From a virus: a stretch of 33,672 nucleotides of DNA. Each line of letters begins with the position of its first letter. Position 1 is the first letter of the stretch. The notes beneath the pieces are model-generated. The model did no database searches, was not told the origin of the DNA, and was given only the letters and a program-made list of their open reading frames with translations. The position numbers were made by a program, and so were the translations under genes. Below are positions 1 through 33,672 of the stretch, in pieces. Location: positions 1-33,672 of the IMG/VR virus record IMGVR_UViG_3300037010_000696. One strand, given 5' to 3'.

Positions 1-510
1 GATCGCAGCTTGACGAATGATGTCTTCGTACCGCTTCCCCTTGAGAGCCCCGGCAGCGTTCGCGACCGCGATGGAGTTGCACAGGTCAATTAGCAGGGCT
101 GCGTCATACCCCTTGACGGCTGCGGGCGGGATGCCAGCCACCCCGCTATCCCATTGAAATGCAATGGGGTTTTTGAGTTTTTGAGCTGTCTCGGCCACCA
201 CGTACGGTGCCATGGCTTGGCTGCTGATGAACCTCTCCAACACGTTGCCACGCTTGGATAGCCCAAGCGCTCTCGCCATGCCGGTCTGGCTGATGACTGC
301 AGTCTTTGTTGGATCGTTCAGCACGTAGCACTCAACGTCGATGCCGAGCTCATTTTGGAAGTTGCCCTTGTGCGTCGCAGCAAGAGCTTTCTTCCAGCGA
401 GCCGCAGCGCCCTTCGCCGCCCGCAACTTCCGCTCTTCAGGAGTCAACTTTTCGGCCAAAGCAATCGCGCCTTTTGCGCGGCCCGTAGCGGGCGCCTTCG
501 AATCAGTCAT
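1..510 (-). CDS. P63C-domain phage protein, C-terminus cut by window edge
   Basis: The frame stays open from an ATG at 510 to base 1 (170 codons), so the C-terminus lies outside the window. The N-terminus has a basic, Ala-rich stretch (KGAAARWKK, about residues 33-41). It is followed by a core with ISQTGMARALG and GYDAALLIDLCNSI, the arrangement I know from P63C-domain phage proteins. The molecular function of that family is unknown. AAGGA lies 7 nt before the ATG, and the in-frame ATG three codons earlier is less likely. The gene diverges from the transposase-like gene at 597, and the two start regions are inverted copies of each other. Family recognition is from motif memory. Confidence 0.8.
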   Translation of the reverse strand, partial: MTDSKAPATGRAKGAIALAEKLTPEERKLRAAKGAAARWKKALAATHKGNFQNELGIDVECYVLNDPTKTAVISQTGMARALGLSKRGNVLERFISSQAMAPYVVAETAQKLKNPIAFQWDSGVAGIPPAAVKGYDAALLIDLCNSIAVANAAGALKGKRYEDIIRQAAI

Positions 511-600
511 TGCAAGCATCCTTGCGAGTTGATGTGCTTGCATTGTGATGCAGGCATCGGCACAATGCAAGCACACGACGAAATTAGATGCTTGCAATGA
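507..600. promoter_or_regulatory. nested dyad between divergent genes
   Basis: Outer arms 507-520 and 587-600 are a perfect 14-bp inverted repeat (GATGCTTGCAATGA on the plus side) containing the start codons of both divergent genes. Inner arms 533-547 and 561-575 are a perfect 15-bp inverted repeat (TGTGCTTGCATTGTG). All four arms share the core TGCTTGCA followed by A or T and TG, and both repeats centre near 553-554. Four copies in dyad arrangement suggest a binding site for a dimeric or tetrameric protein that controls both genes, or a transposase end. That role is inferred. Confidence 0.75.
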
Positions 601-1466
601 ACCGCCTCACCACCCAAGACCGCGCCCGCATCCTCAGCGTCCTGGCTGAAGGTGCAGGCGTCAATGCTGCCTGCCGCATCACTGGCGCCAGCAAGAACAC
701 GGTTCTGAAGCTCATCGCTGACGTGGGCCGCGCCTGTGCCCTCTACCAAGACCAGCGCTTTCGCAACCTGACTTGCAAGCGCATTGAGTGCGACGAAATC
801 TGGTCGTTCGTCGGCGCGAAGGCCAAGAACGTGACCGAGGATCACCCTGACGGCTACGGCGACTGCTACACGTTCACGGCCATCGACCCCGACACCAAGC
901 TGATGCCCTGCTGGCTTGTCGGCGTGCGCAACAAGCAATGCACCAACGACTTCATGGAAGACCTGGCATCCCGCCTGGTCAACCGCGTGCAGCTCACCAC
1001 CGATGGCCTGCACACCTACCCCGAAGCCGTGGACCGCGCCTTTCACGGCAACGTCGATTACGGCATCCTGAACAAGACCTATGAGAACGAGGGCAAGGGC
1101 CAGAAGGAAGCGAAGCGCCGCTACAGCCCGTCCAACCTGCAGAGCACGACCAAGATCGTCGGCGTGGGCAAGCCGAACCTTGACCTGATCTCGACCTCAC
1201 TCGTTGAGCGCGCCAACTTGTCCATGCGCATGGGCATGCGTCGCTTCACCCGCCTGACCAATGCCTTCTCCAAGAAGCTGGAGAACCACATGCACGCCAT
1301 CAGCTTCTACTTCATGGTCTACAACTTCGTGAAGGTGCATTCGTCGGTGCGCTGCAGCCCCGCGATGGCGGCCGGCGTGACCGACACGCTCTGGACGATG
1401 GAGGACATCGTTTTGATGGCCGACACCATGGGCGACGAAGTTGTAACCGGCGCTCAGTCAGACTGA
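597..1466 (+). CDS. IS1-like DDE transposase, apparently without its own IS ends
   Basis: This 289-residue protein has an N-terminal helix-turn-helix (ARILSVLAEGAGVNAACRIT) followed by an IS1-type DDE catalytic core. The candidate acidic residues lie in CDEIWSF, TTDGLHTY and LVERANLSM, so the catalytic set looks intact. The C-terminus has the usual NFVKVHSS segment. I chose ATG 597 because known relatives begin MNRL. An in-frame ATG at 588 also exists, and neither start has a clear Shine-Dalgarno. I could not find a matching inverted repeat downstream of the stop, so this does not look like a complete insertion sequence. It may be a domesticated recombinase kept by the phage. It shares a symmetric promoter region with the P63C gene. 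Confidence 0.82.
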   Translation: MNRLTTQDRARILSVLAEGAGVNAACRITGASKNTVLKLIADVGRACALYQDQRFRNLTCKRIECDEIWSFVGAKAKNVTEDHPDGYGDCYTFTAIDPDTKLMPCWLVGVRNKQCTNDFMEDLASRLVNRVQLTTDGLHTYPEAVDRAFHGNVDYGILNKTYENEGKGQKEAKRRYSPSNLQSTTKIVGVGKPNLDLISTSLVERANLSMRMGMRRFTRLTNAFSKKLENHMHAISFYFMVYNFVKVHSSVRCSPAMAAGVTDTLWTMEDIVLMADTMGDEVVTGAQSD

Positions 1467-1490
1467 ACCATGACCGATCACTCTTGCCGC

Positions 1491-1518
1491 TTGACATGCG
1501 AAATCCCCGTTTCATAAT
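1491..1518 (+). promoter_or_regulatory. sigma70-type promoter
   Basis: TTGACA at 1491-1496 and CATAAT at 1513-1518 are separated by 16 bp, 30 bp upstream of the ATG at 1549. A second promoter at 2462-2489 has the same hexamers, the same spacer length and the same flanks (gc before, cc or ct after). Confidence 0.75.
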
Positions 1519-1548
1519 CCCCGCGCGGTCCAACCGAAAAGGGATCGC

Positions 1549-2355
1549 ATGAGCATTGAGGAACGGTACGCTAAGGCAATCCACACCAGCCACCTCGAAG
1601 TAGAGGAAGCGCCTGGCGATGCGGATATGGTCATCGCCGCAGGCATGTCCGAATCGCTGGGCGTGATGATGGCAAGGCTGAAGGCAGAGTGGGATGCCTC
1701 AGCTGGCGAGGTGGCGCTTTTCACGCGTAACACAAAGCGGCTCGGTGATGCGCGTGCGGCGGCAGTTGAAGCCGCGAAGCAGAAGGGCGCCAATCCGTTC
1801 GATGTGGCCGCATTTGACCGCGATGCAGAGCGCGAACTACTGACGGCCCGCGCCCTGATCCTCATGAACCTCCGCAGCCTCGCGCCGGCCAAGCAATCAA
1901 TTTTCGACTTCGCCACCAAGCAGGCCGCAGGGAAGGGCGTCACGGACGGCGCCAGCAAGGCCCGCACAGAGCTTCAGGCGCTCACTGCCAAGCTCGGCGA
2001 GCAGATGAACAAGGAAGACCGCGCCCAACTCATAAAAGACCACGGAGCGAAGTGCCGGGAAGTGTCGGACATCGCTGCTGCTCACTCCAGGCGCATGGCC
2101 GCCCTTGTTGGCTGCGTGCTGGATGTGTGGCTGGACAAACTTTGCCATCGCTGTGACGGCCGGGGCTTCACTGGCGGCTACGGCACGCCGCGCATCGGCT
2201 GCAAGCACTGCCGCGAAACCGGCAGCCGCCGTCAGTCCCAATTGAGCGACCGAGCAAGCGAGCACCAGTTCGGCCTGTGGCTCTTGAACGTGCTCGATTC
2301 AAAGTGCAATTCATCAATGGCCCAGGTGAGCAGGAAGACGAGGAGGATTGAATGA
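1549..2355 (+). CDS. zinc-motif protein, candidate late antiterminator (Q-like)
   Basis: The protein has 268 residues and no confident family match. Residues 1-190 are charged and largely helical, with Ala/Lys/Glu-rich segments. Residues 199-221 form a zinc-binding motif, C199-x2-C202 and C218-x2-C221, with DGRGF between the pairs, like the DnaJ-type fingers in several phage antitermination Q proteins. It has its own strong promoter and lies just ahead of the terminase and head operon, where Q-type proteins usually sit. The downstream operon contains many terminator-like hairpins, which also fits a Q role. The function is inferred from motif and position. It could equally be an unrelated phage zinc protein. 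Its stop overlaps the next ATG (ATGA). Confidence 0.5.
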   Translation: MSIEERYAKAIHTSHLEVEEAPGDADMVIAAGMSESLGVMMARLKAEWDASAGEVALFTRNTKRLGDARAAAVEAAKQKGANPFDVAAFDRDAERELLTARALILMNLRSLAPAKQSIFDFATKQAAGKGVTDGASKARTELQALTAKLGEQMNKEDRAQLIKDHGAKCREVSDIAAAHSRRMAALVGCVLDVWLDKLCHRCDGRGFTGGYGTPRIGCKHCRETGSRRQSQLSDRASEHQFGLWLLNVLDSKCNSSMAQVSRKTRRIE

Positions 2356-2456
2356 AGGCCGAACCTACCCAAGCGAGGCTTAGGGAACTTCTGGTGTATG
2401 ACGCCGAAACGGGGCTGACGAGGATGAGATGTAAACAAGCACAAGAGTCTCTATAA
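2352..2456 (+). pseudogene. 5' remnant of an HNH endonuclease
   Basis: ATG 2352 overlaps the previous stop (ATGA) and the frame runs 34 codons to TAA 2454-2456. The product contains RLRELLVYDAETGLTR, the usual N-terminal signature of phage HNH endonucleases. The intact HNH gene at 14404 has the corresponding LRAVVSYDPESGIF. The HNH core is missing, and the frame is replaced by six unrelated residues and a stop just before the second promoter. It looks like the left end of an HNH gene truncated by deletion or recombination. It may still be translated because it is coupled to the upstream gene. Confidence 0.65.
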
Positions 2457-2461
2457 ATCGC

Positions 2462-2489
2462 TTGACACAAATATTTTTTGTTTCATAAT
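2462..2489 (+). promoter_or_regulatory. sigma70-type promoter, copy of the one at 1491
   Basis: TTGACA at 2462-2467 and CATAAT at 2484-2489 are 16 bp apart. The hexamers and spacing match 1491-1518, while the spacer is AT-rich instead of GC-rich. It would drive the small genes at 2664 and 3172 and possibly the whole head operon, so it is a candidate late promoter. Confidence 0.72.
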
Positions 2490-2621
2490 CCTCGCCCAAC
2501 AAAGGAGCGAGCCCCGCCGCCAAACGGCATGATCTTCTGGCCTAGTGCCTACATCCAGCGTCCGTGACGCTCAAGCCCGGCAAGACCGGCAAACACTGGA
2601 TGGATCAGCTCGCCCCTACAC

Positions 2622-2643
2622 AAGCCCGCTACTTAGCGGGCTT
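2622..2643 (+). terminator. hairpin in late leader
   Basis: AAGCCCGCT (2622-2630) pairs with AGCGGGCTT (2635-2643) around a 4-nt loop, followed by a short T-rich run. It lies about 130 nt after the promoter and just before the gene at 2664. It could be an early terminator that a Q-like protein must override. Confidence 0.55.
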
Positions 2644-2663
2644 TCTGCTTTCTGGAGCACACC

Positions 2664-2906
2664 ATGCACTATCGCAACGGCCGAGAGGCCAAGAACGGCG
2701 ACAAGATCATTCGGCTCAGTGGCGGCAGGATCGACGCATTTGGCTGGCTGGTGGACGCCGTGCCGGGCAACGACTATTGCAACGGCTCAATCATCGACAA
2801 GCGCGGCGTGGTGGACTACGCCTGCTTGTGCGACTGTCTGCACGTCGATGACGTTGCTGAACTGCTGGCCGCGCAAGGCCTGGCGGCGCGCCCGCCGGGA
2901 AAGTAA
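2664..2906 (+). CDS. small phage protein of unknown function
   Basis: The product has 80 residues and begins MHYRNGREAKNGDKI, a start I associate with small conserved proteins in Burkholderiales prophages. GGAG lies 8 nt before the ATG. Cysteines cluster in the middle (about residues 37-54), and the remainder looks like a small beta-rich fold. There is no catalytic motif or membrane segment. It is the first gene after the 2462 promoter. Function unknown. Confidence 0.7.
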   Translation: MHYRNGREAKNGDKIIRLSGGRIDAFGWLVDAVPGNDYCNGSIIDKRGVVDYACLCDCLHVDDVAELLAAQGLAARPPGK

Positions 2907-2943
2907 GCCCCGACAGCCGGGAAAGACCGGCGCCTTCGCGCTT

Positions 2944-3048
2944 GATGGTTGGTTGCCTGAGTGCTCAACGGTGACGCAGCTACAGCACTTCCGTCCTGCT
3001 GCAAGGAATACGGCGGTGCACTTGGGTTCAAAACCCGCACCAGCCATC
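2944..3048 (+). other. tRNA-like structured RNA element
   Basis: A 10-bp outer helix (2944-2953 with 3039-3048, one G-T pair) closes a 105-nt region. Inside are an anticodon-like arm (CAGCA with TGCTG) and an arm GGTGC (3015-3019) with GCACC (3037-3041), capped by GGGTTCAAAACCC, which resembles a tRNA T-arm. The D-arm-like part (ACGGTGACGC) also recalls a type II tRNA. The anticodon loop would need 9 nt or a C-C mismatch, and no CCA follows, so a normal tRNA is unlikely. It may be a degenerate tRNA or a structured phage RNA. Confidence 0.4.
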
Positions 3049-3171
3049 AATCGCGAGGGTGAACTCCCTGCGCCGCTGAATGTGAAACATGAGACCTTCC
3101 CCGCTCGCTGTGCGGCCAAGGGACGGCACTGAACAGCAATGCATAGCAACACCCTCACCCAAGGAGGCGCA

Positions 3172-3258
3172 ATGGCTTGTTTCGGCTGCAATGACCGCCC
3201 TAGCGGCTGCCAGTACTGCCGGCCGCCGTTGTTTGTGCATCTGATCTCGCGGGCTTAA
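3172..3258 (+). CDS. 28-residue CxxC microprotein
   Basis: A perfect AAGGAGG lies 5 nt before ATG 3172, and the frame closes with TAA at 3256-3258. The product contains two CxxC pairs (CFGC at 3-6, CQYC at 13-16), a four-cysteine layout able to hold a zinc ion. The strong Shine-Dalgarno in an otherwise gene-poor 600-bp stretch argues for real translation. Function unknown. Flanking sequence 2907-3171 and 3259-3509 holds RNA-like inverted repeats and no other convincing gene. Confidence 0.55.
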   Translation: MACFGCNDRPSGCQYCRPPLFVHLISRA

Positions 3259-3273
3259 CGGCCGCTCCAGAAC

Positions 3274-3399
3274 GCCCGAGCCCCGAACGCTCGACACCGC
3301 CACGACGTAAAAGCGAGGCAGTAACGGGCTCGGGCACCCAGAAAAGCGCCGATTCATCCACTCAGCTGAAAGTGGCCGCCCGGGCGCCAATACGGGCGG
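3274..3399 (+). other. inverted repeats before terminase
   Basis: GCCCGAGCCC (3274-3283) and GGGCTCGGGC (3326-3335) form a perfect 10-bp stem around a 42-nt loop. Immediately downstream CCGCCCG (3376-3382) pairs with CGGGCGG (3393-3399). Nearby CCCCGGGG-type runs occur at 3405-3425. No coding frame fits this stretch. It may be a packaging (cos or pac) or regulatory region, given its place just before terS; that role is inferred. Confidence 0.4.
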
Positions 3400-3509
3400 A
3401 AGTTCCCCCGGGGCTCACTTCCCGGGGCAAGAAGCAGCGCAAGTGAATGGGCAGAGCCCAGGCCGCAAGGCTAGTCCTATGGGCTTCTAGTCCGCATGAG
3501 GAGACGGAC

Positions 3510-4052
3510 ATGGGTAGACCTTCAAAGCTCAGCGAAAAGCAGTGGGCGCAGCTTGAGAGCAGGCTCCTGAAGGGTGAGAAGGCGAAAGACCTGTCACGCG
3601 AGTACAAGGTATCGCCAGCCGTCATAAGTCGTCGGTTTGCGAATTCCGCAAAGACGATAAAAGACGTTGCAAATCAAGTAGTTGCGGCTGACGCTGCATT
3701 GAAGTCGCTTCCGGTTTCGCAACAGGCAATCGCAATTTCACTTATTGACGAACTGAAGGCGATCAGCATGCACTTGGCTGGCGCCGGCAAGTACGGAGCG
3801 GCCACATCGCACCGCCTATCGGGCATCGCTCACGCAAAAGTGCAAGAGATCGACGATGCGACGCCGCTGACCGCCGAGAGCCTTGAGGCGCTGAAGGGCG
3901 TAGCAGTGCTCACTAAGCTGGCGAATGACTCTGCGGTGATCCCGATGGGCTTGCTGGCCGCCAACAAGGAGATGGTCAAGGAGGCCAACTCTGGCGCGCA
4001 GTCGGAGCCCGGTCAACTGCTCGCGGAGCTGGTCCAGCACCTGCCTGACTGA
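3510..4052 (+). CDS. terS: terminase small subunit (TerS)
   Basis: The protein has 180 residues and begins MGRPSKLSEKQWAQLESRLL. The N-terminal helix-turn-helix (about residues 8-45, with KAKDLSREYKVSPAVISRRF) would recognise the packaging site. The rest is helical, as expected for the oligomerisation domain. GAGGAG lies 7 nt before ATG 3510. The frame stays open upstream to 3447 but there is no better start there. The stop shares one base with the TerL start (TGATG), so the two terminase subunits are coupled. Identification rests on the HTH, the length and the adjacent TerL. Confidence 0.85.
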   Translation: MGRPSKLSEKQWAQLESRLLKGEKAKDLSREYKVSPAVISRRFANSAKTIKDVANQVVAADAALKSLPVSQQAIAISLIDELKAISMHLAGAGKYGAATSHRLSGIAHAKVQEIDDATPLTAESLEALKGVAVLTKLANDSAVIPMGLLAANKEMVKEANSGAQSEPGQLLAELVQHLPD

Positions 4053-5389
4053 TGGCTGTCAGCCTGCGCACTCAGCGCGAGTTGGCTCGCTGGTATCCGC
4101 TGGTAGAGCATCCGATTCAAAGGGCGCTGGTTGAGGCAGTCGGCAACGGCATTCGCTTCCCGGTTGTGCCTGCTGGCCGACGCTCAGGCAAGACGGAGCG
4201 AGCCAAACGCTTCTTGGCTAAGCAGGCGATGAAGAACCCGGGCAAGCGCTTCTTTGCTGCTGCGCCGACCCGGGATCAGGTCAAGAAAATCTACTGGCAG
4301 GACTTGAAGCTGCTCACGTTGAGCAGCCTGCACGACAAGGCGCCAAGCGAGTCCGAGCTGATCATCCACCTGCCCAACGGTGCCGAGATTCATCTGATTG
4401 GCCTAGACCGGCCTGAGCGCATCGAGGGCGTGCTGTGGCACGGCGGTGTGATCGACGAGATCGCGGATCTGCGTTACGGCGATGTGGCGTGGAAAGAGAA
4501 CATTCTCCCGGCCCTGAGCACGTTCAACCCAGCTGAACCAGACTACCGCGCCTGGTGCTGGCTGATCGGCGTGCCGGATGGCCTGGGCCACTACTACGAC
4601 CTGGCCAAGTACGCCGAGGCCGGGAACGATCCTGACTGGGCCTGCTTCCATTGGAAGTCGGCCGAGATCCTGCCGCCTGATGTGATCGCCGCGGCCAAGC
4701 GCACGATGAGCGCTCGACAGTTCCGGCAGGAATACGAGGCTGCCTTTGAAGGCGCGACCGGCCGAATCTACGAGGACTACAGTAAAGAAAATCACACTGA
4801 TGCGCGCATCGAGCCGCATGAGCAGTTGCTGTGGATGCACGATCAAAACTTCACCCCGCTGTCATCGGCGGTGGGCGTTCGGCGCGGTGAATCTCTCTAC
4901 CTGCTGGATGAGATCGTTCTAACCAGCGCGGTATCGAAGCAATCGGCCGCCGAGTTCGTGGAGAAGTTCAAGGATCACAAGAACAAGAACGTGCTGATCT
5001 ACGGCGACCCAGCAGGGCAGGCCGGCGAGAAGCACGGCCACGCATCGGACTACACCGACATTGAGGGTGTGCTGAAGGCTCACGGCTGGGACTACATCCG
5101 CAAGGTGAAGCCCGCACATCCGGCCATCAAAGACCGTCAGAACGCAGTGCGCGCCAAGATCTGCACAGCAGATGGTGCGCGTTCGCTGTTCGTGAATCCA
5201 ATCACCGCCACGTGGTGCGACAAAGGCCTTGCAACGGTCCAGCTTCAGGAAGGCTCGACCTTCCAAGAAGACCAGAAGAACAAGTACCAGCACATCACGA
5301 CAGCCATCGGCTATTGCGTGGATCGTGAATGGCCGGTGCTGAAAGACCCCATGACCATCAAGATGCGATCCGCCACCAACACCCGATGA
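4052..5389 (+). CDS. terL: terminase large subunit (TerL)
   Basis: A protein of 445 residues that powers DNA packaging and cuts the concatemer. The Walker A motif GRRSGKT is at residues 42-48 and Walker B GGVIDE at 131-136, with E136 as the likely catalytic glutamate of the ATPase. The C-terminal half carries the RNase H-like nuclease region, including the YGDPAG segment. Length is normal for the family. It begins inside the TerS stop and its own stop overlaps the portal start (ATGA), so terS, terL and portal form one coupled block. Confidence 0.95.
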   Translation: MAVSLRTQRELARWYPLVEHPIQRALVEAVGNGIRFPVVPAGRRSGKTERAKRFLAKQAMKNPGKRFFAAAPTRDQVKKIYWQDLKLLTLSSLHDKAPSESELIIHLPNGAEIHLIGLDRPERIEGVLWHGGVIDEIADLRYGDVAWKENILPALSTFNPAEPDYRAWCWLIGVPDGLGHYYDLAKYAEAGNDPDWACFHWKSAEILPPDVIAAAKRTMSARQFRQEYEAAFEGATGRIYEDYSKENHTDARIEPHEQLLWMHDQNFTPLSSAVGVRRGESLYLLDEIVLTSAVSKQSAAEFVEKFKDHKNKNVLIYGDPAGQAGEKHGHASDYTDIEGVLKAHGWDYIRKVKPAHPAIKDRQNAVRAKICTADGARSLFVNPITATWCDKGLATVQLQEGSTFQEDQKNKYQHITTAIGYCVDREWPVLKDPMTIKMRSATNTR

Positions 5390-6786
5390 CCAAAACAAAT
5401 CCTTCCTACAGCCGGATTCCGCCAGAAGCGGCCGAGCGGTGGGAGATGGTGCGCCGTGTCTGCCGTGGTGCGCAGGCGGTCAAGGGTGGCGGATTCCTGC
5501 CCTACCTGAACGCGCAGGATGAAAGCGACGAGAACAAGGCCCGCAACGAGGCCTATATAGATCGCGCCGTGTTTTACAACGTCACCGGTCGAACTCGTGA
5601 TGGGCTGCTGGGCCTGGCGTTTCGACGCGACCCCGGCACCGATCAGCTGCCCGAAAAACTGAAATACCTGCTGCAAAACGCAGACGGCAACGGCAGCAGC
5701 ATCTACCAGCAGAGTCAGGCGGCAGTGGTATCGGTGCTGGAGACCGGCAGGCATGGCCTGCTGGTGGACTACAGCGAGAGCCTGAGCAAGCCACTCATCA
5801 AGGCCTACCAAGCCGAGGACATCATCAACTGGCGCACCGAGATCGTGGGCAGCGAGACTCACCTCACGCTGTTGGTGCTCCATGAAATCCATGAAGAGGC
5901 GACCGGCTACGAAACGATCTGCGTTGACCAGTGGCGCGAATATGTGCTGGCCGATGGCGTGGTGACTGCGAGGCTCTGGCGCAAGTCGGGCGCAAACATC
6001 GCGCAAATGGGCCAGGATGTCATCCTCAAGTCCAGCCGCGGCAACCTACCAGCCATTCCGTTTGTGTTCATCGGTGCCCAGAACAATGACGAGAGCATCG
6101 ATGAGGCTCCGCTGTTTGATCTGGCGCACCTGAACGTGGCGCACTATCGTAACTCCGCCGACTACGAAGACTCCGTGTTTTTCGCTGGCCAGGCTCAACC
6201 TTGGATCTCTGGACTAACGGAGGAGTGGCGTGACCATCTTGAGAAGTCCGGCATCTATGTCGGCTCGCGCTCACCGATCCCTTTACCAGTAAATGGCGCC
6301 TTCGGCTTCGCCCAGGTTCAGCCGAACACGCTGGCTAAAGAGGCGATGGACCAGAAGGAAGCGCAAATGTCCGCGCTTGGCGCGCAGCTGCTGGAGAATT
6401 CCAAAGCAGCCAAAACCGCGACGCAGGACGATAACGAGAAAGAGGCTACCACCTCGGTACTTTCAACCGTCATTGGCAACGTGTCCGAGGCCTATCACCG
6501 AGCCTTCGTTTTCTGCGGCCAGTTCCTGGGCCAAGAGTTCAGCCCGCCCGCACAGTACAAGATCAATCAGGATTTCGTGCGCATGACAGCCGATCCGCAG
6601 ATGATCACGGCAATCGTGGATAGTTGGCAGAAGGGCGCCTATGCCAAGGTTGACGCTCGCGCATTCCTGCGCCGCATCAACGTGATCCCCGCCGACAGGA
6701 CGGATGCGCAGATCGACGCCGATGCAGAGGCCGAAGGGCCGGCGCTTGGCAGCATGACGGGCGGCGCTGGTGCCAACGGCAAATGA
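5386..6786 (+). CDS. portal protein, DUF4055 type
   Basis: A 466-residue protein starting at ATG 5386 within the TerL stop (ATGA); the open frame upstream of that is a TerL shadow. The sequence has the features of DUF4055 phage proteins, which serve as portals: an N-terminal GGGFLPYLN segment, a central FVFIGAQNNDE region, and a long helical stretch with QKEAQMSALGAQLLE. The portal forms the dodecameric DNA channel at one capsid vertex and docks TerL. The next gene starts 17 bp inside its 3' end. Confidence 0.88.
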   Translation: MTKTNPSYSRIPPEAAERWEMVRRVCRGAQAVKGGGFLPYLNAQDESDENKARNEAYIDRAVFYNVTGRTRDGLLGLAFRRDPGTDQLPEKLKYLLQNADGNGSSIYQQSQAAVVSVLETGRHGLLVDYSESLSKPLIKAYQAEDIINWRTEIVGSETHLTLLVLHEIHEEATGYETICVDQWREYVLADGVVTARLWRKSGANIAQMGQDVILKSSRGNLPAIPFVFIGAQNNDESIDEAPLFDLAHLNVAHYRNSADYEDSVFFAGQAQPWISGLTEEWRDHLEKSGIYVGSRSPIPLPVNGAFGFAQVQPNTLAKEAMDQKEAQMSALGAQLLENSKAAKTATQDDNEKEATTSVLSTVIGNVSEAYHRAFVFCGQFLGQEFSPPAQYKINQDFVRMTADPQMITAIVDSWQKGAYAKVDARAFLRRINVIPADRTDAQIDADAEAEGPALGSMTGGAGANGK

Positions 6787-7879
6787 GCGCCTTCTCGATG
6801 AGGCCGTTCACCACGCGATAGACCTGCAGGGCTATTCGAACGGAGTTGTACGGCGCCTCATTGCGCTGATAAACCGAGTCGATGCCGACCTGTTCACGCA
6901 GCTTCAGCTCAGCCTGGACCAGATGGGCGCCGAGTCGTTCACGGTACAACGGCTGGAGGGCTTGCTGATCTCGGTACGCTCGCTGAATCGCCAGCTGTAC
7001 GAACAAATGGCCCGCGAGTTGACCGACGATCTGCGCGGCCTGACGGGCATGGAATTGGCTTACCAGAAGCAGATGTTTGAATCGGTGCTTCCGGTGCAAG
7101 TTCCGCTGGCTCAGGTGGCGCAAGAGCAGGTTTACGCGGCGGCGATGAGTCGGCCCTTCCAGGGACGCTTGCTCTCAGAATGGGCCTCAAACATCGAAGC
7201 CGACCGCATGGCGCGCATTCGTGACTCGCTGCGCATTGGCTACGTGGAAGGCAAGACGGTCCCGCAGATGGTCCGCGAGATCCGCGGCACGAAGGCACAG
7301 GGCTACGCAGACGGCATCATCGAGATCGATCGCAGGCATGCTGAAAGCGTGGTGCGAACTGCCATCAGCCACACAGCCGGCGTGGCGCGCGACAACTTCC
7401 TGGCGGCAAATGCTGATCTGGTGAAGGCGATCACTTGGGTGGCAACCTTGGACGGCCGCACATCGCAAACCTGCCGCATCCGTGACGGCAAGCAGTACAG
7501 CGCTGACGACAAGCACAATCCGATTGGGCACTCGCTGCCGTGGCTCGGCGGGCCTGGTCGGGCGCATTGGAATTGCCGATCGACGCAGGTTCCGGTGCTC
7601 AAGAGCTGGAAGGAGCTTGGCTCAGACATCAATGCCGAGTTCACTCCAGCCCAGCGCGCAAGTATGGATGGGGCCGTACCGGCAGAAACGACCTACAGCG
7701 ACTGGCTGAACAAGCAGAGCAAGGCCAGGCAGGAAGAAATCCTCGGCCCGGTTCGCGCCAAGTTGCTGCGCGAGGGTGGGCTGAAGGTGGAGCAGTTCTC
7801 AAACGACAAGGGCCGATTCCTGACGCTGGAGCAGCTGCGCGAGCGCAACGCTTCGGCATTCAAGAGGGCGGGCTTATAG
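6770..7879 (+). CDS. minor head protein (Mu F / SPP1 gp7-like)
   Basis: The product has 369 residues. It begins at GTG 6770, giving MPTANERLLDEAVHHAIDLQ, a typical N-terminus for this family in beta-proteobacterial phages. The start overlaps the portal gene by 17 bp. The N-terminal half is helical. The C-terminal half carries the head-morphogenesis core: TLDGRTSQTCRIRDGK and LPWLGGPGRAHWNCRST, with conserved Cys and His residues. Members bind the portal inside the procapsid and are thought to help head assembly or DNA ejection. Confidence 0.87.
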   Translation: MPTANERLLDEAVHHAIDLQGYSNGVVRRLIALINRVDADLFTQLQLSLDQMGAESFTVQRLEGLLISVRSLNRQLYEQMARELTDDLRGLTGMELAYQKQMFESVLPVQVPLAQVAQEQVYAAAMSRPFQGRLLSEWASNIEADRMARIRDSLRIGYVEGKTVPQMVREIRGTKAQGYADGIIEIDRRHAESVVRTAISHTAGVARDNFLAANADLVKAITWVATLDGRTSQTCRIRDGKQYSADDKHNPIGHSLPWLGGPGRAHWNCRSTQVPVLKSWKELGSDINAEFTPAQRASMDGAVPAETTYSDWLNKQSKARQEEILGPVRAKLLREGGLKVEQFSNDKGRFLTLEQLRERNASAFKRAGL

Positions 7880-7886
7880 TTGGCGG

Positions 7887-8126
7887 ATGCCTCTAGAGCT
7901 CGTCCCCGCGACACCAAAGCCTGAGAAGACCAAGCGCCAGAAGATCCTGGCCCGCGCCGCTTCAGTCCTGCCGCCTCAGATGATCCGCTGCCCTCGATGC
8001 AGCTCTCTGGAGTTCGTGCAAACGGTGCTGGGCGCCGAGATGAAGAACGGCAGGATTTCAGGCGGGCGCAAAGAGCTCGCCTGCCTGCACTGCATGCTGA
8101 AGGGCGAGAGAGTCATCGTCCGCTGA
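7887..8126 (+). CDS. small zinc-ribbon phage protein
   Basis: A 79-residue protein with a basic N-terminus and two CxxC pairs (CPRC near residue 35 and CLHC near residue 66), giving a zinc-ribbon layout. It starts 7 bp after the minor head gene and is followed by three stacked hairpins. Small zinc-ribbon genes are common between the minor head and scaffold genes of related phages, but their role is not known to me. Confidence 0.7.
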   Translation: MPLELVPATPKPEKTKRQKILARAASVLPPQMIRCPRCSSLEFVQTVLGAEMKNGRISGGRKELACLHCMLKGERVIVR

Positions 8127-8132
8127 ATACCC

Positions 8133-8220
8133 AGGCCTGCCACCGCGCAGGCCTTCCTATTTCTAAGCCGCCCACTGAGGCGGCTTTTGCATTTCTGGGC
8201 CTCGCAAAGCGGGGCCTTTT
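8133..8220 (+). terminator. three stacked hairpins
   Basis: AGGCCTGC (8133-8140) pairs with GCAGGCCT (8147-8154). AAGCCGCC (8165-8172) pairs with GGCGGCTT (8179-8186) and is followed by Ts. GGCCTCGC (8198-8205) pairs with GCGGGGCC (8209-8216) and is followed by TTTT. The last two look like intrinsic terminators and separate the packaging block from scaffold and capsid. Confidence 0.7.
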
Positions 8221-8262
8221 CATTGGGCTAGGCCCTCAATTAAATGCCCAAGGGGCTAAACC

Positions 8263-9036
8263 ATGTTCACTCGAAAGCACCTGATCCGTTTTTACTCGTC
8301 TCCTGCTGACGATGGTTCTGGCAATGGCGGTGGTGGCGGCGGCAATGCCAATCCCATCCCGCCAGAAGTCCAGGCGCTCATCGATCAGGCTGTGGAGAAA
8401 ACCACGGCCGGCCTCAAGGCCAAGAACGGTGAATTGCTCGGCAAGCTCAAGGAGTCTGGCGATCAACTCAAGCGGTTCGAAGGCATCGACCCCGATGCAG
8501 TAAGCGCCATGCTGAAGCGCTTCGCAGACGACGAGGAAGCGGGCCTCATCAAGGCCGGCAAGTTCGATGACGTTCTGAACAAGCGCACCGAGCGCTTGCG
8601 CGGCGACTTTGAAAAGAAGTTGGGCGCAGAGGCCGAGCGAGCCACGAAGGCGGAAGCGAAGGCGGCAAAGCTGGCCGATCGCACTCTGGCCGGCACGCTG
8701 CGTGATGCAGCCATCAAGATGGGCGCTCTGCCCGAAGCGATGGAAGACATTGTGCTGCGCGCTCGCGGCCTCTGGACGCTGAACGAGGACGGTGATGCTG
8801 TCGCTGTTGATGGCGACGGTGAAGTGATCTTGGGCAAGGACGGCAAAACGCCTCTGACGCCCTCCGAGTGGGCCGAGTCCCTTCGTGAAGCCGCGCCGCA
8901 CCTGTGGCCGCGCGCTCAAGGCGCTGGAGCTCAGGGCTCCGGTCGCGGCTCTGCCTCGCAACCTGCTGGCGATTTTGGCGGCTCCAAGTCGGAGCGCCAG
9001 GCGGCCATCAAGTCACGTTTCAAACTTCCAAGCTGA
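8263..9036 (+). CDS. capsid scaffold protein
   Basis: The protein has 257 residues. A Gly-rich segment (about residues 17-28) is followed by a long charged coiled-coil region (about 40-150) rich in Lys, Glu and Ala. The tail is basic (QAAIKSRFKLPS), a typical capsid-binding end. Composition and position directly ahead of the capsid gene identify a scaffold that templates the procapsid and then leaves. Its stop codon lies inside a CTGAAAGGC element that also supplies the ribosome site for the capsid gene. Confidence 0.83.
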   Translation: MFTRKHLIRFYSSPADDGSGNGGGGGGNANPIPPEVQALIDQAVEKTTAGLKAKNGELLGKLKESGDQLKRFEGIDPDAVSAMLKRFADDEEAGLIKAGKFDDVLNKRTERLRGDFEKKLGAEAERATKAEAKAAKLADRTLAGTLRDAAIKMGALPEAMEDIVLRARGLWTLNEDGDAVAVDGDGEVILGKDGKTPLTPSEWAESLREAAPHLWPRAQGAGAQGSGRGSASQPAGDFGGSKSERQAAIKSRFKLPS

Positions 9037-9047
9037 AAGGCTAAATC

Positions 9048-10019
9048 ATGTCTCTCTCGCAAATGCAAGTCTTCAATGACTTCATCATGCCCGCCACCAT
9101 CGAGACTCTGGCTCAGATGGTCAACAAGTTCAACGAAGCATCGGCCGGCTCCATCCGCCTGACCACCGATGGCTTCAGCGGCGACTTCCTGCAAGAGTCG
9201 TTCTTCGCTGCCATCCACTCGGCCCAGCGGCGCGTCGATCGCTACGCCGCCAACGGCACGCCTTCGGTGACGGACCTGTCTCAACTCAAGATGAGCTCGG
9301 TGAAGATCGCGGGCGGCTTCGGACCGATCCGCTTCGAGCCGGCGCAGCTGACCTGGCTGAACAAGCCCACTGCCGAAGGCATCGAAGTGGCCTCGCGCAA
9401 CTTCGCCGAGGCCATGCTGCGCGATCAGCTGAACACCGCGATTGCCTCGCTGGTCGCGGCCATCGAGAACCAGTCGGCCGCCAAGAATGATGTCAGCGGC
9501 AGCGGTGGCATCAACTACGGCGTGCTGAACGGCGCTCACGCCAAGTTTGGCGACCGCTCGGGCGAGATCGTGGCCAACGTGATGACGGGTGAGGTCTATC
9601 ACAAGCTGATCGGCCAGAACATCACCAACACCGCCAAGCTGTTCCTGGCGCAGGGCGTCACCATCGTAGACATTCTCGGCAAGTCCGTGATCGTCACCGA
9701 TGCGCCTGCCCTGTACCTGGCCGGCACGCCCAACAAGCAGAAGGTGCTCGGCCTGTCTGCTGGTGCGGCCACGGTGTTCGATGGTGGTGATGTGATCTCC
9801 AACATCCAGACCAACAACGGCAAGGACCGCATCGAAACCACGATGCAGGTTGACTACACATTCTCGTTGGGTCTGAAGGGCTACACCTGGGACGAGACCA
9901 ACGGCGGCAAGTCGCCGACCGACGCCGAACTGGCGACCGGCTCGAACTGGGACAAGGTGGCCACCGACATCAAGCAGACCGCTGGTGTCATTGCCATCGG
10001 TGACGCCGCTCTGAACTGA
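9048..10019 (+). CDS. major capsid protein
   Basis: The product has 323 residues, follows the scaffold gene, and is followed by a strong terminator. The N-terminal segment (MQVFNDFIMPATIETLAQMV) and the VTIVDILGKSVIVTDAPAL region match the HK97-fold capsid family usually linked with DUF4055 portals. Forms the icosahedral shell. The GAAAGG ribosome site lies 7 nt before the ATG. No protease gene was seen between portal and capsid, so maturation cleavage is not evident. Confidence 0.88.
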   Translation: MSLSQMQVFNDFIMPATIETLAQMVNKFNEASAGSIRLTTDGFSGDFLQESFFAAIHSAQRRVDRYAANGTPSVTDLSQLKMSSVKIAGGFGPIRFEPAQLTWLNKPTAEGIEVASRNFAEAMLRDQLNTAIASLVAAIENQSAAKNDVSGSGGINYGVLNGAHAKFGDRSGEIVANVMTGEVYHKLIGQNITNTAKLFLAQGVTIVDILGKSVIVTDAPALYLAGTPNKQKVLGLSAGAATVFDGGDVISNIQTNNGKDRIETTMQVDYTFSLGLKGYTWDETNGGKSPTDAELATGSNWDKVATDIKQTAGVIAIGDAALN

Positions 10020-10036
10020 TCTGACGGCTGACCAAG

Positions 10037-10058
10037 GCGGGGCTTTGGCCCCGCTTTT
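10037..10058 (+). terminator. intrinsic terminator after capsid gene
   Basis: GCGGGGC (10037-10043) pairs with GCCCCGC (10048-10054) around a 4-nt loop and is followed by TTTT. It limits read-through from the abundant capsid transcript. Confidence 0.8.
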
Positions 10059-10072
10059 AACTGGATAACCAC

Positions 10073-10309
10073 ATGAGCCACAAACACCCCGTCTGGTACG
10101 AACCGCACCCTTGCACACCTGAACGCAAGGCCGAGATTCGCGCGCTGGGCTTCGTCATTGTTGATGAGCGCTTCAAGCCCGATGGCTACGAGAACCCCAA
10201 GCAAGCCGCCGAGCAGGCCACGCAGGACGATGCCGACCCCGCACAGGACCACGCCGCCGAGCCTGCCCGCCGAGGCCGCAAGCCCAAGCAAGGCGCCGAG
10301 CAGGCCTGA
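10073..10309 (+). CDS. small acidic/Ala-rich head-region protein
   Basis: A 78-residue protein. The N-terminus MSHKHPVWYEPHPCTPERKAEIRALGF looks folded. The C-terminal half is low complexity (Gln, Ala, Asp, Pro) and ends with a basic RRGRKPK patch. Similar small proteins with a disordered basic tail follow capsid genes in many siphophages. Role unknown; it may be a minor capsid or connector accessory protein. Confidence 0.65.
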   Translation: MSHKHPVWYEPHPCTPERKAEIRALGFVIVDERFKPDGYENPKQAAEQATQDDADPAQDHAAEPARRGRKPKQGAEQA

Positions 10310-10332
10310 ACTAGAACACGAAGGACCGACAC

Positions 10333-11907
10333 ATGCCGACCATCTCTCAAGGCTCAGAAGTCATACTGAGCCTGGGCGCCACTGACGCCTATCAAGTCAC
10401 CGTCAAGAGTGGTGGCGAAGCCTACGTCGATCTGCTTTCTGGTGCGCCCGGGTCGCCGTACAGCTCGCCTCGGATGAATGGAAAAACCGTTCTTTCGAAG
10501 GTGTTCGGGCCTTACGGAACCGCGGCAAAAATCAAGGTGCGCGCAACTTCGGGGAGCGTTACCTACGAGAGCTATTCACCAGAGGCACCCATCACCGGGA
10601 CCGCTGCTGCCCAGGCGGCTTTCACATCCCTGGTGTCAGGGGCTGGGATTCCGACCGGGTTCCTGGCTAAGGCGCATGGCCTACAAATTGATTTCACTTT
10701 GCCTGGCTCGTTGTCGCTCGTTACGTGGACCGGCGCCACTGGCACGCTGACGCTAACCCGCGAGGTGACGCTTGATGGTCGCCCAACGCTGCGGGTTGAT
10801 CTGCCTGCAGCCTGCACCCGCGTGGAGTTGGGCGTTACGGCCGGCTTCAGTGTCCCTGCGGGTTGGGATGTGGGGGTGGCTAGAACCATGGGCTGCCCGG
10901 TCTATGTTGTTGACCGCACGCCATTTGGCGTGATGCAGCTCTACGTCGGTGACTCGACGTACACCAACTTCGACCTGTTGACCACCGACATCCCGACCAA
11001 TGAGCAGTGGAACGGCTGGCACGTCCTGCGCTACCGCGACACTGCGCCGGGCGAGAGCAATCCGAGTAAAACCGGCCCGGTTACGCAAGCCAACGTCAGC
11101 CAAGGCAAGATCCGTATCAACAAGAGCGCCGGGACCGCTGGCACTGTCTATCTGTCGTGGATGGGAACCATGCCGATCGAATCGGCAAAAGTGCTCTGGA
11201 CTGCAGATGACGGCTATGACGAGTGGTACTCGTGGCTGATGCCGACCGCCAGCGGCTACAACATCCCGTTCGCACTGGGATTTGACCGCTACTACGTTTC
11301 CACATCGCAGCCCAATTTCATGACAGAGGCGCAGGTGCGCTTGATGGCTGCTGACACGACAGGCCTTTTCGAGATGTACCCGCACGGCACAAACAACATT
11401 GGGAACACGGATGTTGGGGCGGCGGCCTATCTGGCAAACGACGATGCGACCTGGGCATGGCTGCAGAGCCTTGGCGTGAAGAATGCGCGCACCTATCACC
11501 CCTACGTGAAAGGTCAGTTCGACGAGACAACGGTAGCTGGGATGAAAGCGCGTGGCGTCAGCCTATGCCGCACGGTGGCTGGCGCTGTCTCGCCTGGCCG
11601 TACCTTTAAGCCGAGCATTGCAAACACTCAGCAAGCAGACTCGAACCTGCGTATGCCAATCGGCCTGTCGTTGGAATCTGGCGTCACTCTGGCGACTGCA
11701 AAGGCAGCCATCGACACCGCGATTAGCACTGGCAGCACTCTGATCATCATGTCGCACGAATTCGTCACTAGCGGCGTGACCGGCCTGCAATGGCTGCAGA
11801 GCGACACCGCTGCGCTGATGGAATACGCAGCAGCTAAGGAACGGTCTGGATTGCTGCAAAACATCAAGGCCAGCCAGCTGGCTGCGCAGATTGTGCAGCC
11901 GGCCTAA
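10333..11907 (+). CDS. polysaccharide deacetylase-like virion protein (candidate)
   Basis: The product has 524 residues. GAAGGA lies before ATG 10333. Residues 1-275 are beta-rich with Thr, Ser and Gly, like a structural or adhesin domain. The C-terminal 240 residues resemble a NodB-type deacetylase: VLWTADDGYDEW (motif with paired Asp), MYPHGTNN (one His), RTYHPYVKG and a final IIMSHEF. Only one of the usual paired metal histidines in motif 2 is evident, so activity is uncertain. A virion enzyme that removes acetyl groups from a surface glycan receptor is the best guess. The gene interrupts the capsid-to-connector block and converges with an acetyltransferase; their stop codons overlap (CTAA). 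Confidence 0.55.
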   Translation: MPTISQGSEVILSLGATDAYQVTVKSGGEAYVDLLSGAPGSPYSSPRMNGKTVLSKVFGPYGTAAKIKVRATSGSVTYESYSPEAPITGTAAAQAAFTSLVSGAGIPTGFLAKAHGLQIDFTLPGSLSLVTWTGATGTLTLTREVTLDGRPTLRVDLPAACTRVELGVTAGFSVPAGWDVGVARTMGCPVYVVDRTPFGVMQLYVGDSTYTNFDLLTTDIPTNEQWNGWHVLRYRDTAPGESNPSKTGPVTQANVSQGKIRINKSAGTAGTVYLSWMGTMPIESAKVLWTADDGYDEWYSWLMPTASGYNIPFALGFDRYYVSTSQPNFMTEAQVRLMAADTTGLFEMYPHGTNNIGNTDVGAAAYLANDDATWAWLQSLGVKNARTYHPYVKGQFDETTVAGMKARGVSLCRTVAGAVSPGRTFKPSIANTQQADSNLRMPIGLSLESGVTLATAKAAIDTAISTGSTLIIMSHEFVTSGVTGLQWLQSDTAALMEYAAAKERSGLLQNIKASQLAAQIVQPA

Positions 11908-12356
11908 AAGTCGCGGTAGTTCGGAATGTCTTCAGGTCGATTTATCTTGACCACGCGTGCAGGCATCCCGACTGCCACCCCATACGGGGGTACATCGGAC
12001 ATGACAACTGCATTAGCACCGACGCTGGCGAACTCGCCAATCGTGATCGGCCCAAGCACCTTGGCACCACTACCGATCATCGCCCCGCGTTCGATGGTGG
12101 GGGCTCCTTCAATTCCGGATCGTCCGCCAATGGTGACACCTGTACCGATGACGGCTTGTGATCGGATAACAGCCCGCCGGTTGATGACAGTGCCGAGTCC
12201 CTCATACGACAGCAGCACATCCGGGGCGATGTCGGACTGCGGCGGAAGCACGGTGGCAAACACGATGCGGTTGATCGTTTTCAAGGCCCACGGCAGCGCC
12301 GGAATACGGCGCAGATGCAGCCAGCGGGCCGCACGATAAATGCGAACGGAAATCAT
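11904..12356 (-). CDS. hexapeptide-repeat acetyltransferase (CysE/WcaB-like)
   Basis: A 150-residue protein with about six left-handed beta-helix hexapeptide repeats (about 60-130: AVIGTGVTIG, GAMIGSGAKVLGPITIG, ASVGANAVV) and the family ending GVAVGMPARVV. AAAGGGAG lies upstream of ATG 12356. Relatives acetylate serine or surface sugars. The only histidine is His14, outside the repeats. The catalytic His of CysE-type enzymes (in VVIH) is replaced (TVIN), so activity or substrate may differ. It is the only minus-strand gene in the late region, a typical lysogenic-conversion moron. It probably modifies host surface polysaccharide. Confidence 0.78.
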   Translation of the reverse strand: MISVRIYRAARWLHLRRIPALPWALKTINRIVFATVLPPQSDIAPDVLLSYEGLGTVINRRAVIRSQAVIGTGVTIGGRSGIEGAPTIERGAMIGSGAKVLGPITIGEFASVGANAVVMSDVPPYGVAVGMPARVVKINRPEDIPNYRDF

Positions 12357-12457
12357 GAAACTTCTCCCTTTGGACCGTTATGTTATCAGTGGCAAGTCAG
12401 CGTCCTCGTCGAGCTGATTCCCATCCCCTGCCGGTGCACATCGGATCGATCCAATAC

Positions 12458-12479
12458 GCCCACCTCGGTGGGCTTTTTT
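12458..12479. terminator. intrinsic terminator
   Basis: GCCCACC (12458-12464) pairs with GGTGGGC (12467-12473) and is followed by six Ts on the plus strand. The 143-bp gap 12357-12499 between the divergent acetyltransferase and connector genes holds this hairpin and presumably the promoter of the minus-strand gene, which I cannot define. Confidence 0.75.
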
Positions 12480-12499
12480 ACGCCTATTGAAAGCCAAGC

Positions 12500-12991
12500 A
12501 TGGCCCTGATCACTGAAGATGGAACAGGCCGCTCTGACGCCGAGTCCTACGCCAGTGTGAGCACGGCAGACGCCTATCACGCAGCGCGTGGAACGGATGC
12601 ATGGGCGGCACTCAGTACGCCCGTCAAAGAGGCGAGCTTGCGCAAGGCCACGGACTACATGCTCCAAGCCTACCGCGGCGCATGGAAAGGCGACCGCATG
12701 CTGAGCACACAAGCGCTTGATTGGCCTCGCTACGGCGTGACCGTCGATCGATTCCCGGTGCTGACAACCATCGTGCCGCCTGAAGTGGTCAAGGCCTGCT
12801 GCGAGCTCGCATTCAAGGCGGCATCTGGCGATCTGCTGGCCGACCAAGGCCCGCAAGTCATCTCCGAGAAGGTTGGACCTATCGATGTGCAGTACCAAGC
12901 AGGCGGGCGCCAGGCGATCAAGTACGCGTCTGTGGACGCCATGCTCTCTGCGCTGCTGGGCGGCTCTGGCATTCGCGTGGTGCGTGCCTGA
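12500..12991 (+). CDS. head-tail connector, DnaT-like adaptor
   Basis: The protein has 163 residues. It begins MALITEDGTGRSDAESYASVSTADAYHAARG, the hallmark start of the phage family labelled DnaT-like. Despite that name these proteins sit at the head-tail joining position and have the small helical fold of adaptors. A connector role under the portal is therefore more likely than DNA binding. The stop overlaps the next start (TGATG), linking it to the head-completion block 12500-14344. Confidence 0.75.
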   Translation: MALITEDGTGRSDAESYASVSTADAYHAARGTDAWAALSTPVKEASLRKATDYMLQAYRGAWKGDRMLSTQALDWPRYGVTVDRFPVLTTIVPPEVVKACCELAFKAASGDLLADQGPQVISEKVGPIDVQYQAGGRQAIKYASVDAMLSALLGGSGIRVVRA

Positions 12992-13347
12992 TGGACTACG
13001 CCGCGCTTGCTTCTCGCGCCGGGGCTCTGCTTGCCAAGTACGGGCAGGGCATGGTGCTTGCTCGCACAACCAAGGGCGCCCGAGACATCAGCACCGGCAC
13101 GCCGGCAGCTGGATCGACTGAGACATGGACTGGCTCTGGTATTGAGATCGAGTTCGACAACCGATCGATCGACGGAACGATGGTGAAGGTGGGCGACAAG
13201 CGCATTCTGCTGAGCGCTCCCAGCGTGGCCCAGCCCAAGAGCGGCGACACCCTGACCTATGCCGGCGAGACCTGGCGGGTTGAGCAGGCCAAGATCATCA
13301 AGCCCGGCACCGTAGCGGTGCTGTATGACGTACAGGTGCGGAAGTGA
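12991..13347 (+). CDS. head closure / stopper protein
   Basis: A 118-residue protein, mostly beta strand, with VKVGDKRILLSAP and DTLTYAGETWRVEQAK. This pattern is typical of small beta-barrel head-closure proteins of siphophages. Position between the adaptor and the gp10-like protein supports it. It shares its start base with the previous stop, and its end overlaps the next GTG start by 4 bp. Confidence 0.68.
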   Translation: MDYAALASRAGALLAKYGQGMVLARTTKGARDISTGTPAAGSTETWTGSGIEIEFDNRSIDGTMVKVGDKRILLSAPSVAQPKSGDTLTYAGETWRVEQAKIIKPGTVAVLYDVQVRK

Positions 13348-13943
13348 ACGACACCCTGACCGTACAGCTGCGAGCCTTTGCAGAGAAGGCCGGGTTGAAC
13401 ATCCAGACCGTTACACGCGTGGCCATGCTGAACATGACCTCGCGCATCGTGCTGGAGTCGCCCGTGGGAAACCCGGACCTGTGGAAGTCCAACAGTCACC
13501 GCGAGTTTTCCCGCAAGAACTACAACGCCCTGGCAGCCCTGAAGAACAACGCCACGCTGGAGAGCCCGGCCAGCTACACCAAGGGCGGCAAGCTCAAGGC
13601 CAAGCTGGTCAAGGAACTGAGCGGCAAGCAGCTGCGCAAGACCTTTCCGAACGTGACCGGCAAGGGCTACGTGGGTGGACGGTTCCGCGCCAATTGGGTG
13701 GCCGGCATCAACGCGCCGAACAAGACCACGACCGAGAGCACGAACGCGCAAGACAGCTGGGGCGAGGTGGAGAAGCTCAAGACGGTGCAGCTGGGCGGTG
13801 TTCTGTACTTCACAAATTCGCTTCCCTATTCGAGGAAGCTGGAATACGGACATTCCAAGCAAGCCCCGGCCGGCGTGGTGCGCCTGAACGTGCAGCGCTT
13901 CCAGCAGGACATCCAGGCCGCGATTGACGAGGTGAACAAATGA
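13344..13943 (+). CDS. HK97 gp10-like neck/tail-completion protein
   Basis: The product has 199 residues from GTG 13344, which overlaps the previous stop (GTGA). The sequence has the SRIVLESPVGNPDLWK, GRFRANWVAG and YFTNSLPYSRKLEYGHS blocks that mark gp10-like tail-completion proteins. These join the tail to the closed head. It ends in an ATGA overlap with the tail terminator gene. Confidence 0.78.
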   Translation: MNDTLTVQLRAFAEKAGLNIQTVTRVAMLNMTSRIVLESPVGNPDLWKSNSHREFSRKNYNALAALKNNATLESPASYTKGGKLKAKLVKELSGKQLRKTFPNVTGKGYVGGRFRANWVAGINAPNKTTTESTNAQDSWGEVEKLKTVQLGGVLYFTNSLPYSRKLEYGHSKQAPAGVVRLNVQRFQQDIQAAIDEVNK

Positions 13944-14344
13944 GCATCACCCTCATCGCCGCGGCCTTGGAGCGCAAGTCCGCAGCTATCGCCTCGCCCC
14001 TGGCCACTGCCTACGAGAACGAGGATTTCACGCCTACCGATGGCGTGCCGTACCAGCGCGAAAACCTGCTGCCGAATGTTCCGATCGACCATGCGCTGAC
14101 CGCTGATGTCGTGGAGTGGCAGGGCTTGTTTCAGGTGATGGTCTGCTATCCGCTCGGCGAGGGCCGAGGGTCCGCGCAAGCCAAGGCCCAGGCCATTGCT
14201 GACCACTTCGCACCGGCTCAAACGCTGATCGAGGGAAGCATCAAGGTCTACATCAACAGCACGCCACGCATCGGCGCCGGCCTCATTGACGAGGGGCGAT
14301 GGTGCATCCCTGTGACCATCAGTTGGTCCGCGTTCAAGACATAG
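13940..14344 (+). CDS. tail terminator protein
   Basis: A 134-residue protein with the DUF4128-like pattern: an N-terminal helix (LIAAALERKSAAIA), a central WQGLFQVMVCYP strand and a C-terminal WCIPVTISW strand. Such proteins cap the tail tube and stop its growth. It ends the coupled connector block and is followed by a terminator at 14364. Confidence 0.77.
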   Translation: MSITLIAAALERKSAAIASPLATAYENEDFTPTDGVPYQRENLLPNVPIDHALTADVVEWQGLFQVMVCYPLGEGRGSAQAKAQAIADHFAPAQTLIEGSIKVYINSTPRIGAGLIDEGRWCIPVTISWSAFKT

Positions 14345-14363
14345 GCCAGTAGGCCTCACAACA

Positions 14364-14394
14364 AAGCCGCCCAGGCAACTGAGGCGGCTTTTCT
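14364..14394 (+). terminator. intrinsic terminator
   Basis: AAGCCGCC (14364-14371) pairs with GGCGGCTT (14383-14390), followed by a T-rich run. The stem sequence is the same as the one at 8165-8186, a recurring hairpin in this late operon. Confidence 0.75.
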
Positions 14395-14403
14395 TTTGAT
14401 CAT

Positions 14404-14910
14404 ATGAATTGCAACAAGATCACAGCAAGCGAACTAAGGGCAGTTGTTTCGTACGACCCTGAATCAGGAATATTCATCAGAAGCGGTCCGTCGAAGCCAA
14501 ACTCTAAATCCGGATCACGTGTTGATGTGATTTGCACCACTGGCCTCCTTGCTGGCTATCGCAGAGTGAAGATAGACGGGGTTCGCTACATGGCCCACCG
14601 TCTGGCTTGGCTGTACGTATATGGAGAGTTTCCAGCCGGAACTATTGACCACATCAATGGATGCCATGGGGACAACAGGATCTCAAACCTTCGCGACGTC
14701 CCGCACGGCGTGAACATGCAGAACAGGCGTACGCACTACAAGAACAGCCAAACGGGAGTTCTTGGCGTTCACCGCGACAAGGGGAGATTTCGGGCGTCCA
14801 TATCGCATCAAGGCAAGACCGTGCACCTTGGTAGTTATCTGACGATAGATGAGGCGCAAAGCGTCTATGTGGCAGCCAAGCGAAGACTGCATGAAGGCTG
14901 CACGATTTAA
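14404..14910 (+). CDS. HNH homing-type endonuclease with AP2-like C-terminus
   Basis: The protein has 168 residues. The N-terminal LRAVVSYDPESGIF is followed by an HNH core (MAHRLAWLYVYGEF, TIDHINGCHGDNRISNLR) with the expected His, Asn and Asp. A C-terminal DNA-binding segment (GVHRDKGRFRASISHQGKT) is AP2-like. Such free-standing nucleases spread between phage genes. It is wedged between two terminators, separating connector and tail-tube genes, and its codon use is visibly less GC-rich than the neighbours. No clear Shine-Dalgarno precedes the ATG. Confidence 0.87.
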   Translation: MNCNKITASELRAVVSYDPESGIFIRSGPSKPNSKSGSRVDVICTTGLLAGYRRVKIDGVRYMAHRLAWLYVYGEFPAGTIDHINGCHGDNRISNLRDVPHGVNMQNRRTHYKNSQTGVLGVHRDKGRFRASISHQGKTVHLGSYLTIDEAQSVYVAAKRRLHEGCTI

Positions 14911-14926
14911 GTCACAGCATTGAATT

Positions 14927-15004
14927 AGCCCGCCTCGCGCGGGCTTTTTCATTTCTTGCCCGTTCCGGGCGCAAACCTCAACCCGCTCAGGCGGGTTTTT
15001 TCAT
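14927..15004 (+). terminator. tandem intrinsic terminators
   Basis: AGCCCGC (14927-14933) pairs with GCGGGCT (14939-14945) and is followed by Ts. AACCCGC (14980-14986) pairs with GCGGGTT (14991-14997) and is followed by Ts. Both lie in the short gap before the tail tube gene. Confidence 0.8.
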
Positions 15005-15020
15005 TTCTGAAAGGCCCACC

Positions 15021-15668
15021 ATGGCACAAGTACCGACCGGGACGACGTTCTATCTCGTCTCTGCGTTCGCATCTCCCAAGACCACCACCATCGTCACGAA
15101 CGCCACCGAAGCTGTCGTTACCTCGGCGGCTCACGGCTACGCCAATGGCGACTTCGTTCTGGTCTCGTCGGGATGGGGTCGCCTGAACAATCGCGCCTTC
15201 CGCATCAAGAGCGTGACCACCGATACCTTCGTTCTGGAGGGCATGGACACCAGCTCCACCACTTACTTCCCGGCCGGCAGCGGCGTGGGCACGGTGAGCA
15301 AGTTCACCACGCTGGCCCAACTGACCCAGGTTCTGGCCATCAACTCCAGCGGCGGCGATCCGATCAACGTCGAATACAAGTACTTGGAGAGCGACGTCAA
15401 GTACTCGATGAATGACGGCTTCTCGGCCACGAATTCCTCGCTGGATCTGGACGCAGACGCCATCGGCACGGCGGGCTACACCGCAGCCAAGTCGCTGACC
15501 ACTGTCCAAACCGTGACGGTCATGAAGACTGTGACGCGCAGCGGCTCGATCATCCTGCAACCCTGCACTGTGGCGCTGAATGAGAGCGTGAAGATGCAGG
15601 ACGGCCAGATCAATCGCATCACCGTCGCCTTCAACGGTCAGAACGTCCTGACCCGTTACGCCTTCTGA
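15021..15668 (+). CDS. major tail tube protein
   Basis: The product has 215 residues and is beta-rich (MAQVPTGTTFYLVSAFAS, SGWGRLNNRAFRIKSVTTDTF). The pattern fits lambda gpV-like tube proteins, and the tail assembly chaperones and tape measure follow. It polymerises into the tail tube. The ribosome site is a CTGAAAGGC element at 15007-15015. The 118-bp gap after the gene (15669-15786) holds no gene I can see. Confidence 0.83.
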   Translation: MAQVPTGTTFYLVSAFASPKTTTIVTNATEAVVTSAAHGYANGDFVLVSSGWGRLNNRAFRIKSVTTDTFVLEGMDTSSTTYFPAGSGVGTVSKFTTLAQLTQVLAINSSGGDPINVEYKYLESDVKYSMNDGFSATNSSLDLDADAIGTAGYTAAKSLTTVQTVTVMKTVTRSGSIILQPCTVALNESVKMQDGQINRITVAFNGQNVLTRYAF

Positions 15669-15786
15669 TCCCCCGGGCCTCTCGGCCCATCCCTGAGCAC
15701 CGACCTGAGCCGGGTTCTTCTCTTCGCGGGGAAGGCCCGGCCAGGCACGGGCGTTTTCACTTCACCCGCGAAAGATCAACACCACC

Positions 15787-16427
15787 ATGGCAAAGCTCAA
15801 GCTCACCGTCTCCCCGACCTTCAAGGCCACCGTTCTGATCCCTGTTCCCGGCGCCAAGCCTTCCCCCGTCGAATTCGTTTTCAAGGGCCGCAGCAAAGAC
15901 GGCTTCAAGGACTTCATGGAAAGCGTGGAGGGAAAGGATGATGTGGCTCTCGTCCTCGAAATGGCCAGCGGCTGGGATCTTGATGACCCGTTCGGCGAAG
16001 AGACCGTGACCCAGCTCCTGCAGAGCTACATCGGCGCTGCCCGCGCCATCCTCGACACCTACATGCGCGAGCAGACCGGGGCACGCCTGGGAAACTGACC
16101 GCCATCGTCCAAGCCCTGTACAGCAAGGGCGAGGACGAGAAAGAGCTTGCCGCCTTCGGCTTCCGCCTGGAGGACTTTGAAGGCAGCGACGAGATCGAGA
16201 TATGGCCGGACTGCTTGCCGGCCTACGAGTTCTTCTGCGAGTTCTGCATGACGCAATGGCGCGTCGGCATGAATGGCCCCACCGGTCTGGATCACGCCTC
16301 GGTGCTCGCTGACCTCAAGACGCTATGCCTGCCTCACAAAGAGGCTTCCTCGCTGTACGAGGACATCAGGCACATGGAGCGCGTTGCCCTCAAGGTGATG
16401 CGCGAGCAGCAGCACGAAAACAAGTGA
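15787..16427 (+). CDS. tail assembly chaperones G and G-T (-1 frameshift)
   Basis: The unshifted product ends at TGA 16096-16098 (103 residues, gpG-like; MAKLKLTVSPTFKATVLI). A -1 slip at GGGAAAC (16089-16095) joins it to a second frame, read from 16095 to TGA 16425-16427. This frame adds 110 residues of a DUF1799-type domain (EIWPDCLPAYEFF, WRVGMNGPTGLD), for a fusion of 213 residues. In lambda and many siphophages the gpG and gpG-T pair, in a fixed ratio, coats the tape measure during tail assembly. The second frame has no convincing start of its own ahead of the domain, which supports frameshift expression. Confidence 0.9.
16089..16095 (+). promoter_or_regulatory. programmed -1 ribosomal frameshift site
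   Basis: The heptamer GGGAAAC lies in the phase X XXY YYZ relative to the gpG frame (CTG GGA AAC TGA), directly before the stop codon. Both tRNAs can re-pair on GGG AAA. It resembles the lambda G-T site (GGGAAAG). Confidence 0.9.
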
Positions 16428-16509
16428 GGCCTTCGGGCTAATTAAGCCGACACAGATCGGCGCAAACCAGCTCGCCGAGTGCGGGCTTTTTCACACCTGA
16501 AAGGCAAAC

Positions 16510-17028
16510 ATGATCATTGATTCCCAAGACCTGACAGTGTTCATTGCCAAGCAAGGCGATGAGCTTGTGACCGACTCGCGGGCTGTCGCTGTCGCTTTCG
16601 GAAAGAAGCACAAAGACGTTCTGCGGGTGATCGACAGAATGCGTCTCAGCAGCAGGCAAATCATTGCCGCGCACGCTGAGCGCAGTTTTGCGCCCAGCTC
16701 CTATGTGGATGTAAGCGGCCGATCTTTGCCGCTATACCAAATGACAGCAAAGGGCTTGTCTGAACTGGCGATGGGCTTCAACGGCGACGACGCACGCGAG
16801 GTGCGCATTCGGTTCCTCAATGCGTTCGATGTCGTTTCGCAGCGGCTTGTTTCGGCTGAGAGATCGCTGATTGAGTTGCTGCACCAGCACGACCGCCGCT
16901 CTGCCATATCGGAGACCAAGGGCCTCATTGGCTCCAGGCTCATGAACGAGAGAAAGAAGGAAAAGTCCGCCTTGATGGATGAATTCGGCCGGCTTCAGGC
17001 AATTGCCCAGCCTTCTCTTCTGAACTGA
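16510..17028 (+). CDS. Rha-family phage regulator
   Basis: The protein has 172 residues. The N-terminal half is the Rha domain: VTDSRAVAVAFGKKHKDVLRVIDRM and YQMTAKGLSELAMGFNGDDAREVRIRFLNAF. The C-terminal half is a charged helix. Rha proteins are phage regulators or antirepressors whose overexpression blocks phage growth in some hosts. Finding it between tail chaperone and tape measure genes is unusual. Hairpins on both sides and a CTGAAAGGC ribosome site at 16497-16505 make it look like an inserted moron. Confidence 0.85.
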   Translation: MIIDSQDLTVFIAKQGDELVTDSRAVAVAFGKKHKDVLRVIDRMRLSSRQIIAAHAERSFAPSSYVDVSGRSLPLYQMTAKGLSELAMGFNGDDAREVRIRFLNAFDVVSQRLVSAERSLIELLHQHDRRSAISETKGLIGSRLMNERKKEKSALMDEFGRLQAIAQPSLLN

Positions 17029-17049
17029 TTTCCCGCTGCCTTTCGGGGT

Positions 17050-17100
17050 GCCCGCTTCGGCGGGCTTTTTTACATCTTGGCTCGCTTCGGCGGGCCTTTT
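17050..17100 (+). terminator. two UUCG-loop terminators
   Basis: GCCCGC-ttcg-GCGGGC (17050-17065) is followed by six Ts. GGCTCGC-ttcg-GCGGGCC (17079-17096) is followed by TTTT. Both have the stable UUCG tetraloop. They separate the Rha gene from the tape measure gene. Confidence 0.85.
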
Positions 17101-17115
17101 GCATTCAAGGCCGCC

Positions 17116-20100
17116 ATGTCAGCTGATGACATCATCACAACCGGCGTAGCGATCGACACCACCGGGATTGACAAGGGTATCGAGCGCCTGGACGCGCTTG
17201 CTGCTACTGGCCCGAAGGTGGACAAGTCGCTGCAGTCGGTGGAGCAATCTGCGGCCAAGACGGGCAAGAGCCTGGCCACGCTTGGGCAAGGCTCGGGTGC
17301 TGGGCTGCAGGATGCCGCGCAGAAGGTAGACCAGTCCTCGCGCACCATCAGCCAGAGCATGCAGCGCACGGCGGATGCTGCCACTGCGAGCGACAAGGCG
17401 CACAAGGATGCCTCAAAGTCCATCGATGGTATCGGCGTGTCTGCCGCCCAGACGGCTGCGGCGATGCGTCAGCTGCCGGCGCAGTTCTCGGACATCGTTA
17501 CCAGCATCCAGGGTGGGCAGCGCCCGCTCTCGGTGTTCCTGCAGCAGGGCAGCCAGATCAAAGATTCCTTCGGTGGCGCTGGCGAGGCTGCAAAGGCCAT
17601 GGCCGGCTATATCGGCGGCCTGCTGAGCCCGTTCTCCATTGCCACTGCTGCGGCTGCCGGCCTCACGCTGGCCTACTACAAGGGCTCGCAAGAAGCCCAA
17701 GAATTCCGCAAGACCCTGATCCTCACCGGAAACGCTGCCGGCGTGACCGCAAGCCAGCTCATGGATATGAGCGCAGCGATCAAGGCCATGGGAGGCGGCA
17801 CACAAGGCAGGGCGGCTGAGATCCTTAACCAGATGGCAGCCTCGGGCCTGATTGGTGCCGAGAACCTTGCAAAGTTCACCGATGCTGCTCTGCGCCTGGA
17901 AAAGGTGGGCGGCCCTGCTGCCGAGGAAACCCGCGCCGCGTTTGAGTCGCTAGGGCGCGCCCCGGCATCCGCTGCGGCCAAGCTCAACGAGAGCACCAAC
18001 TTCCTCACTCGCTCGCTCTATGAGCAGATCAAGGCACTGGAAGATCAGGGCAAGACGGTAGACGCCGCCCGGGTGGCGCAAGAGGCCTATGCCGATGTGC
18101 TGAACCAGCGCAGCCCGCAACTGCTGCAGAACCTGGGGTACATCGAGCGCGCATGGCTGGCCGTGAAGGATGCAGTGAAGGGAACTGGTGACGCTCTGGT
18201 TGGCATCGGACGGCCTTCTGACACGCTTGGGGATCAGATAAAAGCACTGCGCGCCCGCATTGAGTCAAACAACTTTGATGCGTCACAGGGTGGCCAAACG
18301 TCCGTAGAGGCGGCCGAAAAAGGCAATGCCATTCTTGTTCAACGCCTTCGGTTGCTGGAGCAGGGCGCCAAGTACGAGCAGTTGAATGCCTACTACGCGG
18401 GCGAATCGGCCGACAAGACCAAGGCTGGCAACAAGTGGGAAGACGAGAAAAACAAGTACCTGACAAATCAGGAGTCTCTGAAGGCGGCCATTGTCAAACT
18501 GCAAAACGAGGGGCTCGCCGCAGGAATATCGCAGCTCGACATTGAGAAGCGCATTGCGATCGTCAAGCAGCAGTACGACATTGGCGCTCCACAGGAAGAA
18601 GTAAAGCGCCGAGAGAACGCGCAGCTCGAAAGCACGAAGCGCCAGCTGATCGAGTTGAACGCCCTGCGTGCAACCGGCTTCATCAATGAGCGGGAGTTCA
18701 TCGAGAAAAGCAATGCGCTCACAGTAAAGGATCTGGAGATCAAGCGGGCGGCAACGGTGCAGGAGCTTGCACTTTCTGCCAAGCGGATCAACTCTGAAAA
18801 GGAGCAGCAAGCACTCAAGACACAAGTGCTTCAGCTTGATGAGCAGATCAAGACGGCGCGTCTTGCTGGCGACAAGGATCTTCAGGTCTATCTTGCGAAG
18901 CGCAAGCTGGCCATTGATGCGGAGCTAGGTGCGCAGAAGGAGATCGGAAAGACCGAAGTTGCCATGGCGCGCGTCCGCGACATGCTGGCATCGAATGCCG
19001 CAGATGCAGCTGTTCGTTCCTACACCCAGGCCATTCAGGAGCAGAACGACCAGACGCAGTTTGAACTAACCCTCCTTGGTAAGACTCAGGAGGCGCGCGA
19101 CATTGAAATCGAGCAGTACAAGATACGGCTTGATCTTCAGAAGCAGATTCAAGCCGTTGACGATCCAAACAACGGATACGACCAAGCGCAGCGAGACCAG
19201 AAGAAAGCTGAGCTTGAGGCAGCTGCTGCCATCGCCAGGGCCAATGCCATCAATCGATCGTTCCTGAACGAATGGCAGCGCACCGCCGACAAGATCGGCG
19301 ACACCCTCACCGATGCCCTCATGCGCGGCTTCGAGAGCGGCAAGGGCTTCATCAAGAACCTTCGCGATGCGATGGTGAACACGTTCAAGACGACCGTGCT
19401 TCAACCCGTCATCAAAGCCATCGTGTCGCCCGTTGCAAACATCGTCAGCGGGGCTTTGTCTGGCATTGGCGGGTCCATTGCATCGAGCCTTGGGCTCGGC
19501 GCGCTGTTTGGCGCCGGCTCTGCTGCTGCTTCTGGCGTACTGGGTGCTGGCGTGGCTGGCGCTGCTGCGGGTGGCGGCTTGTTCTCGCTGGGACTGCAAG
19601 GCTCGCTCGCTGGCTTCGGTGAGTTGGGCATTTTGGGTGGAGCATCAAGCGCGCTGACCTCGGCAGGCTCGCTGCTCAGCGCGGGCAGCTTCACGGGTGC
19701 GCTCGGCGCAGCCCTGCCGGTGCTTGGCCCGCTGGCCCTGGGCGCCTTCCTGCTCAAGGACGCTTTCAACGGCGGCGCCGGCACCCCTCACCGTGGCGCC
19801 CAGTACATCTCGGACGGCACGAATGGCTACGTGCCTGCCGGCCTGGTCGTCGGTGACATGGCCTACGGTGATTCGGTCTATAAAAACCGCAGCCAGGAGG
19901 TTGAGGACGCCCTCAAGGCTCTGACGGGCGGCTCTGCCCTGGTGCTGAACAACTTCGCCAAGAACTTCGGCAAGACCGCCGACTTCAAGGTCGGGGCCTA
20001 CTTCGCTTCGGACAACCACGATCCTTCGCAGGGCAACATCACGGTCTTCCATGGCGACAACGCCATCCAGAAGACCAGCTCGCAGGGCTACGACAAAGAC

Positions 20101-21915
20101 CCGACCAAGGGCTACCAGCAGTTCACGGCAGACCTGGCCAAGCAAGTCCGCACGGCCATGGAAAGCATTGGCATCCCCGATTGGGCCAAGGGCATGCTCG
20201 ACAAGCTGGGCGAGGCCCCGGCGATTGAAGATCTGGCCAAGACGGTTGACGCCATCAACCTGACACAGACCGCACTGCTGAGCCTGGGCAAGACCATGCC
20301 TCAGCTTGCCGGCCTGACGGATTCGGCCGTGACCGCGCTGCTCGGCGCCTTCAACGGCATCCAGGGTTTGAGTGATGCAGCCAATTCCTACTACGCCAAC
20401 TTCTACACCGACGCCGAGCGCTCGGCCAACGTCACACGCAGCCTGACGGAAGAGCTTGGCAAGTTGGGTTTCTCGCTGCCAACCACCCGCGAGGGATTCC
20501 GCGCATTGGTGGAGGCGCAAGACCTCACCACCGAGGCGGGGCAGAAGGCCTATGCAGCGCTGCTGCAGCTCTCGCCGGCATTCGCGTCGGTGGTGGAGGC
20601 GACCAAGACGCTGAGCGAGGTTGCCCAACAGGCCGCCGACCAACTCTCCGACGCTGGCCGCAAGGTGCTGGAGGAACTGGCTCAGCAGCAAGGCTCCCTC
20701 ATGGTGGAGTTGCTCAAGGCCCAAGGCAAGGCCGGCGAAGCCGCAGCCCTGGAGCGCAGCCAATACCTTGCGAAGGCAACCCAAGGCCTCACCGATGCAG
20801 ACCGTGCCGCCATTGCTGCGGCCTACGATCTGAACAAGGCCCTGCAGGATCAGATCGAAGCCACGAACGCAGCCGCGCAAGCAGCGCAGCAAGTAGCCTC
20901 GCAGCGATACGACCTCGAAAGCCAGCTCCTGCAACTGCAGGGCAACACCGCAGAACTACGCCGCCGTGAACTGGAAGCGCTGGACCCGAGCAATCGCGCC
21001 CTGCTTGAGAACATCTACGCCCTGCAAGACCAGCAGAGCGCAGCGCAGCAAGCGGCACAGGCCCTGCAGCGTGTGTCTGATGTGATGGCAGGTCTTGGCA
21101 ATGCCCGCTTCGACCTCGAAAACCAGCTTCTGGGCCTGCAGGGCAACACCGCCGAGGTGCTGAAGCGCACCCGAGAAAATGACCTGGCCGAGCTCACCAA
21201 GGGCCTCAGCGCCGACGAAGCAGCCAAGGTCATTGCGGCCTACGACTACAACGCCAGCCTGAAGCAGCAGATCGAGGCATTCCAGGCTGCCCAGCAAGCC
21301 GCCGCAGAGTCGGCCCGCCAGGCGGAACAAGCCGCGCAAGCCGCCTCCCAGCTGAAGCAAGCGTGGCAGTCGGTTACTGATTCGATTTTCGATGAGGTGC
21401 AGCGCATCCGCGACCTGATCGGCGGCAACACGGCTGACAACTTCGCCCAGGTGCAGGCACGGTTTGCCATCACCACCGCACAAGCCAGGGCCGGCGACCA
21501 AGACGCAGCCAAGTTGCTACCGAGCCTGGCGCAGACGATGCTAAGCCTGGCCGAGTCGCAAGCCACCAGCTTGTTTGAGTTGCAGCGCATTCGTGCGCAA
21601 GCAGCCGGCAGCCTGGAAAGCACAGGCAACACGCTGGCCGGCCGCTTCGGCCTCACGCTGCCCAAGTTCGCCGCGGGCACCAACTACGTGCCCGAGGACA
21701 TGGTGGCCGTGATCCATCAAGGCGAGGCCATCATCCCGCGCGCCTTCAACCCGATGGCAGGCGGCGCTTCAGCAAACGCCGAACTCCTGGCCGAGCTTCG
21801 CGCCCTGCGTCAGGAGACCCGCGAGAACGCCCGATCGATTGCGAACCTGCAACTGCGCGGCGTCCAAGTTCTTGAACAGTGGGACGGCGAAGGCATGCCG
21901 GCAGTGCGCACATGA
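17116..21915 (+). CDS. tail tape measure protein
   Basis: The product has 1599 residues starting at ATG 17116 (MSADDIITTGVAIDTTGIDKG). A TTG further upstream lies inside a terminator and is unlikely. The N-terminal 350 residues match the lambda-type tape measure domain (SVFLQQGSQIKDSFGGAGEA). A long coiled-coil region follows, then a hydrophobic Gly/Ala segment (about residues 770-880), and Gln/Ala-rich repeats near the end (20683-21330). The C-terminus has LPKFAAGTNYVPEDMVAVIHQGEAIIPR. At roughly 0.15 nm per residue the tail would be near 240 nm, hence a long-tailed siphovirus. Confidence 0.93.
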   Translation: MSADDIITTGVAIDTTGIDKGIERLDALAATGPKVDKSLQSVEQSAAKTGKSLATLGQGSGAGLQDAAQKVDQSSRTISQSMQRTADAATASDKAHKDASKSIDGIGVSAAQTAAAMRQLPAQFSDIVTSIQGGQRPLSVFLQQGSQIKDSFGGAGEAAKAMAGYIGGLLSPFSIATAAAAGLTLAYYKGSQEAQEFRKTLILTGNAAGVTASQLMDMSAAIKAMGGGTQGRAAEILNQMAASGLIGAENLAKFTDAALRLEKVGGPAAEETRAAFESLGRAPASAAAKLNESTNFLTRSLYEQIKALEDQGKTVDAARVAQEAYADVLNQRSPQLLQNLGYIERAWLAVKDAVKGTGDALVGIGRPSDTLGDQIKALRARIESNNFDASQGGQTSVEAAEKGNAILVQRLRLLEQGAKYEQLNAYYAGESADKTKAGNKWEDEKNKYLTNQESLKAAIVKLQNEGLAAGISQLDIEKRIAIVKQQYDIGAPQEEVKRRENAQLESTKRQLIELNALRATGFINEREFIEKSNALTVKDLEIKRAATVQELALSAKRINSEKEQQALKTQVLQLDEQIKTARLAGDKDLQVYLAKRKLAIDAELGAQKEIGKTEVAMARVRDMLASNAADAAVRSYTQAIQEQNDQTQFELTLLGKTQEARDIEIEQYKIRLDLQKQIQAVDDPNNGYDQAQRDQKKAELEAAAAIARANAINRSFLNEWQRTADKIGDTLTDALMRGFESGKGFIKNLRDAMVNTFKTTVLQPVIKAIVSPVANIVSGALSGIGGSIASSLGLGALFGAGSAAASGVLGAGVAGAAAGGGLFSLGLQGSLAGFGELGILGGASSALTSAGSLLSAGSFTGALGAALPVLGPLALGAFLLKDAFNGGAGTPHRGAQYISDGTNGYVPAGLVVGDMAYGDSVYKNRSQEVEDALKALTGGSALVLNNFAKNFGKTADFKVGAYFASDNHDPSQGNITVFHGDNAIQKTSSQGYDKDPTKGYQQFTADLAKQVRTAMESIGIPDWAKGMLDKLGEAPAIEDLAKTVDAINLTQTALLSLGKTMPQLAGLTDSAVTALLGAFNGIQGLSDAANSYYANFYTDAERSANVTRSLTEELGKLGFSLPTTREGFRALVEAQDLTTEAGQKAYAALLQLSPAFASVVEATKTLSEVAQQAADQLSDAGRKVLEELAQQQGSLMVELLKAQGKAGEAAALERSQYLAKATQGLTDADRAAIAAAYDLNKALQDQIEATNAAAQAAQQVASQRYDLESQLLQLQGNTAELRRRELEALDPSNRALLENIYALQDQQSAAQQAAQALQRVSDVMAGLGNARFDLENQLLGLQGNTAEVLKRTRENDLAELTKGLSADEAAKVIAAYDYNASLKQQIEAFQAAQQAAAESARQAEQAAQAASQLKQAWQSVTDSIFDEVQRIRDLIGGNTADNFAQVQARFAITTAQARAGDQDAAKLLPSLAQTMLSLAESQATSLFELQRIRAQAAGSLESTGNTLAGRFGLTLPKFAAGTNYVPEDMVAVIHQGEAIIPRAFNPMAGGASANAELLAELRALRQETRENARSIANLQLRGVQVLEQWDGEGMPAVRT
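20683..21330 (+). repeat. three diverged ~70-residue repeats in tape measure
   Basis: Three in-frame units begin near 20683, 20904 and 21101. Units 2 and 3 share DLESQLLQLQGNTAE and DLENQLLGLQGNTAE and are also alike at DNA level. Unit 1 has the looser MVELLKAQGKAGEAAALERS. Units 1 and 3 end in similar AAYD, then KQQIEA or DQIEA, then Gln/Ala stretches. Copy-number change here would alter tail length in fixed steps. Confidence 0.7.
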
Positions 21916-22973
21916 CACAACCTCTCATCGTCGTGAAGCCGGTCCCCGTGACGGCGTTTGTCTCTTCCGATGTGCCCGAGGTGGCGCCGGATGCTTACAA
22001 CGGCGGGACCACCTATGCCATCGGCAATCAGGTGAGTGTGGCCGGAGCGCTTGGCCTGCAGACGGTGTACGAGTCGCTTCAGAACTCCAACACTGGCCAC
22101 ACGCCCGCCTCAAGCCCAACGTGGTGGAAGAGCATGGGCACGGTGTACCAGGCCTACAGCGGCGGCGCGACTTATGGCCTTGGCGAGCGCGTGCAAGACA
22201 ACTCCGCACATGTGATCTATGAATCGGCCGTGGCCGGCAACACTGGCAACCCGCTTTCAGACGTTACCAAGTGGGTGCGCGTCAGCAAGACCAACCTCTA
22301 CAAGGCCTTCGACACCGCCAACAGCAGCGCCACCACGAAGCCCAATTCGATGAGCTTCCGCTTCACGCCGGGGCAGGGCGTGGGCGCATTGGGTGTGCTC
22401 AACATCCAGAACGCCACCAGCATGCGGCGCCGGGTGATTGATCCGACCTATGGCACGGTGCACGACCAGACCACGGACCTTTCGGCGCTGCCGGCCTCGT
22501 CGGACTGGTGGGCATGGGCCTTTGGCGTCAAGTCCTCGCCATCGCTGAGCGTTGCCACCGACTTGCCGGCCGTCTACATCAATGCCGACATTCAGCTCGA
22601 CTTCACGGGCGGCGCGGATCTGGCCATCGGAACCATCATCGTCGGCCCGATTCGGCAAGTGGGCATCGCGGCGCAGTCTGGTGTGCGCCTGAGCTTCAAG
22701 GACTACTCGAAGCAGAACGAGAACGCCTTCGGCGACTTGGAGCTAGTGGAAGGCAACTACTCCAAGCTGCTCACCTTCCAAGTGCCGATGCTTTCCTCCG
22801 AGGTTGACCAAACATTCGACCTTATCGCCTCCCTGCGCGCCACGCCCTGCTTGTGGATTGGCTCGCAGAAATACCGCTCCACGGTCGTCTATGGCATCTG
22901 CGCAGCGCCTGAGATCGTCATCCAGGGCGAGCGCATCACTGACACATCCATTCAACTCCGAGGGCTCACATGA
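21912..22973 (+). CDS. tail tip protein, possible distal tail or carbohydrate-binding
   Basis: A 353-residue protein starting at ATG 21912 inside the tape measure stop (ATGA). Two copies of a GGxTYxxGxxV-type motif (GGTTYAIGNQV near residue 31, GGATYGLGERV near 80), each followed by a YESL or YESAVAGNTGN segment, resemble small chitin/carbohydrate-binding modules. The C-terminal 250 residues are beta-rich without a family I recognise. Position right after the tape measure suggests a tail-tip component. Distal tail protein with a sugar-binding front end is the best guess. Confidence 0.6.
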   Translation: MTQPLIVVKPVPVTAFVSSDVPEVAPDAYNGGTTYAIGNQVSVAGALGLQTVYESLQNSNTGHTPASSPTWWKSMGTVYQAYSGGATYGLGERVQDNSAHVIYESAVAGNTGNPLSDVTKWVRVSKTNLYKAFDTANSSATTKPNSMSFRFTPGQGVGALGVLNIQNATSMRRRVIDPTYGTVHDQTTDLSALPASSDWWAWAFGVKSSPSLSVATDLPAVYINADIQLDFTGGADLAIGTIIVGPIRQVGIAAQSGVRLSFKDYSKQNENAFGDLELVEGNYSKLLTFQVPMLSSEVDQTFDLIASLRATPCLWIGSQKYRSTVVYGICAAPEIVIQGERITDTSIQLRGLT

Positions 22974-23647
22974 GCATCACAACGGTATTTGATCCGCCAT
23001 TGGCTGGGGACTCGCAAAGCGTCTTCAACACCAAGGCCTTCGACACATTCTCCAAGCTCAACACCTGGGCCGGCGAAGCCAATGCGGTACAGGTGGCCAT
23101 CAATGTGCTGGCAAGTGCAGCAGCGGCCAGCCAGACGGCAGCAGCCACCAGCGAGACGAATGCGAGCGCGTTTGCATCGGCGGCAGCCGCCAGCGCCATT
23201 GCATCCGCCAATTCAGCCGGCGCGGCCATGTGGGTGAGCGGCACCTACAGCGCAGGCGCAGCGGCTCGCAGCCCTTCGAATCTGCGCGTCTACATCAACA
23301 AGACCACCGGCATCCGCACCACAGACCCGGCAGGCGATCCGACGAATTGGGTTGATGCGGTGTTCGGCGAGCGCATCCGCATTACCACGAACACGAATGC
23401 CGTGGTGGGCAAGCTCTACGAACTGGACAGCCGCGGCGGTTCGTTCAACGTCACCCTGCCGGCCAGCTACTCGGACAAGGACCGTATCGGCTTCGTGGAC
23501 GTTGGCTGCGCGCTTTCTACCTACCCCGTCACCGTGGTTCGCAATGGCAACAACATCCGCCTGACGGGTGAAGACCTTGTGCTTGATCTCAGTTGCGACA
23601 GCCTGAGTCTGGTGGCCCAAACCTCACTTGGATGGATTGAAGAATGA
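22970..23647 (+). CDS. tail fibre-like protein
   Basis: The protein has 225 residues. Residues 40-85 are an Ala/Ser repeat region (AAAASQTAAATSETNASAF), typical of the trimeric stalk in phage fibres. The C-terminal 110 residues are beta-rich (VGKLYELDSRGGSFNVTLPASYSDKDRI), a pattern seen in fibre tips. It overlaps both neighbours by ATGA. Probably part of the receptor-binding fibre. Confidence 0.68.
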   Translation: MSITTVFDPPLAGDSQSVFNTKAFDTFSKLNTWAGEANAVQVAINVLASAAAASQTAAATSETNASAFASAAAASAIASANSAGAAMWVSGTYSAGAAARSPSNLRVYINKTTGIRTTDPAGDPTNWVDAVFGERIRITTNTNAVVGKLYELDSRGGSFNVTLPASYSDKDRIGFVDVGCALSTYPVTVVRNGNNIRLTGEDLVLDLSCDSLSLVAQTSLGWIEE

Positions 23648-24096
23648 CCTCACGCTCTCAACTTGGCGGCGTAAGCCGTGTGACTTCGTTGCCTTGCGGG
23701 TTCAGCGGAAACGTTGGGGTTTCAGCGCAGATCTTTGGCCCAAAGATCGCAGTCACATCCGGTAATACGGGTTCGGCCGGAACACTCAACACATTGCTCA
23801 ACGCCAGCGGATCAAAGTTCAGGCTCAATGCCTTGACGGTGACCACGAATGATGCCACCCCGCGTGATGTTCGAGTGAAGATCACCATCGATGGCGCCTC
23901 AGCTTTCGACTTCACGGTCAGCATTGCCGCAATCGAGCAGCGCGTAGCGGTTGGATCGGTTGTTAGCGGGACCACGCAGTCAATCATCTTCCAGCCCGTT
24001 GATGCACTGAGGTCACTCAAGATCGAATACAGCAGCAGCGTCGGATCGGAGACCGGCAAGCTCTCGTTTGCCTACAACTACGAGATACGCCAATGA
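23644..24096 (+). CDS. tail-associated protein of unknown function
   Basis: The product has 150 residues, rich in Ser, Thr and Val and almost entirely predicted beta (LNALTVTTNDATPRDVRVKITIDG, SLKIEYSSSVGS). It reads like a beta-sandwich, for example a fibre head or capsid-decoration-type fold. Translationally coupled (ATGA) to the fibre gene upstream and to the 105-residue gene downstream, so it likely works with the fibre. Confidence 0.6.
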   Translation: MTSRSQLGGVSRVTSLPCGFSGNVGVSAQIFGPKIAVTSGNTGSAGTLNTLLNASGSKFRLNALTVTTNDATPRDVRVKITIDGASAFDFTVSIAAIEQRVAVGSVVSGTTQSIIFQPVDALRSLKIEYSSSVGSETGKLSFAYNYEIRQ

Positions 24097-24410
24097 GCGA
24101 CTACATCACCGAGCAGATCGGCGGCGCAGTCGTCACGCGGCTGGCAATCCCTGCGCCTGTCGTTCCCATCGTGCCCGAGGTCTCCATGCGTCAGGCCAAG
24201 CTTGCGCTGCTGGCGGCCGGCAAGATCGGTGCCGTCGAATCGGCTATTGCCGCGCTCAGCGAACCCGACAAGTCCGCGGCTGAGATCGAATGGCAGAGCA
24301 CCGGCACCGTGCGCCGAGACCATCCCACGGTCGCATTCATCGGCGCCGCTGCCAGCCTCTCTGAAGCCGAGATTGACGACCTGTTCGCGGCTGCCGCGCT
24401 GATCGTCTAG
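24093..24410 (+). CDS. small tail-fibre region protein
   Basis: A 105-residue protein. An N-terminal beta segment with many Pro and Val residues (IPAPVVPIVPEVSMRQAKLALL) leads into helices with AEIEWQSTGTVRRDHPTVAFI. Comparable short proteins, often at the end of tail operons, carry the MRQAKLALLAAG...AEIEWE pattern. Role unknown; possibly a fibre assembly factor. It closes the coupled tail block and precedes the terminator at 24428. Confidence 0.65.
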   Translation: MSDYITEQIGGAVVTRLAIPAPVVPIVPEVSMRQAKLALLAAGKIGAVESAIAALSEPDKSAAEIEWQSTGTVRRDHPTVAFIGAAASLSEAEIDDLFAAAALIV

Positions 24411-24427
24411 CCCGCCCAACTCCACAC

Positions 24428-24452
24428 AAGCCCGCCGCGTGCGGGCTTTTCT
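24428..24452 (+). terminator. intrinsic terminator after tail block
   Basis: AAGCCCGC (24428-24435) pairs with GCGGGCTT (24441-24448) and continues into a T-rich run. It separates the tail genes from the lipoprotein and lysis genes. Confidence 0.78.
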
Positions 24453-24467
24453 TCGTCTGGAGACGCC

Positions 24468-25565
24468 ATGCGCCGCCTGCTTTCCTTGCTCGTCCTTCCG
24501 CTTCTGTTGGCTGCTTGTGGTGGTGGCGGTGGCAGTGCTCCAGCCTTCATCCCGGAGGCGCACGCCGCCGAGCCGCCCAGCGCCTGCCCTGTTGGCGACG
24601 CCACTGCGCAACTGCAGGCCATGATCGACAGCGCCAAGGGGCAGCTGGAGCTGCCGGCCTGCGTGTTCAACGTGTCGGCACCAATCCTCATCAGCAAGCC
24701 TTTGCGTCTGGTCGGTGCCGGCGCGACGGTCACCGGAACCATCATCCGAAGTAGCGCCGATGAGGCGATGGTACTGGACCCAGCCGTCCGCGTGGCTGTA
24801 GCTGTGGGCGGGTGGAATCAGCGCGGCTACTGGGCTGGCGTCGAGAACCTACGCATTGAGCCGACTGTGAGCGGCGGCGGCAAGCATGCGCTGGTGTTGC
24901 GCGTTCGGCCTGGGTTCTTCATCTCAAGCTGGGCCGTGGACCGCGTGCACCTCGGCGACTTTGGCGAGCAAGGCCTGCTCCTTGAGAATCCAGGCGGGAA
25001 CGGTGATGGAATCTTCACTGGCTCGGTGAGCCGCAGCTACATCGAGAACGGCATCAAGGGAACGCTGATCGGAGACTCGGTGTGGTTCTACCGCAATAGC
25101 GTCACCAACGGCCCGAGCCGTTTCAACAAAGCTGGCTTGGTGGGCTTCGACATCAGTCTGGTTCCTGGCGCTGCCGAAACCATCATCGAGCAGAACAACA
25201 TCACCACGACTGGCGGATGTGTGCTGATCCGCAATGGCATTGGCATAGGTGTCCTGCACAACTGGTGCGAGACGGCCGGCGCTCCAGCAGATGGGCAGGG
25301 GCTGATCCAGCTCAATAGCTGCGAGGAATGCACCGTTCGAGACAACCGCGTCCAAACGATGGGCGGTGCCACGCCATATGCACTGGCCTTCAGCGGCGGC
25401 GGATTTTCAGTCATTGAATCCAACAAGCTCACCAGTGGCCAGCAGGGGCATATCGCCTTCTCAAATGGAGCGCACGACAACCTGCTTGCCGGCCTGAACA
25501 GGTTCGACAACACCCGCACCGGGAAGATCGCGGGCGCGTCTTCCGGCCTCATCTCCACCAACTGA
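24468..25565 (+). CDS. lipoprotein with right-handed beta-helix (tailspike-like) domain
   Basis: The product has 365 residues. It starts with a lipoprotein signal: MRRLLSLLVLPLLLAAC, lipobox LAAC with Cys17, then a run of Gly; Gly at +2 favours outer membrane sorting. The rest has pectate-lyase-like beta-helix spacing (repeated Asn, Gly and Ile/Val, e.g. EQNNITTTGGCVLIRNGIGIG, then VLHNWCETAG). GGAG precedes the ATG. A beta-helix tailspike would not need secretion, so this may be a host-surface protein made by the phage, for instance one that blocks or trims a receptor. A tailspike with a misread N-terminus is the alternative. Confidence 0.62.
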   Translation: MRRLLSLLVLPLLLAACGGGGGSAPAFIPEAHAAEPPSACPVGDATAQLQAMIDSAKGQLELPACVFNVSAPILISKPLRLVGAGATVTGTIIRSSADEAMVLDPAVRVAVAVGGWNQRGYWAGVENLRIEPTVSGGGKHALVLRVRPGFFISSWAVDRVHLGDFGEQGLLLENPGGNGDGIFTGSVSRSYIENGIKGTLIGDSVWFYRNSVTNGPSRFNKAGLVGFDISLVPGAAETIIEQNNITTTGGCVLIRNGIGIGVLHNWCETAGAPADGQGLIQLNSCEECTVRDNRVQTMGGATPYALAFSGGGFSVIESNKLTSGQQGHIAFSNGAHDNLLAGLNRFDNTRTGKIAGASSGLISTN

Positions 25566-25575
25566 AAGGCCCGAC

Positions 25576-25980
25576 ATGGCAGAACCCGCAACTTCTGGAG
25601 CCGCTGGCTTCGCAGGCTGGAAACTCATCGGCGGTGCTGCTGGCGTCGCTGCCGGTGGCGCCGGCCTGGCCGCCATTGTCGTGATGCTCATGACCCCGCC
25701 GCGCAGCCCGAGGGAGTGGGCGGTTGGCCTCATCAGCACCGTGGTCTGCTCCATCGGCTTGGGTTCCTGGCTGCTGCACTGGCTGGGTATGTCTGACCTT
25801 GCGGCATCCGGCCCTGCTGGCTTGGCCGTGCTGTTTGGACTGTGCTTTGCCTGCGGCCTTCCGGGTTGGGCGCTGGTGCGCGCTGCCTTCACTTGGATGA
25901 TCAAGCGCGACGGCAAAGACCTGGGCGAGATCGCCAGCGATGCGGCCAACACCGTCCGCGATGTGATCAAGGGGCAGTGA
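25576..25980 (+). CDS. putative holin
   Basis: A 134-residue protein with three likely membrane segments (about residues 12-40, 49-71 and 79-103) and a charged C-terminal tail (KRDGKDLGEIASDAANTVRDVIKGQ). Size, topology and position directly ahead of the putative endolysin and spanins fit a holin, which forms holes in the inner membrane at lysis time. No family signature was recognised. The stop shares a base with the next start (TGATG). Confidence 0.65.
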   Translation: MAEPATSGAAGFAGWKLIGGAAGVAAGGAGLAAIVVMLMTPPRSPREWAVGLISTVVCSIGLGSWLLHWLGMSDLAASGPAGLAVLFGLCFACGLPGWALVRAAFTWMIKRDGKDLGEIASDAANTVRDVIKGQ

Positions 25981-26378
25981 TGAAACTCACCCTCAAGCGC
26001 CTGGAGCTTTCGAGCCAATCCACGATAGGCCGACTCGCCATCGACGGCGAGGACCACTACTGGACCTTGGAGGATGTTGTTCGATACGGCCCCAAGGTGC
26101 CAGGCCAAACCGCCATACCAGCCGGCACCTATCGCGTGATCATCACGCCCAGCCCGCGATTCAAGCGCCCACTGCCTTTGCTGCTTGATGTGCCCGGATT
26201 CGATGGTGTTCGCATCCATCCGGGCAATACCGCCTCAGACACAGAGGGCTGCATCCTCGTCGGCATGGGCAAGTCGCCAGATCAGATCAGCCAGAGCCGC
26301 ATCGCCTTTGATGCGCTGTTTGCCAAGATCGATGCCGCATGCTCTGCCGGCGAGTCGGTCTACATCACCATCAGCTGA
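25980..26378 (+). CDS. DUF5675-family protein, endolysin candidate
   Basis: A 132-residue protein from ATG 25980 (MKLTLKRLELSSQSTIGRLAIDG). The sequence contains WTLEDVVR and a conserved cluster VRIHPGNTASDTEGCILVG near residue 80, with His, Asp and Cys in an arrangement like L,D-transpeptidase-type active sites. It sits in the endolysin slot between holin and spanins, and no classical lysozyme, amidase or transglycosylase is present in the window. A murein-acting role is therefore inferred, not shown. Confidence 0.68.
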   Translation: MKLTLKRLELSSQSTIGRLAIDGEDHYWTLEDVVRYGPKVPGQTAIPAGTYRVIITPSPRFKRPLPLLLDVPGFDGVRIHPGNTASDTEGCILVGMGKSPDQISQSRIAFDALFAKIDAACSAGESVYITIS

Positions 26379-26388
26379 AAGGCCGACC

Positions 26389-26610
26389 ATGAAACGCTAC
26401 CTGCTTGTCTCTGTTGCATCTGTTGTCTGGGCTTGCTCGCTGGCTGCGCTGGCCGCTGAGATCGGCCTCATCGATGAAGAAAAGGCCCTGTGCGAAAAAC
26501 AGGGTGGGTGCTTGTTCACCTCGGCCGGCTTTGTGCGTGAGCGCCTGCAAGCGGCCTATGAGGCGGGCTTTCAGAAGGGCCGGGCCAAAGCCTGCGGGCT
26601 TGAGGCATGA
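26389..26610 (+). CDS. small secreted lysis-cassette protein
   Basis: The product has 73 residues from ATG 26389 behind a CTGAAAGGC ribosome site. The N-terminus is a signal peptide (KRYLLVSVASVVWACSLAALAA) with likely cleavage after residue 23. Two cysteines (35 and 41) in the mature part could form a disulfide; the end is helical (RERLQAAYEAGFQKGRAKA). Probably periplasmic. No known family. Overlaps the Rz gene start by 4 bp. Confidence 0.6.
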   Translation: MKRYLLVSVASVVWACSLAALAAEIGLIDEEKALCEKQGGCLFTSAGFVRERLQAAYEAGFQKGRAKACGLEA

Positions 26611-27038
26611 GCTTGCTCTATCAGGCGCTGCTGTGCTTGGCACTGCTCGCCGGCTCATTCGGAGCTGGCTGGCTCAAATCCACCAGCTACCACGAAGCCA
26701 AGGCCGTCAAGGCGCAGCTAGCGCAAGAGCGCGCATCTCGCGTGCTCGAATCCCAGGCATCCCGCAACGTCATAAGGATCAGCGATGCACTCGAAGACAA
26801 GACACGCGCTCTTGCTGCTACTCGCCGCGATGTTGAGCAGCGCTTGCACGACGCTTCCGCCACCTATGCCGCTGCAAATACCGGCCCCGTCTGCCAGCCT
26901 GATGCGCCCCCAGTCGCCCGACTTCCTGACCAGACTATCCGCGATCTTGTCCAGCTTGCCGCAGACGCAAACGACACCGCAGCAAGGCTCACAGCCCTCC
27001 AGTCCTACGTCTCCGAAGTAGTCAAGCCGAAGGAATGA
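26607..27038 (+). CDS. Rz: i-spanin (Rz-like)
   Basis: The protein has 143 residues with an N-terminal membrane anchor (LLYQALLCLALLAGSFGAGWL). A periplasmic coiled coil follows (AVKAQLAQERASRVLESQASRNVIRISDALEDKTRAL), then a C-terminal region with RLPDQTIRDLVQLAADAN. This is the usual Rz layout. It fuses inner and outer membranes together with the Rz1 lipoprotein encoded inside it. Confidence 0.85.
   Translation: MSLLYQALLCLALLAGSFGAGWLKSTSYHEAKAVKAQLAQERASRVLESQASRNVIRISDALEDKTRALAATRRDVEQRLHDASATYAAANTGPVCQPDAPPVARLPDQTIRDLVQLAADANDTAARLTALQSYVSEVVKPKE
26785..27021 (+). CDS. Rz1: o-spanin (Rz1-like lipoprotein), nested in Rz
   Basis: The product has 78 residues in the +1 frame wholly inside Rz. 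It has a lipoprotein signal (HALLLLLAAMLSSAC, lipobox SSAC with Cys21). A Pro-rich mature part follows (TTLPPPMPLQIPAPSASLM), as expected for an outer-membrane spanin partner. Complete nesting is the same arrangement as lambda Rz/Rz1. Confidence 0.83.
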   Translation: MHSKTRHALLLLLAAMLSSACTTLPPPMPLQIPAPSASLMRPQSPDFLTRLSAILSSLPQTQTTPQQGSQPSSPTSPK

Positions 27039-27039
27039 C

Positions 27040-27219
27040 ATGCAGCCCAAGACATGCGCCCACTGCCAGCATTACAGGCCCTCAGACGAGGAATCGGCAA
27101 CCGGCGAATGTCGGCTGAATCCGCCCCAAATGCTCCACAGCGAAGAGGAGGGGCCTTACAGCATCTTCCCGCAAGTTGACTCCGAGGACTATTGCTCACG
27201 ATGGGAGCTTGCCAAGTGA
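27040..27219 (+). CDS. small cysteine-rich phage protein
   Basis: A 59-residue protein from ATG 27040, right after the Rz stop. Four cysteines (CAHC at 6-9, one near 26, one near 53) suggest a small zinc- or Fe-S-binding fold; it ends YCSRWELAK. The GTG start of the metallophosphoesterase overlaps its stop (GTGA), so the two are coupled. Function unknown. Confidence 0.65.
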   Translation: MQPKTCAHCQHYRPSDEESATGECRLNPPQMLHSEEEGPYSIFPQVDSEDYCSRWELAK

Positions 27220-28379
27220 TCGACCCAAAGCTACGCGAGTGGGCCACAGCCCGGCAGCTTGAGTACATCGAAGCAATCGAAGCTCACGGCTCTATCCGCA
27301 AGGCAGCAAAGGCCCTGGGCGTTGCCAAAGCGTCCATTGATTGCAGTATGGCGGGCCTCAAGAAACGCGCCGCACAATCCGGCTACAGCCCCACCCACGA
27401 CATGACCAAGACCGTGCCGGACGGCTTCAAGGTCCGAGGCGTGTCCACCTACTACGACCAAGACGGCAAGGCGCGGGGGCAGTGGGTCAAGTCCACGGCG
27501 GATGAGCAGAGGCAGGCGGAATTGATGCGGGCGGCATTTCAGGCGATGTCGATCGAGCTTCCTCGAGTTCCGCCAGCTCGAGCACCGACCGTCACAGTCT
27601 CGAGCCTCTGCAACGTCTACACACTGACAGATTGCCACATGGGCATGCTGGCATGGCACAAAGAGGGCGGCTCTGATTGGGATGTGAACATCGCCGAGCG
27701 GACACTGACGGGCTGTTTTGAACACATGGTTTCGAGCGCACCAAAAGCTCGAGTCGGAGTTGTGGCCCAGCTTGGCGACTTTCTGCACTCTGACGGACTG
27801 ACGCCAGTCACACCCTCGAGCGGGCATGTTTTGGACCAAGATGGGCGGTTCTCGAAAATCGTTTCAGCCACGATCCGTGTTCTACGCCGGGTAGTAGATT
27901 TCGCGCTCGAGCGGCACGAACAGGTTTTCGTACTGATGGCAGAAGGGAATCACGATATGGCCTCGAGCGTCTGGCTCCGCGCTATGTTCCGCGCCCTCTA
28001 TGAGCTCGAGCCTCGAGTCACAGTAATTGACTCAGAGCTTCCCTATTACGTGCACCAGCACGGTGAAACCATGATCGGCTTCCATCATGGACACATGAAG
28101 AAGAACGACGATCTGCCGCTGTTGTTCGCTGCGCAATTCCCAAAGGTATGGGGATCGAGCGTCAAACGTTACTGCCACACCGGGCACCGCCACCACGCCG
28201 AGGAAAAAGAACACTCAGGCATGACGGTGATACAGCACCCGACGCTTTCTGCTCGAGATGCCTACGCTGCTCGAGGCGGATGGGTTGCTGAACGACAGGC
28301 CATAGCCATGACCTTTCATGAGCAGTTCGGGCTGGTGGCGCGCAACACAGTCACGCCTGAAATGCTCGAGATTGCATGA
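27216..28379 (+). CDS. metallophosphoesterase with N-terminal HTH
   Basis: The product has 387 residues from GTG 27216. Residues 1-65 are helical with a helix-turn-helix-like GSIRKAAKALGVAKASI. The rest is a calcineurin-type phosphoesterase with the full metal-binding set: TDCHMG (DxH), LGDFLH, EGNHD, FHHGH and TGHRHH. Phage members may act on DNA, RNA or nucleotides; substrate unknown. From codon 116 onward the gene contains 12 CTCGAG sites, used in all three frames, while the first 346 bp have none. Its stop overlaps the next ATG (ATGA). Confidence 0.82.
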   Translation: MIDPKLREWATARQLEYIEAIEAHGSIRKAAKALGVAKASIDCSMAGLKKRAAQSGYSPTHDMTKTVPDGFKVRGVSTYYDQDGKARGQWVKSTADEQRQAELMRAAFQAMSIELPRVPPARAPTVTVSSLCNVYTLTDCHMGMLAWHKEGGSDWDVNIAERTLTGCFEHMVSSAPKARVGVVAQLGDFLHSDGLTPVTPSSGHVLDQDGRFSKIVSATIRVLRRVVDFALERHEQVFVLMAEGNHDMASSVWLRAMFRALYELEPRVTVIDSELPYYVHQHGETMIGFHHGHMKKNDDLPLLFAAQFPKVWGSSVKRYCHTGHRHHAEEKEHSGMTVIQHPTLSARDAYAARGGWVAERQAIAMTFHEQFGLVARNTVTPEMLEIA

Positions 28380-28540
28380 TCGTCAACCTCCGCGACCCCG
28401 CCAGCATCCTAGCCTGGCACCGCATCAACCCCGAGCGACACGGCCCGCAGCTCAAAGCCATCGCTAGGGTGCATCCGCAGTTCAGGGATGCGATCAGGCA
28501 GGCGGCTCAGATGGCGAAAACCGAGCCTTTGCGGAAATGA
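28376..28540 (+). CDS. small protein next to attP
   Basis: A 54-residue protein from ATG 28376, overlapping the phosphoesterase stop (ATGA). Sequence MIVNLRDPASILAWHRINPERHG followed by a basic helical end. Coupling and normal codon use argue that it is expressed. It is the last rightward gene before attP. Function unknown. Confidence 0.55.
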   Translation: MIVNLRDPASILAWHRINPERHGPQLKAIARVHPQFRDAIRQAAQMAKTEPLRK

Positions 28541-28580
28541 CGCGGGAGCGTATGCGGGAGCGGTGCCTTCTGATTTCTGG

Positions 28581-28638
28581 TGGTGCCCGGGGCCGGACTC
28601 GAACCGGCACACCTTGCGGCGGGGGATTTTGAGCCCCC
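28581..28638 (-). pseudogene. 3' half of tRNA-Leu(CAA)
   Basis: Read on the minus strand, this is a tRNA-Leu from the anticodon arm (GGGGG, loop CTCAAAA, then CCCC) through the long variable arm and T-arm (CCGGTTCGAGTCCGG) to the acceptor strand and CCA. The 5' half is absent. Such 3' tRNA pieces are usual att cores, so this may be a second or former attachment site. No arm-type repeats bracket it as closely as the tRNA-Arg piece. Confidence 0.8.
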
Positions 28639-28663
28639 TACCTGCATGGCCTGCACTCGAGGA

Positions 28664-28879
28664 CCTGTCTAACGCCGGAGCGTCTTCCTGGGAAGGAAGC
28701 GCTGGATTAATGGCTCCGTGAATTAGACAAATCGACCGCTAACCCGCGCCAATCCTCATTTGCGGCGCTGCCTTCTAAGCAGCAGGTCGGGGGTTCGAGT
28801 CCCTCCGGGCAGGCCAAATACAAGGACTTCAGCGGTAGTGCCCACTAACACCTGTCTAAGAAACAGGGGGTTTGTCTAA
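28664..28879. other. integrase arm-type repeats in attP
   Basis: Four copies of a 9-bp motif, YYTGTCTAA: CCTGTCTAA at 28664-28672, TTTGTCTAA inverted at 28723-28731, CCTGTCTAA at 28851-28859, and TTTGTCTAA at 28871-28879. Two lie on each side of the tRNA-Arg core; the right pair is 20 bp apart, about two helical turns. This is the layout expected for N-terminal-domain arm sites of a tyrosine integrase. Confidence 0.72.
28767..28816 (+). other. attP: attP core: 3' half of tRNA-Arg(UCU)
   Basis: GCTGC-CTTCTAA-GCAGC (28767-28783) is the anticodon arm with anticodon TCT. A T-arm GGGGG-TTCGAGT-CCCTC and acceptor strand ending GGCCA follow, to 28816. The 5' half of the tRNA is missing. It lies 66 bp from the 3' end of the integrase gene and is bracketed by arm-type repeats. 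On integration the phage would restore an intact host tRNA-Arg gene. Confidence 0.8.
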
Positions 28880-28881
28880 GT

Positions 28882-29865
28882 TTAGCGCGACGGCTTGGCC
28901 CGCCTCGGCGCCTTTCCGTCAACATAGTGTTCGGTCATCTTGAGCGACTTGTGCCCCAGCAAGTCCCTGGCCGACTCGAGGCCGTCAGCGTCTCGAGCAT
29001 CCATCCCGGCCCGCCCACGCAGGTCGTGGATGTTCAGATCCTCAATGCCTGCTCGAGCGCAGGCGCGAACCCAGGCGCTGCGGATACCCGAGTAGCGATA
29101 GCCGCGCCCGCTCTGCGTCTTGAGCACGTGGCCGATCTTGTCGCCTCGAGCGCACGCCTCAATGGCTGCGCGCAGGGCGGGGCTCCATTCGATCAGCAGC
29201 CGCTCGCCGGTCTTCTGCTGAATCACCACCACCCCTGCATCACCCACATCCTGCCAGCGCATCTTGATGACATCGCCGATCCGCTGCCCGGTGAGTAGCG
29301 CCAGATCGATCATCTGGACCAGGGCGGCGCCGTTGCGTGTAGCTTGCAGCGCGGCCTTCTTCAGCGCTGACACCTCGGCATCAGTCACCCACCGCTTGCG
29401 CTGCTCGAGCGTCTTTGCCGGCACGTTGTCGATGGGGTTGTGCCCCTCGCGTAGTCCCTCGAGCGCGGCAAACGCCAGCACCTGGCGCAGCATGGTGCGG
29501 TGCAGGTTGTAGGTGCGAGGGACGCTCGAGAAGTCCTTCAGGTACTTTGCGCAGACTGGCGTCGTGACCTGGGCCGGGCTGAACTCGGCGAAGGACTCGC
29601 CCATGATCTTGGCGATGCGCTCCTGATCCCGTGCTGTCTTCGGCGCCCAGCTCAAGCGCTTTTCGTCCAGCCAGCGCCCGATCACGGCCGGCATGCGGTC
29701 CTTGCTCGAGTCGGCGTCAACAAAGGCCGCCAGCGCCCGATACATGGCCGGCAGACCCTCTTTTTCCCCGCACAGTCGCTGCCACCTCCCGGCCAGCGTG
29801 ACCAGGTAGTAGGCTGAATGCTTGAGGTAGACCCTTGGGGGAAGGCCTGACGATTTGCGGATCAT
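28882..29865 (-). CDS. int: phage tyrosine integrase
   Basis: The product has 327 residues. A short N-terminal arm-binding part (LPPRVYLKHSAYYLV) leads to a core-binding SAM-like domain (about 60-145) and the catalytic domain. Residues R195 (TGQRIGD), H280 and R283 (HDLRG), H305 (LLGHKS) and Y314 (TEHYVDG) form the active site. It lacks the extra helix typical of integron integrases and is a phage-type enzyme. It is coupled to the DUF4224 gene by ATGA and ends 2 bp from an arm-type site. Every Leu-Glu pair is encoded CTC GAG. Confidence 0.93.
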   Translation of the reverse strand: MIRKSSGLPPRVYLKHSAYYLVTLAGRWQRLCGEKEGLPAMYRALAAFVDADSSKDRMPAVIGRWLDEKRLSWAPKTARDQERIAKIMGESFAEFSPAQVTTPVCAKYLKDFSSVPRTYNLHRTMLRQVLAFAALEGLREGHNPIDNVPAKTLEQRKRWVTDAEVSALKKAALQATRNGAALVQMIDLALLTGQRIGDVIKMRWQDVGDAGVVVIQQKTGERLLIEWSPALRAAIEACARGDKIGHVLKTQSGRGYRYSGIRSAWVRACARAGIEDLNIHDLRGRAGMDARDADGLESARDLLGHKSLKMTEHYVDGKAPRRAKPSR

Positions 29866-30092
29866 GCGGCTCTGCGGAGTTTGGGGGTGCGAAGCTGGGG
29901 CTGGTCAATCTTCACCTCGAGGTCACGGCCAGCGCAGACGGCCTCAAAGTGTGTGCGCTCGAGCACAACTGCACCAGCAGCATTCCGGCGAGCCCTGTAG
30001 AAACCTTGCTTACGCAGGGCCTCGAGCTGTGCGCCTGGGTTGCGGTAGCCTGTCAGCTCTTGCAGTTCTTCCGCACTGAGTGTGAGGCTCAT
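29862..30092 (-). CDS. DUF4224 protein, candidate excisionase/integrase partner
   Basis: A 76-residue protein (MSLTLSAEELQELTGYRNPGAQLEALR, later RARRNAAGAVVLERTHFEAV) of the DUF4224 type. These lie directly upstream of integrase genes in many Burkholderiales prophages. The small HTH-like N-terminus suggests DNA binding, so an excisionase or recombination-directionality role is plausible but unproven. GGGGAGGGG precedes the start. Its stop overlaps the integrase start; its start overlaps the leader peptide stop. Confidence 0.78.
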   Translation of the reverse strand: MSLTLSAEELQELTGYRNPGAQLEALRKQGFYRARRNAAGAVVLERTHFEAVCAGRDLEVKIDQPQLRTPKLRRAA

Positions 30093-30142
30093 TCCATCCC
30101 CTCCCCAATATCAATCCGCACCAGCTTTTCAAGGTCGATCAT
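30089..30142 (-). CDS. 17-residue leader ORF (MIDLEKLV type), left copy
   Basis: ATG 30142 has a strong GGAAAGGAG upstream. The product begins MIDLEKLV and ends 17 codons later at TGA, which overlaps the DUF4224 start. A second ORF with the same first eight residues lies at 32774-32854. It probably couples translation of the integrase operon, or is the disrupted start of a longer gene. Confidence 0.45.
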   Translation of the reverse strand: MIDLEKLVRIDIGEGME

Positions 30143-30143
30143 G
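30118..30143. repeat. 26-bp direct repeat, left copy
   Basis: Identical to 32830-32855. Similarity continues imperfectly for about 8 bp towards the array (GTG and TCC shared). The two copies bracket the integron-like array 30144-32829. Confidence 0.85.
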
Positions 30144-30213
30144 TGTGCTCCTTTCCGCGCCTTTTTATTCGGCGCCTTGTGCAAATCCCTTGTGCAACAG
30201 CCACTTAGCGCGG

Positions 30214-30272
30214 GTGTTATGCAGCAGGGTGGTGTTATGCGGCAGGGGGTGCGCCATAACTACAAGTTAGGC
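30214..30272 (+). other. attI-like integron recombination site
   Basis: Two direct repeats GTGTTATGCAGCAGGG (30214-30229) and GTGTTATGCGGCAGGG (30232-30247) are followed by CGCCATAAC-TACAA and GTTAGGC at 30266-30272. This is the architecture of integron attI sites: repeated GTTAC/GTTATGC-GCAG integrase sites, then a simple site ending in GTTAGGC where cassettes insert. The resemblance to class 1 attI is clear by eye. No integron integrase gene flanks it; the neighbouring integrase is of phage type. Confidence 0.65.
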
Positions 30273-30700
30273 ATCACGGACCCTTGCCAGTCCACTTTTC
30301 GTAGATGGCATACCTTCGCCGTGCTGTCTGCACCTTGGCCCTTCAACAGCGGCTCGCCCATGTGCGTCGGGCACTCGCGCTCGTGAATCTTGTTCATCGC
30401 GCTGCGGTACTCGCCTAGCGTGGTGTTCGCCTCGTCAAAGAATCGCGCCGATGGCGGGCACTCCAGCACCAGGCATTCCAAGTTCATCGCCAGCTTGTGC
30501 GCGAACTGCTTCGCTACCTCGTCCATGTCGTCGGCCATCGTGTCCTGCATCGGCATCGAAGCCGGGCGCCCTTCAAAGTGGGCCTTCATGGCGCGCATGG
30601 CATCCCGCACTTCGCGGCCGGGCTCTGCTTCGCGGTACTCCATCGCCAAGTGCAGGGCCTTCGTCACCCATGCGGTATGCAGTTCTTCGTCATAGTCCAT
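30260..30700 (-). CDS. cassette gene 1, unknown function
   Basis: A 146-residue protein. I chose ATG 30700 because GGAGG lies 7 nt before it; in-frame ATGs at 30706 and 30736 are possible. The sequence is acidic and helical (MDYDEELHTAWVTKALHLAMEYREAEPGREVRDAMRAMKAH in segments), with CLVLECPP mid-way and ERECPTHMGEPL near the end. Its start sits just inside attC 30719-30819 and its TAG lies in the attI-like core. It therefore fills the cassette but runs opposite to the attC direction. No family recognised. Confidence 0.65.
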   Translation of the reverse strand: MDYDEELHTAWVTKALHLAMEYREAEPGREVRDAMRAMKAHFEGRPASMPMQDTMADDMDEVAKQFAHKLAMNLECLVLECPPSARFFDEANTTLGEYRSAMNKIHERECPTHMGEPLLKGQGADSTAKVCHLRKVDWQGSVMPNL

Positions 30701-30718
30701 CGACATGCCTCCAGTGAT

Positions 30719-30819
30719 GCCTAACTGTCGGTTCAAGCGGAGCGCCCACGGCGGGTGGCAGTGTCGCGCTCCGGGTAGTGTTGCGGCGCCGTGGTCACCC
30801 GCTTAACCTAGCGTTAGGC
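30719..30819 (+). other. attC: attC site 1
   Basis: R'' GCCTAAC (30719-30725) and R' GTTAGGC (30813-30819). L'' GGTTCAAGCGG pairs with L' CCGCTTAACC except for one extra C in L''. The inner stem continues with CCACGGCG and CGCCGTGG. The extra base on the left arm sets the orientation as plus. Length 101 bp. Confidence 0.85.
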
Positions 30820-31074
30820 AACACAAACAGCCCGCTCGGCAGGCATCGCATGCGTCATCTTCAGCGCACACACCCGCTTGATGAGCTTGCGCCTGGCCGC
30901 CGTGGCTGCGCTATCAGTCAGCACATCGCGGATCACCAGGCGCACCAAAGCATCGGCGTCGCGCTGCAAGTGGTCAAGCCTCTCTGTATCGCCGTCCAGC
31001 ACCACAAGGCCCTGGCTGCGCAGTTGCTGTTGCAGCGGCGCAGAAAGCGCGCCAAAGTTCAGTTCTAGGTTCAT
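30814..31074 (-). CDS. cassette gene 2, unknown function
   Basis: An 86-residue protein from ATG 31074 with GGAG upstream (MNLELNFGALSAPLQQQLRSQGL, later RLVIRDVLTDSAATAARRKLIKRV). The frame is open back to 31116, but that start lies inside attC. Mostly helical; no recognised domain. Its TAA is contained in the GTTAGGC box of attC 1, and it reads opposite to the attC orientation. Confidence 0.62.
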   Translation of the reverse strand: MNLELNFGALSAPLQQQLRSQGLVVLDGDTERLDHLQRDADALVRLVIRDVLTDSAATAARRKLIKRVCALKMTHAMPAERAVCVA

Positions 31075-31098
31075 TCTTCGCACTCCGGAAAAAGTGTT

Positions 31099-31172
31099 GC
31101 CTAACTGGTCGCTCAAGGCGACCTCCTACGGGCCTGCGGCCCTACGTCGGCGCCTTAGCTCCAACGTTATGC
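31099..31172 (+). other. attC: attC site 2
   Basis: R'' GCCTAAC (31099-31105), R' GTTATGC (31166-31172). L'' GTCGCTCAAGGCG pairs with L' CGCCTTAGC, with one extra C on the left arm, giving plus orientation. A GGGCC-centred hairpin forms the loop. Length 74 bp. Confidence 0.85.
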
Positions 31173-31484
31173 GTCCGCGCGCTGCTGCCGCGCAAAGCGC
31201 TCCAGCATCCGGGCTGCAATCGTGCTGTCGTCGCAGTTGTGCAGCGTGAATGTGGAGCCGTTTCGGCCTTCGACGCAGATCGCAAACGCGCGCTTGTCGG
31301 CCATCGCAGCGCGCAGGGCCGCGCAGATTTCCTCCAGGCCATTCAGCGCGTTATTCCAGCCCTTGTGGTGGCCGTCGCGGTAGGCGTGCTTCTCGCGGTC
31401 GCTGGTGGCTTCGGTCAGCCACATGCTGCACGTCTTGTCATACGCCGCCTGCTCGGGGTGGTCGGCATCGAATGGTTTGCTCAT
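31167..31484 (-). CDS. cassette gene 3b, unknown function
   Basis: A 105-residue protein (MSKPFDADHPEQAAYDKTCSMW start; DGHHKGWNNALNGLEEICAALRAAMADKR centre in segments). It is charged and looks like a genuine soluble protein. The ATG overlaps the stop of the 62-residue gene (CTATGA), so the two form a bicistronic cassette. Its TAA lies inside the GTTATGC box of attC 2. Reads against attC orientation. Confidence 0.68.
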   Translation of the reverse strand: MSKPFDADHPEQAAYDKTCSMWLTEATSDREKHAYRDGHHKGWNNALNGLEEICAALRAAMADKRAFAICVEGRNGSTFTLHNCDDSTIAARMLERFARQQRADA

Positions 31485-31669
31485 AGCAGGGTTCCTTCTC
31501 GTTTGTAGGGGTCAATGGCATAGGCCAGCGCCATGCGCAGGTCGCTTACCTTCTCGGCTTCATGGCCGTCGTCGGCTTCAATCGTCGCCAGCACATCGTC
31601 GCAATCGCGCAGCAGGCCAGCGAGTACGGCGTTTTCGTTGCGCAGTTCTTCAATCGTCGGTTCTCTCAT
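31481..31669 (-). CDS. cassette gene 3a, small coiled protein
   Basis: The product has 62 residues from ATG 31669, with AGAGG 6 nt before it (an ATG two codons earlier is possible). MREPTIEELRNENAVLAGLLRDCDDVLATIEADD in segments suggests a short coiled coil. First gene of the two-gene cassette between attC 2 and attC 3. No family recognised; the size and coupling recall a small regulator or toxin-antitoxin pair, without further support. Confidence 0.6.
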   Translation of the reverse strand: MREPTIEELRNENAVLAGLLRDCDDVLATIEADDGHEAEKVSDLRMALAYAIDPYKREGTLL

Positions 31670-31696
31670 CACCATCCTCTCGATTCGGTCAAAGAC

Positions 31697-31797
31697 GCCT
31701 AACCCCTCGTTCGAGGAGAGGCCCAACGGCGTGTTGCTGTGTCTCGCTACTCATGCTTGGTCAGCGCCGTTGGCCCGCCTCAACTCGAACGTTATGC
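31697..31797 (+). other. attC: attC site 3
   Basis: R'' GCCTAAC (31697-31703), R' GTTATGC (31791-31797). The arms CTCGTTCGAGG and CCTCAACTCGAAC pair with one extra C on the left. CCCAACGGCG and CGCCGTTGG extend the stem. Plus orientation, 101 bp. Confidence 0.83.
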
Positions 31798-31892
31798 CGC
31801 AGGTCCACCAGGGCGGCCGCCAGCGCAGCGCGCTCATCGGCGGTCAGCAGGTAGTGGTCCCACGGGTCCAGTTCACGCGGCGTGCGCCATAA
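31761..31892 (-). pseudogene. decapitated cassette ORF fragment
   Basis: An open frame of 43 codons (WRTPRELDPWDHYLLTADER, then AALAAALVDLRHN and a short basic end) stops at 31761-31763 inside attC 3. It has no start codon. Upstream it runs directly into the TAG and attI-like core of the neighbouring cassette. It looks like the C-terminal end of a cassette gene whose start and attC were lost at that junction. Confidence 0.6.
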
Positions 31893-31904
31893 CTACAAGT
31901 TAGG
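31882..31904 (+). repeat. second copy of the attI-like core
   Basis: A 23-bp sequence identical to 30249-30271, ending in GTTAGG. The upstream direct repeats of the first copy are absent here. It joins the truncated cassette ORF to the next cassette, marking a likely recombination joint. Confidence 0.75.
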
Positions 31905-32273
31905 GCTCTCTTCGTCGGGCGGGCTGTAGTCCCACTTCGCAATCAGCGCCATCGCTTGCGGCGGCAGCGGGTTCGCCACCAGCTCGGCCCGCGCCCGCAC
32001 CCAGCCTGCGCACAACTTGCCATCCAGCGGGCTGTGGCACAGAAACGGCCTTCCTTCGGCCGCAGCCTTCAGAAAGTCCATCTGCGTCTGCAAGCACCCG
32101 TTCGGCACGCTGCCAGGCTGGCATGCGCAGGTCTTGCACATCTCGTCGCGCAGTCCTGGGCCTTTCACGCCGTCGAGGCCCATTTCCGCCAGCCGGGCGC
32201 GGCCAAGCTCGGCCAGGCGTGCAGCGTTCTTGCCCATCGCGCGTCCCTCGGGTGTCACTCTGCCGTGTGTCAT
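31893..32273 (-). CDS. cassette gene 5, cysteine-rich protein
   Basis: A 126-residue protein from ATG 32273, with AAAGGA 7 nt upstream (an ATG two codons earlier is possible). The N-terminus is basic and helical (KNAARLAELGRARLAEMGLDG). The centre contains CKTCAC, GC, LCHS and LCAGW, six cysteines that could bind metal. The last residues before the TAG (SPNL) are encoded by the second attI-like core, as in cassette gene 1 (MPNL). No family assigned. Confidence 0.65.
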   Translation of the reverse strand: MTHGRVTPEGRAMGKNAARLAELGRARLAEMGLDGVKGPGLRDEMCKTCACQPGSVPNGCLQTQMDFLKAAAEGRPFLCHSPLDGKLCAGWVRARAELVANPLPPQAMALIAKWDYSPPDEESPNL

Positions 32274-32301
32274 GCCCATGTCCTTTCGCTTCGACTGCCA
32301 G

Positions 32302-32360
32302 CCCTAACTGGTCGCTCAAACGGACGGGCCTACGGCCCGCCGTTTAACTTTGCGTTGTGC
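32302..32360 (+). other. attC: attC site 4
   Basis: R'' CCCTAAC (32302-32308), R' GTTGTGC (32354-32360). L'' GTCGCTCAAACGG pairs with L' CCGTTTAAC with one extra C on the left, so plus orientation. The central GGGCC-TACG-GCCC closes the hairpin. 59 bp, near the minimum size for attC. Confidence 0.83.
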
Positions 32361-32509
32361 AGCACCATTGCTGCGTCGATTTCTGCGTCAACAACCGGCG
32401 CCGCTCGGGTGTCCCAGGCCCAGTCAGCGTCATGCTCGTCCCAGGCACAAATTGCCAATTCGCCGTGGCGCTGGTCTCTCAGCCAGCGGTAGCGCTCAGT
32501 CCATCTCAT
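32330..32509 (-). CDS. small acidic Trp-rich protein running into attC
   Basis: A 59-residue protein (MRWTERYRWLRDQRHGELAIC, then AWDEHDADWAWD). ATG 32509 overlaps the end of the 92-residue gene (TATGAGATGGACTGA), so it is coupled. The C-terminus is encoded by attC site 4 and stops at TAG 32330-32332. It is the last phage-side gene before the cassette array, or the gene of the outermost cassette. Function unknown. Confidence 0.6.
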   Translation of the reverse strand: MRWTERYRWLRDQRHGELAICAWDEHDADWAWDTRAAPVVDAEIDAAMVLHNAKLNGGP

Positions 32510-32774
32510 ACAAACCGTGGTCCCGGCAAATGCTGTCTATGCCAGGGCGTGCGCGCCAGGTGAACATCGCGCCTTCATGCACGCCCCGCGTGTAGTAGTA
32601 CGCCTGCCCCGGCAGGATGCGGCCTTTGTCAGCCTCGGCCGCGTCCAGCATCAGCAGTTGATCGGGCGTCAGGTCATGGCGGCCCATGCCGCAGTCGTGG
32701 AACAATTGCGTCGCGTCGCACCTGTAGTGCTTGCGTGCCTGCCGTAGTTCGTGTTTCAGTACCGTGCTTGTCAT
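32496..32774 (-). CDS. phage early-region protein, unknown
   Basis: A 92-residue protein from ATG 32774 (MTSTVLKHELRQARKHYRCDATQLFHDC). The centre GRILPGQAYYYTRGVHEGAMFTW and the end CRDHGLYEMD recall short phage proteins with a small treble-clef-like Cys pattern. The start shares a base with the leader ORF stop (TGATG). Function unknown. Confidence 0.62.
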   Translation of the reverse strand: MTSTVLKHELRQARKHYRCDATQLFHDCGMGRHDLTPDQLLMLDAAEADKGRILPGQAYYYTRGVHEGAMFTWRARPGIDSICRDHGLYEMD

Positions 32775-32854
32775 CACAAATCCCCTACTTCAACCAGCGC
32801 GCCTCCCCATGCCTGCCCGATAGGTATCGGCACCAGCTTTTCAAGGTCGATCAT
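32774..32854 (-). CDS. 26-residue leader ORF (MIDLEKLV type), right copy
   Basis: ATG 32854 overlaps the stop of the 185-residue gene (ATGA), and the TGA at 32774-32776 overlaps the next start. The product begins MIDLEKLVPIPIG and differs after residue 8 from the left copy at 30142. Overlaps at both ends suggest a translated coupling ORF. Confidence 0.45.
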   Translation of the reverse strand: MIDLEKLVPIPIGQAWGGALVEVGDL

Positions 32855-32855
32855 G
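32830..32855. repeat. 26-bp direct repeat, right copy
   Basis: Identical to 30118-30143. It covers the first eight codons of the right leader ORF. Confidence 0.85.
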
Positions 32856-33404
32856 CGTGTTCCCTCTTTCCTTCCATCTCTCCGCTCAGTTCTGGCGTAT
32901 GCCAGTCCCCGAGCTTGTGCCTCAATTGGTCTAGGCTGGGCTCCTTTGCCACAGGCGGGGGAGGGAGGGGGCTCAGTCGCATGAAGTGCGTGTAGGGTGT
33001 GGTGTAGCTGGCTGCTCTGGCTGAGCTTGGGGGAGGCACGGCGACATGCTTGCGCACCATCGCAATCATTTCCTTGGCCTGATCTTCATACTTCAGCCAA
33101 CGGTCGCCCCAAGGCTCGGGAATCGGACCACCTTCCCAAACGAGTTCGGTGCACGCCTCTTCTCCGCATTCGTTGGCGCAAAGCTCCCAGGCCAAAGGCA
33201 TCCACTCTTCGGCGTCTTCCCACTTGCTTGCCGGTACCGCCTGGGCCTGCTGGGCGAGGGCTGCGGAGATTTCCCGCTCGGCTTCCCAATACGTCCGCGT
33301 GCGGCTGTAGTCATCGCCCAGCGCATCGCGCTTGATGGCAAGAAGCTCCTGCGTCATTTCAAGGCCGGTGCGCAGCGCCTGCGCCAGTTGTTCGGTGGCT
33401 GTGG

Positions 33405-33408
<4 letters not shown>
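32851..33408 (-). CDS. phage early-region protein, unknown
   Basis: A 185-residue protein. It has helical, charged N-terminal repeats (MTTATEQLAQALRTGLEMTQELLAIKRD). An acidic Trp/Cys region (WEDAEEWMPLAWELCANECGEEAC) and a Pro-rich linker (LSPLPPPP) precede the end. No catalytic motif. The type is common in early operons of temperate phages of beta-proteobacteria. Coupled upstream (ATGA) to the Ala-Pro repeat gene and downstream to the leader ORF. Confidence 0.65.

Positions 33409-33672
<264 letters not shown>

Follow-up and report, generated by a model that had tools for sequence, protein, structure and literature searches.

How a single short palindrome came to be packed into one segment of a phage and to be missing from the rest is the question raised by the virus record IMGVR_UViG_3300037010_000696, of which a stretch of 33,672 bases (the window) was analysed. 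An earlier note had reported 24 copies of CTCGAG between positions 27562 and 30026 and none elsewhere in the window, and a direct count bears this out. The block so delimited is 2.46 kb (~2.5 kb) long and carries 9.7 sites per kb; the whole phage is known over ~48 kb. The origin of highly iterated palindromes (HIPs) is still an open question, on which this block bears. A palindrome that fills 79% of the positions where it could stand, beside 46 kb without any, amounts to a natural two-sided experiment.

A second virus record, IMGVR_UViG_3300035182_000701 (L005/L012, G001), matches the window with 100% identity over positions 17231-30979, the part that was compared. It extends the phage by 14.6 kb upstream, where CTCGAG is also absent, which brings the count outside the block to 0 in 45.8 kb of the same phage (window plus second record). 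The two records, which possibly come from one project and whose independence is not full, match base for base within the block and over both of its edges, and the genes of the block read through. Misassembly is therefore unlikely.

Dinucleotide shuffles of the whole window gave a mean of 12.95 CTCGAG and at most 21, compared to the 24 observed. A comparison with a codon-corrected expectation had been proposed in the earlier note. When synonymous codons were shuffled within the three genes of the block (2000 shuffles), the mean was 3.25 and the maximum 8, against 23 sites observed; in the genes outside the block (1000 shuffles), the mean was 7.4 and the minimum 1, against none observed. The avoidance of CTCGAG outside the block is real. 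When all 64 palindromic hexamers were scanned for in windows of 2.5 kb, with Poisson expectations from second-order Markov counts, CTCGAG in the block reached a log10 p of -26.7. Across 1.13 Mb from 79 other phage loci, which had been fetched by a methyltransferase query, the best island was a TATATA simple repeat with a log10 p of -10.7; these p-values serve to rank and not to measure.

An opportunity is defined here as a place where synonymous codon choice could yield CTCGAG. Within the block 23 of 29 opportunities (79%) are filled, including all nine of the Leu-Glu phase, 9 of 12 of the x-Arg-x phase and 5 of 8 of the x-Ser-Ser phase. Outside the block, with a gene set that was defined mechanically, the figure is 0 of 171. 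The over-representation is thus independent of codon phase. The earlier note had held that the sites occur in all codon phases, as is now confirmed, and that the signal lies in the DNA and not in the protein, a view upheld by the filling of opportunities, the phases, the synonymous shuffles and the departures at site residues described below. In GC-rich genomes Leu-Glu is frequently written as CTCGAG through codon preference, and the CTCGAG richness of several loci (L097, L102, L143 and others) is mainly of this phase 0 kind. Such usage is what could be said for chance, codon preference or an assembly artefact as the source of the block. In the block, however, every phase is filled and the count lies beyond all shuffles, the synonymous shuffles together with the phase analysis exclude codon preference as the cause, and an artefact is at odds with two concordant records and continuous reading frames. 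We give this explanation almost no weight.

The features of the locus are collected in Table 1. The block takes in all but the first third of the phosphoesterase gene, whose probable GTG start was read from the sequence, the att region, the integrase gene and the DUF4224/excisionase-like gene. The nearest unfilled opportunities, 27472 to the left and 30128 to the right, locate the edges to ~100 nt. The left edge falls within the phosphoesterase gene, close to where its N-terminal helix-turn-helix (HTH) part ends; the right edge lies at a repeated linker that is a possible recombination joint. Chromosomal tRNA-Arg genes in genomes of the Roseateles family are identical to the att core over up to 53 nt. 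In Roseateles depolymerans (G005), a related prophage with a 76% identical integrase has two copies of the core at a distance of 40.7 kb, and 72 nt separate one copy from the integrase gene. The identity to tRNA-Arg and the two copies with an adjoining integrase make the att assignment firm, and the sequence points to a phage host in the Roseateles family.

Table 1. Coordinates of the CTCGAG block, its edges and the genes and sites that it contains (window positions).
Feature	Position	Strand	Remarks
CTCGAG-saturated block	27562..30026	none	24 sites; first 27562-27567, last 30021-30026
Left edge	27472..27562	none	last unfilled opportunity (27472, Ala-Arg-Gly as CGCGGG) to first filled
Calcineurin-like phosphoesterase / phage DNA repair exonuclease family (phrog_704)	27216..28379	+	12 sites, all at or beyond 27562
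Non-coding att region	28542..28881	none	1 CTCGAG (28656)
att core	28767..28819	+	53 nt identical to 3′ part of chromosomal tRNA-Arg(UCU)
Tyrosine integrase (PF00589)	28882..29865	-	8 sites at 12 synonymous opportunities
DUF4224 / excisionase-like (PF13986, phrog_1266)	29862..30092	-	Leu-Glu pairs as CTCGAG 3/3
Right edge	30026..30128	none	last site to first unfilled opportunity (30128, Leu-Glu as CTTGAA, minus strand)
52-nt linker	30100..30151	none	repeated 85% at 32812-32863; at right edge of block

The earlier note had described the cluster as centred on attP, and its midpoint, 28794, does fall in the tRNA-Arg att core. The centring does not extend to the density of sites, however. The att region is the sparsest part of the block, with a single site in 340 nt of non-coding DNA that is under constraint, and it contains the two longest site-free gaps, of 291 and 319 nt. 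That attP is the poorest stretch of the block speaks against a binding array centred upon it. Relatives of the integrase (51-76% identical) have 0-5 CTCGAG in the surrounding 1.4-7 kb, which is near background; the one with five nearby sites, whose integrase is 75% identical, has 38 sites spread along its 42 kb. Among the 80 loci with relatives of the phosphoesterase, CTCGAG numbers are mostly zero or at background. In one relative (L008) the excisionase-like gene shares with the block CTCGAG at two Leu-Glu pairs; these resemble conserved codons more than an island. None of the relatives, the closest being 76% identical, carries an island; some entries (L006/L209, L010/L217, L011/L219 and similar) are the same records twice and do not count as independent relatives. 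The proposal that the palindromes are binding sites for a protein acting on integration is weakened by this lack of enrichment, an outcome that the earlier note had itself named as contrary, and by the poverty of attP: the sites are neither conserved in relatives with the same integrase nor densest at the att core. A three-site spacing pattern was also searched for and matched the phage's second record and 12 other contigs. These were the unrelated virus G004 described below, two unrelated islands and their sister, and contigs driven mainly by Leu-Glu codons, and a conserved spacing of sites in other viruses was rejected.

Selection in place could take other forms. CTCGAG may be bound or modified by a phage or host protein, such as a methyltransferase, a silencer or a SeqA-like binder, that works on the prophage ends or the integration module; the sites would then have been gained where they now stand. 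The block is symmetric around the tRNA att core, with 1.2 kb per side, it consists of exactly the integration module and one neighbour, its composition is otherwise native, and the phage has a gene for a C5 methyltransferase (G001, L119:9780-10769). The proteins also appear to have paid a price. Residues touching sites differ from the consensus of relatives in 21 of 54 cases and the remaining residues of the block in 118 of 552 (Fisher p = 0.006), an excess to which variable positions could contribute; taken singly, the integrase gives p = 0.006 and the phosphoesterase p = 0.26. In one example Asn has become Leu in YENEPRV, a nearly invariant motif. On the other side are the single site at attP, the relatives that have the same integrase and excisionase and lack the enrichment, and the absence of helical phasing of the sites at 10.5 bp within the block. 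In addition, the near-complete filling of 2.5 kb of coding DNA exceeds what arrays of sites require, and we know of no array in which nearly every hexamer permitted by the protein needs to be filled over such a length. Local selection of this kind is in our judgement unlikely.

At most sites every relative differs by 2-6 bases, and many sites are 3-6 substitutions away from every relative, a distance that suggests long exposure and not a recent burst. Since the relatives are 2-6 bases away, no one type of point substitution can have produced the sites. This bears on a process of mutation, mismatch repair or very-short-patch-type gene conversion that would turn near-matches to CTCGAG within the block only. 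Such writing is consistent with near-saturation between sharp edges and with the count of CTGGAG/CTCCAG, which is 0 in the block compared to 2.6 expected. However, the remaining one-mismatch neighbours (CTTGAG, TTCGAG, ATCGAG and others) stand at the expected level, 13 in total against ~14, and single-step conversion cannot account for the distance to the relatives; conversion from a single precursor hexamer was rejected on these grounds. No writing process confined to one block in such a way is known to us, and we regard this explanation as quite improbable.

After CTCGAG had been masked, the block ranked at the 32nd-65th percentile of the phage's windows in k-mer make-up. Its composition is thus ordinary, and a foreign base or k-mer composition was rejected. 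GAGCTC occurs once in the block and is not enriched. Two other viruses (G002 and G003) contain CTCGAG islands of 3-5 kb within otherwise site-poor genomes, and a CTCGAG-rich island of that type could have been imported as cargo. Those islands consist mostly of cargo genes or simple repeats, and they have gained GAGCTC as well; the G002 island has 65-70% GC within a genome of 53%, and the G003 island has simple repeats. In the present block GC and k-mers fit the phage, GAGCTC is not multiplied and the genes are those of the phage's own integration module. Imported cargo is mostly refuted by composition and is very unlikely.

CTCGAG is the recognition site of XhoI. Outside the block GGGCCC and GTCGAC are likewise absent and AAGCTT occurs once. 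The avoidance outside the block and the presence of the C5 methyltransferase gene make a link with modification or restriction at CTCGAG plausible. A link was also sought through relatives of the methyltransferase (44-58% identical) and was rejected, for they were without phase-independent enrichment, the CTCGAG of L143 and L173 being Leu-Glu-driven.

The 399 genomes examined from the likely host family include no CTCGAG-saturated one, the maximum being ~1.3 per kb. Nor was there a saturated bacterium among 398 genomes of the phylum, each of which had at most seven tight triplets; by our estimate a saturated genome would give hundreds. CTCGAG-saturated viral DNA does exist. The unrelated virus IMGVR_UViG_3300049491_000613 (G004), a 24.7 kb contig of 46% GC, has 138 CTCGAG, the next palindrome numbering 21. 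Its opportunities are filled in all phases, 97 of 174 (56%), a proportion exceeded by the 79% of the block, and a further 41 sites lie in 5.6 kb of non-coding DNA. G004 also encodes a C5 methyltransferase, whose alignment to the window phage's enzyme is marginal (26% over 69 residues, E = 0.01) and which had no relative in the collection searched. Among the options in the earlier note, a segment long resident in a genome where the palindrome is over-represented fits best: a saturated virus is at hand, but the 399 and 398 genomes included no such bacterial host.

Taken together, these findings suggest that the block took its form in another DNA background, or through a local process, and do not suggest binding sites specific to attP. 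The explanation that we favour, with a probability of roughly 0.48, is that the block is an integration module swapped in from a HIP1-like lineage that accumulates CTCGAG, into a phage that avoids it. We infer in this way the donor, the transfer, its recency and the enzyme behind the accumulation. The donor would belong to a related lineage of phages or prophages whose whole genome gathers CTCGAG, much as cyanobacterial genomes gather HIP1 (GCGATCGC), and this accumulation would probably go together with a methyltransferase recognising CTCGAG. Ordinary recombination of phage modules would have brought in the last two thirds of the phosphoesterase gene together with attP and the genes for the integrase and the excisionase-like protein. 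The recipient phage would have purged CTCGAG, as expected with hosts carrying XhoI-type restriction, and the two histories, of donor and recipient, would join at sharp joints. The order phosphoesterase-integrase-excisionase recurs in relatives with different integrases (L009, L036), which indicates that the module does get exchanged.

The swap of a module is supported by the filling of 23/29 opportunities within the block and 0/171 outside, by real avoidance, by sites in all phases, by an island private to this phage, by the existence of G004, by the distance of many sites from every relative, which points to long exposure, and by edges of the type expected of module joints, sharp within ~100 nt and, on the right, at a repeated linker. 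Against it, no donor is at hand, the relatives being at most 76% identical and without an island, no saturated bacterium was found, the masked k-mers are native, and the filling is higher than in G004. The phosphoesterase has the same nearest relatives for its N-terminal as for its C-terminal part, distant as these relatives are, and a change of nearest relative that would mark a breakpoint was not found in this gene. Since the tests of composition and of nearest relatives gave no breakpoint and the donor was not found, local selection and local writing keep a smaller share of the probability. A bolder possibility, which we consider doubtful, is that near-saturating CTCGAG is written or selected for in the integration module by a process of the phage or its host, overriding protein conservation, while restriction clears it elsewhere, which would be a DNA-level marking of prophage ends. 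Either the block is a datable graft of palindrome-rich DNA in a foreign background, or the accumulation of palindromes can be local; in both cases relatives, methylation calls and recoding can put the HIP question to the test.

A literature search returned papers on HIPs, and none on a CTCGAG island or linking CTCGAG with a highly iterated palindrome. HIP motifs are accompanied by cognate methyltransferases (PMC4390886), and their density is ~500-2500 per million bases genome-wide (PMC4390886, Elhai 2015). The block has in common with HIP1 and other cyanobacterial HIPs a short palindrome and a huge over-representation at the level of DNA. It differs in motif, in density (9,700 per million) and in its restriction to 2.5 kb of a phage; over-representation is not genome-wide, with 24 sites in 2.5 kb and 0 in 45.8 kb. 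The absence of CTCGAG over those 45.8 kb resembles the avoidance of restriction sites in phages, which accounts for the outside of the block but not for its saturated inside. In gene content, att core and candidate arm repeats the block is a typical phage integration module, with tyrosine integrase and DUF4224/excisionase at tRNA-Arg, whereas its relatives are without the palindrome island. With G004 it shares phase-independent saturation by CTCGAG and a gene for a C5 DNA methyltransferase, but in that virus the saturation extends over the entire contig, at 46% GC and among unrelated genes.

The non-coding att region contains four copies of the motif GTCTAA, spread over about 210 nt on both sides of the att core, three in direct orientation (TGTCTAA) and one inverted (TTAGACA). 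The motif was not found in the rest of the window. These four copies are candidates for arm-type sites of the integrase. Adjoining the att core is a stretch similar to part of a tRNA-Leu gene, with 88-92% identity to the tRNA-Leu of two phage records, and there are therefore two distinct tRNA remnants within the att region. To the right of the CTCGAG-rich block, a short reading frame (MIDLEKLV...) has a 52-nt direct repeat (85%) at its start. The two copies of this repeat, which flank a 2.7 kb group of small early genes, are likely to represent a recombination linker.

Positions of features in the window and in G001, a second record of the same phage
Feature	Record	Position
tRNA-Leu-like stretch	window	28581-28639
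GTCTAA copies	window	28666, 28723, 28853, 28873
52-nt repeat, first copy	window	30100-30151
52-nt repeat, second copy	window	32812-32863
GC-rich repeats, GGAGCC-type	window (end)	33405-33672
GC-rich repeats, 24-nt type	G001 (start)	1-200
HNH/endonuclease VII-like gene and adjacent C5 DNA methyltransferase gene (phrog_363)	G001, upstream of window	9317-10769

Several restriction palindromes besides CTCGAG are avoided outside the block. The remainder of the window has no GGGCCC or GTCGAC and a single AAGCTT, compared to approximately 8 to 12 expected. The predicted nuclease and methyltransferase pair in G001 could function in DNA modification or restriction. The window ends, and G001 begins, in short GC-rich repeats, at which the assemblies stopped; the two repeat ends perhaps belong to a single repeat-rich locus of a circular genome.

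CTCGAG-rich DNA also occurs in other virus records. An unrelated contig of 24.7 kb and 46% GC (IMGVR_UViG_3300049491_000613) has 138 sites along its whole length, in every codon phase as well as outside coding sequence. This contig also encodes a C5 methyltransferase. In two further virus records, G002 and G003, the sites are concentrated in islands and the remainder of each genome is site-poor. The island of G003 includes non-coding, overlapping CTCGAG/GAGCTC arrays and long CACACG-type repeats. That of G002 is 65-70% GC, compared to 53% for the genome, and its gene products look like AAA and VWA-type proteins.

Follow-up and report, generated by a model that had tools for sequence, protein, structure and literature searches.

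The window, by which we mean the whole stretch of DNA analysed (33,672 nucleotides), is an IMG/VR viral record of 33.7 kb. Terminase, portal, major head and tape-measure genes lie on its + strand, and its right end is occupied by a leftward operon in which small genes are followed by a DUF4224 gene and then by the gene of a phage tyrosine integrase (Table 1). An attI site and four attC sites are placed between this last pair and the remainder of the operon. The preliminary description had read the region as a cassette array of the integron type, furnished with an attI and devoid of an integron integrase (IntI), carried by a temperate phage directly upstream of its integrase operon. This reading holds: the attC model and the homology of attI agree with it, the xis-like and int genes adjoin the array, and the integron integrase model TIGR02249 matches neither the window nor the longer contig of this phage. 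The phage integrase is of the ordinary type, with relatives 55-76% identical in other phages and no match to TIGR02249. Three features had escaped the description, namely a second attI core (31879-31904), the reversed direction of the cassette genes and a 107-bp mini-cassette of the delta-attI type. A second contig, from another metagenome, shares 9,937 identical bases with the window and terminates within the array. No similar DNA was found in GenBank phages, and Rfam at gathering thresholds gave no matches.

Table 1. Features of the cassette array and its flanks (positions in the window)
Feature	Positions	Strand	Remarks
Tyrosine integrase of the usual phage kind, distinct from IntI	28882..29865	-	Pfam PF00589, E 8e-15
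DUF4224 protein, xis-like position	29862..30092	-	PF13986, E 6e-9; adjoins int in relatives
attI	30213..30277	+	direct repeats and core; homology to attI of IntI-bearing phage L077
Cassette 1	30267..30813		gene 30260-30706, - strand, 148 aa; stop codon within attI
attC1	30719..30819	+	R1 41.9 bits
Cassette 2	30814..31166		gene 30814-31074, - strand, 86 aa; stop within attC1
attC2	31099..31172	+	R1 55.5 bits, E 2e-11
Cassette 3	31167..31791		genes 31167-31484 (105 aa) and 31481-31675 (64 aa), - strand; stop of first gene within attC2
attC3	31697..31797	+	R1 44.9 bits
Mini-cassette, 107 bp, with gene remnant, delta-attI type	31792..31899		closed by second attI core
Cassette 4	31900..32354		gene 31893-32279, - strand, 128 aa; stop within second attI core
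attC4	32302..32360	+	R1 34.4 bits, E 2e-6
Short phage-operon ORF, 59 aa, ends within attC4	32330..32509	-	sequence reading; promoter-proximal neighbour of array

The four attC sites are real. A covariance model (R1) was trained solely on 25 bacterial attC sites adjoining intI genes in Burkholderiales genomes, which makes it independent of the window, and was scored across the whole window with filters off. It returned exactly the four sites first described, with identical coordinates and all on the + strand, at 34.4-55.5 bits (E 2e-6 to 2e-11); the next-best match anywhere in the window scored 15.1 bits. A rule-based scan recovered three of the four, while dinucleotide-shuffled windows gave 0-2 matches each. 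The folding check proposed at the outset came out likewise: as single strands, the bottom strands fold better than shuffled sequences (z -3.3 to -4.1). R and L boxes, the extra base in L'' and bottom-strand folding, by which cassette sites are recognized, are thus all present, and the consensus of the sites resembles that of Burkholderiales attC. Stretches of 64-72 bp that are 97-100% identical to one of them, attC2, occur in Denitromonas halophila as well as in nine viral contigs besides that of the window. The 17-base attC motif had 12 matches in bacterial genomes, mostly outside arrays.

The attI site is made of two 17-bp direct repeats (30213-30229 and 30231-30247) and a core (30246-30272) that ends in GTTAGGC (30266-30272), with the crossover after G 30266. 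It aligns best, over its full length, with the attI of the IntI-bearing phage L077 (score 52, z 12.1), and the alignment extends through the intI leader to the start of intI. Repeats, core and homology to a phage attI identify it as the attI of an integron. The gene that a complete integron also carries, intI, is missing from the window, where no remnant of it was found; four attC sites within 1.65 kb and no integron integrase correspond to a CALIN, which takes at least two closely spaced attC sites. The exact attI core has no match in bacterial genomes, and attI sites of the window type also occur in the viral contigs L175, L176 and L177. In two of these (L175 13289-13306 and L176 6197-6214), an attC lies nearby and no IntI match was found in the vicinity.

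The second attI core, 26 bp long, matches the first at 25 of 26 positions and ends in GTTAGGG. Delta-attI cassettes, which end in a partial attI instead of an attC, have been described from resistance integrons of classes 1 and 2 (PMC12901181). The second core and the 107-bp gene remnant that precedes it fit this type (PMC12901181, 2026): a partial attI replaces the terminal attC in both, with the difference that the published cassettes belong to resistance integrons and the present one to a phage.

In cassettes 1 and 2, the bases that follow the crossover are complementary to the sequence that borders the attC of that cassette on its 5' side (13 of 13 and 12 of 12, respectively), and in cassettes 3 and 4 the complementarity is partial. 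Such a pattern is expected only of cassettes that have each been circular at some time. The same rule holds in 134 phage cassettes (6.8 matches out of 10, versus 4.5 after shuffling) and also in 110 bacterial ones. DNA 91-95% identical to cassette 1 is present in the viral contig L024, and cassette 4 is 94% identical to a cassette of the viral contig L030, in a match that starts 1 bp from the L030 crossover and ends within attC. Indeed, cassette 4 is among several homologous stretches of 370-460 bp, bounded by attC crossovers, that otherwise unlike viral contigs have in common.

The attI and attC sites of the window have normal polarity, but all the cassette genes are encoded on the other strand and run in the direction of attI and of the phage int gene, with stop codons that fall within attI or attC sites. 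The usual arrangement, in which a gene follows the polarity of its attC (a property that is not strictly required of a cassette), is found for none of them. This direction argues against a Pc promoter that points outward and drives the cassettes. The comparison was extended to viral contigs gathered in two ways: the 17-base attC motif, which is blind to gene direction, led to 28 of them, and the IntI of one motif contig led to 32 with a full-length IntI, the query contig included. Polarity was assigned with the strand-specific covariance model, the rule-based scan being ambiguous at symmetric sites. In viral arrays, genes called by a codon model were opposed to the polarity of attC or followed it in a ratio of 79:1, and a model-free count of the longest ATG ORF gave 82:10. 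Bacterial integrons of the Burkholderiales, with identical model and gene criteria, gave 2:24 and 6:82, respectively, in a comparison that uses simple gene calls, a single bacterial order as control and, for the most part, the viral status assigned by IMG/VR. A replication set, gathered subsequently with the phage attI sequence as query, showed a ratio of 11:1. The published phage TJE1 appeared in canonical orientation under the same model, meaning that the method is not biased toward reversal. As far as sequences can tell, opposed cassette genes are the general condition of viral arrays.

Nineteen phage IntI proteins from IMG/VR and one from D. halophila form a single clade (support 100/99), whose nearest bacterial neighbours, joined with weaker support, include a class 1 integron. 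The phages that carry these genes have a common layout, an operon of reversed cassettes that is followed by attI and intI. One of them (G005) also possesses terminase, major head, tape-measure and primase genes. In the 40-kb phage records G005, G335 and G336, IntI is the sole PF00589 match, and intI is situated at or near the end of the contig.

In about half of the intI-bearing records, a second tyrosine recombinase gene stands directly beside intI. The second PF00589 protein is encoded directly behind intI on the same strand in L060, L064/L065, L067, L072, L073, L074, L076 and L077, and on the opposite strand in L063, L071 and L075; PHROGs identified it as a phage integrase in the five cases tested. 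We considered that IntI might replace the phage integrase and rejected this as a rule: most intI-bearing records encode a second tyrosine integrase. In G005, G335 and G336, IntI might conceivably integrate the phage as well.

Three further groups of contigs deserve mention. L012 and L056 are devoid of intI and have an int 73% identical to that of the intI-bearing L060; they seem to have lost intI, as the window probably did. L032-L037, which have a similar int and no IntI, carry no array. Eight viral contigs (L083-L090) encode divergent IntI proteins outside the phage clade, with few attC matches, and perhaps represent another integron group or host DNA. They were excluded from the argument; two of them were part of the orientation input and yielded no calls.

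The search for arrays at the same place in related phages, suggested in the preliminary description, showed that IntI-bearing phages keep the module there and differ in its cassettes. Among L078/L079, L080/L081 and L082, whose intI genes are identical (1000 of 1000 bases), the first cassette next to attI is of three different kinds. In L065, an extra cassette that L064 lacks is inserted precisely at the attI crossover, and the intI genes of the two are identical over 1005 of 1005 bases. L156 and L160 are 99.9% identical over 4 kb, intI included, and have unlike arrays. Such differences between near-identical phages, which involve whole cassettes placed at the G|TT crossover and leave the adjacent intI unchanged, indicate that the phage system moves cassettes. 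This natural turnover, read from sequences, leads us to infer that the reversed integrons of phages are active in recombination. No turnover is visible in the window phage itself because its only other copy is identical.

We interpret the region as the remnant of a phage integron of the reversed type that has lost its intI gene, and put the probability of this at roughly 0.8. Reversed cassettes upstream of a phage integrase are there, and the IntI of the phage clade is not. Since the homology of the window attI to one attI of the phage clade runs up to the start of intI, the gene was most likely lost, and this is how we read its absence, rather than as its never having been in the window phage. 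Descent from an intI-bearing ancestor rests on this homology because the IntI-less relatives L032-L037 show no array.

In its full form, as found in related IMG/VR phages, such a system is an accessory operon of the phage that leads through the cassettes into attI and intI. The phage IntI would recombine attC hairpins into attI, so that cassettes could be inserted, removed and exchanged, with insertion presumably proceeding through single-stranded attC bottom strands, as is established for integrons generally. Since its gene runs against the polarity of attC, a captured cassette would become the last gene, at the distal end, of an operon read from a phage promoter, which would probably transcribe all the reversed cassettes in place of the integron Pc. 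It may even be, more speculatively, that this transcription leaves the bottom strand of attC as the displaced non-template strand and thereby favours its folding and recombination. The window array would be fixed unless a co-infecting phage, a second prophage or an integron of the host provided IntI in trans; the window phage would presumably depend on such a supply and benefit from the cargo.

More generally, we consider it probable that temperate phages of Proteobacteria have an integron class of their own, with a monophyletic IntI and a specific attI, often next to the phage integrase, and with a separate pool of reversed cassettes that are read as part of the phage operon and pass between phages. 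Some of the contigs taken from IMG/VR may represent proviruses whose ends were trimmed, or may be misassembled in their arrays.

An alternative, which we regard as unlikely, is that the array is a fossil, in which attC-like repeats are retained for transcription attenuation or as mRNA hairpins between operon genes, with no present recombination. That neither the window nor the longer contig from this phage encodes an IntI would agree with this, as would the decayed R' box of attC4 (GTTGTGC) and the GTTAGGG end of the second attI core. Boundary complementarity, the presence of the same cassettes in other viral contigs and the turnover in intI-bearing phages speak against it, and it could at present be true of the window phage alone.

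The preliminary description had the array captured from a host integron. A piece of chromosomal integron, attI and cassettes together, could have been picked up as in the Vibrio anguillarum phage p16, the reversal then being due to chance or selection, and the Burkholderiales-like attC consensus and the 98.6% identity of attC2 to an attC in the D. halophila genome could be taken in this sense. We find this origin improbable: bacterial arrays are canonical, the best match of the window attI is a phage attI, and the shared cassettes reside in viral contigs. Moreover, the D. halophila locus itself has an IntI of the phage clade with reversed cassettes. It occupies the end of a bacterial contig (L154 15957-18649, in G034:C14 of strain SFB-3), where the array adjoins ordinary chromosomal genes; it is probably a phage-chromosome junction, and SFB-3 is a possible cultured host. 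Reversed genes, an attI matching those of phages with the phage-clade IntI, and closest copies of cassettes and of attC2 in viral contigs lead us to disfavour capture from the host. Exchange of cassettes, the other half of that proposal, stands, with different partners: the nearest copies being viral, the integron of the window phage looks to have traded mostly with other phages, and exchange with host integrons is possible. Finally, a chimeric assembly of a phage and a bacterial integron, conceivable in a metagenome and with a second contig that ends inside the array, is hardly credible, given that this contig, assembled from a different sample, matches the window without a difference over the junction, that the array genes are continuous with the phage operon and that many other phages have the same layout.

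Phage CALINs and integrons, and their activity with IntI1, were already known. Qi et al. (2023, PMC9892861) describe arrays of attC sites in phages both temperate and virulent, some of them without IntI, and report that IntI1 recombines five of six tested phage attC sites with attI1. These authors describe the cassettes of TJE1 and PH101 as having the typical direction, whereas those of the window type are reversed; the IntI proteins that they list are of the Vibrio, class 1 and Shewanella types; and the text consulted reports neither a phage-specific IntI clade, nor a systematic reversal, nor a link to the phage int. A search of the GenBank phage collection found no IntI of the phage clade; its best matches were class 1 IntI proteins from P1-like records, together with the cases that Qi et al. 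had reported. Likewise, no cultured phage of the reversed-integron type is known from our analysis, and the GenBank phage set contains none. With the chromosomal integrons of the Burkholderiales and with class 1 integrons, the phage type shares the attC consensus, the G|TTRRRY crossover, the position of attI beside the 5' end of intI and a related IntI; it differs in that its genes read toward attI, and bacterial ones away from it. The 'reverse integrons' of Treponema, in which the intI gene is flipped, likewise have an unusual orientation of integrase and cassettes relative to each other, whereas in the phage type the relation of intI to attI is normal and the genes are flipped within the cassettes. 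We found no description of reversal as a rule, of the phage IntI clade or of its position beside the phage integrase in the open-licence literature, preprints and subscription papers lying outside the search.

If this interpretation is true, phages possess a dedicated site-specific means of shuffling accessory genes, orphan DNA methyltransferases included, part of phage mosaicism is explained without homologous recombination, and cassettes can be adapted to a different transcription logic. The separation of phage and bacterial cassette pools by gene direction becomes testable, and the findings suggest that a reservoir of integron integrases and cassettes is still to be explored. As to the cargo, Pfam and PHROGs were run on 102 phage cassette proteins, most of which received no assigned function; those that did include DNA methyltransferases, PAPS reductase, DHH and RNA ligase, and PADLOC added further methyltransferase models.

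Two repeats in the window may be recorded besides. A 52-bp sequence, present at 30100-30151 and, 85% identical, at 32812-32863, flanks the array on both sides, and each copy, with a short leader ORF (MIDLEKLV...), continues into the start of the next gene. At the end of the contig (33412-33672), a low-complexity GGAGCC repeat with several open frames is possibly a repeat-rich gene or an assembly end.
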